This document shows positions 1-64,000 of a DNA stretch of 64,000 bases, piece by piece. The first letter of the stretch is position 1; every line of letters begins with the position of its first letter. The DNA is taken from positions 756,501-820,500 of the forward strand of contig NZ_CP081844.1 of assembly GCF_019803445.1 (NCBI RefSeq). Direction: 5' to 3'. The notes beneath the pieces were generated by a model. It made no database searches. It saw nothing but the letters and a program-made list of their open reading frames with translations, and was not told the origin of the DNA. Source of the stretch: Caenibius sp. WL. Its GTDB lineage: Bacteria > Pseudomonadota > Alphaproteobacteria > Sphingomonadales > Sphingomonadaceae. A program made the position numbers and the translations under genes.

Positions 1-656
1 CCACCCGATGCCATGACAGATTTGCGCACTGCCTGCGCCACCAGAACCGGCACGATGATGTAGAGGCCGACCGAGATCAGCAGCGTATCCCAAGGCACCG
101 TGATCGCGGCAACACCCAGCAGCAGGCCGACGATGGGTGCGAACAGGGCGACCATGAGCAGATCGTTCAATGCGACCTGACTGAGCGTAAAGATCGGATC
201 GCCATCGCAGAGGTTGGACCAGACAAAGACCATTGCCGTGCACGGCGCCGCAGCCAGCAGGATCAGTCCAGCGATATAGGATGAGGACTGTCCGGCCGGG
301 AGGAACGGAACGAAGAGCCAACCGAGGAATAGGGCACCCAGTAAGGCCATCGAGAATGGCTTCACCGCCCAATTGACGAAGAGCGTGACGCCGACGCCAC
401 GCCAATGTTGGCGCACGGCGGCCAACGCGCCGAAATCGATCTTGAGCAACATCGGCACGATCATCAGCCAGATCAGGATCGCGACGACCAGATTGACCTG
501 CGCAATCTCGGCTGAGGCGATGACCGTGAACACAGCAGGCACTGCATGGCCGAGCGCGATCCCGGCAACGATGCAGAGCGCGACCCAGAGGGTCAGCCAG
601 CGCTCGAACAGGCTCATCGCCGGCTTGGTGAGCCCATCTTGGGCGACAGTCGCCAT
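1..656 (-). CDS. acr3: ACR3-family arsenite efflux permease (3' part outside window)
   Basis: Inner-membrane carrier that exports arsenite, the product of the ArsC reaction. Only the N-terminal 218 or so codons are present; the frame is open to the left edge. The protein begins MATVAQDGLTKPAMSLFERW and then shows alternating hydrophobic segments. The stretch LAAAPCTAMVFVWS contains the conserved cysteine and surrounding residues typical of ACR3 and not of ArsB. The ATG at 656 lies 2 nt after the arsC stop, so translation is coupled in an arsR-arsC-acr3 operon. Control is presumably through ArsR at the palindromes at 1425-1483. The family call is confident; the C-terminal half cannot be judged. 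Confidence 0.9.
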   Translation of the reverse strand, partial: MATVAQDGLTKPAMSLFERWLTLWVALCIVAGIALGHAVPAVFTVIASAEIAQVNLVVAILIWLMIVPMLLKIDFGALAAVRQHWRGVGVTLFVNWAVKPFSMALLGALFLGWLFVPFLPAGQSSSYIAGLILLAAAPCTAMVFVWSNLCDGDPIFTLSQVALNDLLMVALFAPIVGLLLGVAAITVPWDTLLISVGLYIIVPVLVAQAVRKSVMASG

Positions 657-658
657 CT

Positions 659-1084
659 TCAGATTACACGCTGGCCGGCAGCGTCGATCACCTGCTCGCC
701 GTCCTCCTTAGCGAAGGCGCCGCGCTGCGCATCCGGCAGGATATCGAGCACGGCTTCGGACGGGCGGCACAGCTTTACCCCGATCGGTGTCACAACGAGG
801 GGGCGGTTGATCAGGATGGGGTACATCACCATCGCGTCGATCAGCGCATCGTCGGTGAGAGCATCATCACCAAGACCGAGTTGGGCATAGGGCGTGCCCT
901 TTTCGCGGAGCAGTTCGCGCGGTGTCAGCCCTGCCTGATCGATCATCTCGACCAAAAGAGCTCGTGATGGCGGGGTTTTGAGATATTCGACCACATGCGG
1001 CTCGATGCCCGAGTTGCGGATGAGGGCGAGTGTATTGCGCGAGGTCCCGCAGTCGGGATTGTGGTAGATGACGATCACGGTCAT
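659..1084 (-). CDS. arsC: Arsenate reductase, glutaredoxin-dependent ArsC type
   Basis: Cytoplasmic reductase of arsenate to arsenite, 141 aa, the usual length of the R773-type family. The N-terminus carries HNPDCGTSRNTL with the nucleophilic Cys at residue 12. The later PILINRPLVV segment matches the thioredoxin-fold cis-proline region and contains the arginine expected in the oxyanion pocket. A weak Shine-Dalgarno (AAGG) precedes the ATG. It begins 10 nt after arsR and ends 2 nt before acr3, as a cotranscribed middle gene. Substrate specificity (As(V)) is inferred from the motif and operon. Confidence 0.93.
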   Translation of the reverse strand: MTVIVIYHNPDCGTSRNTLALIRNSGIEPHVVEYLKTPPSRALLVEMIDQAGLTPRELLREKGTPYAQLGLGDDALTDDALIDAMVMYPILINRPLVVTPIGVKLCRPSEAVLDILPDAQRGAFAKEDGEQVIDAAGQRVI

Positions 1085-1094
1085 GGTTTGCCTT

Positions 1095-1424
1095 TCAGCG
1101 GCAGGTGAGTTCGGCGAGCAGCGGCTCGCAAAGGTCAGACCGTCCCTGACAGCAGTCCTTGGCCAGGAAAAGCATCAGGCCGCGGAAGTCATCGATACTG
1201 ACGCGCTGAATCTGATAACGTCCGCGCTTCTCCGATATGACCAGTCCCGCCTTCGCCAGGACGGCGAGATGGGTAGAGAAAGTGCTCTGGGTCAGCCCGC
1301 TTGCTTCGACAAGCTGTCCTGTCGACAGACCCTGAGGTTCATGCTGAACCAATAGCCGGAAGGTCGCGAGCCGCGTTGGGTGCGCCAGGGCCGCTAGCAT
1401 TGAAAGGGCAGATTCGGTTTCCAT
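1095..1424 (-). CDS. arsR: ArsR-family arsenite-responsive repressor
   Basis: Winged-helix repressor, 109 aa from the ATG at 1424 (METESALSML). The HTH spans about residues 33-60 (LSTGQLVEASGLTQSTFSTH). There is no CxC in the DNA-recognition helix; instead three cysteines cluster at the C-terminus (C91, C92, C99 in KDCCQGRSDLC). This is the As(III)-site layout known from Acidithiobacillus-type ArsR rather than E. coli ArsR. The frame stays open upstream to 1499, but that extension would run through the operator palindromes and has no homologous look, so the shorter start is preferred. The start codon directly abuts an operator and has no Shine-Dalgarno, so the mRNA may be leaderless. Confidence 0.9.
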   Translation of the reverse strand: METESALSMLAALAHPTRLATFRLLVQHEPQGLSTGQLVEASGLTQSTFSTHLAVLAKAGLVISEKRGRYQIQRVSIDDFRGLMLFLAKDCCQGRSDLCEPLLAELTCR

Positions 1425-1483
1425 GCATCGGAAATATCCGATGCGATTGGGATGCGTCAAGACACATCGCAATTTTCCGATGC
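1425..1483 (-). promoter_or_regulatory. ars promoter with two candidate ArsR palindromes
   Basis: Minus-strand TTGACG (1460-1455) is followed after 17 bp by ATATTT (1437-1432), or after 18 bp by TATTTC. This places the start point at about 1424, the A of the arsR ATG. The -10 lies in the loop of a perfect 8+4+8 palindrome, GCATCGGA-aata-TCCGATGC (1425-1444). A second, imperfect copy with one matching TCCGATGC half lies at 1464-1483, 39 bp away, upstream of the -35. Repressor bound at either site would block polymerase. ArsR as the ligand is inferred from adjacency. Confidence 0.65.
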
Positions 1484-1615
1484 GATGCTTGCCGGCCAAA
1501 CTGACAGCCTGCGATTATCGGCAACATCGCGATGAGATGGGTGATGAACGCATGAGTGCTAACAGGGAGCCAATTTGCGGCGCGCAGTGGCAGCTATGTC
1601 GGCGGACAATCCCGA

Positions 1616-2395
1616 TCAAGCAGTTGGTACGGTTCCCCCGTCGATCACGTATTCGGTCCCGGTGATGCTGCCGGCCAAATCGGACGCCAGGAATGCGATC
1701 AGGTTCGCAACCTCCTCGGGTGTTGAAGGGCGGCCGATCGGAATGCCGCCGAGCGATGCCATAATCATGCGCTTGCCATCTTCCAGACCGGTGCCCGCCT
1801 CCGAAGCCAGCCGCCCGGCGAGTTGCACGGATGCTTCGGTTTCTATCCAGCCAGGCGATATGCGCACGACACGAACGCCGCGGGACGAGACTTCCTTCGA
1901 CAGGCTCTTGCTGTAGGTCGACAAGGCGGCCTTGGCAGCGGCATAGGCTGTCGTCGCTTCCGGCAGAGGCAGCACACGCTGGATCGAGGTCACATGGACG
2001 ACGACGCCGCTGCCACGCGACACCATGTCTGGCACGAGGTCGCGATCAAGGCGGACGGCCGGCATCAGGTTCAGGTCCAGCTCCTTCAACCACTCGGCGT
2101 CGCGCAGCGCGGAGAAGCCGCCGGCCGGCGCGCTCGAACCGCCAAGCATGTGGACGATGACGTCCAAATGACCGAGCCGCTCCCTGGTAGCGCTGGCCAG
2201 CACTGAACAGCCTGCGGCGGTTGTCAGATCAGCAGCAATGAAGAGCTCTTCCGGGAGCGCGTCAGGCTTCGTCCGGGCGGTTGTCAGAACCTGGGCGCCG
2301 AGTTGGCGAAACAGGTTTACCGTGGCCGCGCCCGCTCCCCGCGTGCCGGAGGTTATCAGCACCCGCTTTCCCTCCAGCGTGAGAAAACTGGTCAT
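1616..2395 (-). CDS. SDR-family NAD(P)-dependent oxidoreductase
   Basis: Classical short-chain dehydrogenase/reductase, 259 aa. It has the Rossmann glycine motif TSGTRGAGA (residues 15-23, a variant of TGxxxGIG). The catalytic set is S137 (HVTSIQ), Y151 and K155 ([10 protein letters not shown]). The C-terminal IDGGT is typical of SDR tails. Its ATG overlaps the stop of the upstream NTF2-like gene (ATGA), so the two are translationally coupled. The divergent LysR gene is the likely regulator. Substrate unknown. Confidence 0.9.
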
Positions 2396-2721
2396 GGGAC
2401 GATCTCCAGTTCGGCGATCTCGTCACCCTGTAGAACGAAGAAGTAACGTAGATCCACTGGGCTGCCGGGGAAGTCGCCCACGAGATGGCTGGCTACTATG
2501 ATCCGGCCATTATCGTGTCCGATGGCCACCGGTTCGGCCGCATAGCTATATTTATTGGCGGAGTGTGCTTTCCATCGCCGGATCGCCTCGCGGCTTGTGT
2601 AAGTACGGCCCTCATCCTTGACCACCGCATTTTCGGTGAAACACCGGGCGATCGCTTCGGCACCCTTCTGTCTGTCAGCCTCGAAATAGGCAGCTATCGG
2701 GTTCGGTAGATCGATGGCCAT
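2392..2721 (-). CDS. NTF2-like / SnoaL-type small protein
   Basis: A 109-aa protein starting [16 protein letters not shown], with AAGGAGAG as Shine-Dalgarno just upstream; a longer in-frame start has no such site. Length and pattern (YFEAD near the start, [23 protein letters not shown], later [17 protein letters not shown]) fit the cone-shaped NTF2 fold of SnoaL-like proteins, which bind or isomerise small hydrophobic molecules or serve only as accessory subunits. Coupled to the SDR gene by a 4-nt overlap, suggesting that both act on one compound. No catalytic residue can be assigned. Confidence 0.82.
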
Positions 2722-2849
2722 TGTTCTCTCCTTAGGTTGCCGACCGACGGGAGCATGGGCACCCGCCATTGTCGCCGACTGACATAGGGATGGACGCGGC
2801 TGGCGATAATCGGGATAAAGAAGCATGTTGCGTTGCGATTAGCGGGACA

Positions 2850-3758
2850 ATGATCAGGCAGAGTTTCATCGAGCTTGAAGCGGTGCTCGCCATTGTGCGG
2901 AGAGGCTCCTTTCGCGCTGCGGCGCTGGAGCTCGGTATGTCGACCACCGCGTTGAGCAATGCCATCGGCAAACTGGAGCGGCAGCTTGGCGTCCGGCTCT
3001 TCAATCGCACGACCCGCAGTGTGTCGCTGACCGATGCCGGGCGATCCTTTGTCGAGCGAGTGGGGCCGGCATTGGGGACGATCCACGAGGCGATGGAGGC
3101 GGTGAGATCCCAGCAGGAAACCCCGTCCGGAACCTTGCGCATCAACGCCTTCGCAACCGCCGCGCGGGAGATATTCTCTCCGCTCATTCTGGAGTTCCTC
3201 CGTCGCTATCCGCAGGTCCATATCGACTTGGTAACCGAAGGGCGGCTGGTCGATGTCGTGGCGGACGGCTTCGATCTGGGGGTCCGAAGCGCCGACCTCG
3301 TTCCGAGTGACATGATCGCGTTACCGCTGGGGCCCGCTCGACGCTTCTCCGTCGTGGCTTCTCCATCATATCTTAAGGGCAAAAACCGGCCGCGCGTGCC
3401 GTCGGATCTTCTCGGCCACATATGCCTCTGCATCCGCCTGCCCAATGGCGCACCCTATCGATGGCATTTCGAGAAGAATGGCGAGCCGCTGCAGATTGAT
3501 GTGCAGGGCCCGATCACGCTCGATGAAGCAAGCCTGTCCCGGATCGCGGCCCTTGAAGGTGTTGGCATCGGCTTTTTCATGGAGCACGATGTTCGTGACG
3601 ATCTCGCCTCGGGCCGCCTGATCCAGCTTCTGGAAGACTGGACCCCGCCGCTCAATCCGCTGTGCCTCTATTACCCTAGCCGGCGAAATCCTTCTGCCGC
3701 TTTCAAGGCCTTCATTAAGCTCGCCCGAGAAATTTCTGTCCTTACACGCCGCGAATGA
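2850..3758 (+). CDS. LysR-family transcriptional regulator
   Basis: 302 aa from the ATG at 2850 ([20 protein letters not shown]). It has an N-terminal winged HTH ([21 protein letters not shown], then [17 protein letters not shown]) and a periplasmic-binding-protein-like effector domain from about residue 88. The upstream in-frame ATG at 2769 would add a non-homologous 27 residues. Divergent from the NTF2-SDR pair with 128 bp between, the usual layout for a LysR activator and its target. Effector unknown. Confidence 0.9.
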
Positions 3759-3876
3759 CCGCTCTGTCGGTGGACAACAGGCACCAGATAAGAGCTAGCG
3801 AGATCTGCGACCTGACTGAAAGAAAGAAGCCGTAAAGCCGATGGCACATCAGATAGCCTGAGATTATGTACGCGGC

Positions 3877-5757
3877 ATGAGCGATCAAACCGAGCAAAAT
3901 CATCATCCTGAAAGCCTATCCGCCCTGACTGTGGGGGCCTTGGGCGTGGTGTTCGGTGATATCGGTACTTCCCCGCTTTATGCCCTGAAGGAAAGCTTCG
4001 TCGGTCATCATCCTCTGACGGTCGATCATGCACATGTCTTCGGGGTGCTATCGCTAATCTTCTGGACAATGACGCTTGTCGTCACAGTCAAATATGTCTT
4101 CATGATTTTGCGTGCAGACAACAAGGGGGAGGGCGGTAGCCTTGCTCTTCTCGCCTTGCTCGGGCGGAAGCTGGGTGAAAGCCGCTGGAGCCCGTTAATC
4201 GCTATGCTCGGACTCATCGCGGCCGCGTTGTTCTACGGCGATGCCATTATTACACCGGCTATCTCGGTGCTGTCCGCCGTCGAGGGGCTGACCATTGTGA
4301 ACGAAGGTTTGGCTGATTGGGTTCTTCCCATCTCCGTGGGAATTCTGGTCGGACTGTTCGCAATTCAATCACGAGGAACGGCTGCGATGGGCAAGCTGTT
4401 CGGCCCAATCATGATCATCTATTTCCTCGCTCTTGCGGTGATGGGGCTGGCGGGGATTGCAAGAGCGCCTGAGGTTTTGTGGGCCCTTAGCCCCCATTTT
4501 GCATTAGAGTTTTTCCTGATCGATCCCGCACTCGCATTCCTGGCGCTGGGCTCGGTTGTGCTTGCCGTTACAGGGGCGGAAGCGCTTTACGCTGACATGG
4601 GCCATTTTGGGCGCAAAGCGATCATGATCTCCTGGCTTTATATCGCTTTCCCCTGCTTGCTCATCAACTATCTGGGCCAGTCGGCGCTTCTGATTGAAAA
4701 TCCCGGTGCAGCAGCCAATCCGTTTTTTCTGCTGGCCCCGGAATGGGCCCGTTTGCCGCTGGTCGCACTAGCCACGATGGCGACTATCATTGCCAGTCAG
4801 GCCGTAATTTCGGGAGCCTATTCCGTTTCACGGCAGGCAGTGCAACTGGGCTTCCTCCCGCGTTTGCGTATCGTCCACACCAGCGCAAAGGCGGCAGGCC
4901 AGATTTATGTGCCCGTGATCAACTGGGGCCTGCTTGTCATGGTGATCATGCTGGTGATCGGCTTCAAGAACTCCAGCAATCTGGCAGCTGCCTATGGCAT
5001 CGCTGTAACAGGGACGATGTTCATTACCGCCTGCATGCTCGGTGTGCTGACTTTTACCGTCTGGAAATGGCATCCGCTTCTGGCCGGGGCGGTGACCTTA
5101 CTGTTCCTGATCATTGATGGCCTCTACTTCGCATCAAACGTGACCAAGATTCCCGATGGCGGATGGTTTCCGCTGCTTGTGGCAGGGGTGGTCTTTACGA
5201 TGCTTACCACATGGGCAACGGGGCGGCGCCTGATGCATGCGCGCCTGCAGGAAGGGGCATTACCGACTGACATCTTCCTCAAATCGATAGCAAGAGCCGG
5301 GCGTGTGCCGGGGACAGCAGTGTTTCTCTCGGCCAACGCAGACGGAATTCCGATTGGCCTGCTGCACAACCTGAAGCACAACCATATCCTGCACGAGCGG
5401 GTCGTCTTCCTCACGATGAGAACGGAAAGCGTGCCGCACGTGTCGCAGGAGAAACGTCGTGAGGTTGAGGAACTGGGTGAGGGTTTTTATCGCATAGTGC
5501 TGCGATACGGCTTTATGGATGAAGTCGATATCCCCGCCGAACTTCTGCTTGAGGAGAGGGCAGGCGGCCCGTTCACCCCGATGGATACAAGCTATTTTCT
5601 CTCACGCCAGACGCTCATCGCCTCCCGGCGGCCTGGCATGGCCATTTGGCGAGAGAAGCTGTTTGCCGGAATGGTCCGTAATGCGGAAAGTGCGATGGAG
5701 TCTTTCAAGTTACCTACTAATCGCGTGATTGAACTGGGAAGCCAGATCGAAATCTAG
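3877..5757 (+). CDS. kup: Low-affinity potassium transporter Kup
   Basis: Constitutive K+ uptake system of the inner membrane (KUP/HAK/KT family), 626 aa, the typical length. The N-terminus contains GALGVVFGDIGTSPLYALKE, the family signature. About twelve hydrophobic segments fill the first 440 residues, and a soluble C-terminal domain follows. The stretch GDAIITPAISVLSAVEGL is also diagnostic. No good Shine-Dalgarno is visible before the ATG. The high-affinity kdp operon lies 14 kb away, so both K+ routes are encoded here. Confidence 0.95.
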   Translation: MSDQTEQNHHPESLSALTVGALGVVFGDIGTSPLYALKESFVGHHPLTVDHAHVFGVLSLIFWTMTLVVTVKYVFMILRADNKGEGGSLALLALLGRKLGESRWSPLIAMLGLIAAALFYGDAIITPAISVLSAVEGLTIVNEGLADWVLPISVGILVGLFAIQSRGTAAMGKLFGPIMIIYFLALAVMGLAGIARAPEVLWALSPHFALEFFLIDPALAFLALGSVVLAVTGAEALYADMGHFGRKAIMISWLYIAFPCLLINYLGQSALLIENPGAAANPFFLLAPEWARLPLVALATMATIIASQAVISGAYSVSRQAVQLGFLPRLRIVHTSAKAAGQIYVPVINWGLLVMVIMLVIGFKNSSNLAAAYGIAVTGTMFITACMLGVLTFTVWKWHPLLAGAVTLLFLIIDGLYFASNVTKIPDGGWFPLLVAGVVFTMLTTWATGRRLMHARLQEGALPTDIFLKSIARAGRVPGTAVFLSANADGIPIGLLHNLKHNHILHERVVFLTMRTESVPHVSQEKRREVEELGEGFYRIVLRYGFMDEVDIPAELLLEERAGGPFTPMDTSYFLSRQTLIASRRPGMAIWREKLFAGMVRNAESAMESFKLPTNRVIELGSQIEI

Positions 5758-5784
5758 ACCTTCGAATTTTTGGAGCATGATTGC

Positions 5785-5808
5785 CACCGCTGTACGGGTC
5801 CAGCGGTG
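5785..5808 (+). terminator. Hairpin downstream of kup
   Basis: An 8-bp perfect stem, CACCGCTG/CAGCGGTG, with an 8-nt loop, 28 nt after the kup stop. No T-run follows, so it is a candidate terminator or 3'-end stabilising hairpin rather than a canonical intrinsic terminator. Confidence 0.4.
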
Positions 5809-5961
5809 TACCGTGTGCGCAAATTTATCAATCAGAAGGCTGGAACGGTCTTCACGTCACTGCGACCACGGGCAAGGACATATCTATAGCCAGAAGCAGT
5901 CGGCCCATTTCGGTGGGGTTGTCCAAGGGCAAAGTGGACCGGCTGCTTGTAGCTCCATTTG

Positions 5962-6258
5962 CTAGTCGAACAGTTCCTCCAGGAAGGATTTTCGCCGCTT
6001 GGGGTATCCCTTGTGATGCCCGCTTTGGTGTCCCCAGGAATTTGACGGAGCACTTTGTACATATGTCTGCGATGGTGCCGCCGCCTGGGATCGGGTGTCG
6101 TTGGCCATGCTACGCTCGATAATCTTGTCAAGTTCGCCGCGATCAAGCCAAACCCCACGGCATTGCGGGCAATAATCGATTTCTACCCCCTGCCGATCAC
6201 TCATGGCGAGTGGAGTCTTACATACCGGGCACGGCATACCCACAGCTGGACCTGTCAT
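5962..6258 (-). CDS. Small zinc-ribbon (zf-TFIIB-like) protein
   Basis: 98 aa. Two cysteine knuckles, CPVC (residues 10-13) and CPQC (30-33), about 16 residues apart. They are followed by RGVWLDRGELDKIIE, the characteristic signature of the bacterial zf-TFIIB family. The C-terminal half is polar, rich in His, Ser and Gln, and ends KSFLEELFD. A strong AAGGAGAT Shine-Dalgarno supports the ATG at 6258. Function unknown; the family is often found near stress or membrane-protein genes. Confidence 0.8.
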   Translation of the reverse strand: MTGPAVGMPCPVCKTPLAMSDRQGVEIDYCPQCRGVWLDRGELDKIIERSMANDTRSQAAAPSQTYVQSAPSNSWGHQSGHHKGYPKRRKSFLEELFD

Positions 6259-6538
6259 TGCTTAAATCTCCTTTGGCGGTGTTCGATGCCAACCGGAGAC
6301 CAGGAACTGAGATCATCTGTCGAATGCACCATCAGATAAGCTCCCGTTGGGATCACGCGAGGTATCGATGCTGCTTACCCATGGAACAGGTCGAGCCGAC
6401 ATCGAGAAACCCCGATGCGGTCCGACATCACGATCCTAACGATCGCCAGAGGGGCCCGGCCCGCGCTTCCAATATAGGCTGGAGAAAGGGGCTTTCAATG
6501 AGATCGGGCCCTAATTTGCGCTGGTGGAAATCACGGGG

Positions 6539-6721
6539 TCAGGTCATCTGCATTGACCAACCTACCACACCGCGCGAGTAGAAGTCGATCGCTACAGTCA
6601 GATAAGCAAAGCCTTCCACGGTGCGGACTTAGGTAACCTCCGTCACCGGATACCCACGTTTGGTGATCTGCGCCACCAAATCACGCTTGAACTCATCACT
6701 GAAATTGATCTTCCCAATCAT
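6539..6721 (-). pseudogene. Collapsed IS3-family transposase remnant (orfA start fused to orfB fragment)
   Basis: Minus-strand translation from 6721 gives MIGKINFSDEFKRDLVAQ and then KRGYPVTEVT, the N-terminus of an IS3-group OrfA. A stop (6629-6631) follows. The same frame continues with VRTVEGFAYLTVAIDFYS and then RGVVGWSMQMT, the DDE-core strand of OrfB (canonical ...LAVVLDLFSRRVVGW). About 0.7 kb of a normal element is missing between the two pieces, so this is an internally deleted relic. The rest of 6259-6538 holds nothing I can recognise. Confidence 0.7.
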
Positions 6722-6797
6722 CGTCTCCTATCCCCAAAATTAAGATGGAAGGCGTTCCGAAATCTAGGGCTATTCACACCTCACTGATCAGTTCTCG

Positions 6798-6843
6798 TTG
6801 ACACCGTCCCATTCTCTCGCTTAATAATACATAAATCCCATTA
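6798..6843 (+). promoter_or_regulatory. Promoter with regulon operator, site A (phyH-MFS)
   Basis: TTGACA (6798-6803), 18 bp, TAATAA (6822-6827). The -10 is the left edge of a 22-bp element (6822-6843, TAATAATACATAAATCCCAT then TA). It matches the near-perfect palindrome of site B at 16 of 22 positions. It ends 19 bp before the start codon. The binding protein is not proven; the TetR gene at 10746 is the first candidate. Confidence 0.6.
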
Positions 6844-6862
6844 AATGGGTTGAGGAGAGACC

Positions 6863-7714
6863 ATGGCGGAGTTGAAGCGGTTTGCCCGGGATGCCGCAAT
6901 TGGTGAGATTGTTGCCGCGATTGCGGGCGATGGCACGGTGATTGTCGAACAGTTCCTATCCGAGGATGTGCGGGATCGCTTCAATGCGGAACTCGATCCG
7001 CTCCTGGATGCACGCTGCTCCAACCATGGTTCACCCAATGCCGCTGTAGAGGCGTTTCACGGCGCGCAAACCAAACATGTGACCGGGTTGGCGGCCCATT
7101 CAGACACGTTTGTAGAGCAAATTCTGCTTCACTCGCTCTATGCGGCGTTGGGCGATCATTTCCTGCGGCCATCGTGCGCGGACTATTATCTTAACATCGG
7201 CCATGTGCTCCAGCGCGGGCCGGGATCGGGAGATCAGATGCTCCATCGCGATCAGGATGTCTGGCCGCGTGCGTTGGGCAATACGATGCCACATCGGCAA
7301 TTCGCCTCGGTTATCGCGCTGACCGATTTTACCGCGCAGTCGGGTGCCACCCGCGTCGTTCCGGGCAGCCACCTTTGGCCTGAGGAGCGCGTCGCAGAGC
7401 CGCATGAAGTGGAGATCGCCGAAATGCCGGCGGGCTCTGCCGTGCTATACCTCGGCGCCACGCTGCACGGGGCAGGGGCGAACGAGACCGTTGCTGTGCG
7501 ACGCGGCATGCATATGAGCTTCTGCCTCGGCTGGCTGCGGACAGAGGAAAACAATTGCCTGTCGGTGTCGCTCGACCGGGTGCGGACCTTGCCGCGGCGG
7601 GCACAGGAACTCTTGGGTTTCGGGCTGCACGACGGGCTAGAGCGCGGCGAGGGGTTCCTCGGCGCGGTGGACAATCGCAACCCGCTCGATCTGCTGGCCG
7701 CGCATGCGCTCTGA
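6863..7714 (+). CDS. Phytanoyl-CoA dioxygenase (PhyH)-family Fe(II)/2-oxoglutarate oxygenase
   Basis: 283-aa cytoplasmic non-haem iron oxygenase. The metal triad is visible: H128 and D130 in MLHRDQD, H202 in GATLHGAG. R213/R214 (VAVRRGMH) is placed to bind 2-oxoglutarate. GSHLWPEE after the FTAQSGATRVVP strand is typical of PhyH proteins. GAGGAGAG precedes the ATG. It overlaps the MFS gene by 11 nt, so transport and hydroxylation of one compound are likely linked. Controlled by site A. Substrate unknown; the family hydroxylates acyl-CoAs and many natural products. Confidence 0.88.
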   Translation: MAELKRFARDAAIGEIVAAIAGDGTVIVEQFLSEDVRDRFNAELDPLLDARCSNHGSPNAAVEAFHGAQTKHVTGLAAHSDTFVEQILLHSLYAALGDHFLRPSCADYYLNIGHVLQRGPGSGDQMLHRDQDVWPRALGNTMPHRQFASVIALTDFTAQSGATRVVPGSHLWPEERVAEPHEVEIAEMPAGSAVLYLGATLHGAGANETVAVRRGMHMSFCLGWLRTEENNCLSVSLDRVRTLPRRAQELLGFGLHDGLERGEGFLGAVDNRNPLDLLAAHAL

Positions 7715-8960
7715 TACAGGCGTGCTCGCAGCAACGCCGGGTATCACAGAGGCAGCGCATGCAGCACAGCGCACCACGCGCTGGGGGGCACTGGCGGTGC
7801 TGTGCGTAGTCAGTTCGCTGGTTACCGGCGGGCTGATCGCCACGCTCAGTCTCTATGCGCCGGTGATCGAACAGGTGGAGCATTGGGGTACGGTTACGCT
7901 GGGGATCGCCGGAACGCTGCTGCTGCTGTGCCTCAGTCTGGCTGGAATTGGCGCAGGTTATGCGCTGGAACGGATCAGGGCGCGGCTGGTGATCGGGGCG
8001 GGCGCCTTGTTCGTGGCCGCGGGGTGCTGGCTGACGGCCTCGGCGCATTATGTGCCGATGTTCTGGGCAGGCTTCGCGCTGATCGGGGCTGGTGCGGCGG
8101 CGGCCACCACCGTGGCCAGCATTCCCCTCATCACTAACTATTTCCATCACAAGCGCGGGCTGGGGCTGGGCATCTACTTTGCCGCGATGGCAGGGGCGGC
8201 CGCCGGGCTGCCCCTGCTGGTGTCGGATATGATTGCCCAATGGGGCTGGCGCATAACCTTGCAGGGGACCGGTGCGGTGGTGGCCGCATCGTGCGTGCTG
8301 CTGCCGTTCCTGCCGCAGCCTGCGGCGATGGCGATAGAGGCGGAAAACGGGGGTGACGAGGCGGGGCTGACGGTCAGACAGGCTTTCCACGCGGGCGACG
8401 TCTGGGCGCTTATGGGAGCGATTGTGCTGGCCCAGCTCAGTATTCAGGCGGTGCTGTTCACCGTAGTCAGCTACCTTTTTGGCGGGGGCTACACCATGGC
8501 GCAGGCTGTCATGGTCTATGGCTGCGCCAACCTGTTCAGCGTTCCGGCGGGGATCATCACTGGCGCGCTGGCTGACCGTCTGGGCGCGGCCAAAGTGCTG
8601 CCGATCGGGCTGTGGGTACAGGGTGTCGGCACTGTGGCCATTGTCGGGGCATTTGCTGGCGGTATGACTGGCTGGCTCGCGCTCGGCCTGTTCGTGGTGG
8701 GCTGGGGGATCAGTTCCTCCATCCAGATCCAGATCGGGCCGATGCTGATGCGCGATCTGATTGGCGGACGCCACTTTGCCGCGATCCTCAGCTACGCGCT
8801 GGCGGCGGTGGGGCTGATCGGTGCGATGGCGCCGCTGATGTCTTCAATGGTGGAGCAATGGACCGGCGGTTATGGCGTGTTGTTCCTCATTTGCGGGGTT
8901 CTCAGCGCGCTTTCAGCCATGCTCACCATGGTTATCCGGCGGCGCGTTCTAGCGTGCTGA
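7704..8960 (+). CDS. MFS transporter, monocarboxylate/oxalate-antiporter-like
   Basis: 418 aa with twelve predicted membrane segments in two blocks of six, separated by a charged loop around residue 215. The N-domain has ERIRARLVIGAGALF between TM2 and TM3. The C-domain has ALADRLGAAKVLP, the MFS cytoplasmic loop repeat. The FHHKRGLGLGIYFAAMAGA stretch resembles the MCT/OFA-type branch. The start overlaps the end of the PhyH gene. Likely carries the regulon substrate across the inner membrane, in line with the outer-membrane TBDRs nearby. Confidence 0.88.
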   Translation: MRSDTGVLAATPGITEAAHAAQRTTRWGALAVLCVVSSLVTGGLIATLSLYAPVIEQVEHWGTVTLGIAGTLLLLCLSLAGIGAGYALERIRARLVIGAGALFVAAGCWLTASAHYVPMFWAGFALIGAGAAAATTVASIPLITNYFHHKRGLGLGIYFAAMAGAAAGLPLLVSDMIAQWGWRITLQGTGAVVAASCVLLPFLPQPAAMAIEAENGGDEAGLTVRQAFHAGDVWALMGAIVLAQLSIQAVLFTVVSYLFGGGYTMAQAVMVYGCANLFSVPAGIITGALADRLGAAKVLPIGLWVQGVGTVAIVGAFAGGMTGWLALGLFVVGWGISSSIQIQIGPMLMRDLIGGRHFAAILSYALAAVGLIGAMAPLMSSMVEQWTGGYGVLFLICGVLSALSAMLTMVIRRRVLAC

Positions 8961-8969
8961 ACGGGCCGA

Positions 8970-9002
8970 TGCGTGAAAGTCTGGGGCGGGTACTTTCACG
9001 CA
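8970..9002. terminator. Bidirectional hairpin between convergent MFS and GMC genes
   Basis: Perfect 11-bp stem TGCGTGAAAGT/ACTTTCACGCA around an 11-nt G-rich loop, lying between the stop codons at 8960 and 9016. There is no clear T-run on either side. Position between convergent genes favours a shared terminator. Confidence 0.65.
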
Positions 9003-9015
9003 CCGCACAGGGTCA

Positions 9016-10617
9016 TCAACCCTGTAGGATCATCTCGGCCGCTTTTTCCGCGATCATGATAATCGCTGCGTTGGGGTCGCCTGTGGTGATGCGCGGCATC
9101 ACCGATCCATCGACGACCCTGAGCCCGGCGATCCCGTGGACCCTGAGCTGATCGTCCACCACGGCGCGATCATCGTGGCCCATACGGCATGATCCCACCG
9201 CTTCGTAATTGACCTCGCAGGTGCTGCGAAAAAATGCGTTGAGTTGAGCGTCGGTGGTGAGGTTCGCTCCGGGCAGGAATTCGCGCCCGCGATAGCGGTC
9301 ATAGGCCGGCTGGGCTAGGATTTCGCGTGCCATTCGCACCCCGCGCCGGAGCACTTCACGGTCGCGTTCGTGGGCCAGGTAATTGGTATCGATCAGCGGT
9401 GCATCGTGGGGATTGGCAGAACGCAAAGTCATTTGTCCCCGGCTTTCCGGACGCGTCAGGATGATCAGGTTGGAAAAACCGTGCTCCTGCGGCAGGTCCA
9501 CGCCGGCGCCGATCAGCATCGGCAGAAAATAGTATTTGAGATCCAGTTCGTTGTGCCCTGGCGCACCCGACCGGAGATAGGCCACGGCATCGGTGCTGTT
9601 ACCCGCCAGCGGCCCGCCGTGCGTGGTGAAATAGCGCAGCGCGGCTATGCCCAGTTTCCAAGGGCTGCTGACCAGCGCGAAATCGGACACAGGCTCGGGG
9701 CAGGTGATCTGTACGCTAGTGCCGATGTGGTCGTGCAGGTTTTGCCCCACGCCCTTGAGATCGATCAGCGGGGTAATGCCCAGCGGCGCCAGTACGTCGG
9801 CATCGCCAATCCCCGACAGCATCAGCAATTGGGCGGACTGGAATGTCCCACCACTGGCAATGACTTCGCGCGCGGCGAAGGCCTGGCGTGTTTCCTGCCC
9901 CTGCCGGAATTCGACGCCGATCGCGCGGCGGCTAATGTCGAACAGGATGCGCGTGACAAAGGCATGTGTTTCGATGTGCAGATTGCCGCGTTTGCAAACG
10001 GGATCGAGATAGGCGACGGCGGTACTGATCCGGCGTCCGCGCTTGATTGTGCGATCGGACGGGCCGAACCCTTCGGGCGCGCTGCCATTGTGATCCTCGC
10101 TATAGGGATAGCCAGCCTCCAGCGCAGCGTCGATCCAGGCCTGCTGCGCTGGGTTGGTGATTTGCGCGCGGGTCACCGCCAGCGGGCCGTCGCCGCCGTG
10201 AAAGGCGTCTTCGCCATGTTCGTTGCCTTCAGCCTGTTTGAAATAGGGCAGGACATCGGCGTAAGCCCATCCGGCGTTGCCTTCTGCGGCCCACAGATCG
10301 TAGATTTCAGGCGCGCCGCGGCTGTAGCACATACCGTTGATCGAACTGCTGCCCCCGAGAACCTTGCCGCGGGCATCGGCCAGAACGCGCAGGTCAAGAT
10401 GTCGCTGCGGTGCGGTTTCATACTGCCATTTGAACTTGCTTCCCAGCAGCATCGGGAAGAACCCGGCGGGCATGTGGATCATCGGGCTGCTGTCTTTGCC
10501 GCCCGCCTCGAGCAGGAGCACGCGCAGATCGGGCCTTGCCGACAGACGGTTGGCCAGAACGCATCCCGCCGAACCGGCTCCAACAATAATATAATCGTAT
10601 TCGCTTGCCGCCCGCAC
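9016..10617 (-). CDS. GMC-family flavoprotein with altered active-site residues
   Basis: 533 aa from a GTG at 10617 (preceded by GGAGAGG); a longer ATG start at 10692 would put the operator inside the gene. The N-terminus EYDYIIVGAGSAGCVLANRL is the FAD-binding signature of glucose-methanol-choline oxidoreductases. KVLGGSSSINGM is the second GMC motif. At the C-terminus the usual catalytic His (YHPxGTCRMG) is replaced by Glu472 in NYEAVGSCRMG, and the partner His/Asn (N in NPN/GNTN) by Asp514 in TTGDPNAAI. FAD binding looks intact, but ordinary alcohol oxidation is doubtful. Regulated by site B. It may be a lyase-like or specialised GMC enzyme. Confidence 0.87.
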   Translation of the reverse strand: MRAASEYDYIIVGAGSAGCVLANRLSARPDLRVLLLEAGGKDSSPMIHMPAGFFPMLLGSKFKWQYETAPQRHLDLRVLADARGKVLGGSSSINGMCYSRGAPEIYDLWAAEGNAGWAYADVLPYFKQAEGNEHGEDAFHGGDGPLAVTRAQITNPAQQAWIDAALEAGYPYSEDHNGSAPEGFGPSDRTIKRGRRISTAVAYLDPVCKRGNLHIETHAFVTRILFDISRRAIGVEFRQGQETRQAFAAREVIASGGTFQSAQLLMLSGIGDADVLAPLGITPLIDLKGVGQNLHDHIGTSVQITCPEPVSDFALVSSPWKLGIAALRYFTTHGGPLAGNSTDAVAYLRSGAPGHNELDLKYYFLPMLIGAGVDLPQEHGFSNLIILTRPESRGQMTLRSANPHDAPLIDTNYLAHERDREVLRRGVRMAREILAQPAYDRYRGREFLPGANLTTDAQLNAFFRSTCEVNYEAVGSCRMGHDDRAVVDDQLRVHGIAGLRVVDGSVMPRITTGDPNAAIIMIAEKAAEMILQG

Positions 10618-10660
10618 TGCACCTCTCCACGCCGTGCGCGTTCGACGGCGCGCAGCTCTA

Positions 10661-10708
10661 TCTAATGATTCATATGTATCATTAGAGTGCAAGGTGTATG
10701 GCTGTCAA
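10661..10708 (-). promoter_or_regulatory. Promoter with regulon operator, site B (GMC gene)
   Basis: On the minus strand TTGACA (10708-10703), 18 bp, TAATGA (10684-10679). The -10 starts a 26-bp palindrome (10661-10686) with 12 of 13 base pairs matched; the centre is CATATG flanked by TAATGATA-type arms. The spacing and the overlap of -10 with the left operator arm are the same as at site A. It lies 44 nt upstream of the GTG start. This is the best-formed copy of the motif. Confidence 0.7.
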
Positions 10709-10745
10709 TTGAGAGGACTACGCGGAGGGAAAGGGCGTCATGAAA

Positions 10746-11402
10746 TCAGCGATGTGCGCGCGCCTTGTCCGATTTGCTCTGCTGCTTCTCTGGTGGTCTC
10801 AGCCCACGGCACAGTTGATCAATCAGCACGTCGCTCAGCCGGGGCCCCGCCAAATCGTGGAATTCGGCAACCAGAGATTCAATCGTTAGGGTGCAGGTCA
10901 GCATCTGCACGACGGCTTCGACATCGGTGCTTTCGTCAATCGCGCCGGTCAGTCGCGCGGCTTCGAGCGGTGCCTTGATCTTGTTGATCACCGGCTCCCA
11001 GTAGGCGAGCATCTGCGCGTTGAATTCGGCGCTGTTGGCCGAGAGCATGGTGCGATTGAACGCCTGTTCCGCCGGAGCGCTGAAAAACACGCGCAGATCA
11101 GCGGCAATTCGGCGAAAATCCTGTTCCCAGTCGCCGGTCAGGTGCACTTCGAAATGCGAGGTATGTTCGGCCAGCGCTTCCCCGATCAGGCTGGCACGGT
11201 CGGGCCAGCGGCGAAAAATCGTCGCGCGCCCAACGCCGGAGCGCTGGGCAACGGCCTGAATTTCAAATTCGATACCCTCTTCACGGATCAGATCGATTAC
11301 CGCATCGGCCACGGCCTTGCGCACACGTTCGGTGCGGCCACCGGGCCGGGCCTTTTTTGCACTTGCTTGCTCGGTCAAACTGTCATTCTCCCACACGCCC
11401 AT
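10746..11402 (-). CDS. TetR/AcrR-family regulator, likely controller of the catabolic regulon
   Basis: 218 aa. The N-terminal TetR HTH is FEIQAVAQRSGVGRATIFRRW (about residues 46-66), followed by an all-helical ligand domain. The Arg/Lys-rich head (KKARPGGRTERVRK) is common in this family. The start may be the in-frame TTG at residue 9, which has a better GGGAG site than the ATG at 11402. It lies directly upstream of the GMC gene, with operator B between them, and 111 nt downstream of the Rid gene. No operator copy was seen in front of tetR itself. Effector unknown. Confidence 0.88.
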   Translation of the reverse strand: MGVWENDSLTEQASAKKARPGGRTERVRKAVADAVIDLIREEGIEFEIQAVAQRSGVGRATIFRRWPDRASLIGEALAEHTSHFEVHLTGDWEQDFRRIAADLRVFFSAPAEQAFNRTMLSANSAEFNAQMLAYWEPVINKIKAPLEAARLTGAIDESTDVEAVVQMLTCTLTIESLVAEFHDLAGPRLSDVLIDQLCRGLRPPEKQQSKSDKARAHR

Positions 11403-11513
11403 GCTGTGCCTCGTCTGCCTACCCGGCCCTAGCTGCAGGGCGGGTGATTGTCATCCTGCGCGCTGCTATGGGCCGTACGGATGATGGCGTGCATGGCACG
11501 ATTGGTTGGTGTG

Positions 11514-11888
11514 TCAGACGGCGCGGGGCGAACGGGCCGTTGCCTTTATCTCCACCAGCGTGTCGGGCGTACCGAGCGCGGCGGCGCCAATGGCGGTCCA
11601 TGTCGGCAGGGCCGTGCCCAGGAATGCGGCCTTGGCCTGCATAAACAGATCCATATGTGCCGGGTAATGGGTGTGAAAGCTGACCAGTTCGACAAGGTCG
11701 TTCGTGCTGCATCCTTCTGCCGCCAGCGCCTTGCCGAGCGTGGCGAAGGCCAGCGCATATTGCTCGGCAGGGTCGGTGGGGGTGCTGCCATCGGAGGTCA
11801 TCCCGATCTGCCCGGCAAAGAAAACCAGTCCCCCCGCGTGAACGGCGTTGGCAAAGCCATAAGTTGCGGCGAGTTCGTCGTGATCCAT
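11514..11888 (-). CDS. Rid-family (YjgF/YER057c) protein lacking the RidA arginine
   Basis: 124 aa, the family length, with the trimer-forming fold pattern VHAGGLVFFAGQIGMT at the N-terminus and TLVEIKATA at the C-terminus. In true RidA enamine/imine deaminases a conserved Arg sits in the PxRS/T motif; here it is W97 in LPTWTAIG, although E113 is kept. It therefore belongs to the Rid4-7-like groups, whose members often sit in catabolic clusters and need not hydrolyse 2-aminoacrylate. It is followed by tetR on the same strand and is divergent from the TBDR at 12308. Confidence 0.82.
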   Translation of the reverse strand: MDHDELAATYGFANAVHAGGLVFFAGQIGMTSDGSTPTDPAEQYALAFATLGKALAAEGCSTNDLVELVSFHTHYPAHMDLFMQAKAAFLGTALPTWTAIGAAALGTPDTLVEIKATARSPRAV

Positions 11889-12207
11889 CCGGGTATCCTT
11901 CCTGTCCGTTTATATGTGCCCGAAAACTGTCCCACATCCACTACCTCAGCGCAATCGTTAAGACCCATTTTGCAAATATTAATGAGCTTAATGGTTCAAT
12001 AATCCTGCAGTCTGTTTGCGCAAGAAAGGTTTCGACTTCCGTGGGTTGCGCGGTTCCGTGGTGGATACCTGAATCTGGCATTATCCTAGTTCCAAAAAAA
12101 TATACGTAAAAACAGTCTAATATAATTCTATGGCTGATATATTTGGCGCACGTGCCGTGTGTTTCAGGATGCGAATCAGGCGACATACTGCCTCTTGCGT
12201 TTTCTAG

Positions 12208-12240
12208 TTGACGCAATCAAAAGAATCATATGTATCGATA
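12208..12240 (+). promoter_or_regulatory. Promoter region with regulon operator, site C (TBDR-FAD oxidase)
   Basis: TTGACG at 12208-12213 followed by a 22-bp element at 12219-12240 centred on CATATG (AAAAGAAT-CATATG-TATCGATA). It matches site B at 17 of 22 positions. Here the element covers the spacer and -10 zone instead of starting at the -10. The rest of the 419-bp divergent gap 11889-12307 is AT-richer than its flanks and holds no gene. Confidence 0.55.
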
Positions 12241-12307
12241 ATAAGAAAAGAGTCCCTGTGTGATCTGGTTGCGCAGGAGGTGAAAACATATCCGGGAGGG
12301 GCCTGTT

Positions 12308-14758
12308 ATGGCAAAACAACAATCCGTCTATCGTGCACTTGGGCGCGTTTCCCAGCTCGCGTTAACCGTCGGCTTGGTACAGATGCTGGTGCCGGCTGCG
12401 GTACTGGCGCAAGACACGCCTGCGGCGTCCGCTGCCAGAACCGATCCCGATGAAATCATCGTAACCGCCCGCAGAAGGGAAGAGTCGGCCCAGAAAGTGC
12501 CTGTGGCGATTACCGCACTCACCGCCGAAATGTTGCAGGAACGGCGTATTGTGGGTGGGCAGGATCTGCAGGGGCAGGTGCCTTCGCTATCGGTATCGGC
12601 CGGGGGACAGAGCCGCGATGTCGAAACGATTGCCATTCGTGGGCAGGGCACGAACTACACGGCCGCGCCGGCGGTGGTGACCTATCTGGCCGAAGTGCCG
12701 CTGGTCGCCGGGCGCGTGGTGACGCTGCAGGGCACGCCGGGGCAATTCCTCGACCTTGCCAATATTCAGGTGTTGCGCGGGCCCCAAGGCACGCTGTTTG
12801 GCCGCAACAGTACGGGCGGTGCGGTTCTGCTTGAACCGAGCCGGCCGACCGACAAGTTTGAAGGATATGTGCAGGTGCAGGCGGGCAATTACCGCGACCG
12901 CGAAGTCGAAGGCGTAATCAACGTGCCGATCAGCGATACATTGAAAATTCGCATGGCGGGACGTTTTGTGGACCGCGAAGGGTTCACCAAAGACGTGCTG
13001 ACCGGCACCGATTACGACAACCGTCACTATTACACTGGGCGTCTGGGGGTGACGTGGACGCCGACGGATCGCATCGAAAACTATTTGATGGTGACCGGAA
13101 CGCGCAGCACCAGCCATGGCGCGGGCTATGTAATCGGGCGGTACAACACCGCGTTGCTTGACGGGGTGCTTGGCTCTGTGGGGGGCTGCGCGGGGCTTGG
13201 TCTTGGCGCCGGATGTTCTGTTGTCACCGATATGATGGCGGCACAGGCAGAAAGGGGACCGCGCAGGGTGGCGCTGGGGCCTAGTCCGCTGCGCAGCAAG
13301 ATATCCGGCTGGAACGTGATCGACCAGCTCAAGGTCGAACTGAACGACACGCTGACCCTGCGCAACATCATCAGCTATGGTGAACTGCGCGCGCTGTCGG
13401 GCTTTGACGGCGATGGTATGCCGCTGGCCATCTACCAGACCGGAATGGGCACCGAGCCCGCCGACAATGTCCGCCAGTTCACAGAGGAATTCCAGCTTCA
13501 GGGTTCGGCCCTGTCGGACAAGTTCCAGTACACCGCCGGGGTCTATTACGAACATACCGGCACGCCGGGCAGTCGCCTCGCGACCAACAAGGGGGCGACG
13601 TTCTTTTCGCCATCGCTGTCAGGCGGGCGGTACACCACCAGCGCGGTGGCGCTCTATGCGCAGGCTGCGCTCGATTTTGGGGCGTTCAGCGATACGCTGG
13701 ACGGGCTCAAGCTGACCGGCGGCTTGCGCTATACTTGGGATCGTTATCGCGGGGCGGGCGGCACGGCGGCGCTGGATGACGCTAGCAACGTGGTGGCCTG
13801 CACCAACGGTGTGATGGTGGTCCCCACGCGGCTCAGCGACTGCGCGTTGCATGCCAGGGGACGCTCTAGCAAGCCGACCTGGACGATTGGGCTCGATTAT
13901 CAGGCGACACCTGATGTTCTGTTCTATGGCAAGATCAGCCGCGGTTACAAAACTGGCGGGATAAACCTGCTGGCGGTGAACGCGCGCAATCTGACGTACA
14001 ATCCCGAATATGTGAAAACCTATGAAGCCGGGGTGAAGTCGAAAGTGCGCTTTGGCGAAGGGGCTAGCCTCACGCTCAACGCGGATGTGTTCAAAACCGA
14101 CTACACCAATATCCAGATTGCCGGGGCAGACTTCAATCCGGTGTCCTATGCAGGCGGGGCGGCGGTGTTCAACGCAGCTTCCGCTCGGATCAAGGGTGTG
14201 GAGCTTGAAGCGGTGCTGCATCTGTCGAGGGCAATCGAACTGTCGGGTAGCTATTCGCACATGTCCTCGCGCTACAAATCGTTCAAGATCGATGTCGATC
14301 CACTGCTGTCACAGCTCGATTGTTCAGGGCATGTCGCAAGCGGCACGATCGATCTGTCGTGCGTACCGATGCCCTATCTGCCGAAGAACCAGTTCAACAT
14401 TGCCGGTCGCTTCACGCTGCCGGTGCCGGAAGAGGTTGGCAAACTCGTCTTCTCTGCCGTCTATGCCTACACCGGCAAGCAGTGGCAGACTGCCACGACC
14501 GTTCCGGAAGAGCTGCCCGAGGCGCAGGCTGGCGGGGGGGAGCCGGGCCTGCTGATGAAGGGGTACGGGGTGCTCAACATGTCACTGAACTGGAGCGATG
14601 TGATGCAATTGCCGGTGGATCTGACGCTGTTCATGACCAATGTCGCGAACAAGACCTACCGCATTTCCAACACCGGAACGTATCTGTCGTTGGGCTCGCA
14701 GGCATCGCTCTATGGCGAACCGCGTATGTATGGCGCCTCGGTGCGCTACAAGTTCTGA
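12308..14758 (+). CDS. TonB-dependent outer-membrane receptor, paralogue of the one at 31705-34335
   Basis: 816 aa. A signal peptide ends near VLAQDTPAA (about residue 36), then DEIIVTARRREESAQKVPVA (TonB-box/plug start). The plug follows with VLRGPQGTLFGRNSTGGAV. The 22-strand barrel ends ...YGASVRYKF with the C-terminal Phe needed for assembly. GGGAGGGG precedes the ATG. It transports an unknown ligand with TonB/ExbBD energy. It forms an operon with the FAD oxidase 20 nt downstream, and the promoter carries operator C. Shared plug signatures with the 31705-34335 receptor (RGQG..Y, PL..G, QG.PG.F.DL) show recent common ancestry. Confidence 0.93.
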   Translation: MAKQQSVYRALGRVSQLALTVGLVQMLVPAAVLAQDTPAASAARTDPDEIIVTARRREESAQKVPVAITALTAEMLQERRIVGGQDLQGQVPSLSVSAGGQSRDVETIAIRGQGTNYTAAPAVVTYLAEVPLVAGRVVTLQGTPGQFLDLANIQVLRGPQGTLFGRNSTGGAVLLEPSRPTDKFEGYVQVQAGNYRDREVEGVINVPISDTLKIRMAGRFVDREGFTKDVLTGTDYDNRHYYTGRLGVTWTPTDRIENYLMVTGTRSTSHGAGYVIGRYNTALLDGVLGSVGGCAGLGLGAGCSVVTDMMAAQAERGPRRVALGPSPLRSKISGWNVIDQLKVELNDTLTLRNIISYGELRALSGFDGDGMPLAIYQTGMGTEPADNVRQFTEEFQLQGSALSDKFQYTAGVYYEHTGTPGSRLATNKGATFFSPSLSGGRYTTSAVALYAQAALDFGAFSDTLDGLKLTGGLRYTWDRYRGAGGTAALDDASNVVACTNGVMVVPTRLSDCALHARGRSSKPTWTIGLDYQATPDVLFYGKISRGYKTGGINLLAVNARNLTYNPEYVKTYEAGVKSKVRFGEGASLTLNADVFKTDYTNIQIAGADFNPVSYAGGAAVFNAASARIKGVELEAVLHLSRAIELSGSYSHMSSRYKSFKIDVDPLLSQLDCSGHVASGTIDLSCVPMPYLPKNQFNIAGRFTLPVPEEVGKLVFSAVYAYTGKQWQTATTVPEELPEAQAGGGEPGLLMKGYGVLNMSLNWSDVMQLPVDLTLFMTNVANKTYRISNTGTYLSLGSQASLYGEPRMYGASVRYKF

Positions 14759-14778
14759 CGGGGGACAAGGAGCGGATC

Positions 14779-16206
14779 ATGCGGGGAAAACAGCGCGCAC
14801 TTCTGGGGGCTGGCGCGCTGCTGGCAGGGACGGCCATCGGGGTGCTTGCACGGCAGAAAACTCCGATAGCGGCAGACCGCAAGAGCCGGGGCAGCTTTGC
14901 CCTCCATAATCGAGGGCTGGTGCCTGTGGGGCAGAGTGGGTGGACCCGGCCCGAAGGAGAGGCGCCGTCCTATCCTGTGCTGGACCAGAGCATCGATGCT
15001 GATGTGGTGGTAGTGGGTGCGGGGCTTGCGGGCAGTTCGCTGGCGCTGCATCTAGCAGAGGCTGGGCTCAGCGTGGCGGTGCTGGAAACCCGCCAGCCGG
15101 GCTGGGGCGCCTCGGGACGCAATGCCGGGCATGTCCTGCCGATCTTCAAGGATATGGCGCTGCTGGACAGCTTCCCTATGGGCGGCAAAGCCTTCCGTGA
15201 GGCATTTCGAGCGCATCACACAATCCCGTTCGATCTGGCGGAAAAGCATGGGATTGATTGCGATGCGGTGCGTTCGGGCTACCTTAATGCGGCGGTGAGC
15301 CGGGGCGAGTTTGAAAAGTTCCGCGATGCCTTTGCCTATCTCGAACGCGATGGGTTCCAGAAAGTATACCTGCTTGGGGCCGCCGATATGCAGGCAGCGA
15401 TGGGGAGCACGTATTACCCGTACGGTGTGATGTTTGAAAACGGCGGGCGGGTGAACCCCTACCTTCTGACCCATGGCATAATCGCGCGTGCGGCGGCGCT
15501 GGGGGCGAAGGTCTATGGCGGAAGCGAGGCGCTCTCGCTCGAGCCGGTCGGCACACGCTGGCGTGTGCGCACCGCGCAGGGGGATGTGCTGGCGGACCGG
15601 GTGGTATTCTGCACCGCGGCCTATCCCACCGACATCGTGCCCGCGTTTGAAACTTGCTTCTATCCGCTCACAGCCTATGCCCTGACCACCAAACCGCTTG
15701 GGGCAGAGGCGGATGCGCTGATCATGCCGGGTGGGGCAACGCTGGCGCAGGTGCCGGTCGATCTCAACCCGCTGGTCAAGGATCGTCATGGCCGGTTGAT
15801 CCTGTCATCGCTGCCATCGGTATCGCACCCGCAGGACGGGGAGGCGCATTTCCGCAACCAGCTTGCATGGATACACACCGTCTGGCCGGAAAGCCGTGCG
15901 ATGGATATCCGACTGGATCAGTACTGGACTGGGCGCGTGGCCATGCGAACCCGCGAATTTCCGGGTGCGTATGATATGGGGGGCGGGGTCTACGGCCTCA
16001 TGCATTTCAACGCCTGGGGCAATGTCATGGCGCCGCTGATGGGCAAATTGCTGGCCGAAGGTTTGGCCAATGACGCGCCCGACACGTTGCCGTTCCCGCT
16101 AGAAAAACCCAGAGCCGTACTCTACCGGCCGCAACAGGAACTCCTTCTGCGCCGAACGCTGCTTCCTGTCGCACGGCTCGGGCAAAAGCTGGGCCTGCTG
16201 CGCTAG
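14779..16206 (+). CDS. FAD-dependent amine/amino-acid oxidase (DAO/OrdL-like) with N-terminal membrane segment
   Basis: 475 aa from the ATG at 14779 (Shine-Dalgarno AAGGAG). Residues 6-24 (RALLGAGALLAGTAIGVLA) form a hydrophobic segment without a twin-arginine, so a membrane anchor or Sec signal is possible. FAD-binding GAGLAGSS is at 80-87, followed by LETRQPGWGASGRNAGHVLP, the substrate-loop signature of the DAO/PuuB (gamma-glutamylputrescine oxidase) branch. The C-terminal YDMGGGVYGLMHFNAWGN is the second flavin contact. It probably oxidises the compound imported by the adjacent TBDR; a C-N bond substrate is the family norm but not proven. Confidence 0.86.
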   Translation: MRGKQRALLGAGALLAGTAIGVLARQKTPIAADRKSRGSFALHNRGLVPVGQSGWTRPEGEAPSYPVLDQSIDADVVVVGAGLAGSSLALHLAEAGLSVAVLETRQPGWGASGRNAGHVLPIFKDMALLDSFPMGGKAFREAFRAHHTIPFDLAEKHGIDCDAVRSGYLNAAVSRGEFEKFRDAFAYLERDGFQKVYLLGAADMQAAMGSTYYPYGVMFENGGRVNPYLLTHGIIARAAALGAKVYGGSEALSLEPVGTRWRVRTAQGDVLADRVVFCTAAYPTDIVPAFETCFYPLTAYALTTKPLGAEADALIMPGGATLAQVPVDLNPLVKDRHGRLILSSLPSVSHPQDGEAHFRNQLAWIHTVWPESRAMDIRLDQYWTGRVAMRTREFPGAYDMGGGVYGLMHFNAWGNVMAPLMGKLLAEGLANDAPDTLPFPLEKPRAVLYRPQQELLLRRTLLPVARLGQKLGLLR

Positions 16207-16231
16207 TTTTTGGGGATGGGGCTCTCCCGGG

Positions 16232-16255
16232 GGCTGTCAAAGCAACTGCACCGAT
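16232..16255 (+). repeat. Solo IS6-family left-end relic
   Basis: GGCTGTCAAAGCAACTGCAC followed by CGAT matches the left terminal sequence of the complete IS6 copies (consensus CTGTCAAAGGGATTGCACCG). It is immediately followed by the true left end of copy A. It is a scar of an earlier insertion or recombination. Confidence 0.5.
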
Positions 16256-17086
16256 GGTTCTATCAGCGGGATTGCACCGAGTGCTTGAATGGGTAGGGCG
16301 GGGCGATGCCCCGTCCTCGCAAACCAGCCAATCCGTTCCGATATTTCCATTCCTCGCCAGAGGTCATCCGGATGGTGGTGATGCTCTACGTGCGCTTTCC
16401 ACTATCGCTGCGGAATGTCGAAGATCTGCTGTTCGAGCGTGGGATCGACCTGTGCCATGAAACCGTGCGGCTGTGGTGGAACCGGTTCGGGCCTTTGTTT
16501 GCTGCTGACATCCGTCGGCAGCGGACCAGCCGGATGCGGGGCTTCCGGCACTGGCGCTGGCACCTCGATGAGATGTACGTCAAATTGAACGGTGAGATGG
16601 TGTACCTATGGCGCGCGGTCGATCACGAGGGAGAGATCCTCGAGAGCTACGTCACGAAGACCCGGGACAAAGCCGCGGCTTTGCGTTTCATGAAGAGGAC
16701 GCTCAAGCGCCACGGGACAGTGGAGACCATCACCACCGACGGGCTTCGTTCCTACAAGGCTGGGATGAAGGACCTCGGCTGCGAACAGAAGCAGGAGGTC
16801 GGCCGCTATGCGAACAACCGGGTGGAGAACAGCCATTTGCCGTTCCGGCGGCGAGAGCGAGCGATGCTGCGATTTCGACAGATGAAGTCATTACAGAAGT
16901 TCGCCTCGGTCCATGCCAACGTTCACAACCATTTCAGCCAGGAGCGTCATCTCGTCGACAGACAGACTTACAAGGCCCGCCGCTCAGCTGCCTTAGCTGA
17001 GTGGCAAACCCTCATGGCCTGATGCTTCCCTCTCAAAGACCGGATTCTGCCGAACGGAGAGCAGTTCGCATCGGACTGACAGCACC
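16256..17086 (+). mobile_element. IS6-family insertion sequence, copy A
   Basis: About 831 bp between GGTTCTATCAGCGGGATTGC (left) and the inverted right end GACTGACAGCACC at 17086. It contains one transposase gene. No 8-bp target duplication is visible (left flank GCACCGAT, right flank CACTGATT), as expected when IS6 elements act by cointegration and recombination. Confidence 0.8.
16306..17022 (+). CDS. IS6-family DDE transposase (copy A)
   Basis: 238 aa, full family length (about 234-240). An N-terminal HTH region (SLRNVEDLLFERGIDLCHETV) is followed by the DDE core: first Asp in WHLDEMYVKLNG, second in ETITTDGLRSYKAG, Glu in NNRVENSHLPFRRRE. These are the three metal-binding residues of the family. 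The gene looks intact. It is similar but not identical to copy B (for example MVYLWRAVDHEGEILESY versus MIYLWRAVDHEGKILESC), so the two are not products of one very recent duplication. Confidence 0.93.
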   Translation: MPRPRKPANPFRYFHSSPEVIRMVVMLYVRFPLSLRNVEDLLFERGIDLCHETVRLWWNRFGPLFAADIRRQRTSRMRGFRHWRWHLDEMYVKLNGEMVYLWRAVDHEGEILESYVTKTRDKAAALRFMKRTLKRHGTVETITTDGLRSYKAGMKDLGCEQKQEVGRYANNRVENSHLPFRRRERAMLRFRQMKSLQKFASVHANVHNHFSQERHLVDRQTYKARRSAALAEWQTLMA

Positions 17087-17164
17087 CACTGATTGGATGA
17101 GTGATGGTTGCGGGGTAGGGCGGGGCGATGTCCCGTCCTCGCAAACCAGCCAATCCGTTCCGGT
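17087..17164 (+). mobile_element. Truncated third IS6 copy (5' fragment)
   Basis: This 78-bp stretch repeats the leader of an IS6 element (GATGGTTGCGGGGTAGGGCG) and the first codons of its transposase (MSRPRKPANPFR, ATG at 17128). It is then cut by the left end of copy B at 17165. The left terminus is also lost at the junction with copy A. Confidence 0.7.
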
Positions 17165-18005
17165 GGTGCTGTCAAAGGGATTGCACCGATTCGCTGAGCG
17201 ATGGTTGCGGGGTAAGGCAGGCTCATGCCCAGACCACGCAAATCGGCCAATCCGTTCCGATACTTCCACTCCTCACCGGAGGTCATCCGGATGGTGGTGA
17301 TGCTCTATGTGAGGTTTCCGCTATCGCTGCGGCATGTCGAGGATCTGCTATTCGAGCGCGGCATCGACCTGTGTCATGAAACCGTGCGGTTGTGGTGGAA
17401 CCGGTTCGGGCCTTTGTTCGCTGCCGATATCCGCAGGCAGCGGACCAGCCGGATGCGGGGCTTCCGGCACTGGCGCTGGCACCTCGATGAGATGTACGTG
17501 AAGCTGAACGGCGAGATGATATATCTCTGGCGGGCCGTCGATCACGAGGGCAAGATCCTCGAGAGTTGCGTCACTAAAACCCGCGATAAAGCCGCAGCTC
17601 TGCGGTTCATGAAGAGGACGCTCAAGCGCCACGCATCAGTGGAGACCATCACCACCGATGGGCTTCGTTCCTACAAGGCTGCGATGCAGGACTTGGGCTG
17701 CGAACAGAAGCAGGAGGTCGGCCGCTATGTGAACAACCGGGTGGAGAACAGCCACCTGCCGTTCCGGCGACGAGAGCGGGCGATGCTGAGGTTTCGACAG
17801 ATGAAGTCGTTACAGAAGTTTGCTTCGGTTCATGCCAACGTTCACAACCATTTCAACCAGGAGCGTCATCTCGTCGACAGAGAGACTTACAAAGCCCGCC
17901 GCTCAGCTGCCTTAGCTGAGTGGCAAAACCTCATGGTCTGAGCACGCGTACTCAAAGACCGGAATCTGCCAAACGGAGAGCAGTTCGCATCGGACTGACA
18001 GCACC
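17165..18005 (+). mobile_element. IS6-family insertion sequence, copy B
   Basis: 841 bp from GGTGCTGTCAAAGGGATTGC to the inverted end TGACAGCACC at 18005. The terminal ten bases are perfect inverted repeats (GGTGCTGTCA). It interrupts the truncated copy at 17087-17164. The right flank (GCCATTTC) does not match the left flank, so there is no target duplication. Confidence 0.85.
17225..17941 (+). CDS. IS6-family DDE transposase (copy B)
   Basis: 238 aa, intact. Same domain order as copy A: HTH (SLRHVEDLLFERGIDLCHETV), then D (WHLDEMYVK), D (ITTDGLRSYK) and E (NNRVENSHLPF). It drives replicative transposition of its own element, and recombination between copies A and B could delete or amplify what lies between. 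Confidence 0.93.
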   Translation: MPRPRKSANPFRYFHSSPEVIRMVVMLYVRFPLSLRHVEDLLFERGIDLCHETVRLWWNRFGPLFAADIRRQRTSRMRGFRHWRWHLDEMYVKLNGEMIYLWRAVDHEGKILESCVTKTRDKAAALRFMKRTLKRHASVETITTDGLRSYKAAMQDLGCEQKQEVGRYVNNRVENSHLPFRRRERAMLRFRQMKSLQKFASVHANVHNHFNQERHLVDRETYKARRSAALAEWQNLMV

Positions 18006-18322
18006 GCCATTTCGCGATATAGTGCTCTGTTTTATTTGAGTTTTACTCAATTTTGTTTAGCGCCCACCTATTGCCCCACATTCGCATAGTCTCCATGGTA
18101 TGAGCCGTGAGGCAAATGCTCGGTTTCCCTTAAGCTCTTGCAGTGGAATTCATCAGTCAGAGCGAGCAAACAGGAATACGAATCAAGTTTCTGCAATGGG
18201 AAGGCCAGCGGAGACTAGGATCGATATCGTTACTGTATAGAGCAGTTGCACTAGGCATTTGGGGCATTCCGGCTCAAGCGTGAAAGCCAGAAGCCGCCCT
18301 TCGCTCCCTGGAGCTGGATGCA
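18006..18322. other. Intergenic stretch after the IS6 array, no gene recognised
   Basis: About 317 bp with no open frame of note on either strand and no recognisable hairpin-T terminator. The first 60 bases are clearly AT-richer than the neighbourhood. It probably represents sequence brought together by the IS6 events. Confidence 0.5.
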
Positions 18323-18632
18323 TCACTCAATGGCCGCTTCTTTGGTGCTGCCGTTGATGGCTTGATAAGCGATCCTCACCCCCGGAAACTTCTTCGTCCT
18401 GCATGAATAGGGAGCGACTTCGCGGCATATCGGATGAGACCCCAGCCCCTACGCGTGCCGCACCATAATTGTCGTCAGCGCGAACTGCGTTGCCACCTTC
18501 AGAAATCTTACCTTCCGGGCTGAGGATCGAGATTTGGGCCGAAAAGCCAGTTGTCGCGCCGTAATAACGCTGAAACAGGATCGCCGTGTGTCGGCCGTCA
18601 GGCAACACAGGCTCGGTATCCGTCAACGGCAA
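18323..18632 (-). pseudogene. Decayed small protein gene with several frameshifts
   Basis: The minus strand reads a plausible protein across three frames. Frame 1 gives HTAILFQRYYGATTGFSAQI and then GGNAVRADDNYGAARVG. A second frame gives LIRYAAKS. Frame 1 returns for LFMQDEEVSG. After a GGGGG run a third frame gives VRIAYQAINGSTKEAAIE and a stop at 18323-18325. A single continuous ancestor (…DDNYGAA…LIRYAAKS…FMQDEEVSGVRIAYQ…) is more economical than a novel 101-aa protein. I recall the pattern from small uncharacterised sphingomonad proteins but cannot name a family. The only in-frame start is a TTG. Confidence 0.5.
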
Positions 18633-18634
18633 GG

Positions 18635-18661
18635 TTCGGGGAGCGTATTTCGCGCTCCGAA
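18635..18661 (-). terminator. Candidate hairpin after the N-acetyltransferase gene
   Basis: TTCGGAGCG pairs with CGCTCCCCGAA allowing a 2-nt bulge, 32 nt downstream of the NAT stop. No T-run. Weak candidate. Confidence 0.3.
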
Positions 18662-18692
18662 CGGCCGTTATGTCGGCGATAGCTGAGGTTTA

Positions 18693-19505
18693 TTATGTGC
18701 CGGAGTTCTCGTTGACTCGGCTCCAAATCGCTTCACATCGCGGCGGATCTATCTGGAAGACATTTTCCAGCAGGGATGCGAAGGCGGAGAAGTCACCGAC
18801 CGGCCGCTCGACGACACCCTGCGGCGAGATTGTCCGCCAGGTCGCATTCACCAGACTTTCGATCCGATCCGGGAAATGGCGTTGTATCACCAGATTGGCA
18901 CGAAAGGGTGATGCATCGTTTTCCATCAGCCAGCGTTGAGCACCGGCCAGCGCAGCTTCATCGGTATGGTCGGGGCGGAAATCGAAGGTCGGAGCGCCAC
19001 CATAAGCATGATTATGGAAGCGCAGCCAATCGCCGTCAGCCGGCTCGATCGCGAAATCATACCCGTTCTGGGCAATCGGGCCAATGACGAGCGGAACCGG
19101 ATCGACAAGGGCATCGCCCAATCCCGCTTCGGCCAGCCAGGGTTCTTCGAAGTCGATCCGCAGCGTCAAGTGATTACCGATCGCCAGATCGCCCATATCC
19201 GCGCGCCGGACACCGCCGCAGAGCCGCGTCACCGCGAAGCCGCAGGCAGACAGGGCTGCGCCCAGCAGCCCGTTCATCTCATAGCACCAGCCGCCCCGGC
19301 GCTCTTCGACCATCTTGGTGAAGATGGCCTGTGGCGCGAGGCTGGAGGGCCAGCCCATGAAACAATCGATAGCTTCCCAGGTGAAACCGAGCGCATGCCC
19401 CTGATGGATTGCTTTCAGCGCCGCGATATCGGCCTGCTCGGGCCGGGCGATGCCGATCCGGGCCAGATAGGCATCCAGCTGGGCCTCCGTGAGCTTCTGG
19501 TCCAT
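18693..19505 (-). CDS. nat: Arylamine N-acetyltransferase, Cys-His-Glu variant
   Basis: 270 aa from the ATG at 19505 (preceded by GGAGAAC; an upstream in-frame ATG adds 22 non-homologous residues). It transfers acetyl from acetyl-CoA to arylamines or arylhydrazines. Catalytic Cys74 is in RRGGWCYEMNGLL and His112 in GNHLTLRIDF. The third residue, Asp in most NATs (…DVGFG), is Glu126 here (WLAEAGLGD). A Cys-His-Glu NAT has been described as active in Bacillus cereus, so loss of function is not implied. It lies downstream of kdpE on the same strand with 144 nt between, and is probably independent. Confidence 0.9.
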   Translation of the reverse strand: MDQKLTEAQLDAYLARIGIARPEQADIAALKAIHQGHALGFTWEAIDCFMGWPSSLAPQAIFTKMVEERRGGWCYEMNGLLGAALSACGFAVTRLCGGVRRADMGDLAIGNHLTLRIDFEEPWLAEAGLGDALVDPVPLVIGPIAQNGYDFAIEPADGDWLRFHNHAYGGAPTFDFRPDHTDEAALAGAQRWLMENDASPFRANLVIQRHFPDRIESLVNATWRTISPQGVVERPVGDFSAFASLLENVFQIDPPRCEAIWSRVNENSGT

Positions 19506-19649
19506 GCAGCGTTCTCCGGCATGGGTTTCATGCAGGAGGGAAGGCATAGGCGCGATACGACGACGAAACAACGCCGCTTTGGCTGTCGCGTGGAATGACA
19601 GCTATCGGCCGGAATGCCCAACGCCTTGGCCAGAAGGCGATAGAAGAAT

Positions 19650-20333
19650 CTAATCTACCGCCACCCGATAGCCAATGCCGGGTTCGTTAATGAGCAGGCG
19701 CGGCTGGCTAGGATTGGCTTCCATCTTTCGGCGCAAAGCCCGAACGGCAACGCGAAGATAATCCAGATCGTGCCGATGCGCAGCTCCCCACACGGTCACG
19801 AGCAGGCATTCATGCGTGACGACGCGCCCTGGGCTGTCGGCCAGAGCCCATAACAGATTGAATTCACGGGGGGTAAGATCGACGTTATGGCCATTCAGCG
19901 TCACGCTGTGAGTGCCTCGATCGATCGACCCACCGGCAAATTCGCGGCGATGCGGGTCCCCCGTCAAACCTGATTTGCGGCGGAGCGCCGAGCGGACGCG
20001 GGCTAGCAATTCCTCGCTGTCGAAGGGCTTGGTCACGAAATCGTCGGCGCCGAGGTCAAGCGCGGCGACCTTCTCCTCGGTCGCATCGCGCGCGGTGAGC
20101 ACGATCACCGCGAGCCCCAGCTTTGCGAGCTGGGAAACGATCTCGAGCCCATCACGATCGGGGAGGCCGAGATCAAGCAGCGTCACGAGCGGCGCGGGCT
20201 GTGCGCTCGCGAGGCGCAGCGCCTCTCCGGCAGTGGCAGCTTCCATATGCGTCAGGCCGCTTCGGTCGAGCGCGCCCATGAGCAGTCGCCGGATCGCCGG
20301 TTCATCATCGACGATCAGCACATCGCTACGCAT
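19650..20333 (-). CDS. kdpE: KdpE response regulator
   Basis: 227 aa of the OmpR/PhoB class. The receiver begins MRSDVLIVDDEPAIRRLL with the acidic pocket at D9/D10, phospho-acceptor D54 (TLLDLGLPDRDG) and K in VTKPFDSEELLAR. A C-terminal winged helix (LTPREFNLLWALADSPGRVV … YLRVAVRALRRKME) binds DNA. It activates kdp transcription when phosphorylated by KdpD. The start overlaps the end of kdpD; an alternative ATG lies 9 nt further upstream (20342). Last gene of the operon. Confidence 0.93.
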   Translation of the reverse strand: MRSDVLIVDDEPAIRRLLMGALDRSGLTHMEAATAGEALRLASAQPAPLVTLLDLGLPDRDGLEIVSQLAKLGLAVIVLTARDATEEKVAALDLGADDFVTKPFDSEELLARVRSALRRKSGLTGDPHRREFAGGSIDRGTHSVTLNGHNVDLTPREFNLLWALADSPGRVVTHECLLVTVWGAAHRHDLDYLRVAVRALRRKMEANPSQPRLLINEPGIGYRVAVD

Positions 20334-22971
20334 CGCAGGCATCCTCGCCAGCCTGCGCGGGGGTTGTCGGCAACGAGATCGCGAACGTCGCTCCGCCGCC
20401 CGCGCGGTTCCCGGCGGAAATAGTCCCGCCCACCGCCTCGGTAAAGTTCTTTGCGATCCACAGGCCCAGGCCCGATCCGCCAACACGGTCGCTACCTTCG
20501 AGGCGATAGAAACGGTCGAACAGCGCGTTGCTCTCGGCTGGCAGGCCGGGGCCGCGGTCGGCCACCCGGCAGATGATGGCTCGCTCCTCACACTGCACCT
20601 CGACCGTGACCTTGCTGCCCGGCGGCGAGAATTTGAGTGCGTTATCGATCAGGTTAATCAGCACATGGCGCAGCAGCAGCGGATCGCTGCGCACCAGTGG
20701 ACATTCGGTGTCGATGGCGGTTTCGACCCGCGTATCAGGCCCGTCCTGCCTGAGGTCACGCAGCACGGAAGTGATCACATCGGTCAGGTCGATGCTTTCC
20801 CATTTGGGCTCGATCGCACCGTTTTCGATACGAGACGCTTCAAGCAGATCATTGAGGAAGCGCTGCAGCCGGCGCGATTCGCCGCGTGCGATGCGCACTT
20901 CCTCGGCGAAGGTGCCTTCAGCGGGGATCGCCTCGGCGGCGGCGATGACGGCGGTAAGCGGAGTGCGCAAGTCGTGGGCAATACTGCCCAGCAGCGCGCC
21001 GCGCAGCCGGTCGCGCTCGCGCAATGTGTCCACCTGCCGCGCCTGCGCTTCCAATAACAGCCGCTCGTGCGCCAGCGCGGTCTGGTCGACCAACGAGGCC
21101 AGCAGCGTGGCTTCGTCGGGCCGGATCACCCGTTGCTGCGATGGCCGGGCGAGCCCGAGCGCGCCCATCGTGCCGAGCGCGGTCTTGAGCGGATGGAACT
21201 GCCAGTCGGATGCGTTGAGCGTGCCAGTGTCGCGCCCTGCCGGTTCGCCATGCTCGAGTGTCCAGCGCACGGCCGCTTCGTCGACCATGTCGAGCCGGGT
21301 GTATTTGGCGTTACCGCGCAGGACCACCTGGGCGTCTTCGACTGTAACGACGATAGCTTCCACATCCAGCAGGCCACCGATTTCATGGCAGGCCACGCGC
21401 GCTGTTTCTTCGCTGTCGGACAGGCCCCCCATCAACCCCGCGAACCGGGCGAGCGAGGCGTTGAGGCGCGCGACCCCTGCGCTGGTCTGTGCCTGTCGGC
21501 GCACGCGCCCGGCCAGTGTGCCAACGACGCCCGCAACCAGGGCCAGAACCGCGAAGGTGATGACATCGGCGGTGCTGTAGATCGACAGCGTGTGATAAGG
21601 CGCGGTGAAGAAGAAGTTGAATGCCAGTGCCGCCCAGATGGCAGACCATATGGCGCCGCTCATGCGCAGCAATGTGGCGGAAAATATCACCGGCAGAAGC
21701 AGCAGAAGATCTATAGCGCTGGCTGATATCCATGGCTGCGCCAGTTCGATCAGCCCCACGGTGGCCGCGATCAGAACCAGCGCGATGGCAGGGTCGCGAT
21801 AGGGGTGCGGTTCGCCGGCCCGTTGAGGCTTCTCGTCCGCCTCCTCAAGCGGGACGACGAGGACTGCGACCTCCTTCGCCCGCCGGATCACCTCCTGCGC
21901 TATCGAGCCGTGGCGCCATTCAAACCACCGGCTGCGGCGGCTCTTGCCGATCACGATCTGGCTTGCGCGCAGTTCCTTGGCCTGATCCACCAGAGCCTGG
22001 CCGACATCGGTGGCCGCGACCGTAAGCAGCGAGGCGCCGAGCGAGGAGGCCAGCGCGAGATTGTCGGCGAGCTGCTCGCGTTGGATGCCGCGCACAGCGC
22101 GTGCGCTACCGCTCTCAACCACCACTGCGGTCCACGGCGCGTGAAACATGTCAGCAATGCGCTTGGCCTGCCGGACCACGCGCGCGCCGCTCTTGCCTGG
22201 GCTGACTGCAACCATCAGCCTGTCGCCAGCGACGAATTTCCCTTTCTCGCCGCTGGCTTCCAGTTGGTCAGCAAGCCGCCGATCCACACTGCCCGCGGCG
22301 AAGCGCAGCGCCATTTCGCGCAGGGCGGCGAGCTTGGTCGGGGTGAAGAAGTTGGCCAGCGCGCGCCCGGCGGTGTCGGGAAGGTAGACCTTGCCCGCCT
22401 CCAGCCGCTCGATCAGCGCTTCGGGCGGCAGGTCGACGGCGATGATCTCGGCATGTTCAAGGATGTTGTCCGGCACCGTCTCGCGCACGCGGATATGGGT
22501 AAAACCGGCAACAACGTCGTTGAGGCTTTCGATGTGCTGGATGTTGATCGTGGTGGCGACGTCGATTCCTGCGACGAGCAATTCGGCGACATCCTGCCAA
22601 CGCTTGGGGTGGCGGCAACCGGAGGCGTTGGTGTGCGCCAACTCATCGACCAGGATCAGTCCGGGGCGCCGTACGAGCGCCGCGTCGATGTCGAACTCTT
22701 CCAGCCGGTGCCCCTCGTGGTCGAAAGCTTGTCTTGGGAGGATTTCGAGAGGTTCGAGCAGTGCAGCGGTATCGCTGCGGCCGTGGGTTTCGGCAGCACC
22801 TACCACCACGTCAACGCCTTCCGCCTTCCGCCGTGCCGCTTCCTGTAGCATGCGGTAGGTCTTGCCCACCCCCGGCGCCGCGCCGAGATAGATGGTCAGC
22901 CGCCCGCGTCGCTCCTGCCTGGCGAGGCGAAGGAAGCGTTCTGCGTCATTGGCGGGGCGGCGGTTGTCCAT
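20326..22971 (-). CDS. kdpD: KdpD sensor histidine kinase
   Basis: 881-aa inner-membrane kinase sensing K+ limitation and turgor. The N-terminal KdpD domain carries a Walker-like GAAPGVGKTYRML and DELAHTN. A USP-like domain follows (VAVSPGKSGARVVRQAKRIA). Four close membrane segments at about 400-500 (VLIAATVGLIELAQPW … AVLALVAGVVGTLAG) and a GAF-like linker come next. The HisKA H-box is GSIAHDLRTPLTAV and the ATPase has NALKFSPPGSKV, DRGPGLP and GGSGLGLWIAK. All catalytic boxes are present. It overlaps kdpE by 8 nt. Confidence 0.95.
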   Translation of the reverse strand: MDNRRPANDAERFLRLARQERRGRLTIYLGAAPGVGKTYRMLQEAARRKAEGVDVVVGAAETHGRSDTAALLEPLEILPRQAFDHEGHRLEEFDIDAALVRRPGLILVDELAHTNASGCRHPKRWQDVAELLVAGIDVATTINIQHIESLNDVVAGFTHIRVRETVPDNILEHAEIIAVDLPPEALIERLEAGKVYLPDTAGRALANFFTPTKLAALREMALRFAAGSVDRRLADQLEASGEKGKFVAGDRLMVAVSPGKSGARVVRQAKRIADMFHAPWTAVVVESGSARAVRGIQREQLADNLALASSLGASLLTVAATDVGQALVDQAKELRASQIVIGKSRRSRWFEWRHGSIAQEVIRRAKEVAVLVVPLEEADEKPQRAGEPHPYRDPAIALVLIAATVGLIELAQPWISASAIDLLLLLPVIFSATLLRMSGAIWSAIWAALAFNFFFTAPYHTLSIYSTADVITFAVLALVAGVVGTLAGRVRRQAQTSAGVARLNASLARFAGLMGGLSDSEETARVACHEIGGLLDVEAIVVTVEDAQVVLRGNAKYTRLDMVDEAAVRWTLEHGEPAGRDTGTLNASDWQFHPLKTALGTMGALGLARPSQQRVIRPDEATLLASLVDQTALAHERLLLEAQARQVDTLRERDRLRGALLGSIAHDLRTPLTAVIAAAEAIPAEGTFAEEVRIARGESRRLQRFLNDLLEASRIENGAIEPKWESIDLTDVITSVLRDLRQDGPDTRVETAIDTECPLVRSDPLLLRHVLINLIDNALKFSPPGSKVTVEVQCEERAIICRVADRGPGLPAESNALFDRFYRLEGSDRVGGSGLGLWIAKNFTEAVGGTISAGNRAGGGATFAISLPTTPAQAGEDACDA

Positions 22972-22983
22972 CGAAAGACTCGC

Positions 22984-23538
22984 TTATTCCTCTAACCGGT
23001 CGAGGGCCAGATTGAGTTGCAGCACGTTCACGATCGGTTCGGGTGCGAACACGCCGCCGGGTGCGATGGCCGCATCGTAGGCGAGCTTGCGGACCTTGCC
23101 CTCGGGTAACCTGCGCGCCCTTGCCACTCGTCGGGCCTGATAGAGCGCACCGGCGAGCGAGATATGCGGATCGAGCCCGCTGCCCGAAGCCGCCACGAGG
23201 TCGGCGGGCACAGGGTTGTCGGACGTCGCGCCGTAACGCGCGATCGTCTGGGCGGCGCGGGCAGCAAGGTCTTTGCTGGTAGGCGAGAGGTTGCTGCCCA
23301 CCGCGTCCATGCCGTCGTAACCGGCGGCCGAAGGGCGCGGCCAGAAATAGAGCGGACTGGTGAAGTCCTGCGCCACGAGTTCGCTGCCGATGGCCCGGCC
23401 GTCGATCTCAATGATCGAGCCGTTGGCCTGCCAGGGCGCGAAGATCTGTGCGAAGCCCAGCAGCAAGGCGGTATAGCCGATTACGCAAACGAGGATCGTC
23501 ATCAGCCAGAGGCGGAGCGAGGGAAACAGGTAGTTCAT
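22984..23538 (-). CDS. kdpC: KdpC, potassium-transporting ATPase chaperone subunit
   Basis: 184 aa with one N-terminal membrane anchor (LWLMTILVCVIGYTALLLGF) and a periplasmic domain. YFWPRPSAAGYDGMDAVGSNLS and ASGSGLDPHIS are the conserved KdpC signatures. It stabilises the KdpFABC complex and raises ATP affinity. It starts 28 nt after kdpA and ends 12 nt before kdpD. Confidence 0.95.
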   Translation of the reverse strand: MNYLFPSLRLWLMTILVCVIGYTALLLGFAQIFAPWQANGSIIEIDGRAIGSELVAQDFTSPLYFWPRPSAAGYDGMDAVGSNLSPTSKDLAARAAQTIARYGATSDNPVPADLVAASGSGLDPHISLAGALYQARRVARARRLPEGKVRKLAYDAAIAPGGVFAPEPIVNVLQLNLALDRLEE

Positions 23539-23566
23539 CGTATCGATTCCTTGTCTCTGGCTGCCA

Positions 23567-25225
23567 TCAGAGCATGAAGGTGAGATGTTCGGCGATCGGG
23601 CCGAGCGCAGCGGCGGGGAAGAACGTCAGCGCGCCGAAGATCAGGATGGTAATCAGCAGCATCACGCCGAAAGTGCCGGCTTCCACACTGAGCGTGCCGG
23701 CGCTCTCCGCATTGCGGCGCTTGGCCATCAGCGAGCCCACAATCGCCAGCGGCACGATCATCGGCAAGTAGCGGCCGATCAGCATCACGAAACCCGTGGC
23801 GATGTTCCATGGCGCGGTGTTGTCGCCAAGCCCCTCGAACCCCGAGCCATTGTTGGCCGCTGCCGAGCTGAACTCGTAGAGGATTTCGGAGAACCCGTGC
23901 GCACCTGGGTTGGCTACCGTCCCTGCGCCCCAGGCGGTCGCCGCGAACAGCGCCGTGCCGCCGAGAATCAGCACCGGGTGACTGATCAGCGCCAGCACTG
24001 CGAGCCGCATTTCCCGCCCCTCGATCCGGTGGCCGAGATACTCGGGCGTCCGGCCTACCATCATGCCCGCCACGAAGACCGCGACAACGATGTAGAGGAA
24101 CATGTTGATCATGCCGACGCCAGCCCCGCCGAAGGTCTCGTTGAGCCACATCCCCGCCATCGGCACGAGTCCCGTGAGGGGATTGAGGCTGTCATGCATC
24201 GCGCCGACCGAGCCGTTGCTGGTCGAGGTGGTGAGCACTGCCCACAGAGGGCCGGTGGCGGCGCCGAGGCGTAGCTCCTTGCCCTCGAAGTTGCCGACAT
24301 CGTTCATCACAGGAAAGCTGGCGAAAGCTTCCGTGGGTGCCATCTCGAAGCAGACCGCGGCGGTGAGTTTGACCAGCAGCAGCATTGTCATAACGCCGAA
24401 CACTACCCTGGCGTGCTTCATCCGCCCGATCAGGCGCCCGAACATCCACACGCACGCCATCGGGATCAGCACGATTGCGATCATCTCGACAGCGTTCGAC
24501 CAGAAGCTGGGGTTCTCAAGCGGGTGCGTCGAGTTCGGACCGAAGAAACCGCCGCCATTGGTGCCGAGTTGCTTGATCGCGACGAAAGCAGCGGCGGGTC
24601 CGCGCGCGATCGTCTGCGTAGCCCCCTCCAACGTGGTTACGTGCGCCGCGCCTTCGAAAGTCATAGGCACACCCGCCAGCACTATCATTGCGGCGGCGAC
24701 GATGGCCAACGGCAGCAGTACGCCGAAGGCCGCGCGCTGCAAGTCGAGGAAGAAATTGCCCATATCACCCTTGCCGGCGATCCCGCGCGCCAATGCGGCG
24801 AGCGCGGCGATGCCGGTCGCCGCCGAAACGAACTGCAGCCACATCAGCCCGCCCAGTTGCGCGAGATAGCTCCAGGTGCGTTCGCCCGAATAGTGCTGCA
24901 GATTGGTGTTGGTGGTGAACGACGCGGCCGTGTTGAATACCAGATCTAGGCTCGCCGGGCCCTGGCGGTCGGGATTGAGCGGCAACACGTGCTGGAGCGC
25001 AAGTAGGCCAAACACGAAGATGAACATGACCGCGTTGAAGGCTAGCAGGGCGATCGAATACTGCTTCCAGTCCTGCGCCGGGGCGCCGCCCATGGCGCGG
25101 GTGAACAGGCCATCGGCCCGCACGAAACGGTTGGAGAACAGCGCCGCCATATACTTGCCGAGCGGCCAGGAGAGCAGTGCGGTGCCGCCGACGACCAGGA
25201 TCGCGGTAAGGATTGCAATGAGCAT
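23567..25225 (-). CDS. kdpA: KdpA, potassium-translocating subunit
   Basis: 552 aa from the ATG at 25225 (MLIAILTAILVVGG), the usual length of about 557. It is the channel-like SKT-superfamily subunit of the Kdp P-type ATPase, with four pore loops. Selectivity-filter-like segments are TNTNLQHYSGE, GTNGGGFFGPNSTHP, TSNGSVGAMHDSLNPL and NNGSGFEGLGDN. The frame stays open further upstream through kdpB, but the shorter start fits the family and leaves a 17-nt gap. Confidence 0.95.
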   Translation of the reverse strand: MLIAILTAILVVGGTALLSWPLGKYMAALFSNRFVRADGLFTRAMGGAPAQDWKQYSIALLAFNAVMFIFVFGLLALQHVLPLNPDRQGPASLDLVFNTAASFTTNTNLQHYSGERTWSYLAQLGGLMWLQFVSAATGIAALAALARGIAGKGDMGNFFLDLQRAAFGVLLPLAIVAAAMIVLAGVPMTFEGAAHVTTLEGATQTIARGPAAAFVAIKQLGTNGGGFFGPNSTHPLENPSFWSNAVEMIAIVLIPMACVWMFGRLIGRMKHARVVFGVMTMLLLVKLTAAVCFEMAPTEAFASFPVMNDVGNFEGKELRLGAATGPLWAVLTTSTSNGSVGAMHDSLNPLTGLVPMAGMWLNETFGGAGVGMINMFLYIVVAVFVAGMMVGRTPEYLGHRIEGREMRLAVLALISHPVLILGGTALFAATAWGAGTVANPGAHGFSEILYEFSSAAANNGSGFEGLGDNTAPWNIATGFVMLIGRYLPMIVPLAIVGSLMAKRRNAESAGTLSVEAGTFGVMLLITILIFGALTFFPAAALGPIAEHLTFML

Positions 25226-25242
25226 GGTTTTCCTTTCGCGGC

Positions 25243-27251
<2,009 letters not shown>

Positions 27252-27252
<1 letters not shown>

Positions 27253-27341
27253 CAGAAGCGCTCCGGCCGGATGAGCACGAGTGTCAGATAGGCCAGCAGC
27301 CCCAGTGCCGCGATACCGGCAAGAGCAAGATCGAATGTCAT
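27252..27341 (-). CDS. kdpF: KdpF, small stabilising subunit
   Basis: 29-aa single-span peptide: [20 protein letters not shown] then LVLIRPERF, with the LIRPERF tail characteristic of KdpF. GAAGGAG lies 8 nt before the ATG. The stop TGA shares its A with the kdpB ATG. Its presence makes the kdpFBACDE set complete; note the order F-B-A, not the F-A-B of E. coli. Confidence 0.85.
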
Positions 27342-27399
27342 GCGAAGGCTCCTTCAATCAGAGCCCGAGATGCATCCACACCGTGTAAAAAATCGCAGG

Positions 27400-27434
27400 G
27401 TTATCGCTGGGAAGCGCATTAAATTCACATTAAA
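27400..27434 (-). promoter_or_regulatory. Candidate KdpE box and kdp promoter
   Basis: On the minus strand two copies of TTTAATG are spaced 11 bp apart (27434-27428 and 27423-27417), one helical turn, as PhoB/OmpR-class regulators require. Eleven bp further is GATAAC (27405-27400), a fair -10, with no -35. This is the class II activated layout. It lies about 60 nt before the kdpF start. Assignment to KdpE is by operon context. Confidence 0.5.
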
Positions 27435-27504
27435 TGCTCAGTGTTTGATCTCGTCAAACTCAAGATCCGGCGATGTGATCAGTGGCGGGGAGATCCGCAG
27501 AAGA

Positions 27505-27593
27505 CTCGGAGTGCAATCCGAGATCATGACAAAGGCCCGGAAGAACACGGGCTCCGCTGAAAAGACCTCTGTGCAGAGCCTGTACAACAGCGG
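27505..27593. other. Cluster of inverted repeats upstream of kdp (possible structured RNA)
   Basis: Within 90 bp: CTCGGA/TCCGAG (loop 6), GCCCG/CGGGC (loop 8), and CCGCTG/CAGCGG enclosing CTCT/AGAG. Strand unknown. The 27342-27748 gap otherwise holds only the kdp promoter and no convincing gene. A 76-codon minus-strand frame at 27438-27668 ends with LLRISPPLIT, faintly like the tail of a class III aminotransferase; not called. Confidence 0.3.
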
Positions 27594-27748
27594 GGCATTT
27601 CTATCGCTGAAAGAATGATGGCTTTCGGGCGGCTGCAAATGCTGTCTGAATGTCCGGTATGCTAGCACTTGCTATTGTCGATGGTCGATCATGCTTATAC
27701 CAGCTTCTGCTTGTCCGTGTTGAACCGGAGGCAGAAGTCGGCTCCGGT

Positions 27749-28978
27749 TCAAGCCGATCGTCCATCATGCGGCAGCGCGCTCCTGTTCGCGATATGCTCG
27801 CGGCGGATGCCGAGGCCCAGCAACCATGCCGGCAGCGCTTGCAGCGCGGGAACGGCTTGCAGAAGATGGATCATCGCCGGGGCACGAGGGGCCGTGTCAC
27901 GCATGGCCGCGCCGATGACGTTGCGGTGAATGGCGCGCTGTACGGCCTGGATCACTTTGACGGCGAGCATCCGACGTTTCTGCACGCGATGCAGCAGTGG
28001 ATCGGGATCTACGCCGCGAGCGAGCGGTGCGGCCAGGATATTCGCCGCCGCAACGGCATCCTGAATCGCAAGGTTGATGCCGACGCCCCCAACAGGGGAC
28101 ATGGCGTGTGCCGCGTCTCCGATCGCGAGCAGGCCGGGCCGGTGCCAGCGGGTCAGGCGATCAAGGGATACGGTCAGGAGTTTCACATCGTCCCAATCGG
28201 CGATGGCGCCGATATATGCGGCAAGCGGCGGAACCGTCGCCACGATATCCGCTCGGAAACGTTCCAGGCCGGCGGATCGTATCCGCTCCGCCGCACCCTT
28301 CTCGATAACGCGCGCACATTGAAAATAATCGCCTCGATCGATGGTGACGATCATCTCACCTCTGTCGATATAGCCTTGGGTGCGATTGTCGGGGGTTCGA
28401 GGCTTGGGGACGCGAAACCAGAGCACGTCGATCGGTGCGCCCAGATCCTTTCGCGGCAGCCCGGCGGCCTTGCGCAGAATCGAGCCGCGTCCGTCGGCGG
28501 CGATGACCAATGCGCCTTCCAGCGTCTCGCCACTGGCGAGCCACACGCCCTCGACCCGCTCTGCACCCTCGATCAGCCGGACCACTTCCGTTTGCATGCG
28601 TAGGGAGAAGGCGGGGGACAACCGCGCCTGCTCCGCCACGAAATCGAGGAAGTGCCATTGCGGCATCATGGCGATGAAGCGCGCTGGGCCAGGCAATCGC
28701 GTGAAGTCCGCGATCCGATATTCCTGGCCACCGATGACCGCACCGATAACCTCCACCTTATCGTGTTCGCGCGCGAGGAGCGCGTCGAGAAGGCCGAGTT
28801 CGCTGAAGATATCCAGTGTCGACGGGTGAACGGTGTCTCCCCGAAAATCCCGGAGAAAGTCCCGATGTTTCTCCAAGACTACGGTCTGCACGCCTGCACG
28901 CGCAAACAACAGCCCGGCCATCATACCGGCCGGACCGCCCCCAACGATGATGACAGGCCGGTTGTTGCGAGCGATCAT
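27749..28978 (-). CDS. FAD-dependent aromatic monooxygenase-like protein (PheA/TfdB FAD-binding family)
   Basis: 409 aa. The N-terminal Rossmann motif VIIVGGGPAGMMAGLLFARAG binds the ADP of FAD. LEKHRDFLRDFRGDTVHPST is the following flavin-hydroxylase region. GALVIAADGRGSILRKA is the DG motif, and LLAIGDAAHAMSPVGGVGIN the GD motif. This is the group A flavin hydroxylase layout, without the C-terminal thioredoxin-like domain of TfdB. It sits near the second TBDR and may hydroxylate the imported compound; the link is positional only. No convincing Shine-Dalgarno. Confidence 0.88.
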   Translation of the reverse strand: MIARNNRPVIIVGGGPAGMMAGLLFARAGVQTVVLEKHRDFLRDFRGDTVHPSTLDIFSELGLLDALLAREHDKVEVIGAVIGGQEYRIADFTRLPGPARFIAMMPQWHFLDFVAEQARLSPAFSLRMQTEVVRLIEGAERVEGVWLASGETLEGALVIAADGRGSILRKAAGLPRKDLGAPIDVLWFRVPKPRTPDNRTQGYIDRGEMIVTIDRGDYFQCARVIEKGAAERIRSAGLERFRADIVATVPPLAAYIGAIADWDDVKLLTVSLDRLTRWHRPGLLAIGDAAHAMSPVGGVGINLAIQDAVAAANILAAPLARGVDPDPLLHRVQKRRMLAVKVIQAVQRAIHRNVIGAAMRDTAPRAPAMIHLLQAVPALQALPAWLLGLGIRREHIANRSALPHDGRSA

Positions 28979-29228
28979 GGCGTCAGTCTAGGCTGTAAAT
29001 GCCAAAGCGACAAATGTACGAACCCCGGCGAAGGGCAGCTATCTCAACCTTCGCCTTTGAAACCGCCCAGACCACTTCAGCTATGACTTCGCACCCGACT
29101 GAACAGAAAATTTTAAGGCGTTGAGCTGAAAACCGTCATGATCGACGCGATCTACAAGGACGAGCCTCATAGCAACTGATCATTCAGATCTGGGGCTACG
29201 AATAGCAACAGATAAAGGGTGGCAGGGC

Positions 29229-29876
29229 TCACCAGTTTGCCCTTGCTGCCATAGCAAGTTCAATTGTCCGATCGGCGTGGGCGAGCAATTCTTCACGGGT
29301 AAGCTTGCCGTTCGGCACTTCGTATAACTGGTAGCCGCCGATGGATACCACGATCATCCGGGCGACACCGTCGGCATCCTTGACGGGGATGCCGTCGCGC
29401 TCGGCAGCATCGAGAATATCCTGCCGCATGATACTAACCATGTAGCGATATCCCGCATCAGCTACAGCGTCAGCCAATTGTGGAAACCGGTGCTGCATTC
29501 CAAGCAAAACGCGCTGGAAGGCGATGACTTCCGGTTGGCTCAGGGATTTCACCATCAGATGCGCATGGTGACGCAGACGCTGTGCGATATCGGCAGTCAG
29601 GAGATGGTCGAACCGGGATGCTTCCTGCGCCCATTGACCGATCATATCGAGCACGACTGCGGTAAACAGGTCTTCTTTCGACGGATGGCGCGCATAGAGG
29701 GTGACTTTGGAGATACCCGCCCCATTGGCGACCTGCTCCATCGATACGGCATCGAAACCCTCGGTAAAAAACATCCCCCGTGCCTGTTCTATGATTATAC
29801 GGTCGATAGCCTTGGCTCGGGCGAGGCTTGGGCGCCCCCGCTTCGGTAGCAGCGTTGTGGTCGTATCGTCAGCCAT
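29229..29876 (-). CDS. TetR/AcrR-family regulator
   Basis: 215 aa. The N-terminal arm KRGRPSLARAKAIDRI leads to the HTH FDAVSMEQVANGAGISKVTLY (about residues 39-59), followed by RHPSKEDLFTAVV. The C-terminal domain resembles the AefR-like TetR branch. It lies between the flavin monooxygenase and the HxD...H oxygenase-like gene, all on the minus strand. No copy of the regulon operator is seen upstream of it, so it could equally be the regulator of sites A-D or serve a separate promoter. Confidence 0.88.
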   Translation of the reverse strand: MADDTTTTLLPKRGRPSLARAKAIDRIIIEQARGMFFTEGFDAVSMEQVANGAGISKVTLYARHPSKEDLFTAVVLDMIGQWAQEASRFDHLLTADIAQRLRHHAHLMVKSLSQPEVIAFQRVLLGMQHRFPQLADAVADAGYRYMVSIMRQDILDAAERDGIPVKDADGVARMIVVSIGGYQLYEVPNGKLTREELLAHADRTIELAMAARANW

Positions 29877-30013
29877 GGCCTTCTTTTAAGGGCATGCAGG
29901 GGTGATGGATAGCAAAACTGCGGAGGGCGGGTTGTCTCGCCCAGCCCCTGAGCGCCATGCGGGAAACGTGATTTTTATCGCCTGATGACACTATTGCGCC
30001 ACCAGGCAACAAA

Positions 30014-31066
30014 TCAGGCGGCTATTGCCTCTTCCGGTTCGGGTGGGAAGATCGCCGGTTGGCCGGGGTCATAAATTCTCGTGAGCAAGCCAATGAACTT
30101 CTGGTCGGTCAGCGGATCGCTCGGCACCTCGAAAGTTTCCCCGCGCTTGCGCAGGTCAGCGATGATCATATCGAACACCTGCTCGTGGGTGAGATCATCT
30201 GTATGATCCAAAGCCACTTTGAGTTCGGCATAATCGGTATAGATGTCGGCTCCCCAGTGGATCAGAAAGCGAAACTCTTCTTCCGGAATTTGCTGTATCG
30301 CGACCCCGTCAGTCGTGATCTGCCATCCGCCCGCCACAGCGGGATCGGGAGCCATAAGCGAATTGATTGCCAGCCCTTGGGGGTGGCGCATGGCGGCAGG
30401 CCCGTTGGATTCGGCGGTGTGGAACATCATTTCGTTTTCGACCACCACCGCGCGGCCCCACATGGGCGCTTTGATTTGATGCGGTTCGGCCTGCGGCCCA
30501 TCGGGCCAGCACGTGAAGCCGCCGCCGACTTTGCCCTTGTAGTACCAGGTGATGACCTGCGCCTTCTTGGCGCGCCAGTGTTCGAACAGGCCGGTCTTGG
30601 TCATGGTGTTCATCAGCCAGACCGGCGAATTGTGCATCGAGATGCCGCGGTAGCGTGTGGCGTCGAGATGCGGATTGGCTCCACCCTGGCATGGCCCCTG
30701 AATGTTGAAGAGCATGTTCTCGGGAGTGGCATAGTCCGCTTTCCAATAGGCCCGCACCAGATCGAGAAATGTCTTGTTGAAGAAACAATCCTCGATCTCG
30801 GGGTGGAGGACCGTGCTGGCCTTGGCAAAATAGCCGCGAAATACCGGCGAAAGGAACATGTCCCAAGTGGGGGTGAAGCCCTCGGGCACTGCCCCCGAGG
30901 TGGTGGCGACCACCTCATCAGGAGATTTGAAGTGCTGGGCGAGGATCAACGACCACGGGCCATTTTGACGCACGACGTCCAACATACGTTGATGCTGATC
31001 TTCGGTGAAAGCACCTTCGATAATGCGAGGTGGTGACACGGGCCGGAAAAAGGATGCGCTGTTCAC
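30014..31066 (-). CDS. Unassigned HxD...H protein, probable Fe(II) oxygenase fold
   Basis: 350 aa from a GTG at 31066 (Shine-Dalgarno GGAGAG); the open frame upstream to 31171 reaches the operator edge and is ignored. I do not recognise a named family. It shows GGANPHLDATRYRG with H133 and D135, and MMFHTAESNG with H216. This HxD…H spacing of about 80 residues is that of double-stranded beta-helix 2-oxoglutarate oxygenases, and RHPQGLAINSL could supply the co-substrate arginine. No membrane segment or signal peptide. It has its own promoter with operator D. Likely substrate: the regulon compound or a product. Confidence 0.7.
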   Translation of the reverse strand: MNSASFFRPVSPPRIIEGAFTEDQHQRMLDVVRQNGPWSLILAQHFKSPDEVVATTSGAVPEGFTPTWDMFLSPVFRGYFAKASTVLHPEIEDCFFNKTFLDLVRAYWKADYATPENMLFNIQGPCQGGANPHLDATRYRGISMHNSPVWLMNTMTKTGLFEHWRAKKAQVITWYYKGKVGGGFTCWPDGPQAEPHQIKAPMWGRAVVVENEMMFHTAESNGPAAMRHPQGLAINSLMAPDPAVAGGWQITTDGVAIQQIPEEEFRFLIHWGADIYTDYAELKVALDHTDDLTHEQVFDMIIADLRKRGETFEVPSDPLTDQKFIGLLTRIYDPGQPAIFPPEPEEAIAA

Positions 31067-31173
31067 AATGTCTCTCCTTCGGGCTTGAAGCCGTATGTGC
31101 GGGCAAGGACCGAGCCGGGTTTCATAGAATCTGTCTTCCGCAGGTGGGCTCGGCCTGCCGCAACACTTCATTA

Positions 31174-31219
31174 AATGATACGTATATGTTCTATTAAGGC
31201 AAATCTGTCATCTGTGCAA
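31174..31219 (-). promoter_or_regulatory. Promoter with regulon operator, site D
   Basis: On the minus strand TTGCAC (31219-31214), 17 bp, TAATAG (31196-31191). The -10 again opens an operator-like element (TAATAGAACATATACGTATC, then ATT), ending at 31174. Its left arm matches site A at 11 of 14 positions and site B at 10 of 14. It is 2 bp longer in the centre than site B and less symmetrical, so it is the weakest of the four. It lies about 110 nt upstream of the GTG at 31066. Confidence 0.5.
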
Positions 31220-31237
31220 GGCGGCAAAAGGTCCGTA

Positions 31238-31651
31238 TCAGGAGGCAATGAGCTCCACATTCTCGCTCAACCGGCCTTCCGGATCGGTGGTGAATAGCAC
31301 CCGCACGCCGTGCTCAGGCATGCTCTTGATAGCATCCACGTGCTTGCCTCCGTGGTCGATGACGCGCTGGGCCAAGGCATCCAGATCATCCGTGATAAAG
31401 CCCAGGATCACTTCCTGTTCTACCGGAGGGGTGCGGTTGAGGAACTTGAACATGACAAGCGTTTCTCCCGCCATGGTATCCCCATGCCCGAGAATGACCT
31501 CACGAATGGCGCCGCCTGCTCCGCTATCGTCGGTTTGTACGCGTTGGATCTTATTGAGGCCGTACACATTGCAATAGTAATCGGCCATCGCCTCCTCATC
31601 ATTGACGATCAGTTTGGTAAAGCCGAACTTGGTTTTTGAGATAGCTGTCAT
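31238..31651 (-). CDS. VOC-superfamily (glyoxalase/dioxygenase-like) protein
   Basis: 137 aa from the ATG at 31651 (GAAGGGA upstream). Paired beta-alpha-beta-beta-beta modules: FTKLIVNDEEAMADYYCNVYG at the start, and ILGFITDDLDALAQRVIDHGG followed by DPEGRLSENVELI at the end. The first metal ligand position near residue 11 is not a His (FGFTKLIV), so metal binding is uncertain, while the terminal Glu (VELI) is kept. It lies 53 nt downstream of the second TBDR and is probably cotranscribed with it. Confidence 0.83.
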   Translation of the reverse strand: MTAISKTKFGFTKLIVNDEEAMADYYCNVYGLNKIQRVQTDDSGAGGAIREVILGHGDTMAGETLVMFKFLNRTPPVEQEVILGFITDDLDALAQRVIDHGGKHVDAIKSMPEHGVRVLFTTDPEGRLSENVELIAS

Positions 31652-31704
31652 ATCGTGTCCCTTCGATTTCGGAATATTGGCTAAAGCAAACGAACGCTCA
31701 CGCG

Positions 31705-34335
31705 TTAGTTGGCGCTTGCGCCGAAACGATAACGGAGTGACGCCCCATACATACGCGGCTCTCCGTAGAGCGATTGGGTGAAACCGGATGCGCCGCGCAA
31801 TCCGATATAGGCATTGGTGCGATAGACCTTGTCTGTCACGTTGGTCCCGAACACGCGCAGATCGAAGTTGGAACCCATGATGCTTTGCCATTCCAGCGAC
31901 AGATCGAGTTTTCCGTAGGCATCCATCCAGGCATGGATATCATCCCGTGGCGTCGTTGTTGCGCTGTTGTAGATCTTGTCTACCCAGCTGTAGTTCGCAC
32001 CAAGGACCAGCGTCCCCACAGTTTCACCCAGCGGAAGTTCGTAGCGCGCATTGAGATTGACGAGGTTCTTGGGCGTAAGCTGGAAGGGGATGCAGGAAAA
32101 ATCCAGCGGGGTGGCAACACCATAGATCAACTGGGCTTCGCCATTACAGGTATCGATCCGGGTTTCGAGACCGCTGCCGGTAATGTTCTGGATGAACTTC
32201 TTGTACTTGGCGTCGATATAGGAATAGCTTCCCGATAGACGCAGGCCTTCAACTGGCTGGAGAATCATTTCCACTTCGAGGCCGCGCATTTGTGCCTTGT
32301 CCGCGTTGAAAGTCACTGCCCCCTGATCGAGGCCAGTCGTATTGCCGAGGAGCGCGCATCGCGGCGATGCTGCCGGAGTGCCGCATCCATTGGGCGTATT
32401 CAGCCCGGCAGCTCTCTGGATGTCTTTATAATCGACATGGAACACGTTCGCATTCAGCCTGACAGGCATCGCACCGACATCGAAATCGGATTTGAAGCCC
32501 AATTCATAGCTGGTGACATATTCGGGATCGGCGGTAATCTGGCGAATATCCGCGCCTGAGTAGTTGAACGCGCCTGCCTTGTAGCCGCGCGCGATTTTGC
32601 CATAGACCAGCAGCCCGCTGCTCGCTTGATAATCGAGCCCGACAGTCCATGTGGTAGCGCGCGATTTCAGCTTTTCATGCAGTACCACGGGATCGAGAAC
32701 GAAATTGGAAGCATAACGCGAACCATCCAGTTCATCCCATGTTCGGCGGATGCCGCCAGTGAGTCGGAGGCCATCGAGAGCCGGAGTGAACGCACCGAAA
32801 TCGAGTGTTGCTTGCGCAAAAAGCGCCTTGGCCTTGGTGGTGATCGCGTAGAATGTTCCGGGATTGGGGCTACCCGCGTTGAACGACCCCGTGGCCTGCA
32901 AGCCTTGGGGCTTTTGTTTGCTGTAAAAGCCGCCGACGACATACTGCAGTTTTCTGTCCAGCGCTGAGCCTTGAAGTTGCAGTTCCTGCGTAAACAGGCT
33001 CGTATCGGCAATTTTGACCGGATCGCCGGGGCGGCCCACAAGCCATTCTGGCGCCTCTGCACTGGCAGCGCCCGTTGTGAATGGCTCTGTCATGGCCAGA
33101 ATAGGCAGGATCGATCCATCCAGATCCCAGTTGAAATTCTGTTTGAGCCGTTGGTAGCCGGTAATGCTCTTGATCAGCATCGTATCGGACAAATCCACGC
33201 TCAACGTGTTGATAATGCCCCATGACTTGGTTTGTTCAAACGTATCACCGTTGACAGCGGTCTTACGCGGTCCCAGCGCCTTCTGCCGGTTCAAGATCTG
33301 CAGTGCCAACTGGTTGGCGGTATAGATACCTGCCGCATCAAATCCGATCGGACTCGTTGGATTGTTGACATTATAGACGTTCATCGCAGCGATCGTCGCC
33401 ACACTTACATCGTAGGGATTGCCAGTGGCATTCATCCGGAAATCGTTGACGACAAACCCCGATCCGTTGTCGTGGGACTTGGCATAATAGGCGACGAGAT
33501 AGTTTTCGATGGTTTCAGTCGGCCGGGCCAATATGCCGATCCGCGCATGCCAGTAATGCCGGTCGTCATAGTCCTTGCCGGCAAAGCCATCGCTTACCGC
33601 GCATCCCCCTGCGGAACCGATTGCAGGCGGCGCACAAAGCTTGGATAGCCCGAATGCCTGGGGGCCGACATCCTTGGTATACCCGTCACGGTCGACTTTC
33701 TTGAACGCCGCACGAACCATCAATTTGTCATCGATGAGAGGCAGGTTAATCGCCCCCTCAAATTCACGATCCTTGTAGTTTCCGATCTGCCCCTGCACGT
33801 AGCCGTCAAATTCGCTTGTCGGCTTCTTGGGTCCGAGAAGAACCGCACCACCTGTGGTGTTGCGTCCGAACAATGTGCCCTGCGGACCGCGCAGCACCTG
33901 CATCGATTCCAGATCGAAAAACATTCCGGGGGCGCCTTGGATGGCGGTGATGCCACCCTGTATCAAAGGCACATCGTTGAAATAGTTCACCACGCCGACA
34001 GGCGAGAGGTAAGTCTGCCCTTGTCCCCGAATAACAACGACTTCAACGTTTCTCTGATTACCGCCCGAGGTCACGAATACCGAAGGGACCTTGCCGTTCA
34101 GGTCCGCTGCGTTTGAAATGCCAAGCTCGCGGATTTGTTCACCCGATACGGCCGTCACCGCCACTGGCACAGTTTGGGCGTTTTCTTCACGGCGATTGGC
34201 TGTAACGACAATGTCAGCGATGCCAGAGCTGGCTTGTGCACCGCTGTTCTCCTGCGCAGAAGCATATTGTCCCCACATCCCGCCGACTGCCCACATCAGT
34301 GCGCTCGATCCACGCAGAAATACTGCCTTTCTCAC
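31705..34335 (-). CDS. TonB-dependent outer-membrane receptor, paralogue of 12308-14758
   Basis: 876 aa from a GTG at 34335, chosen because GGAGG lies 9 nt upstream and it begins a good signal peptide (MRKAVFLRGSSALMWAVGG … YASAQ). The mature N-terminus ADIVVTANRREENAQTVPVA starts the plug, and VLRGPQGTLFGRNTTGGAV follows. The C-terminus is near ASLRYRF. Plug features shared with the first receptor include VIRGQG, VPLIQGG, QGAPGMFFDLE and YGEPRMYGAS. The pair probably takes up the same or related ligands. The VOC gene follows. Confidence 0.93.
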   Translation of the reverse strand: MRKAVFLRGSSALMWAVGGMWGQYASAQENSGAQASSGIADIVVTANRREENAQTVPVAVTAVSGEQIRELGISNAADLNGKVPSVFVTSGGNQRNVEVVVIRGQGQTYLSPVGVVNYFNDVPLIQGGITAIQGAPGMFFDLESMQVLRGPQGTLFGRNTTGGAVLLGPKKPTSEFDGYVQGQIGNYKDREFEGAINLPLIDDKLMVRAAFKKVDRDGYTKDVGPQAFGLSKLCAPPAIGSAGGCAVSDGFAGKDYDDRHYWHARIGILARPTETIENYLVAYYAKSHDNGSGFVVNDFRMNATGNPYDVSVATIAAMNVYNVNNPTSPIGFDAAGIYTANQLALQILNRQKALGPRKTAVNGDTFEQTKSWGIINTLSVDLSDTMLIKSITGYQRLKQNFNWDLDGSILPILAMTEPFTTGAASAEAPEWLVGRPGDPVKIADTSLFTQELQLQGSALDRKLQYVVGGFYSKQKPQGLQATGSFNAGSPNPGTFYAITTKAKALFAQATLDFGAFTPALDGLRLTGGIRRTWDELDGSRYASNFVLDPVVLHEKLKSRATTWTVGLDYQASSGLLVYGKIARGYKAGAFNYSGADIRQITADPEYVTSYELGFKSDFDVGAMPVRLNANVFHVDYKDIQRAAGLNTPNGCGTPAASPRCALLGNTTGLDQGAVTFNADKAQMRGLEVEMILQPVEGLRLSGSYSYIDAKYKKFIQNITGSGLETRIDTCNGEAQLIYGVATPLDFSCIPFQLTPKNLVNLNARYELPLGETVGTLVLGANYSWVDKIYNSATTTPRDDIHAWMDAYGKLDLSLEWQSIMGSNFDLRVFGTNVTDKVYRTNAYIGLRGASGFTQSLYGEPRMYGASLRYRFGASAN

Positions 34336-34456
34336 AATCCCATTCCTCCCGATGCTTTTTTCTCGTGATCTGCCATCTACGTGGGTGGCCGCACCGCCAA
34401 GCAGACGCCAACAGGCGCTGCCTGGCAGCACAAACTCCACGCGCTATCGACGATCA

Positions 34457-34496
34457 CCGTAAATGCTACGGTACTGTTTCTTTTATTGGAGTCAAT
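34457..34496 (-). promoter_or_regulatory. Candidate promoter/operator of the second TBDR
   Basis: On the minus strand TTGACT (34496-34491) is followed after 17 bp by a perfect 6+5+6 palindrome, ACCGTA-gcatt-TACGGT (34473-34457), sitting where a -10 should be. This sequence differs from operators A-D. It is about 120 nt upstream of the GTG. The remainder of 34336-34829 holds no gene. Confidence 0.35.
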
Positions 34497-34829
34497 GGGG
34501 TTTCAGTTTGTGCCCAAAGCTTGGGTCTGAAAGGCTTGTGCGCACGTAAGTATGTGAAATTTATAATCTTAATTGGAGTCTTTGGCGTGTCGATCAGGCA
34601 GATATCATGGCTTGCACATTATTTTTAGTGTTTACTCACTCACAATAGGTCCGTGACGGATTCGCGTCTCAGGGCCAGAGAGAGAAGGGGCAAGAGCCTA
34701 CGAGCAGCATCGGTGCTTGAGAAGCTCGGCGGTGGCAGCCGCAACATGGTCGCCGTTTGCATATCGAGCGGCAACTCGTGAACGCTGCCGCCCGTTCGGA
34801 GCCGTCTTCATGCAATTGAGCGATACAAC

Positions 34830-35525
34830 TCAATACTCGTCGTGAAGCTTGATCCAGCTCATGGTGCCATCGGTTTCGTTCCGGCCCTTGGGTGTCAGAT
34901 CGAGCCAGTTGAACGCGCCCATGAGTAGCTCAGTGCCGCGATGATAGGTCGAGTAGCTGTGGAAGATGTCGCCGCGCTCGTCTTTCACAAAAACGCTGAG
35001 GCCGAACATGTCGGAGGCGCGCTGGATCGTTGTCAGACCGAAGTTGTAGAGCGCACGTCCGGTCTCACGGTCCTCTTTTGTAAACGATACGCCGAAATCG
35101 TAGTTGAAGGCACTCTCGTCCGCACTCACCCAGGGAAAGGTCCAGCCCATCCGCGCCTTGACGGCCTGAATCTGTGCGATCGGTGCACGGGAAATGGCGG
35201 CAAAGCTGAGATCGGCATGTTCGAAATGCTGTCGGGCCGCATCGGCGTGATCCATTGTGTAGGAGCATCCTTCGCACAGGTGGTCCGAGCCCGGTGTCAA
35301 CATGAAGTGATAGATCGCGAGCTGACTGCGACCCGCGAAAAGATCGCCTAAGGTGAGCGCGCCGTCCGGCCCCTGGAATACATAGGGCTTGTCGATCCGG
35401 ACCCACGGCAATTGCCGCCGCTCGGCGCGCAATTCGTCAAGTGCATGGGTCATGGCGCGTTCCTTGTCGAACAGCGCTTTACGCGCGATCAGCCATTCGT
35501 CGCGGGATACTATCTGATGTTGCAT
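34830..35525 (-). CDS. DUF899 family thioredoxin-like protein
   Basis: 231 aa from the ATG at 35525 (the ATG 6 nt upstream is too close to the GAGGAG site). The family pattern is clear: LRAERRQLPWVRIDKPYVFQ, LFAGRSQLAIYHFML, and a CEGC redox-like pair (C84, C87) at the position of a thioredoxin CxxC. HRGTELLMGAFNWLDLTPKGR ends the protein. The biochemical function of DUF899 proteins is not established. It is grouped with a small membrane protein and divergent from an HTH regulator. Confidence 0.88.
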   Translation of the reverse strand: MQHQIVSRDEWLIARKALFDKERAMTHALDELRAERRQLPWVRIDKPYVFQGPDGALTLGDLFAGRSQLAIYHFMLTPGSDHLCEGCSYTMDHADAARQHFEHADLSFAAISRAPIAQIQAVKARMGWTFPWVSADESAFNYDFGVSFTKEDRETGRALYNFGLTTIQRASDMFGLSVFVKDERGDIFHSYSTYHRGTELLMGAFNWLDLTPKGRNETDGTMSWIKLHDEY

Positions 35526-35548
35526 GATCATTCTCCTCTGCTGGATGG

Positions 35549-35773
35549 TCAACCGCGGCCGGTAAGCTTCAGCCACGGCGGCAAGTGAAAAAGGCTCATA
35601 AGAACGTACATCACGATCATACCGTCGATCGGAAGCAGGCGAGCGCTCGCCGCGCAGAGTGCCGGTGGCGGCGCGTCAATTGTGGCGATCAGCGCCATCA
35701 GCGCGAATGTCGGCGACGCTGCCAGACCGAGCCAGTGGGCCTTGTCATGCGCCTTGTTTGCAATGCCCGTCAT
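35549..35773 (-). CDS. Small two-span membrane protein, unknown function
   Basis: 74 aa. Two hydrophobic stretches (WLGLAASPTFALMALIATI and MIVMYVLMSLFHLPPWLKL) flank a short Ala/Pro-rich loop. The second in-frame ATG (35773) has the better spacing from GGCGGAG. I do not recognise a family name, but similar short proteins commonly accompany DUF899 genes as far as I recall. It lies 23 nt upstream of the DUF899 gene, likely one operon. Confidence 0.6.
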   Translation of the reverse strand: MTGIANKAHDKAHWLGLAASPTFALMALIATIDAPPPALCAASARLLPIDGMIVMYVLMSLFHLPPWLKLTGRG

Positions 35774-35859
35774 CGTCATGCTCCGCCTGTTCTTGAGTCG
35801 ATCCGAAGCCTAAGGGACAGTGCCGGACGGGTGAGAGTTACAAGTGTGGCGGGATTTCG

Positions 35860-37080
35860 ATGGACTCACTGATCACTGCAGCCGCCCGGTCGCTCATGGA
35901 AGGCGATCCACTCACTGCTCTGAAGCACGTCGCGCTGCGTGAGGATCCGCCGGCAGTCGCACTGCGCGGCACGGCGATGGCGCAACTGGGCGATCTGAAC
36001 ACTGCTAGACAACTCCTGCGCCGCGCCGCGCGCGGTTTCGGCCCGCGTGAAGCGACGGCCCGGGCGCGTTGCCGTGTCGCCGAGGCCGAGATTGCGCTGG
36101 TCCTGCGCGACATCAGCGAGCCAATGCACGATCTTGAGGATGCGCGGGCGACGCTGGGCCAACATGGCGACCGTGCCAATGAGGCGCATGCCGGCTATCT
36201 GCAGGCGCGGCGGCTTCTTCTAATCGGGCAGCTCGACCAAGCGCAGGCGATCCTCGAAGCGCTGGAGCCTGCCGCGCTCCCGCCTGCTTCGCGGGCCGGC
36301 GCATGGCTGGTTGCCGCCGGCATCGCAATCCGGCGGATCGAGGCGGAGCCCGCCCGAGCCGCGCTTGGCAAGGCGGCGCTGGCAGCCGAGCAGACTGGCA
36401 TCGCAATGCTCGTGGCAGAGGTAGAGCGTGCGGTGCGGGCATTCGAGGCGCCAGCCGCGCGGTTGCTGACACGAAGCGAGGAGCGGCTGCTCGGGTTGGA
36501 CGAGGTTGAGGCCCTGATCGCTTCGGACACGCTTGTTGTCGATGCGCTACGGGGCCTCGTCCGCGCAAACGGGGAAGTCGTTCCTCTGTCTCGCCGTCCG
36601 GTATTGTTCGCACTGGTACGCGCGCTTGCTGAGGCATGGCCCGGCGATGTTTCGCGCGAGCTTCTCCTCGCGCGTGCTTTCCGCGCACGCCAGGTGGATG
36701 AAACTCATCGCGCGCGTCTGCGCGTCGAAATCGGCCGGCTGCGATTCGAATTGGGCCCGCTCGCGAACGTGCTCGCAACGGAAAGCGGCTTCGTGCTTCA
36801 ACCCAGCGGTGCGCGCCCTGTGGCCGTGCTGGCACCGCCGCAGGAGGACGAGCACGCCAATGTCCTCGCGCTGCTCGCCGATGGGGAGGCCTGGTCCAGT
36901 TCGGCGCTGGCGCTGGCGCTGGATGTCAGTTCGCGTACCATCCAGCGCGCGCTGAAAGAGCTTGCTTCGGCAGGCAAGGCCGATTCCTTCGGTCGGGGCC
37001 GCGCCTGCCGCTGGACGGTGCGTCAGGTGCCCGGTTTCCCGACAAGCTTGTTACTCCCGGCCCCGTTGCCGGCTGGTTAG
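35860..37080 (+). CDS. HTH transcriptional regulator with TPR-like N-terminal half
   Basis: 406 aa. Residues 1-200 are Ala/Leu/Arg-rich helical hairpins (ALRGTAMAQLGDLNTARQLL, ARRLLLIGQLDQAQAILEAL) resembling TPR repeats. Residues about 205-310 look like a SARP/OmpR-type winged-helix region (RPVLFALVRALAEAWPGDVS … RVEIGRLRFELGPL). Residues 325-390 have a second helix-turn-helix (SSSALALALDVSSRTIQRAL). Divergent from the small-membrane/DUF899 pair with 86 bp between; it likely regulates them. Confidence 0.75.
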   Translation: MDSLITAAARSLMEGDPLTALKHVALREDPPAVALRGTAMAQLGDLNTARQLLRRAARGFGPREATARARCRVAEAEIALVLRDISEPMHDLEDARATLGQHGDRANEAHAGYLQARRLLLIGQLDQAQAILEALEPAALPPASRAGAWLVAAGIAIRRIEAEPARAALGKAALAAEQTGIAMLVAEVERAVRAFEAPAARLLTRSEERLLGLDEVEALIASDTLVVDALRGLVRANGEVVPLSRRPVLFALVRALAEAWPGDVSRELLLARAFRARQVDETHRARLRVEIGRLRFELGPLANVLATESGFVLQPSGARPVAVLAPPQEDEHANVLALLADGEAWSSSALALALDVSSRTIQRALKELASAGKADSFGRGRACRWTVRQVPGFPTSLLLPAPLPAG

Positions 37081-37093
37081 CTTCCTCATCCTT

Positions 37094-37114
37094 AAAGGGT
37101 GACGATCCCCCTTT
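37094..37114 (+). terminator. Short hairpin between HTH regulator and propeller gene
   Basis: AAAGGG/CCCTTT 6-bp stem with a 9-nt loop, 13 nt after the regulator stop and 22 nt before the next start. It may be an attenuating hairpin or an operator. Confidence 0.35.
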
Positions 37115-37135
37115 CATGGTAAAGGAGTACGCATT

Positions 37136-37777
37136 GTGAGACATTCCGCAGCCGAAATCCTTCGCGAGTACGGCCCCTTTCCCGGCCTGGAGAGCATCCA
37201 CGGGGTCAGCTACGACGGTGAACGCGTCTGGTTTGCGTCCGGGGACCGGGTGAATGCACTTGATCCCGACAGTGGGACGATCACCGGCGCGATCGAGGTG
37301 CCTGCGCATGCGGGCACCGCCTTCGACGGCATGCATCTTTACCAGATCGCCGAGTCGGTGATCCGCAAGATCGACCGGGAAACCGGCGAAGTGCTCGCCA
37401 TCATCCCAACGCCCGGCAGGGGTGGGGCTTCGGGCCTCGCCTGGGCGGAAGGATCGCTTTGGGTAGGGCAGCACCGCGACCGCAAAATTCATCAGATCGA
37501 TCCAGAGACGGGCGCAGTGCTGCGCACTATCGTGTCCGATCGCTTCGTCACCGGTGTGAGCTGGGTCGACGGTGAGCTTTGGCACGGCACCTGGGAAGAG
37601 GATGCCAGCGACATCCGCCGCATAGATCCGGAGAACGGCGAGGTACTTCAACGCCTCGACATGCCTCCCGGAATCGGTGTTTCGGGCCTGGAGGCGGATG
37701 GTGGCGACCGTTTTTTCTGCGGCGGCGGCGCCAGTGGCAAGGTTCGGGTGGTGCGCCGGCCGGGGAAGATCGGCTGA
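37136..37777 (+). CDS. Cytoplasmic beta-propeller protein (glutamine-cyclotransferase/Vgb-like)
   Basis: 213 aa from a GTG preceded by AAAGGAG. It has about five short repeats of the type G…VW…D..V…DP.TG (DGERVWFASGDRVNALDPDSG, DGMHLYQIAESVIRKIDRETG, EGSLWVGQHRDRKIHQIDPETG, DGELWHGTWEEDASDIRRID). This is half the length of a usual Vgb lyase. No signal peptide. Downstream of the HTH regulator on the same strand. Function unknown; a ligand-binding or cyclotransferase-like role is only a fold guess. Confidence 0.7.
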   Translation: MRHSAAEILREYGPFPGLESIHGVSYDGERVWFASGDRVNALDPDSGTITGAIEVPAHAGTAFDGMHLYQIAESVIRKIDRETGEVLAIIPTPGRGGASGLAWAEGSLWVGQHRDRKIHQIDPETGAVLRTIVSDRFVTGVSWVDGELWHGTWEEDASDIRRIDPENGEVLQRLDMPPGIGVSGLEADGGDRFFCGGGASGKVRVVRRPGKIG

Positions 37778-37980
37778 GGGCCAGATCGATCTTCACGCGC
37801 TTTTCACGATTGCTTTTTTAGCGTTGGGGCAAACGCGATAGCCAGAATGTCGTGGCACGTCGTCATTGACGCGGCGTCTGTAATGCACGATAGCTTCCTC
37901 GCCGGGCATATGCGGACGCCCGATCAGACGGCACCCGTCCAAGTCCGCTCCATTCGCCGCGCTGCGGCCAAGGAGCGTTT

Positions 37981-39171
37981 ATGGATTATATCGCCGCTAA
38001 AAGCCGTGTTCCGGCCATCAGTCTCTCCGCCCTTTTTCTCAAATTCCTGCGTTTCGGGTTTCTCGCCTTTGGCGGACCTGTGGCTCAGATCGCCATGCTG
38101 CGTCAGGCATTTGTGGAAGAAGAACAGTGGATTGACCGCTCACGGTTCAACAGGCTGCTCGCGGTGCTGCAGGTTCTGCCTGGACCTGAAGCCCATGAAC
38201 TGTGCGTTCACTTTGGCATGATCGCCCGGGGCCGCATCGGCGGGCTTCTGGCAGGGTTGGGTTTCATGCTGCCCGGCCTGGTGCTGATGCTCCTCGCCGG
38301 GTGGATCTATGTCACCTGGATTGCGGGACACGCGCTATGGGGTGGGCCGCTTCTCGGCATCCAGATCGCCGTGCTTGCGATCATCCTGCGGGCGGTCTTC
38401 CGTATCGGCGAACATATCCTGATGGATCGGCTGACCTGGGCAATCGCGCTTGGTAGCGCGTTGGCGACAGTCACGGATACGCCATTTTGGGTGCCACTGG
38501 TCCTTGGCGGCGCGATCTACGCATTCGCGGGCAAGCCTTTGCTGTCCGCGGCGGTCGCTGCTGCAGGCGCAGGCTTAATCGTCTATTTCCACCTCGCCCC
38601 AAGCGAGCAGGTGGTGCTGATTAGCGCCCATGAGCCGTCGACCGTCCTTGCTCTCTTCATCGCTGGCCTGAAGGGCGGGCTGCTGACCTTTGGCGGCGCG
38701 TACACCGCAATTCCCTATGTCCGCGCTGACACCGTGGGGCGGGGCTGGTTGGGCGACGGAACTTTTCTGGATGGGATCGCGCTGGCGGGAATTTTGCCGG
38801 CCCCACTCGTGATCTTTGCCACTTTCGTCGGCTATGTCGCCGGTGGACTACCCGGTGCGCTCGCGATCACCGCAGGGATGTTCCTGCCCGCCTTCGCTTT
38901 CTCGCTCATATTCTATGAGCGGTTGGAGGCTATCGTGGATCATCCCGCGCTTCAGCGGGCGCTGGAGGGCATGGCGGCGGCCGTAGTGGGTATTATCGGC
39001 GCGACGTTGCTGCAATTGGGCGAGGCGGCCTGGCTCCGCATATCCGCGCCGATTTCGGTGGTGATCCTCTTCGCCCTCGCTTTGTTGGCGGCATGGCGCT
39101 TGAAGGGTGCGTGGGTGACACCGGCGATCCTTGCAACCGGTGCGATCTTCGGGGCAGTCGTTGCGCTTTGA
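37981..39171 (+). CDS. chrA: Chromate transporter, long-chain CHR type
   Basis: 396-aa inner-membrane efflux protein with two homologous CHR domains. The N-half contains FLRFGFLAFGGPVAQIAMLR and VLQVLPGPEAHELCVHFG, the C-half GLKGGLLTFGGAYTAIPYVR and ALAGILPAPLVIFATFVGY. Each has the FGGP/FGGA and LPGP/LPAP motifs of the family. About ten to twelve membrane spans. No chrB regulator is adjacent, so chromate specificity rests on the family. Confidence 0.9.
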   Translation: MDYIAAKSRVPAISLSALFLKFLRFGFLAFGGPVAQIAMLRQAFVEEEQWIDRSRFNRLLAVLQVLPGPEAHELCVHFGMIARGRIGGLLAGLGFMLPGLVLMLLAGWIYVTWIAGHALWGGPLLGIQIAVLAIILRAVFRIGEHILMDRLTWAIALGSALATVTDTPFWVPLVLGGAIYAFAGKPLLSAAVAAAGAGLIVYFHLAPSEQVVLISAHEPSTVLALFIAGLKGGLLTFGGAYTAIPYVRADTVGRGWLGDGTFLDGIALAGILPAPLVIFATFVGYVAGGLPGALAITAGMFLPAFAFSLIFYERLEAIVDHPALQRALEGMAAAVVGIIGATLLQLGEAAWLRISAPISVVILFALALLAAWRLKGAWVTPAILATGAIFGAVVAL

Positions 39172-39331
39172 TCGATCTGCCACGCCCATCGATTTACAAA
39201 ACGCCATGGATGGCTTCACCTGCGATCAGCCTATCCTACATGGATTGCCATGATCGGGGAAACGGACAGGTTTCCTGTCTAAGCAGGCTTTGGTTAGTGG
39301 AAAATTAGGGGAAGAAAGGTAGAGCTGCATC

Positions 39332-40858
39332 ATGAAATGGATATATCTCATGCCTGCCCTGCTGGCTTCGGCATCCTGCAGCCCTTCGCCCGATGAACTG
39401 CTGACCAAAGCGAAAGAGGCTTATGCCGCCCACGACTATGCCGTGGCCCGGCTGCATCTGGCGGAGGCGGCTGAGGGAGCCCCTGGCAATCGCGAGATAT
39501 CGCTCTTGCGCGCGAAGACAGCGTTGGCGTTGGGGGATGGCGAAGGGGCCAGTATCGCGCTTGCGACGCTGGCGGCCGGAAAGCCCCCGCAGGGGGAGTT
39601 GGCCGAACTGGCGGCGGAGGCCGCGCTTCTGCGCCAGACCCCGGCCCAAGCGAGGCAATTCGTTGCCGCCAGCCAGTCTGCTGAAGCCTTCCGGTTGCGC
39701 GCGCTTGCCTTCCTGCAAGAACGCAATCTCGATGGGGCGCGGGAGCAGTTCCGGCAGGCAGTGGCTGCGGGCGGCAATGCGCGCGCCTTTGCTGACTATG
39801 CCCGGTTCCAGCTTCTCGAAGGGGATATCGGCGCGGCGCTGGACATGAGCAATCGCGCGTTCAAGGCTGCGCCCGATGGGCTGGATTCGCTATTGGTCGG
39901 CGGGCAGGTGGCTGCGGTGCGGGGCGATCTCGGACTTGCGCTCAAGCGCTATGAGCAGGCGGCGAAAAGCTACCCCACCAGTGTTGCGGCCAAGATCGGT
40001 CAGGCGGGTATTCTTGGCGATCTGGGGCGAACCGCTGAAATGGAAACGCAGCTTGCCGAACTGACCAAAGCCGGTGTCAGAAACCCCGAATTGACTTATC
40101 TTCAGGTGCGCGCCGCCGCCGCGCGCAAGGACTGGGGCAAAGTGCGCACGCTGATGCAGGCGGCCGAAGCAGATTTGCCGCGTTATGACCGCGCCCGGCT
40201 GCTCTATGGCGAAGCCTTGCTTCATCTGGGGCAGGTGGAGCAGGCAATCGCGCAGATCGGACCGATCGCGCGGGTGCAACCCGGCAACCGGATGGCACAG
40301 AGATTGCTGGCGGAAGCGCAGTTGGCAGCGGGCGATGCAAAGGGGGCGTTTGCCACTTTCCGCCCGGTGGCCAAGAGCGTCGAAGCGCGGCCCGAAGAAT
40401 TGCAGCTGATGGCGAAGATTGCCACGGCCGCCGGGGATGCATCCGCGGAAGAATATCGAAAGCGTGCTTCGCAGCCCGCGGTCCGGGCGCTCGCAGCCGA
40501 TCTGGCCGAGGCGGACAGCGCCATGCGCCAGGGCAACTGGGCGAAGGCGGTGGTTGCTTACGATCGGATACTCGGCAACACCGATGGCCGGAATGTCGTG
40601 GTGCTTAACAATGCCGCCTATGCCCATCTGATGCTGGGCAACCATGACAAGGCTTTGGGCTTCGCCAAGCGTGCGGTGGAACAGGCGCCCGACAACCCTT
40701 CGGTGCTCGACACGATGGGCTGGGCGACATTCAAGGCTGGGAAGAATCCGGCTGAAGCGCAGCGTTTTCTGCGCAAGGCGGCGGAAATCGCGCCTCAGAA
40801 CCGGACGATCGGGGCGCACCTTTCCGAAGTCGAGCGCGCCCTCAAGAATCGTGGTTAG
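39332..40858 (+). CDS. TPR-repeat protein, exported, possible lipoprotein
   Basis: 508 aa. The N-terminal export signal MKWIYLMPALLASASCSP ends with a cysteine at residue 16; the -3 Ser makes the lipobox imperfect. The rest is tandem tetratricopeptide helices (LLTKAKEAYAAHDYAVARLH, AVVAYDRILGNTDGRNVVVL, AYAHLMLGNHDKALGFAKRA). It is a shorter relative in style of the TPR lipoprotein PrsT found with PEP-CTERM/exosortase systems. The convergent neighbour is a PEP-CTERM protein, which supports that link; no exosortase is in the window. Confidence 0.8.
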   Translation: MKWIYLMPALLASASCSPSPDELLTKAKEAYAAHDYAVARLHLAEAAEGAPGNREISLLRAKTALALGDGEGASIALATLAAGKPPQGELAELAAEAALLRQTPAQARQFVAASQSAEAFRLRALAFLQERNLDGAREQFRQAVAAGGNARAFADYARFQLLEGDIGAALDMSNRAFKAAPDGLDSLLVGGQVAAVRGDLGLALKRYEQAAKSYPTSVAAKIGQAGILGDLGRTAEMETQLAELTKAGVRNPELTYLQVRAAAARKDWGKVRTLMQAAEADLPRYDRARLLYGEALLHLGQVEQAIAQIGPIARVQPGNRMAQRLLAEAQLAAGDAKGAFATFRPVAKSVEARPEELQLMAKIATAAGDASAEEYRKRASQPAVRALAADLAEADSAMRQGNWAKAVVAYDRILGNTDGRNVVVLNNAAYAHLMLGNHDKALGFAKRAVEQAPDNPSVLDTMGWATFKAGKNPAEAQRFLRKAAEIAPQNRTIGAHLSEVERALKNRG

Positions 40859-41571
40859 GCGGCAGCCGTCGCCTTGCGCTTGCGCCGGGTCATCAGACCG
40901 AGAGCGATGAGCCCGCCACCGAGGAGGCCGAGCACGCCCGGTTCCGGCACTTCGCCGCCCGAGCTGGAGGAACTGGTCGAGCTGGTCAGGCTGCCGATGC
41001 CGCTGGCCGAGGACACATTGCCTGCGCCCGAGACCGACTGGTAACGCACGTAGAAATCACCCAGCGTGACGTTGGACAAGGCGTTGGCGAACGTGAGGAT
41101 GAATGTCCCCGCACCGGTCAGGCCATCGGCGATGCCACCGCCGCCGCCGCCTGCGCAAGATCCGGTCGAGGCGTCCTTGAAGCACACGTCGATCGCGCCA
41201 ATTCCGTTGGGGTAGCTGCTGCCCACCGTGGTATAGGCGAACGCACCGGTGGAGGAAGCCCCCGTGATATTCGGATCGGTGTTGAAACCGAACGATGAAA
41301 TCCGCGAATTGACCGGGTCGCTGGTGGTGTTGGTGACGGAATAATCGAAGGTATACTGGTTCCCCGAAATCCCTGTCAGAGTGAACGTGGTCGACGCCGT
41401 CAACCCGTCGATCGACGGCGAGTTGGCGCCGGAGAACCCGTTGTAGTTGAACGTGTACGAATTGCCGATCGAGTTGGAATCGAGTGTGATCGTATCGGCA
41501 TAGGCCGGCGCGCTGGCGATGAGCGCGCTCGCAGCGAGGGACGATAACAGAAGCTTGGCACGTAAATTCAT
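40855..41571 (-). CDS. PEP-CTERM sorting-domain protein (cistern-like family)
   Basis: 238 aa from the ATG at 41571 (GGGAGG upstream). Signal peptide MNLRAKLLLSSLAASALIAS … AYA. The middle is Thr/Ser/Gly-rich beta sequence with CFKDASTGSCAGGGGGG, two cysteines as in the family I know as cistern PEP-CTERM proteins. The C-terminus is EVPEPGVLGLLGGG followed by a hydrophobic stretch and TRRKRK, the complete PEP-CTERM signal recognised by exosortase. Probably surface or matrix located. Its stop overlaps the convergent TPR stop by 3 nt. Confidence 0.88.
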   Translation of the reverse strand: MNLRAKLLLSSLAASALIASAPAYADTITLDSNSIGNSYTFNYNGFSGANSPSIDGLTASTTFTLTGISGNQYTFDYSVTNTTSDPVNSRISSFGFNTDPNITGASSTGAFAYTTVGSSYPNGIGAIDVCFKDASTGSCAGGGGGGIADGLTGAGTFILTFANALSNVTLGDFYVRYQSVSGAGNVSSASGIGSLTSSTSSSSSGGEVPEPGVLGLLGGGLIALGLMTRRKRKATAAA

Positions 41572-42764
41572 AACGACCTCCCAGAAGTTATCTGTCTTAA
41601 AGCAACCTTCGTGCCAATTGCGATTTTCAGCCATTTCGGCTCAAATGGCGGCTTTTCTACGTACTGATGTGTAAAATATTGCGACACATGCCGCGACAAC
41701 GAAACCTCGTTGCGCCCCCTCTGAGCGGAGCCGGGGGGACGCTTATTACGAGATGGGGAGAGGTTCGGCTGCAAGTGCCGGATCGTTCCGCATCTGCGAG
41801 GTTGAACTTACCCTCTCCCCTCGACGACTGTCGGCTTTGGGAGCACTGGTTCTAAAGCATCCGCCAGGCTACAAATCATCAGCTTATCAAAGGTAACTTA
41901 TCGCCTGCCCATTATGCGCAGCGGAAAATCCGATCATCGATCAGCACCCTCCTCCAACACGATCGTCTATCAGATTTCAGTGGCGAGCCGGATGTTTGGT
42001 TTGCTTCCAACGAGCGGTCCAGTTGGACGAGAGATACTCGGTCGCGCTCATGAAGGTTCGGATATACGTCTCATGAGGGTAAGAATGTGTCCCGTTTAGG
42101 GAAGAACAGGCATCATAACTCTCTACGAACTGCCTTGGTGAGGGCGGGAAAAACTGCCTCGGACTGACCGTTATATGGCTGAAACGCGGATGGTCAGGTG
42201 CTGCTTCTTCATCGTGACGTGGGATATTTCTAATATTTTCAGGCAATTAAAAGGATTGGAAAATTTTGAAGCGGTAGATCGTCACGGTATAAATCGCGGA
42301 ATAAAATTAATTGCCATGCTAACTTTCTGCCGTTCCCTGTTTCGAGTTGAAACACAATTTAACGATACAGGAGAAGCAAGAAATGTATTATTGAAAATAT
42401 CATATAGTTAATAGGAATTAAAATTCTAAAGATAGGCAATTTAAATTTCAAGATATGTAATTTTTACGCATGTCAAGCGATTCGAAGGTGAAGATCGGGG
42501 TAAATCCGTATAGTTTCGTGTTTGTGTGAGTAGTTAACGAACTTGTAATGAAGAAGGCTCCCTGCTCTCTTATGCGCATCAAGTTCTGCGAGTCGTGAAA
42601 AGACAGCAGATTGTACTTGGATTGAAAGTGCATTGGGCTTGGGAGTCAGTGCTGACATAGCACTGTGACACGATGAACGATGTGTTCGGCCGTTGTTGTC
42701 CAGTCCTACGCCCCGCTTGAATTGGGTGCTTCACCCAGTTTCGAAATTTTTAGGGGCAGGCAAG
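41572..42764. other. Long AT-rich intergenic region upstream of the adhesin gene
   Basis: About 1.2 kb without a credible gene. From 42180 to 42660 the sequence is far more AT-rich than any other part of the window (for example 42380-42470). Such islands often hold promoters for large surface-protein genes and binding sites for xenogeneic silencers such as MucR/Ros. No specific operator could be fixed. A direct repeat AACTGCCT occurs at about 42127 and 42151. Confidence 0.5.
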
Positions 42765-45700
42765 ATGGACAGCAACAAGTTCACTGTAACGGATGCTCAG
42801 AGCGCTCTGGACCAAGCTGCGGTGCAGTTGGCGGCCGATGGGCAGCATCTTGCGGGGGCAGGCAAGGGGAGCGGCCGGGCTGCTGTCGTCCTGACGGTAT
42901 CTGCCGACAATATCGTTGTCCTGCCTGCTGGCGTTTCCCTCGATGATATGCGTGCGATTGGGCGCGATCTTGTGGTGGATGGCCCGGATGGGGTGCGGTA
43001 TGTCATCCCCGGCGGGGCTGTCGATGTGCCGCAAATCGTGGTCGACGGGGTAACCATTCCGCCTTTGAACCTGGCGGCGTTGCTGATCGGTAACGAACCG
43101 CAGCCGGCGGCGGGGCGCCCGCAGAGTTCCGGCGGCAACTTCGCCGATCCCACCGGCCCGATCCAGGATGCTTATGCACTGGGCGATCTGCTGCCCTACA
43201 CGGAATTGCAGTTCCCGAGACCGGAGCATGAAGAACTCTTTTTGCCCATCGATCGCGAGCCGACGACTGAGGTAAATTCGCTCGTCCAACTCGATGACGA
43301 TGTCCTCCTGGGCGGCAATCCCGGCGGTGTCGGCGATGATGCGGACAGCGTGAATGCCACCGGCATTCTATCGGGTTCCGGCGGTGACGGCGATCTGACT
43401 TTCGCGCTGACCGGGGCTGTCCTGCCGGCGGATGGCGGTTTCGCGATTGCTTCGAACAATGGCCAGACGCTGGTCATCAGCCAGAATGGCGTAAATGTGC
43501 TGCAAGTGGTCGTCAATCCCGACACCGGCGCCTACACGATCACGCAACTGGCGCCGATCCAGCACCCGCAGGGGCAGGATGAAAACAATCTCGATGTGAT
43601 CGTCACTTATACCGTCACCGATGCCGACGGCGACAGCGCGGCTGGCACGCTGCCGATCAATATCGACGATGATACGCCTGTGGCCACCGATGATGCGGCG
43701 AATCTTATCGCAGGAGGGCCGTCATCCGTGACCTTGGATGTCGATACGAACGATGCCCCTGGCGCGGATGGGACGGGGAGTCGTGTCTTCGACACTCTCG
43801 TGGGAGTCTACGGCACTCTGACGCTGAATGCGGATGGGACTCAGACTTATACGCTGAATGCCACTGGCCAAGTTGCGATCAATGCCTTGGCTGACGGAGC
43901 AACGCTGCAGGATGTGTTCCCCTATACGCTGATCGATGGCGATGGTGACGGCGACAGGGCAGTCCTGACCGTGACGCTGACCGGTGTGAATGATCCGCCT
44001 GTGGTGACGGTCGATCCGGGCAACCCGGTCGGCGCGAATGATATGGTTCTGGAATCGGGTCTTCCGACGGGCTCGACGGCGGGCACGGGGCATATTGCCA
44101 CGGGCACGTTCACGCTGTCGGATCCCGATGGTCTGGCGACATTGCAGAGCGTGACGTTCAATGGCGGCAGCCCGGTTGCGATCGGCAGCCTGGTGGGCAC
44201 GGTGATCCACGGCGCGTACGGCGATCTGGAGATTACCGGCTACAATGCGGGAACCGGGGTTGCGACCTACACCTATACGCTGACTTCGGCGACGGTGGAC
44301 GGCCCGGGGACCGAGAGCGATGCGTTCACGCTGACGGTGTCTGACGGGGCGGCGTCTTCGGCTCCGGCGACGATCACGATTGAGATCGTCGATGATGTTC
44401 CGCATGCGGTGAACGACGGTCCGTATGTGGTGACGGAAGATGCGGCGCCGAATGTCGTGTCGGGCAATGTGCTGACGAACGACCTGCACCCCAACGGTCA
44501 GCCGGGCGCGGACGGCAAGGTTCCGGCAGTGACCTGGAGCGCGGGCGATGCGGCGGCGATCGCGGCGCTGAACACGTACGGCACGCTGGTGCAGAACGGT
44601 GACGGGACGTGGAGCTACACGCTGGACAACAGCCGTGCGGCGACGCAGGCGCTGGGCGCGGGGTTCAGCCAGGACTACGTGCTGCATTACACGATGCAGG
44701 ACGGGGACAACGATCCTGCGGATGCGACGCTGACGATCACGGTCAAGGGGGCGGACGACAGCGCTTCGGTGGTGACGTCGGCCACGCTGCTGAACCCGGA
44801 CAATACGGTCTACGAAGCGGGCCTGAACCCGAGTGGCTCGGAAGCGGCGACGAGCAAGGAAACGGACACGGGCAGCTTCACGGTCTCGGCCACGGACGGG
44901 ATCAGCACGGTTGTGATCGGCGGGACGTCGTTCACGCTGGCGCAGGTCATGGCGTTCGGGACGACCAACGGAGTGGTCGATACGGGCGAAGGGACGCTGA
45001 CGCTGACGGGCTATTCGGGGACGGGTTCCTCGGGGACGATCAGCTACAGCTACACGCTGAAAGCGACGATCGACAACGACACCAAGCCGGGTGCGACCGG
45101 TGACCACTTCGACGACAGCGTCACGCTGACGGTGAACGGGGCGGGCGGCACGAGCGCCAGCGACACGCTGGTGGTGCGGATCGTCGACGATGTGCCGCAT
45201 GCGGTGAACGATGGTCCGTATGTGGTGACGGAAGATGCGGCGCCGAATGTCGTGTCGGGCAATGTGCTGACGAACGACCTGCACCCCAACGGTCAGCCGG
45301 GCGCGGACGGCAAGGTTCCGGCAGTGACCTGGAGCGCGGGCGATGCGGCGGCGATCGCGGCGCTGAACACGTACGGCACGCTGGTGCAGAACGGTGACGG
45401 GACGTGGAGCTACACGCTGGACAACAGCCGTGCGGCGACGCAGGCGCTGGGCGCGGGGTTCAGCCAGGACTACGTGCTGCATTACACGATGCAGGACGGG
45501 GACAACGATCCTGCGGATGCGACGCTGACGATCACGGTCAAGGGGGCGGACGACAGCGCTTCGGTGGTGACGTCGGCCACGCTGCTGAACCCGGACAATA
45601 CGGTCTACGAAGCGGGCCTGAACCCGAGTGGCTCGGAAGCGGCGACGAGCAAGGAAACGGACACGGGCAGCTTCACGGTCTCGGCCACGGACGGGATCAG

Positions 45701-48700
45701 CACGGTTGTGATCGGCGGGACGTCGTTCACGCTGGCGCAGGTCATGGCGTTCGGGACGACCAACGGAGTGGTCGATACGGGCGAAGGGACGCTGACGCTG
45801 ACGGGCTATTCGGGGACGGGTTCCTCGGGGACGATCAGCTACAGCTACACGCTGAAAGCGACGATCGACAACGACACCAAGCCGGGTGCGACCGGTGACC
45901 ACTTCGACGACAGCGTCACGCTGACGGTGAACGGGGCGGGCGGCACGAGCGCCAGCGACACGCTGGTGGTGCGGATCGTCGACGATGTTCCGCATGCGGT
46001 GAACGACGGTCCGTATGTGGTGACGGAAGATGCGGCGCCGAATGTCGTGTCGGGCAATGTGCTGACGAACGACCTGCACCCCAACGGTCAGCCGGGCGCG
46101 GACGGCAAGGTTCCGGCAGTGACCTGGAGCGCGGGCGATGCGGCGGCGATCGCGGCGCTGAACACGTACGGCACGCTGGTGCAGAACGGTGACGGGACGT
46201 GGAGCTACACGCTGGACAACAGCCGTGCGGCGACGCAGGCGCTGGGCGCGGGGTTCAGCCAGGACTACGTGCTGCATTACACGATGCAGGACGGGGACAA
46301 CGATCCTGCGGATGCGACGCTGACGATCACGGTCAAGGGGGCGGACGACAGCGCTTCGGTGGTGACGTCGGCCACGCTGCTGAACCCGGACAATACGGTC
46401 TACGAAGCGGGCCTGAACCCGAGTGGCTCGGAAGCGGCGACGAGCAAGGAAACGGACACGGGCAGCTTCACGGTCTCGGCCACGGACGGGATCAGCACGG
46501 TTGTGATCGGCGGGACGTCGTTCACGCTGGCGCAGGTCATGGCGTTCGGGACGACCAACGGAGTGGTCGATACGGGCGAAGGGACGCTGACGCTGACGGG
46601 CTATTCGGGGACGGGTTCCTCGGGGACGATCAGCTACAGCTACACGCTGAAAGCGACGATCGACAACGACACCAAGCCGGGTGCGACCGGTGACCACTTC
46701 GACGACAGCGTCACGCTGACGGTGAACGGGGCGGGCGGCACGAGCGCCAGCGACACGCTGGTGGTGCGGATCGTCGACGATGTTCCGCATGCGGTGAACG
46801 ACGGTCCGTATGTGGTGACGGAAGATGCGGCGCCGAATGTCGTGTCGGGCAATGTGCTGACGAACGACCTGCACCCCAACGGTCAGCCGGGCGCGGACGG
46901 CAAGGTTCCGGCAGTGACCTGGAGCGCGGGCGATGCGGCGGCGATCGCGGCGCTGAACACGTACGGCACGCTGGTGCAGAACGGTGACGGGACGTGGAGC
47001 TACACGCTGGACAACAGCCGTGCGGCGACGCAGGCGCTGGGCGCGGGGTTCAGCCAGGACTACGTGCTGCATTACACGATGCAGGACGGGGACAACGATC
47101 CTGCGGATGCGACGCTGACGATCACGGTCAAGGGGGCGGACGACAGCGCTTCGGTGGTGACGTCGGCCACGCTGCTGAACCCGGACAATACGGTCTACGA
47201 AGCGGGCCTGAACCCGAGTGGCTCGGAAGCGGCGACGAGCAAGGAAACGGACACGGGCAGCTTCACGGTCTCGGCCACGGACGGGATCAGCACGGTTGTG
47301 ATCGGCGGGACGTCGTTCACGCTGGCGCAGGTCATGGCGTTCGGGACGACCAACGGAGTGGTCGATACGGGCGAAGGGACGCTGACGCTGACGGGCTATT
47401 CGGGGACGGGTTCCTCGGGGACGATCAGCTACAGCTACACGCTGAAAGCGACGATCGACAACGACACCAAGCCGGGTGCGACCGGTGACCACTTCGACGA
47501 CAGCGTCACGCTGACGGTGAACGGGGCGGGCGGCACGAGCGCCAGCGACACGCTGGTGGTGCGGATCGTCGACGATGTTCCGCATGCGGTGAACGACGGT
47601 CCGTATGTGGTGACGGAAGATGCGGCGCCGAATGTCGTGTCGGGCAATGTGCTGACGAACGACCTGCACCCCAACGGTCAGCCGGGCGCGGACGGCAAGG
47701 TTCCGGCAGTGACCTGGAGCGCGGGCGATGCGGCGGCGATCGCGGCGCTGAACACGTACGGCACGCTGGTGCAGAACGGTGACGGGACGTGGAGCTACAC
47801 GCTGGACAACAGCCGTGCGGCGACGCAGGCGCTGGGCGCGGGGTTCAGCCAGGACTACGTGCTGCATTACACGATGCAGGACGGGGACAACGATCCTGCG
47901 GATGCGACGCTGACGATCACGGTCAAGGGGGCGGACGACAGCGCTTCGGTGGTGACGTCGGCCACGCTGCTGAACCCGGACAATACGGTCTACGAAGCGG
48001 GCCTGAACCCGAGTGGCTCGGAAGCGGCGACGAGCAAGGAAACGGACACGGGCAGCTTCACGGTCTCGGCCACGGACGGGATCAGCACGGTTGTGATCGG
48101 CGGGACGTCGTTCACGCTGGCGCAGGTCATGGCGTTCGGGACGACCAACGGAGTGGTCGATACGGGCGAAGGGACGCTGACGCTGACGGGCTATTCGGGG
48201 ACGGGTTCCTCGGGGACGATCAGCTACAGCTACACGCTGAAAGCGACGATCGACAACGACACCAAGCCGGGTGCGACCGGTGACCACTTCGACGACAGCG
48301 TCACGCTGACGGTGAACGGGGCGGGCGGCACGAGCGCCAGCGACACGCTGGTGGTGCGGATCGTCGACGATGTTCCGCATGCGGTGAACGACGGTCCGTA
48401 TGTGGTGACGGAAGATGCGGCGCCGAATGTCGTGTCGGGCAATGTGCTGACGAACGACCTGCACCCCAACGGTCAGCCGGGCGCGGACGGCAAGGTTCCG
48501 GCAGTGACCTGGAGCGCGGGCGATGCGGCGGCGATCGCGGCGCTGAACACGTACGGCACGCTGGTGCAGAACGGTGACGGGACGTGGAGCTACACGCTGG
48601 ACAACAGCCGTGCGGCGACGCAGGCGCTGGGCGCGGGGTTCAGCCAGGACTACGTGCTGCATTACACGATGCAGGACGGGGACAACGATCCTGCGGATGC

Positions 48701-51700
48701 GACGCTGACGATCACGGTCAAGGGGGCGGACGACAGCGCTTCGGTGGTGACGTCGGCCACGCTGCTGAACCCGGACAATACGGTCTACGAAGCGGGCCTG
48801 AACCCGAGTGGCTCGGAAGCGGCGACGAGCAAGGAAACGGACACGGGCAGCTTCACGGTCTCGGCCACGGACGGGATCAGCACGGTTGTGATCGGCGGGA
48901 CGTCGTTCACGCTGGCGCAGGTCATGGCGTTCGGGACGACCAACGGAGTGGTCGATACGGGCGAAGGGACGCTGACGCTGACGGGCTATTCGGGGACGGG
49001 TTCCTCGGGGACGATCAGCTACAGCTACACGCTGAAAGCGACGATCGACAACGACACCAAGCCGGGTGCGACCGGTGACCACTTCGACGACAGCGTCACG
49101 CTGACGGTGAACGGGGCGGGCGGCACGAGCGCCAGCGACACGCTGGTGGTGCGGATCGTCGACGATGTGCCGCATGCGGTGAACGATGGTCCGTATGTGG
49201 TGACGGAAGATGCGGCGCCGAATGTCGTGTCGGGCAATGTGCTGACGAACGACCTGCACCCCAACGGTCAGCCGGGCGCGGACGGCAAGGTTCCGGCAGT
49301 GACCTGGAGCGCGGGCGATGCGGCGGCGATCGCGGCGCTGAACACGTACGGCACGCTGGTGCAGAACGGTGACGGGACGTGGAGCTACACGCTGGACAAC
49401 AGCCGTGCGGCGACGCAGGCGCTGGGCGCGGGGTTCAGCCAGGACTACGTGCTGCATTACACGATGCAGGACGGGGACAACGATCCTGCGGATGCGACGC
49501 TGACGATCACGGTCAAGGGGGCGGACGACAGCGCTTCGGTGGTGACGTCGGCCACGCTGCTGAACCCGGACAATACGGTCTACGAAGCGGGCCTGAACCC
49601 GAGTGGCTCGGAAGCGGCGACGAGCAAGGAAACGGACACGGGCAGCTTCACGGTCTCGGCCACGGACGGGATCAGCACGGTTGTGATCGGCGGGACGTCG
49701 TTCACGCTGGCGCAGGTCATGGCGTTCGGGACGACCAACGGAGTGGTCGATACGGGCGAAGGGACGCTGACGCTGACGGGCTATTCGGGGACGGGTTCCT
49801 CGGGGACGATCAGCTACAGCTACACGCTGAAAGCGACGATCGACAACGACACCAAGCCGGGTGCGACCGGTGACCACTTCGACGACAGCGTCACGCTGAC
49901 GGTGAACGGGGCGGGCGGCACGAGCGCCAGCGACACGCTGGTGGTGCGGATCGTCGACGATGTGCCGCATGCGGTGAACGACGGTCCGTATGTGGTGACG
50001 GAAGATGCGGCGCCGAATGTCGTGTCGGGCAATGTGCTGACGAACGACCTGCACCCCAACGGTCAGCCGGGCGCGGACGGCAAGGTTCCGGCAGTGACCT
50101 GGAGCGCGGGCGATGCGGCGGCGATCGCGGCGCTGAACACGTACGGCACGCTGGTGCAGAACGGTGACGGGACGTGGAGCTACACGCTGGACAACAGCCG
50201 TGCGGCGACGCAGGCGCTGGGCGCGGGGTTCAGCCAGGACTACGTGCTGCATTACACGATGCAGGACGGGGACAACGATCCTGCGGATGCGACGCTGACG
50301 ATCACGGTCAAGGGGGCGGACGACAGCGCTTCGGTGGTGACGTCGGCCACGCTGCTGAACCCGGACAATACGGTCTACGAAGCGGGCCTGAACCCGAGTG
50401 GCTCGGAAGCGGCGACGAGCAAGGAAACGGACACGGGCAGCTTCACGGTCTCGGCCACGGACGGGATCAGCACGGTTGTGATCGGCGGGACGTCGTTCAC
50501 GCTGGCGCAGGTCATGGCGTTCGGGACGACCAACGGAGTGGTCGATACGGGCGAAGGGACGCTGACGCTGACGGGCTATTCGGGGACGGGTTCCTCGGGG
50601 ACGATCAGCTACAGCTACACGCTGAAAGCGACGATCGACAACGACACCAAGCCGGGTGCGACCGGTGACCACTTCGACGACAGCGTCACGCTGACGGTGA
50701 ACGGGGCGGGCGGCACGAGCGCCAGCGACACGCTGGTGGTGCGGATCGTCGATGATGTTCCGAGTCTCGGCCCCATTCAGGATGGCACCGCGAACAACAA
50801 TCCTGCATCCACAGTAACGACTGGAACGCTACATCTCGTAGGTGGCGCCGATGGCGTAGGCACAGGGATGGTGATCCAATACGACACGACCAACGTTACC
50901 TCTGGAGGACAGGCGCTCCATACCACGCAGGTTGGGAATGTTCTGTACGCCTACACGGGCAGCGGGGGTATCGGTGGCGATGGCATTCCGACCACGGGTC
51001 TGGTGTTCTTGCTCACGGTTAATCCCGGCACTGACCAATACACATTCGATTTGCGCGCCCCGCTCGATGGAACCGTTACGCCGGTGGAGATCGGTAGCGG
51101 AAGCGCATTCGGATCCGGCCCGAGCAATAGTATCGTTGTTGCCGACGGCGGGCATAATCTTGTTTTTGTGACTGGTTGGAGACCGACTGGCGGCTTTACC
51201 AGCGGGGAGGAAAGCGCCTGGTTGAATGGTGGAACTCCCACCATGAGCCAACAAAGCAATATCAATGGCTCCACCAATGGCTGGGGGCTCGGCAACAACA
51301 ATTTCGATGCGACGCCGCAAGGTTCCGATGGCGGAGAGTTTCTGCGCTTCGATTTTGGAGCGTTGAACGATTATGATGGAGCGGGCGGTTATACACCACC
51401 TGCCGGCCAGACGATTTCGAACGCAACATATGTCAAGTTCTCATTTTTCAACTTTGACGTTGGCGACAAAATCGAATTCGTTGCGCACTATACCGATGGG
51501 ACGACTGAATCTTTTGTCTTTGACAACCCTGCGGATCCACGCCTGGTAACCAATGGGAATGAAAAGATTTTCACGGTTTCGGCCCCGGCAGGGGCGGAGC
51601 TTGCTTGGGTTGACGCCTATGAAGCGGCCGGATCAATCAAGCTCAATCTCAAGGAAATTGGCGTTCGTACAGAAAATGTCGATGCCAATCTCAACTTCAC

Positions 51701-53003
51701 CGTAACGATACCGGATGGTGATAACGATACCGCGCAGGATAGCTTCACAATCCATGTCGCAGATGGACTGACGCCATCCAGTGCGGTTCCCATCGTGCTC
51801 GATCTCGATGGCGACGGTGTCGAGTTCAGTTCGCTGGCTGCCGGGGTGCACCATGATTACAACGGCGACGGACTGCTGGAAGCCACGGCATGGGTCGGTG
51901 CGGACGATGGGATCCTTGCCTTTGACGCCAATGGCGACGGCAAAGTCAGCGGTTCCGGTGAATTCGTGTTCGGTGGCAATGGGCTGACGGATCTTGAGGC
52001 ACTGGCCGCCAACTTCGACAGCAATGGCGACGGCGTGCTGAACGCACAGGACGCCGGGTGGGCCAAATTCGGCGTGTGGCAGGATGCGAACCAGAACGGG
52101 GCCGCCGATGACGGCGAGTTCCATCTGTTGAGCGAACTGGGCATCACCGGGATCACGCTCACGTCCGATGGCAAGGCCTATGCCGCCGCGGATGGTGACG
52201 TGCACGTTTTCGGCACCGGCTCTTATACCAAGAGTGACGGTTCGAGCGGGATGCTGGCCGATGCGGCCTTCGCCACGCGGCAGACCGAAATGGCGGTGAT
52301 TGCCGCCACGGCCGGAGCCGTGCTGGTCGATGCATCGGATGAGACGCCGCTCGTTCCCGGTGCACCGGAACCGGAAGAACCGCAGAACGGCGTGACCGAA
52401 CCCGTGGCTGAAACGCAAAGCATCGCAGGCGAAAACGCGGATGCGCCGCAAGACGCGCCCGCCGCTACTCTGCTGGCGGACAATGCACAGGATACGGCGT
52501 CCGATGCGCCGGAATCCGGCTTCGCTTCGGCGGATGACGATGCGCCCGCGCAAATCGCTGCGGCGGAGGGCAGCGGCGACGATGATGCAGCTTCCGTGGC
52601 CGCGAACGATGACGATGGGGGCGATAGCAGCGCCTTTGCCGATGCCGGCCATGCCGATGCGCACCAGCCGGGCGATGAAGCGCTGATGGACAGTCTGCTG
52701 CTGCTCGCGGCGAACGATACCGGCGAAAAGGCGCCGCCGACGCCGGAAGAAGTGATCGATGCGGTCAAAGGCGCGGTGGATGAAGTCGTCCAGCAGGCGA
52801 GTGTCGATCATCTCCTCGACGGGATGCTCGGCGATGCCGGCCCGCATCCGGCCGCGGCGGAAGCTGGCCATGGCACTGAAACCGCACTGGCCGGGCTGCT
52901 CGATCAGGGAACCGGAGGCAACGCCTTCCTGTTCGCAGGCGCTGACCAGACACCGATCAACGACGATCTCCATGCGATGGCGGCGGCTGCGGCTCAAGCG
53001 TGA
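42765..53003 (+). CDS. Giant type I secreted repeat adhesin, LapA/BapA-like
   Basis: 3412 aa from the ATG at 42765 (MDSNKFTVTD). Residues 1-130: Gly/Val-rich retention-module-like domain ending in PQPAAGRPQ (PAAG at 114-117, a candidate LapG site). Residues about 130-540: VCBS-like and T1SS-143-like domains (VNDPPVVTVDPG…). Residues 541-2660: eight repeats of 265 aa, each one VCBS-like domain (VNDGPYVVTEDAAPN…) plus one T1SS-143-like domain. Residues 2661-3005: unique beta-rich domain. Then the Ca-binding segment VLDLDGDGVEF, DANGDGKVSG and DSNGDGVLNAQD, an acidic Ala/Asp linker, and a C-terminal secretion signal region (INDDLHAMAAAAAQA). It has no Sec signal. Exported by the T1SS genes that follow and expected to mediate biofilm adhesion. 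Confidence 0.93.
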   Translation: MDSNKFTVTDAQSALDQAAVQLAADGQHLAGAGKGSGRAAVVLTVSADNIVVLPAGVSLDDMRAIGRDLVVDGPDGVRYVIPGGAVDVPQIVVDGVTIPPLNLAALLIGNEPQPAAGRPQSSGGNFADPTGPIQDAYALGDLLPYTELQFPRPEHEELFLPIDREPTTEVNSLVQLDDDVLLGGNPGGVGDDADSVNATGILSGSGGDGDLTFALTGAVLPADGGFAIASNNGQTLVISQNGVNVLQVVVNPDTGAYTITQLAPIQHPQGQDENNLDVIVTYTVTDADGDSAAGTLPINIDDDTPVATDDAANLIAGGPSSVTLDVDTNDAPGADGTGSRVFDTLVGVYGTLTLNADGTQTYTLNATGQVAINALADGATLQDVFPYTLIDGDGDGDRAVLTVTLTGVNDPPVVTVDPGNPVGANDMVLESGLPTGSTAGTGHIATGTFTLSDPDGLATLQSVTFNGGSPVAIGSLVGTVIHGAYGDLEITGYNAGTGVATYTYTLTSATVDGPGTESDAFTLTVSDGAASSAPATITIEIVDDVPHAVNDGPYVVTEDAAPNVVSGNVLTNDLHPNGQPGADGKVPAVTWSAGDAAAIAALNTYGTLVQNGDGTWSYTLDNSRAATQALGAGFSQDYVLHYTMQDGDNDPADATLTITVKGADDSASVVTSATLLNPDNTVYEAGLNPSGSEAATSKETDTGSFTVSATDGISTVVIGGTSFTLAQVMAFGTTNGVVDTGEGTLTLTGYSGTGSSGTISYSYTLKATIDNDTKPGATGDHFDDSVTLTVNGAGGTSASDTLVVRIVDDVPHAVNDGPYVVTEDAAPNVVSGNVLTNDLHPNGQPGADGKVPAVTWSAGDAAAIAALNTYGTLVQNGDGTWSYTLDNSRAATQALGAGFSQDYVLHYTMQDGDNDPADATLTITVKGADDSASVVTSATLLNPDNTVYEAGLNPSGSEAATSKETDTGSFTVSATDGISTVVIGGTSFTLAQVMAFGTTNGVVDTGEGTLTLTGYSGTGSSGTISYSYTLKATIDNDTKPGATGDHFDDSVTLTVNGAGGTSASDTLVVRIVDDVPHAVNDGPYVVTEDAAPNVVSGNVLTNDLHPNGQPGADGKVPAVTWSAGDAAAIAALNTYGTLVQNGDGTWSYTLDNSRAATQALGAGFSQDYVLHYTMQDGDNDPADATLTITVKGADDSASVVTSATLLNPDNTVYEAGLNPSGSEAATSKETDTGSFTVSATDGISTVVIGGTSFTLAQVMAFGTTNGVVDTGEGTLTLTGYSGTGSSGTISYSYTLKATIDNDTKPGATGDHFDDSVTLTVNGAGGTSASDTLVVRIVDDVPHAVNDGPYVVTEDAAPNVVSGNVLTNDLHPNGQPGADGKVPAVTWSAGDAAAIAALNTYGTLVQNGDGTWSYTLDNSRAATQALGAGFSQDYVLHYTMQDGDNDPADATLTITVKGADDSASVVTSATLLNPDNTVYEAGLNPSGSEAATSKETDTGSFTVSATDGISTVVIGGTSFTLAQVMAFGTTNGVVDTGEGTLTLTGYSGTGSSGTISYSYTLKATIDNDTKPGATGDHFDDSVTLTVNGAGGTSASDTLVVRIVDDVPHAVNDGPYVVTEDAAPNVVSGNVLTNDLHPNGQPGADGKVPAVTWSAGDAAAIAALNTYGTLVQNGDGTWSYTLDNSRAATQALGAGFSQDYVLHYTMQDGDNDPADATLTITVKGADDSASVVTSATLLNPDNTVYEAGLNPSGSEAATSKETDTGSFTVSATDGISTVVIGGTSFTLAQVMAFGTTNGVVDTGEGTLTLTGYSGTGSSGTISYSYTLKATIDNDTKPGATGDHFDDSVTLTVNGAGGTSASDTLVVRIVDDVPHAVNDGPYVVTEDAAPNVVSGNVLTNDLHPNGQPGADGKVPAVTWSAGDAAAIAALNTYGTLVQNGDGTWSYTLDNSRAATQALGAGFSQDYVLHYTMQDGDNDPADATLTITVKGADDSASVVTSATLLNPDNTVYEAGLNPSGSEAATSKETDTGSFTVSATDGISTVVIGGTSFTLAQVMAFGTTNGVVDTGEGTLTLTGYSGTGSSGTISYSYTLKATIDNDTKPGATGDHFDDSVTLTVNGAGGTSASDTLVVRIVDDVPHAVNDGPYVVTEDAAPNVVSGNVLTNDLHPNGQPGADGKVPAVTWSAGDAAAIAALNTYGTLVQNGDGTWSYTLDNSRAATQALGAGFSQDYVLHYTMQDGDNDPADATLTITVKGADDSASVVTSATLLNPDNTVYEAGLNPSGSEAATSKETDTGSFTVSATDGISTVVIGGTSFTLAQVMAFGTTNGVVDTGEGTLTLTGYSGTGSSGTISYSYTLKATIDNDTKPGATGDHFDDSVTLTVNGAGGTSASDTLVVRIVDDVPHAVNDGPYVVTEDAAPNVVSGNVLTNDLHPNGQPGADGKVPAVTWSAGDAAAIAALNTYGTLVQNGDGTWSYTLDNSRAATQALGAGFSQDYVLHYTMQDGDNDPADATLTITVKGADDSASVVTSATLLNPDNTVYEAGLNPSGSEAATSKETDTGSFTVSATDGISTVVIGGTSFTLAQVMAFGTTNGVVDTGEGTLTLTGYSGTGSSGTISYSYTLKATIDNDTKPGATGDHFDDSVTLTVNGAGGTSASDTLVVRIVDDVPSLGPIQDGTANNNPASTVTTGTLHLVGGADGVGTGMVIQYDTTNVTSGGQALHTTQVGNVLYAYTGSGGIGGDGIPTTGLVFLLTVNPGTDQYTFDLRAPLDGTVTPVEIGSGSAFGSGPSNSIVVADGGHNLVFVTGWRPTGGFTSGEESAWLNGGTPTMSQQSNINGSTNGWGLGNNNFDATPQGSDGGEFLRFDFGALNDYDGAGGYTPPAGQTISNATYVKFSFFNFDVGDKIEFVAHYTDGTTESFVFDNPADPRLVTNGNEKIFTVSAPAGAELAWVDAYEAAGSIKLNLKEIGVRTENVDANLNFTVTIPDGDNDTAQDSFTIHVADGLTPSSAVPIVLDLDGDGVEFSSLAAGVHHDYNGDGLLEATAWVGADDGILAFDANGDGKVSGSGEFVFGGNGLTDLEALAANFDSNGDGVLNAQDAGWAKFGVWQDANQNGAADDGEFHLLSELGITGITLTSDGKAYAAADGDVHVFGTGSYTKSDGSSGMLADAAFATRQTEMAVIAATAGAVLVDASDETPLVPGAPEPEEPQNGVTEPVAETQSIAGENADAPQDAPAATLLADNAQDTASDAPESGFASADDDAPAQIAAAEGSGDDDAASVAANDDDGGDSSAFADAGHADAHQPGDEALMDSLLLLAANDTGEKAPPTPEEVIDAVKGAVDEVVQQASVDHLLDGMLGDAGPHPAAAEAGHGTETALAGLLDQGTGGNAFLFAGADQTPINDDLHAMAAAAAQA
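44385..50744 (+). repeat. Eight tandem 795-bp repeats inside the adhesin gene
   Basis: Unit length 795 bp (265 codons), 8.0 units, 6360 bp, plus a short 18-bp start of a ninth at 50745. Units are identical wherever I compared them except within the first 30 bases: GATGTT versus GATGTGCCG and AACGACGG versus AACGATGG. Copies 2 and 7 carry both variants and copy 8 only the first; all are silent. Both outer borders read GTCGATGATGTTCCG, while internal ones read GTCGACGATGT. Confidence 0.95.
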
Positions 53004-53032
53004 GGTAAAGCTTAACCACAAGGGGCAATCTT

Positions 53033-53737
53033 ATGAAAGGCAAAGGACACAGGTGGTTGTGGGGAGCGATTGCGGTCCTGGGCGCTGTTCCATCGGTGGC
53101 CATGGCCCAGTCCGCTGGCGCGGATCTGCTGGCGTTGAACGGAGACCAGCTCCGGGGCGAACTGCAGACGCGCTATGACAGTGCTCTCGCCGCAACGACG
53201 GATCGCGCCGTGGTTGCAGCCAACGACACACGATACATTTGGGCTTCGGAAGCGAAAGTCCAATGTGGCATTGCCATAGGCTATATGAAATCGTCGACCA
53301 AGGACGAGACCAGCATCCGCAAATGCGGCGATGCCTATGCGCGTTACAATCAGGCGTCGGCACCGCCGCCGATGGCGGTTGCGCCGCCGAATGCGGCCTG
53401 TGGCAACAAGCTGGCCGGGGTGGTGTTCTTCGATTTCGATTCCGCCATCCCTCCGGCTGAAGCCGGGCAGACGGTCGATGCGGTCGTCAGCGCGGCATCC
53501 CTATGCGCTTGGCGTGGCTTGGCGGTTGCCGGACACACGGACCGGGCAGGCAGCGACGCTTACAACGATGCGCTTTCGCTTCGCAGGGCACAGGCGATTG
53601 CCGACCTGATGCAGGCCAAGGGCATTAATTCCAGCATGGTCACGGTCAGCGCACATGGCGAGGCCGAACCCAGAGTCCCGACCCCCGACGGCGAACGCAA
53701 TCCGCAGAACCGTCGCGTGGAAATCGCAGTGATCTGA
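53033..53737 (+). CDS. OmpA-family outer-membrane/peptidoglycan-binding protein
   Basis: 234 aa. Signal peptide to VAMAQ (residue 26). A helical N-terminal region has two Cys (KVQCGIAIG, IRKCGDAYA). The C-terminal OmpA domain follows: GVVFFDFDSAIPPAEA, GHTDRAGSDAYNDALSLRRA and NPQNRRVEIAV, with the Asp and Arg that bind diaminopimelate. It starts 29 nt after the adhesin stop and 17 nt before tolC, so it is part of the secretion operon. It may anchor the export machine to the wall. Confidence 0.9.
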   Translation: MKGKGHRWLWGAIAVLGAVPSVAMAQSAGADLLALNGDQLRGELQTRYDSALAATTDRAVVAANDTRYIWASEAKVQCGIAIGYMKSSTKDETSIRKCGDAYARYNQASAPPPMAVAPPNAACGNKLAGVVFFDFDSAIPPAEAGQTVDAVVSAASLCAWRGLAVAGHTDRAGSDAYNDALSLRRAQAIADLMQAKGINSSMVTVSAHGEAEPRVPTPDGERNPQNRRVEIAVI

Positions 53738-53754
53738 GAGGAACGGGGGCAATT

Positions 53755-55146
53755 ATGGACAAGAGTAAACTCGTAAGCCTCGCCGCGGCAGCATTGTTGT
53801 GCGGCGTTTCCGCCCCGGCGCTGGGGCAGGCTGTTTCGATGCGCGACGCGATTGCCGTCGCGATGGACTCCAACCCGGATATCATCCAGGCACAGATGAA
53901 CACCGAAGCTATTCAGGCAGAGCGCAAACAGGCCCAGGGCCTGTTTGCCCCGCGCGTGACACTGGATGCTTCGGCCGGTGCGCGGCGTCTGGAAAACACC
54001 ACCCGGCGGAGGCTGGGGATCGCGGACGACTGGCTCTATCCGCTGGAAGCCAGCCTGAATGCGGAATGGGTGGCGGTCGATTTCGGGCGTCGGCGCGGCG
54101 AACTGCTGCGCCAGGCGGCACGGGTCGACGGTGCCTCGTTGCGGGTGCTGGAACGTTCGCAGTTCGTTGCCCTGCAGATTGCGCGGCAATATCTCGACAT
54201 TCTCTTGCAGCAGCGCATCCTGGCGGCTTCGCAGGACAACAGCGCCTTCCATCGCTCGCTGGTGGGGGATTTGTCCGAAGGCGTGCGCCAGGGCTCGATC
54301 AGCATCGCCGATCAGCAACAGGCCGAAGAACGCCTGCAGGCGGCGCTCGTGCGGGAGCAGGAAGCGGCTGAAGCGCTGCGGAACGCCAAGATTTCCCTAC
54401 GGGCGCTGACCGGCCTCGATATTGAGCAGGTTGCTCTTCCGGATGCTCTGACGTCGGCTTTGCCGGCCAACGAGGCGGAAGCCGTCAACCTGGTGCGGAC
54501 GCAGAATCCGAAAGTGCTTGAGGCGGTGGCGGATGTCGATGCCACCAATGCTCTAGTCAAAGCAGCCAAGGGCGACCTCTATCCTGAAATCGGGGTCAAC
54601 GTGCAGGGCCGCGTCGGGGAAGATATCGACGGCTTCAAAGGCAATGCCAACGATGTTCAGGCCCGCGTCTTCCTGCGGTGGGATATCTTCGATGGCGGGA
54701 TCAACCGGGCCAAGGTGCAGGAAATGGTGCGTCGGGCCAGCGAAGCCCGCTATCGCCTGCATCAGGTCGAGCGCGATGCCGAACAGGATGTGCGCACTGC
54801 CTGGAACGCCATGGAAAGCCAGACGGCAATCGTCCGGGCTCTGGAAAAGCAGGGGCACGTAACGGATGACCTGCTGCTGTCCTATCGCAGCCAGTTCAAT
54901 GTGGGGCGGCGTTCGCTGCTCGACGTGCTGGATGCGCAGAACACCCGCTACAACGTGCAGGTTCGTCTGGAAACGTCGCGGTTCTCCCAGATGTTCGCGC
55001 AGTATCAGACGTTGGCCACGACCAATCTCTTCATCGGTGCGCTGAATGTCTCGCCGGGTGCCGGTGCGGGAATGAAGGAGCGTGAACGGTTCCATTATGG
55101 GCCACCCGTTCCCGCGGAACTTTATCGCCGGGTCTATCCCAAATAA
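53755..55146 (+). CDS. TolC-family outer-membrane channel of the type I secretion system
   Basis: 463 aa. Signal peptide MDKSKLVSLAAAALLCGVSA … LGQA, then the duplicated helical/beta-barrel TolC fold: MRDAIAVAMDSNPDIIQAQM near the N-terminus, and ATNALVKAAKGDLYPEIGVN at the start of the second half. FNVGRRSLLDVLDAQN is the typical TolC/LapE helix-end motif. It forms the outer-membrane exit duct for the adhesin with the ABC and HlyD proteins downstream. Confidence 0.93.
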   Translation: MDKSKLVSLAAAALLCGVSAPALGQAVSMRDAIAVAMDSNPDIIQAQMNTEAIQAERKQAQGLFAPRVTLDASAGARRLENTTRRRLGIADDWLYPLEASLNAEWVAVDFGRRRGELLRQAARVDGASLRVLERSQFVALQIARQYLDILLQQRILAASQDNSAFHRSLVGDLSEGVRQGSISIADQQQAEERLQAALVREQEAAEALRNAKISLRALTGLDIEQVALPDALTSALPANEAEAVNLVRTQNPKVLEAVADVDATNALVKAAKGDLYPEIGVNVQGRVGEDIDGFKGNANDVQARVFLRWDIFDGGINRAKVQEMVRRASEARYRLHQVERDAEQDVRTAWNAMESQTAIVRALEKQGHVTDDLLLSYRSQFNVGRRSLLDVLDAQNTRYNVQVRLETSRFSQMFAQYQTLATTNLFIGALNVSPGAGAGMKERERFHYGPPVPAELYRRVYPK

Positions 55147-55195
55147 CGTCTCGCCCAAGTATCCCCGGCCCGGCCTCGAAGAAAGCTGACAAATC

Positions 55196-57337
55196 GTGCG
55201 CGACGATGGTTCCATATATGGCGTAGCCCCCGCAGACCCGCTGGAGGCCTGTATTGCCGCGCTTGCCCGGCATTACGGGATGGCGTTCTCGCCGACGCTG
55301 CTGGCGACTGTGCCGAGAAATGGGGAAGGGCGCTTGCCCTTCCACCAGCTCGGACCGGCGCTCGAACTGGTCGGGCTGAACCATGAAACCGTGTCGGGCA
55401 AGAAGCTGTCGCGCCAGCCCGATGGATGGCCGGCGATCGTGACTCTGCGGGATGGCAAGTTCGCCATTGTTTACGAACTGAAGGACGAGGATCTGCTCGT
55501 CTGGCGGCCGGAAACGCAGGAGCAGATGTGGCTGCCTTTCGCATCGGTGGCCGAGGAATTCGCCGGCGGGCTGGTAACGGTCTTCGGCGATCCCAACAGC
55601 ATTGGCGAACGGGTTCTGCCGTGGCACGCGAAAGGGCGTCATCACTGGTTCTGGAGCGAACTGCGCAAGGAACGGGCGGCATTCCGTCCGGTCCTGCTGG
55701 CATCCTTGCTGATCAACCTTCTTGCCCTGTCGATGCCGCTGTTCACGATGAATGTGTATGACCGGGTGTTTCCCAACCGGGCCGTATCGACCCTGTGGGT
55801 TCTGGGCATCGGAGTGCTGCTGTCGTTCGCGCTGGAATTTGCACTGCGCCAGGCGCGGTCCAATGTGGTCGACCAGATCGGACGTCGTCTCGACCTGAAG
55901 CTGTCGCAGAAGATTTTCGGCCGGTTGCTGGCGACCCCGTTGTCTGCCCGTCAGGGTAGCACGGGGGCCTTGGCGGCACGCGTTTCGGAATACGCCACGG
56001 TCCGCGATTTCTTCGGATCGACGACAGTGGTCCTGATGGTCGATCTGGTGTTTCTCGTCCTGTTCGTTGCGGTGATCGCGTTCATTGCCGGATGGCTGGC
56101 CATCGTTCCGTTGACCGCCATTCTGGTGATGGGGCTGATCGGATACCGCTTGCAGGAACAGGTGGTCACGGCGGCGCAAGACGCGCAGGCCGACCACGGT
56201 CTGCAGCAGACCATGCTCGTGGAATCGATCGCGGGCATGGAAACGTTGAAGAGCATGGCAGGTGAAGGCGGCATGATCGGCCGCTGGTATCGTCTTGCGG
56301 AGATCGGCACGCGTTCGCAACAGCGCCTGCGCCACATCAACACGATTGCCGTGGGGCTGGCCGCAACCTGCCAGCAATTGTCCGGTATCGCGTTGGTGAT
56401 CGGTGGTTATTACCTGTTCGATGCTGGGAATATCACGATGGGGGCGATCATCGCGATCGTCATGCTTTCGTCGCGCTCTCTCGGACCGGCCGGGCAACTG
56501 GCTTTCCTGCTGACCCGGGGCCGCCAGGCCCATGAAACGCTGACCAGCATCGAACGGTTGTTCGATGCAGAGGATGAGCGGCGGCAGGGCAGCCGGACCG
56601 TCCCGCCGACCATTCGCTCGGCCTCGATCAAGCTCGAAAACCTGGAATTCCGTTATCCCGACACGTCCTCGTTTGCGCTGGACCGGTTGAATCTCACGAT
56701 CGAACCGGGGGAACGGATCGCCGTGATTGGCCGTGTGGCTTCCGGCAAATCCACCCTGGGGCGTATTCTGTGCGGCCTTTACCAGCCGACCGGCGGTGCG
56801 ATGATGATCGATGGGATCGACAGCTCGCAGTATCGCCCGCACGATATCCGTTCGGAATTCCGCTTCGTCGGGCAGGATGCCAATCTCTTCACCGGTACGA
56901 TCAAGGACAATCTGACGTTCGGGCGGCCGGATCTGCCCGATGCGGCGCTGATCGATGCTCTCAAGACAACCGGGGCGGAGCAGTTCCTTTCCCGTGATGC
57001 GGGCGGGTTCGACCGTCTGGTCGGGGAGCAGGGGCGGCGGCTGTCGGGTGGGCAGCGCTCCTTCCTCGCTCTGGCCCGCGCCTTTGTGACACCCTGCAAG
57101 ATGCTGTTCCTCGATGAGCCGACCGGAGCGATGGACAGCCAGACGGAAAAGCACTTCGTCGATCGTCTTTCGGGCTCGCTGATCCCGGGACAGACGCTGA
57201 TCATCTCCACACACCGTCCGGCCCTGTTCCGGCTGTGCGATCGCCTGATCGTGCTCGATCAGGGGCGGATTGTCGCGGATGGGCCGAAGAATGAAATCAT
57301 TGCTGCGACGGGCAATGCCGAAAGGTTGACCGCATGA
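55196..57337 (+). CDS. Type I secretion ABC transporter/permease (LapB/HlyB-like)
   Basis: 713 aa from a GTG. Residues 1-130 form a C39-like domain in which the catalytic Cys position is occupied by Pro (DPLEACIAAL versus ECGLACL), as in HlyB- and LapB-type exporters that do not cleave the substrate. A six-span permease follows (about 165-420). The ATPase has Walker A GRVASGKST (about 512), signature LSGGQ (about 616), Walker B MLFLDEPTGAMD (about 637) and the H-loop STHRPA. It powers export of the adhesin and overlaps the next gene by 4 nt. Confidence 0.94.
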   Translation: MRDDGSIYGVAPADPLEACIAALARHYGMAFSPTLLATVPRNGEGRLPFHQLGPALELVGLNHETVSGKKLSRQPDGWPAIVTLRDGKFAIVYELKDEDLLVWRPETQEQMWLPFASVAEEFAGGLVTVFGDPNSIGERVLPWHAKGRHHWFWSELRKERAAFRPVLLASLLINLLALSMPLFTMNVYDRVFPNRAVSTLWVLGIGVLLSFALEFALRQARSNVVDQIGRRLDLKLSQKIFGRLLATPLSARQGSTGALAARVSEYATVRDFFGSTTVVLMVDLVFLVLFVAVIAFIAGWLAIVPLTAILVMGLIGYRLQEQVVTAAQDAQADHGLQQTMLVESIAGMETLKSMAGEGGMIGRWYRLAEIGTRSQQRLRHINTIAVGLAATCQQLSGIALVIGGYYLFDAGNITMGAIIAIVMLSSRSLGPAGQLAFLLTRGRQAHETLTSIERLFDAEDERRQGSRTVPPTIRSASIKLENLEFRYPDTSSFALDRLNLTIEPGERIAVIGRVASGKSTLGRILCGLYQPTGGAMMIDGIDSSQYRPHDIRSEFRFVGQDANLFTGTIKDNLTFGRPDLPDAALIDALKTTGAEQFLSRDAGGFDRLVGEQGRRLSGGQRSFLALARAFVTPCKMLFLDEPTGAMDSQTEKHFVDRLSGSLIPGQTLIISTHRPALFRLCDRLIVLDQGRIVADGPKNEIIAATGNAERLTA

Positions 57338-58377
57338 ATACCGCGACCGCCCTTCATCTGCCTGCGACGCGTTCGCCGTCGCGCAGGGCGTGGCGTCGCA
57401 CGGCTTTGCATGTGGGTTATGCACTGTCCTTAGCCTGTGCGCTGGCGCTGGTTGGATCGACCCGGCTGACGCAGGGCGAAGCGAGAGCCGCCGTCGGCAT
57501 GCAGCCGCAGCAGGTTCGGATGCTGGTGGCGATGACCACCGGCGATCAGGGACGTGTGGTCAGCAAGGGGGAAACGGCCCGCGAAAGCAATGCGCTGATC
57601 CCGCTCTCACAATTGCCGGTGGAGAAGCCGGGCAGCCTTTCGGGCATCCGTCCGGGGATCGAAGGCTATGGCACGGCGCTTCGTTGCCTGTCGCAGGCGA
57701 TCTATTACGAAGCCGCGAACGAACCGCTTGCGGGCAAGCGCGCCGTGGCCCAGGTCGTGCTCAACCGGCTCCGCCACCCGGCTTATCCTAATTCGGTGTG
57801 CGGCGTGGTGTACGAAGGCAGCAACCGGGCGGTCTGCCAGTTTAGCTTTACTTGTGACGGTTCGTTGCTACGCGCGCCGGTCGGGCCGCGTTGGCAGGAA
57901 TCGCAGGCAGTAGCCGAAGCGGCTTTGGCCGGGCAGACCGAACCGCGTGTGGGCACGGCAACGCATTATCACGCGGACTACGTCTTGCCGCGCTGGGCAT
58001 TCACGCTGGCGAAGATCGACAAGATCGGCGCGCATATCTTTTACCGGTTCCCTGGAAAATGGGGCCGCGCTGATGCTTTCCGCGATCGGTGGTCCGGCTA
58101 TGAATACATACCGCAGCTCGATTATGCGCGGCTGCGTTCCGCCCTCGATCACCGTACTGGGGATGAAACCGCGGATCTCGCCAATGGCCTGAGTGTCGTG
58201 CCGCATATGTCCGATCGCCATACGGCCACCGATATCGGCGGGCGGATCGATGTGACCAAGCAATGGCGGATGACCATTCCCGATCCCTCGCAGGTCAGCC
58301 AAGGGTATCATGCGGCGGTGACGGCGCAGGATGTCTCACCTAACGCCACCCTGACGAACGAACAGGTGCAGCCGTGA
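57334..58377 (+). CDS. SleB-type cell-wall hydrolase encoded inside the secretion operon
   Basis: 347 aa. One membrane segment (VGYALSLACALALVG) anchors the protein. The Hydrolase_2/SleB domain is LRCLSQAIYYEAANEPLAGK with catalytic Glu126, then AVAQVVLNRLRHPAYPNSVCG, QFSFTCDG and ATHYHADYVLPRWA. It cuts peptidoglycan glycan strands. It overlaps the ABC gene (ATGA) and the HlyD gene (GTGA) by 4 nt each, so the three are made in fixed proportion. A role in opening the wall for the exporter is inferred. Confidence 0.9.
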   Translation: MNTATALHLPATRSPSRRAWRRTALHVGYALSLACALALVGSTRLTQGEARAAVGMQPQQVRMLVAMTTGDQGRVVSKGETARESNALIPLSQLPVEKPGSLSGIRPGIEGYGTALRCLSQAIYYEAANEPLAGKRAVAQVVLNRLRHPAYPNSVCGVVYEGSNRAVCQFSFTCDGSLLRAPVGPRWQESQAVAEAALAGQTEPRVGTATHYHADYVLPRWAFTLAKIDKIGAHIFYRFPGKWGRADAFRDRWSGYEYIPQLDYARLRSALDHRTGDETADLANGLSVVPHMSDRHTATDIGGRIDVTKQWRMTIPDPSQVSQGYHAAVTAQDVSPNATLTNEQVQP

Positions 58378-59684
58378 CGGAACAGGCTATCGAACAATCG
58401 TGGGACGAGCGTCTGCGCGGCTTGCGGGATCGCTATGCATCCTACGATGCGAACCATCGCCTGATCATGGCGTGTGCCGTCGGTTTGGCACTGTTCATTG
58501 TCTGGGCCAGCCTAGCGAGCGTGGATGAAGTGACGCGCGGCACCGGGAAAGTCATCCCGTCGAGCAAGGCCCAACTGGTCCAGCCAGCGGAGGCGGCCGT
58601 GGTGAAGGACATCCTTGTGCGCAGCGGCCAGTCGGTGGTGAAGGGGCAGTTGCTCGTCCGCCTGGACGATGCGCAGGCCTCCTCCGAACTGGGGCAATTG
58701 CAGACGGAAAACGACCGGCTGACGGTAAGGGCCGAACGGCTCAAGCAGGAAGCGGCGGGCGGGGAGCTCGGTTGCGGCGAAGGCGGCACCGTGTGCGCTG
58801 ACGAGCAGCATTTGCAGGATGTCCGCATGGCTACCGCGCGGAGCAAGCAGATGGGTCTGGCTGCTGCTGTGGAGCAGCGGCGGCGCGATTTGCGCGAAGC
58901 CGAAGCCACTGCCAATGCCCTGAGCAACAGCGTCCGTCTTGCCGCTGAACAGGTGCGTATGCTCGAACCGCTCGCGGCCAAGGGGATCGTTCCACAAACC
59001 GAACTGCTTTCGGCGCAGCGTGAACTGGTCGATACGCAGGGGCGCCTGGCTGCAGCCCGGCAGGCGGTTGCTCGCGGCCAAGCGGCCGTGCGCGAGGCTT
59101 CCGCGGAGCTCAGCTCCTCACGCCTCGACTTTCAGCAGCAAGCGCTGGCGGAACGAAGCGAAATCCAGACCAAGATTGCCGTCAACCAGCAGACGATCCG
59201 TGGCGCTGCCGCCCGGAAGGAACGCAACGAGTTGCGCGCGCCGGCGAATGGCATTGTAAACGATGTGCAGATCGCGACAATCGGTGGTTTCGTCGGAGCT
59301 GGGCAGAAGCTAATGCAGGTCATTCCGGTGGGTGACAAGCTGCTGGTCGAAGCGCGCGTCAGCCCCCGGGACATCGCCTTTATCAAAGTTGGGGACCGCG
59401 CGAACGTGAAAGTCACCGCCTATGATTTCTCGATCTATGGTGGGCTGAGCGGCAAGGTGCAGCAGGTTTCGGCAGACAGCATCTATGATGAAGTCGAACG
59501 GCAGACCTACTACACCGTCGTGGTGGAGACGGAGCGTTCGTTCATCGTCAAGGACGGCCAAAAATTGCCCATCGTGCCGGGGATGATTTGCGATGTCGAA
59601 GTAATCACCGGACGCAAAAGCATCCTGTCCTACCTCTTCAAGCCCGTGACCAAAGGGCTGAGCGAGGCGATGACCGAACGCTGA
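58374..59684 (+). CDS. HlyD-family periplasmic adaptor (LapC-like)
   Basis: 436 aa from a GTG. One N-terminal membrane span (IMACAVGLALFIVWASLASV) is followed by VDEVTRGTGKVIPSSKAQLV and AVVKDILVRSGQSVVKGQLL, the barrel-sandwich/lipoyl motif. A long coiled-coil hairpin spans about 105-270, and the second lipoyl half is ELRAPANGIVNDVQIATIGG. It bridges the ABC exporter and TolC. Its last codons form one arm of a 28-bp palindrome with the stop of the convergent protease gene. Confidence 0.94.
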   Translation: MTEQAIEQSWDERLRGLRDRYASYDANHRLIMACAVGLALFIVWASLASVDEVTRGTGKVIPSSKAQLVQPAEAAVVKDILVRSGQSVVKGQLLVRLDDAQASSELGQLQTENDRLTVRAERLKQEAAGGELGCGEGGTVCADEQHLQDVRMATARSKQMGLAAAVEQRRRDLREAEATANALSNSVRLAAEQVRMLEPLAAKGIVPQTELLSAQRELVDTQGRLAAARQAVARGQAAVREASAELSSSRLDFQQQALAERSEIQTKIAVNQQTIRGAAARKERNELRAPANGIVNDVQIATIGGFVGAGQKLMQVIPVGDKLLVEARVSPRDIAFIKVGDRANVKVTAYDFSIYGGLSGKVQQVSADSIYDEVERQTYYTVVVETERSFIVKDGQKLPIVPGMICDVEVITGRKSILSYLFKPVTKGLSEAMTER

Positions 59685-59698
59685 TCAGCGTTCGGTCA
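59671..59698. terminator. 28-bp perfect palindrome over two convergent stop codons
   Basis: Arms TGACCGAACGCTGA / TCAGCGTTCGGTCA pair fully (14 bp, no spacer). It covers the last four codons and stop of the HlyD gene and the stop of the LapG-like gene. A hairpin of about 12 bp with a 4-base loop could form in either transcript; there is no T-run. Probable bidirectional terminator. Confidence 0.55.
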
Positions 59699-60652
59699 GT
59701 AACCGTGGAGCCAGGCGGTGTTCTCGCCGAAGCTCATGATCGGGCGATAATCGAGGCTGGAACTGGCATCCAGCAGCGTATCGGTGCTGTTGTCCAACAC
59801 CAGATAACGCCCTTCATGATGCACGATCAGGATCGCGTGATCCGCATTGCGCACCAGATCGCGGGCAATCGTCAGGATCATGTCCTTGCGGGCCAGCCCC
59901 GAGGCTGCAAGCAGCTGCATCTTGGTGAGAGCGATATCCTCGCAATCGCCTTTGCCCAGCCGCAAGGTGGTGCGAGCGCCTGCCCAATAATCCGCCCTGC
60001 CGAAAAGCTGGCTGTCCTCGACATACCGGATCTTGTGGTTGACGGAACGGTTCACCGCTTCGATCAGGCTCAGCCGATCGGCCCGGCGCCCGCCGGCAAA
60101 TGCGCGGGCGGTTCCAGCGGAAACGGGTTGCAGGCGCACGCGAGCCCAATCGCCGTCGAAGGGGGTGTGGCGTACCGGCACGCGTTTGCTGGCCAGGAAG
60201 TTTTCCGGATCGCTTACCGCGCGCGACGAACCCGAGATGCCGAGCGCTGGGCTGGGCATCGCGAGATTGGTGACAGGGGCAATCGTGCAAGTGGCGGATG
60301 GCAATTGCGTGCCACCAAGCGCGGGCTGCAACAGGCGGCCGCCATCGGTCATCGCCTGCGTGGTGCTGAGCGATACCGTTTCCGATCGGGCTTGCTGCAT
60401 GCGGATTTGATCGAGCATGCTGGGGCTGCCGCCCAGGATCGCAGCGCTCTTCGCGAGAGCTGCATCCTGGCCTGCCAGTGGACCGGGCGGAGGCGTGGCA
60501 CCGCATGATGCGGCCCCAGCCGCAAGCAAGGTCATCGGCATGATCGCCGCCAGCGTGGCGTGCGCTTGCCCAGGTACCGCCAGGATACCGGCCGTAGCGG
60601 CCATACCCACCAGTACCATTCGAGTCCGTGTAATGGGATATTGTGCTCGCAT
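59696..60652 (-). CDS. LapG-family periplasmic cysteine protease (transglutaminase-like, BTLCP)
   Basis: 318 aa. Hydrophobic export segment at about 12-30 (MVLVGMAATAGILAVPGQA). The papain-like triad of the family is visible: Cys237 in LGKGDCEDIALTKMQLL, His272 in NADHAILIVHH, Asp287 in YLVLDN. The residues after Cys (E, D) match the calcium site known in LapG. In Pseudomonas this enzyme clips the adhesin retention domain and is held back by c-di-GMP-bound LapD. No LapD is in the window. Convergent with the secretion operon; an in-frame ATG at 60619 is an alternative start. Confidence 0.9.
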   Translation of the reverse strand: MRAQYPITRTRMVLVGMAATAGILAVPGQAHATLAAIMPMTLLAAGAASCGATPPPGPLAGQDAALAKSAAILGGSPSMLDQIRMQQARSETVSLSTTQAMTDGGRLLQPALGGTQLPSATCTIAPVTNLAMPSPALGISGSSRAVSDPENFLASKRVPVRHTPFDGDWARVRLQPVSAGTARAFAGGRRADRLSLIEAVNRSVNHKIRYVEDSQLFGRADYWAGARTTLRLGKGDCEDIALTKMQLLAASGLARKDMILTIARDLVRNADHAILIVHHEGRYLVLDNSTDTLLDASSSLDYRPIMSFGENTAWLHGY

Positions 60653-61006
60653 GGCCCATAGTTGGACCTATGGGAAGAAACTTGCGGTTTAGGACTATGG
60701 TTACCAAATGGCCCGAAAATAGGGCTCTGGCGAAGGATAATTTACTGAATTATCGGATTAATAAACTTCTGTCCTGGTAACTTTATGGTGGAAAGCGGGC
60801 TGGGGCCAATAGGCTGGTTCGTAAAACACCTTGCGTTCGGAGGGCCTGCGATCGCGATTTCAGCGCCGCTACCAGGGCCCCAAAACGGGCGGCTTTTGCG
60901 CTTTTGCACTTGCGCAGGACCGGCTGATGTACGGTCCTGGCAATTTCGCCCTGATCCTGAAATCGTGCGATTATGGTCTCGATAACTTCCTCAATGCATC
61001 TACGCG
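60653..61006. other. Intergenic region, no gene recognised
   Basis: 354 bp between the start of the LapG-like gene and the stop of the next TetR gene (both minus strand). It includes an AT-rich patch at 60720-60790 that may hold the LapG promoter. No clear operator or terminator. Confidence 0.4.
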
Positions 61007-61618
61007 CTATTTGGGAGTATTGGCTCCGCTCACCACCAAGCGGATCAATTCGCGTGTTGCATTTTCGCTAACATCGCCGCCACCCAGGAACAGTCGCAAG
61101 ACTATCGGGCCCATGATCGCATCGATCAGCAGATCGACATTTTGCGGCGTAGCGATTTCCCCGCTTGCGATGGCATGGTCGAGTATCACTCGCACCGGAG
61201 CCTTGCGTTGCTCGATGTACGTATGCAACGCTTCCATCAGCGCAGGGTTGTCAGCACACTGGGCCACAAGTGACGGCATCATCGTCACCATTCTGGTTTG
61301 CGCTTCGAGTTGCCCGGGAGTATTTTTCACGAGTTCCACGAATTGCTGAATGACACCTGTCAGGCTTTCGATCACGTCGCCCTTTATTTCCGCCTTGATG
61401 GCAGGAATCGCCCCCAATGCGGCAAGGACGACTTCCTCTCTTGAGCGCCAGCGGCGGTAAATTGTCGCCTTGCTGACCGACGCAGCCGCGGCGACCCGAT
61501 CTAGCGTAAATCCCTGCAAACCATATTGCAGCAGGATCAGCATGGCCTGATCGAGGATCGCGCGCTCTGCTTCCTGGCTGCGACGCCGCCCTCTGCGCCG
61601 GGGACTTTCTTCAGCCAA
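61007..61618 (-). CDS. TetR/AcrR-family regulator divergent from a TBDR
   Basis: 203 aa. A very basic N-terminal arm (SPRRRGRRRSQEAERAI) precedes the HTH LDRVAAAASVSKATIYRRWR. The C-terminal part resembles the TetR_C family with REEVVLAALGAIPAI and later FLGGGDVSENATRELI. Divergent from the TBDR at 61845 with two palindromes between them, the standard layout of a ligand-responsive local repressor. Confidence 0.9.
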   Translation of the reverse strand: MAEESPRRRGRRRSQEAERAILDQAMLILLQYGLQGFTLDRVAAAASVSKATIYRRWRSREEVVLAALGAIPAIKAEIKGDVIESLTGVIQQFVELVKNTPGQLEAQTRMVTMMPSLVAQCADNPALMEALHTYIEQRKAPVRVILDHAIASGEIATPQNVDLLIDAIMGPIVLRLFLGGGDVSENATRELIRLVVSGANTPK

Positions 61619-61737
61619 ATTCCCGCTCCAACTGCCTCATCCACTGGATCAATGCATGCAGGTAATGATCTGGCGATAACGGGTCAACAAAGCCCATTAA
61701 AACCACCCCTGAAAAATTATATGAAAAATCCATTTGT

Positions 61738-61828
61738 GTACGCATGCGTACCTATTTATTTAGATCGTGATAAATACGAATCAACCGTGTGAAACCGGTT
61801 ATTTCACGCAAGGTACGTATACGTACCT
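61738..61828. promoter_or_regulatory. Two related palindromic operators between tetR and TBDR
   Basis: Perfect palindrome AGGTACGTATACGTACCT at 61811-61828, ending 16 nt before the TBDR start. A second perfect palindrome, GTACGCATGCGTAC, lies at 61738-61751; in the minus orientation it agrees with the first at 14 of 18 positions. Centres are 75 bp apart, about seven helical turns. Likely sites of the adjacent TetR protein controlling both directions. Confidence 0.65.
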
Positions 61829-61844
61829 GATAGGGGGAAAGAAG

Positions 61845-64000
61845 ATGTCGTCCAGCTACAGGGGTTACGGGTTTGCGGTCAGCCTGCTGGCAATCGCCCT
61901 TGGTTCCACTCAGGCCATGGCTCAGGAAGAGCAGGCGCCGCTTTCGGAAATTGTCGTCACAGCCTCGCGCACGGGGGAATCGCGGCTCAGCGACACACCG
62001 ATCGCCATAACGGCACTTTCTGCAGACCAGCTCGATCAGCGCGGCGTAAATGACATTCGCGGCCTGACCGATTATACTCCCAACCTGCAAATTGCTGATT
62101 TTGCCGGGTATGCGCAGATCTTCATACGTGGGGTCGGGTCCAACGATCCCTTCGCCGGCACCGATCCCAGTTCCACGGTGCACCTTGATGATGTCTACCT
62201 TGGCCGTACTCTGGGATATTTTTCCAGCTTCCTCGATGTCGAACGGATCGAGGTCTTGCGAGGGCCGCAGGGTACACTTTACGGGCGCAACTCGGTAGGC
62301 GGCACTATCAACGTAATCACCCGCAAACCAACGGACGCGTTCAAAGCCCAGCTTCAGGTTGGCGCGGGAACCTACGGTACCGCATCGGGCGCCGCCTACG
62401 TCAGCGGAGGGCTGGGCGGGGGAATCGCCGCAGGCCTTGCCGTGCAATATCGCCGCAATGGTGACTATTTCGACAATGTTTCCGCGGGCGGCGACATCGG
62501 GCGAGACAGCAATTTCGGAATACGCGGGCAGATCGTTGCCCCGCTCGGTGCCGGTGAGGCAATTTTGCGCGGTGACTACACTCGCCAGAAAGGGCGGCTT
62601 GTCGGTTATTCCAAATTGCTGGCTCCGACCGGCCTTGCCTCTGACGATGCCGTATTGGGCGACTTCGACAAGATTTCGCTGAACCGTCACAACCGCCAGA
62701 AGCAATCGGGTGGTGGGGTGTCTCTGGAGTTGAGCTTCCCGTTATCCGATACGGTGACTCTGAAATCACTCTCTTCATGGCGCCAGTTGCATGGCGATCT
62801 GGACTATGATTCCGATGCGAGCGCGATCGATATCGGGCGTTCCACGGTCAACCTGCGTCAGGAGCAATACAGCGAAGATCTCTCTCTGACAGGTAAGTTC
62901 GACAATCTCACGTTGTTTGCGGGCTTGTTCTATTTTTACGAGAAGGTGAAGGAGCCGCTCCGCTTCGCACTCTATCCGGCAAATGCCAGCAATTTCCGCC
63001 TTCCCGAGATCCGCACCAACTCCATCGCGTTTTACGGGCAGGCTGAATACGCTGTCAGCCCGCAACTCTCGTTCATTGCGGGGATGCGATACACCCGCGA
63101 ACGCAAGAAACTGAATGGACGTTTCCTCTGGACAGCGTCGGCATCGCCTGACTTCGATACGGCCTTGGCAGCCCCCGCCATTGGTGCCCCGTATTTCTAC
63201 GATCCCTTCACTGCGAAAGCATCAGAAACCTACGATGCCTGGACACCCAAGTTTGGGTTCAATTTCCGGCCTGACAGCCATACTCTCATTTACGCGTCGA
63301 TCACGCGTGGCTTCAAGAGTGGCGGGTATGACATGGGATCAACTGACAAAGGGAATGCCGAGCGCGGCTTCGCTCCGGAATTGCTGTGGTCTTATGAAGT
63401 GGGGGCAAAGACTTCGCTGATCGATCGCAAGCTCGATATCGCGCTCACCGGCTTCCGGTATGATTACGATGATCTGCAGGTAACCCTGTTTGTTCCGCCC
63501 TCTTACGCTGTGACGCAAAACGCTGCTTCCGCGCGGACCTATGGTGCCGAGCTGGAAATGCAGGCCCGTCCCGCTCGTGGCCTCACTCTCTCGGGTACAC
63601 TGGCCTATCTTGATGCCAAATACCGGCACTACACAGGCGCCTATACGGCCACCTTCGGCGCGTTTGACGCAACCGGGAAACGGCTGAACAATGCCCCCGA
63701 ATGGGCGTTCACCCTCGGGGCACAGTATGAATTTCCGTTGGCGGGGGGTAACAGCTATATCGGTGCCGACTACAAATGGCAGGACGATCTGTACTTCAGC
63801 CCTGCCAATGATGGGGTGGGCGGTGCCAGCGGCTATCTCGAACAGCAGAAGGCCTATGGTCTGCTCAACGCGCGTATTGGCTGGACCAGTGATGATGGGC
63901 GATATGGCATTGCTCTGGTCGGGCGCAATCTGCTCGACAAGAACTACGTCGTGTCCACCGCCAGTTACACCGCGGCGATCAGCGGAAGGCCGGGTACGCC
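61845..64000 (+). CDS. TonB-dependent outer-membrane receptor (3' end outside window)
   Basis: At least 718 codons, open at the right edge. Signal peptide MSSSYRGYGFAVSLLAIALG … AMAQ, then SEIVVTASRTGESRLSDTPI (TonB-box/plug start). The plug contains FIRGVGSNDPFAGTDPSSTV, ERIEVLRGPQGTLYGRNSVG and GTINVITRKPT. Barrel features include FIAGMRYTRERKKLNGRF and SITRGFKSGGYD. It belongs to the broad sphingomonad receptor group but is not a close relative of the two receptors in the regulon. Expression probably depends on TetR at the palindromes just upstream. Confidence 0.93.
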   Translation, partial: MSSSYRGYGFAVSLLAIALGSTQAMAQEEQAPLSEIVVTASRTGESRLSDTPIAITALSADQLDQRGVNDIRGLTDYTPNLQIADFAGYAQIFIRGVGSNDPFAGTDPSSTVHLDDVYLGRTLGYFSSFLDVERIEVLRGPQGTLYGRNSVGGTINVITRKPTDAFKAQLQVGAGTYGTASGAAYVSGGLGGGIAAGLAVQYRRNGDYFDNVSAGGDIGRDSNFGIRGQIVAPLGAGEAILRGDYTRQKGRLVGYSKLLAPTGLASDDAVLGDFDKISLNRHNRQKQSGGGVSLELSFPLSDTVTLKSLSSWRQLHGDLDYDSDASAIDIGRSTVNLRQEQYSEDLSLTGKFDNLTLFAGLFYFYEKVKEPLRFALYPANASNFRLPEIRTNSIAFYGQAEYAVSPQLSFIAGMRYTRERKKLNGRFLWTASASPDFDTALAAPAIGAPYFYDPFTAKASETYDAWTPKFGFNFRPDSHTLIYASITRGFKSGGYDMGSTDKGNAERGFAPELLWSYEVGAKTSLIDRKLDIALTGFRYDYDDLQVTLFVPPSYAVTQNAASARTYGAELEMQARPARGLTLSGTLAYLDAKYRHYTGAYTATFGAFDATGKRLNNAPEWAFTLGAQYEFPLAGGNSYIGADYKWQDDLYFSPANDGVGGASGYLEQQKAYGLLNARIGWTSDDGRYGIALVGRNLLDKNYVVSTASYTAAISGRPGT

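Follow-up and report, generated by a model that had tools for sequence, protein, structure and literature searches.

Eight near-identical 795-bp units form the predicted extender array of a giant adhesin in Caenibius sp. WL

Adhesin gene, secretion operon and protease

The 64-kb stretch of Caenibius sp. WL DNA analysed here (the window) carries a giant adhesin gene followed by genes of a type I secretion system (T1SS) and a convergent gene for a LapG-like protease (Table 1). The initial annotation had called the gene product an adhesin, and the T1SS operon, the VCBS and Ig-like modules and the protease gene all support that designation. The adhesin frame is open from a TTG at 42693, and its start is placed at the first position given in Table 1, an ATG with a purine-rich AGGGG upstream. 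Family models recognised no N-terminal retention module in the adhesin. The PAAG motif behind the retention-like region is followed by SSGGNF, and both are conserved at the same place in nearly all family adhesins compared, the Bosea adhesin having AAAG with a longer spacer; judged by its sequence, the PAAG motif may be cleaved by a LapG-type protease. At the C-terminus, a search for RTX nonapeptide repeats gave no RTX family match and one isolated GGxGxD-like match.

Against the PDB, the protease matched 4u65 (E=6.7e-14) and 4fgo (E=2.5e-10), both of which we take to be LapG proteins, and at the aligned positions the Caenibius protein has the same Cys, His and Asp residues as the 4u65 chain. 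A transglutaminase-like cysteine peptidase gene is also found near adhesin and T1SS genes in Bosea, Aminobacter and Ensifer canadensis. The LapD N-terminal domain LapD_MoxY_N (PF16448) had no match over the cut-off in the genome (G000; best 15.0 bits vs a cut-off of 25), in a search that returned about 140 bits in two Pseudomonas genomes. Two BTLCP (LapG-family) genes occur in G000, at C1:816244-816582 and 3128170-3128460. Within the secretion operon, the cell wall hydrolase gene separates the gene for the ABC exporter from that for HlyD.

Table 1 Features of the adhesin locus, in window positions.
Feature	Position	Strand	Basis or remark
Cistern-family PEP-CTERM protein gene	40855..41634	-	NF033947, E=1.4e-66; upstream of adhesin
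Giant adhesin gene, 3412 aa	42765..53003	+	VCBS (TIGR01965, E=1e-79), Big_9, Cadherin_4, T1SS-143
PAAG motif, residues 114-117, candidate LapG-type cleavage site	43104..43115	+	Behind N-terminal retention-like region
Single left-flank module ending IVDDVP	43680..44402	+	Best congener match is the G003 amplified unit
Array of eight 795-bp units	44385..50744	+	Self-comparison
Outer left linker ATCGTCGATGATGTTCCG	44385..44402	+	Identical to outer right linker
Variable head of copy 2 (C9 G15 T33)	45180..45212	+	Haplotype equals copy 7, 49155-49187
Outer right linker, 18-bp partial ninth copy	50745..50762	+	Equals first 18 bp of copy 1
Right-flank module and C-terminal region, weak EF-hand-like loops	50763..53003	+	No canonical RTX nonapeptide run
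OmpA-family protein	53033..53737	+	Family match
TolC-family outer-membrane channel	53755..55146	+	Family match
Type I secretion ABC permease/ATPase, LssB type	55196..57337	+	TIGR03375, E=1.5e-218, above cut-off
Cell wall hydrolase (Hydrolase_2)	57334..58377	+	Family match
HlyD-type periplasmic adaptor	58374..59684	+	TIGR01843, E=7.9e-104, above cut-off
LapG-like transglutaminase-like cysteine protease (BTLCP)	59696..60652	-	PF06035, E=8.4e-21; convergent

The array and its borders

The array is tiled by eight units of exactly 795 bp without indels, each encoding 265 residues (a VCBS half and an Ig-like half), 2120 in total, the number first reported. Self-comparison at an offset of 795 gave 0.99–1.0 across the array vs about 0.27 outside it, which bears out the eight repeats and the coordinates first reported for them, the count of eight resting on the assembly; a whole-genome search found these eight unit copies and none elsewhere. 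Three of the 795 columns vary, at unit positions 9 (variants TCCCCCCC), 15 (TGTTTTGG) and 33 (CTCCCCTC), all third-codon and silent, so that all eight copies encode an identical 265 residues; the silent nature of the changes had been correctly recognised in the initial annotation, and the clustering of variation at the unit head that it described also holds, although the zone covers the first 33 bases and not the first 30. At positions 9/15/33 the haplotypes are TTC in copy 1, CGT in copies 2 and 7, CTC in copies 3–6 and CGC in copy 8. Copies 2 and 7 therefore do share their double variant (G15, T33) and are identical, to which we add that G15 is also present in copy 8, and T9 is found in copy 1 alone among the eight full copies.

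The probability that three variable sites fall within 25 bp of a circular 795-bp unit is about 0.003 under uniform placement, in a test chosen post hoc. As a general rule, a hotspot at the unit head was rejected as too weak: with linked sites merged and the discovery and Bosea arrays left out, the first 39 bp hold 3 of the 14 events, where about 0.8 would be expected. Position 15 is also variable in the arrays of a congener (G003) and of another family member (G134). We likewise rejected as a gene a 2316-aa antisense frame at 43722-50672 (minus strand), which is a by-product of array uniformity, being open because one unit contains no stop in that frame; comparable antisense open frames occur in the Bosea (L038) and G134 (L072) arrays.

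A fold model of the unit built from six sequences consists mostly of beta strands at modest confidence (mean pLDDT 65), and its best PDB fold match is 6xi1, the tetra-tandem extender of the Aeromonas hydrophila RTX adhesin (E=4e-9, but with a low TM-score of 0.28), with cadherins next. PDB sequence searches with the unit and the N-terminus gave no useful relative. In extenders such as AhLap, the linkers hold calcium that makes the rod stiffer (PMC7493085), and by analogy the linkers of the 795-bp-unit array may also bind calcium.

All eight units end in IVDDVP, a DDxP linker. Di Nocera and De Gregorio (2020, PMC7730722) describe DDxP proteins as built from modules that terminate in DDxP, and propose module insertion at an 18-bp target with duplication of the target. 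The paper gives an 18-bp border consensus, DTYnnnGAYGAYGKnCCV, derived from other species. On the plus strand of the window this consensus has nine matches, which are exactly the nine unit borders; over both strands there are ten matches vs 0.13 expected, the tenth lying on the minus strand at 37853. The inner linkers all carry C9 and both outer linkers T9. Given local codon usage, the chance that two IVDDVP linkers of independent origin agree at all six codons is about 0.007, so common descent of the outer pair is probable. Similarly, in G134 the outer linkers carry the same alleles as each other while many inner copies differ, and the Bosea outer pair matches at 17 of 18 positions. The left array edge falls within 0–2 bp of the same linker codon in four arrays (window, Bosea, Aminobacter and G134). 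In G295 the match to the right-flank module begins at the first residue of that module, with other modules preceding it, and no empty site was seen. These border features are compatible with insertion that duplicated its target, and also with recombination between linkers already in place.

Arrays in relatives and silent-site composition

Uniform arrays of other units were found in related adhesins: 9 × 786 bp with one variable site in Bosea, 16 full units of 777 bp with no variable site in Aminobacter, 12 × 654 bp with 13 variable sites in G134, near-identical 759-bp units in Ensifer CTYH.Ch1, and near-identical 765-bp units with one mosaic copy in G003. Uniform arrays are absent from many very long adhesins of the family, and wider searches for the unit type of the window array found few further cases. 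Unit 2 of the G003 array (L039, reverse strand) contains a lone diverged tract at positions 272–357 in an otherwise uniform copy, a pattern that gene conversion from an edge module would be expected to leave. The adhesins of the window and of its congener G003 share 78% protein identity in their N-terminal part, and the left-flank module of the window shares 72.6% nucleotide identity over 581 bp (62–63% amino acid) with the G003 units, whilst for the Ig half amplified here the nearest matches are those in Panacagrimonas and Bosea (64%). The module amplified in the congener is thus single here and a different module is amplified here; therefore arrays turn over via different modules. Length variation between strains, which the initial annotation thought likely for this adhesin, was seen in an Ensifer homologue: adhesins of Ensifer adhaerens M8, E-60 and NER9 (L107, L108, L118), with N-termini 99.3–99.9% identical, are 2641, 3125 and 3609 residues long, and these steps of exactly 484 residues (968 over two) equal one or two 1452-bp blocks; in E. 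adhaerens Casida A (97% identical N-terminus) the length does not correspond to whole blocks.

Silent-site composition also sets the repeats apart: their GC3 is 0.87, vs 0.66 for the remainder of the gene and 0.71 and 0.64 for the array flanks. In all adhesins retrieved, repeats at least 96% identical were set against the remaining sequence of their gene, giving 15 genes for comparison (window 42765-53003; L010, L012, L038, L039, L067, L072, L076, L086, L087, L108, L109, L112, L113, L114; one of three E. adhaerens strains kept). GC3 was higher in the repeats in all 15, AT-rich genes included, with a mean excess of +0.109 after amino-acid correction (Wilcoxon p=6e-5), some of these genes sharing unit types or lineages and so not being fully independent. 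In 37 adhesins without uniform repeats, the central part, which serves as a position proxy for the repeats, exceeded the rest by +0.023, and the two groups differ (Mann-Whitney p=3.5e-5).

One explanation would be block import of the unit from a donor richer in GC, the uniformity and composition of the unit then reflecting origin and not local recombination. The GC3 step at the array edges fits this, as does the unit being nearer that of Bosea (74.6% nucleotide identity over its length, 63% protein) than that of the congener (67.5%), and PMC7730722 infers module exchange between genera. Import should, however, shift GC upwards in some recipients and downwards in others; the uniform direction across genes disfavours import alone as the cause of the GC3 excess, and we consider this explanation rather unlikely, noting that import and later homogenisation are mutually compatible.

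The initial annotation had proposed recent expansion or continuing homogenisation. That proposal is supported, and the comparisons favour continuing homogenisation, because comparable uniformity is seen in arrays built from other unit sequences and because the uniform repeats share a silent-site shift that one recent expansion would not give. Divergence between the window and Bosea arrays contrasts with the few variable columns inside each, one in Bosea and three here. Had one very recent amplification made eight copies too young to have diverged, no continuing homogenisation would be needed, and there being just three variable sites and the identity of copies 3–6 would be accounted for. Similarly uniform arrays of other units would, however, demand many coincident recent bursts, the C9 inner and T9 outer linkers look as if a variant had spread through the interior, and the GC shift of the repeats also argues against it; we judge this improbable. 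That the copy number or copy identity is an assembly product is improbable: copies 3–6 form 3180 bp without a distinguishing site, so that short reads could not count them and long reads alone could confirm the count, and such errors have been reported in adhesins (PMC7493085), but the assembly is in two contigs and 99.4% complete, the variants are placed non-randomly in an uninterrupted reading frame, and similar arrays occur in independently assembled complete plasmids.

The silent-site GC excess is consistent with GC-biased gene conversion, which has reportedly been proposed in bacteria before (PMC4450053). Other candidate causes are that GC-rich modules tend to recombine and expand, that the modules came from GC-rich donors, or that codon selection is amplified by the number of copies. 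With both outer linkers taken as ancestral, the variant that spread at sites 9 and 15 is an AT-to-GC change; site 33 is not polarisable from the outer linkers. We tentatively suggest, with confidence below even, that bacterial GC-biased gene conversion is naturally recorded in tandem adhesin arrays, in which inter-copy repair would drive silent sites to G/C relative to single-copy parts in GC-rich and AT-rich genomes alike. A literature search listed no account of GC-biased gene conversion in adhesin arrays.

Known relatives and a proposed mechanism

The locus shares several properties with DDxP proteins as described in PMC7730722: DDxP module ends, the 18-bp consensus at the nine borders, the long-module length (265 aa), T1SS linkage, a BTLCP gene nearby, head-to-tail arrays, and single modules beside arrays. 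The paper also reports a DGDGD motif 11–19 aa before the terminal DDxP in all repeats. The amplified unit here differs in having no DGDGD, reading NGAGGTSAS; DADGD is found at the place of DGDGD only in the module ending at residue 305. As the unit is without DGDGD we do not claim strict DDxP membership and use "DDxP-type". A further difference is that the congener and this genome amplified different modules, and congener-specific amplification of different modules was not found in the available part of PMC7730722.

As in the LapA/LapG/LapD system, there is a giant adhesin, here predicted to be exported by a T1SS, a LapG-like protease, and an alanine-alanine motif near residue 114; unlike in that system, there is no LapD N-terminal domain over the cut-off, no family-recognised retention module and no RTX repeats. 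With the MpAFP/MpIBP and AhLap extenders (PMC4083281, PMC7493085) it shares tandem near-identical beta-sandwich domains and, presumably, a calcium-stiffened rod, and the AhLap tetra-tandemer gives the best fold match of the modelled unit; MpAFP, however, has about 120 copies of a 104-residue single-domain unit, compared with eight two-domain 265-residue units here. Periscope proteins (PMC8201768) similarly carry long, highly identical tandem domains in a surface protein, with a number expected to vary; among the adhesins studied here, number variation was seen solely in the Ensifer homologue, the window species being represented by one genome.

Starting from what is directly supported (the anatomy, gene neighbourhood, uniformity, linker borders and different amplified modules in relatives), we put at roughly 80% the reading that the array forms the extender stalk in a giant adhesin of the LapA/BapA-like kind, with DDxP-type modular architecture, and is kept uniform by continuing intragenic recombination. 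The adhesin would be exported by the adjacent type I system and probably retained at the cell surface by its N-terminal region, from where the LapG-like protease could release it. Each 265-residue unit would form two beta-sandwich domains joined to the next unit by a DDxP linker, which probably binds calcium and stiffens the rod. The array would have originated at the linkers, by insertion with 18-bp linker duplication or by recombination between two linkers, and grown by unequal exchange, after which continuing intragenic recombination would keep the copies identical.

Known biology explains the array, as the extender array of a type I-secreted adhesin, and the array cleanly illustrates an adhesin architecture already described. 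It is valuable as a natural experiment, as it retains an outer, non-homogenised linker pair and has a congener in which a different module of the same gene was amplified. The composition shift is the part likely to surprise a specialist: should the GC excess persist across a larger survey and prove to stem from repair bias, such arrays would provide a within-gene, within-genome test of GC-biased conversion in bacteria.
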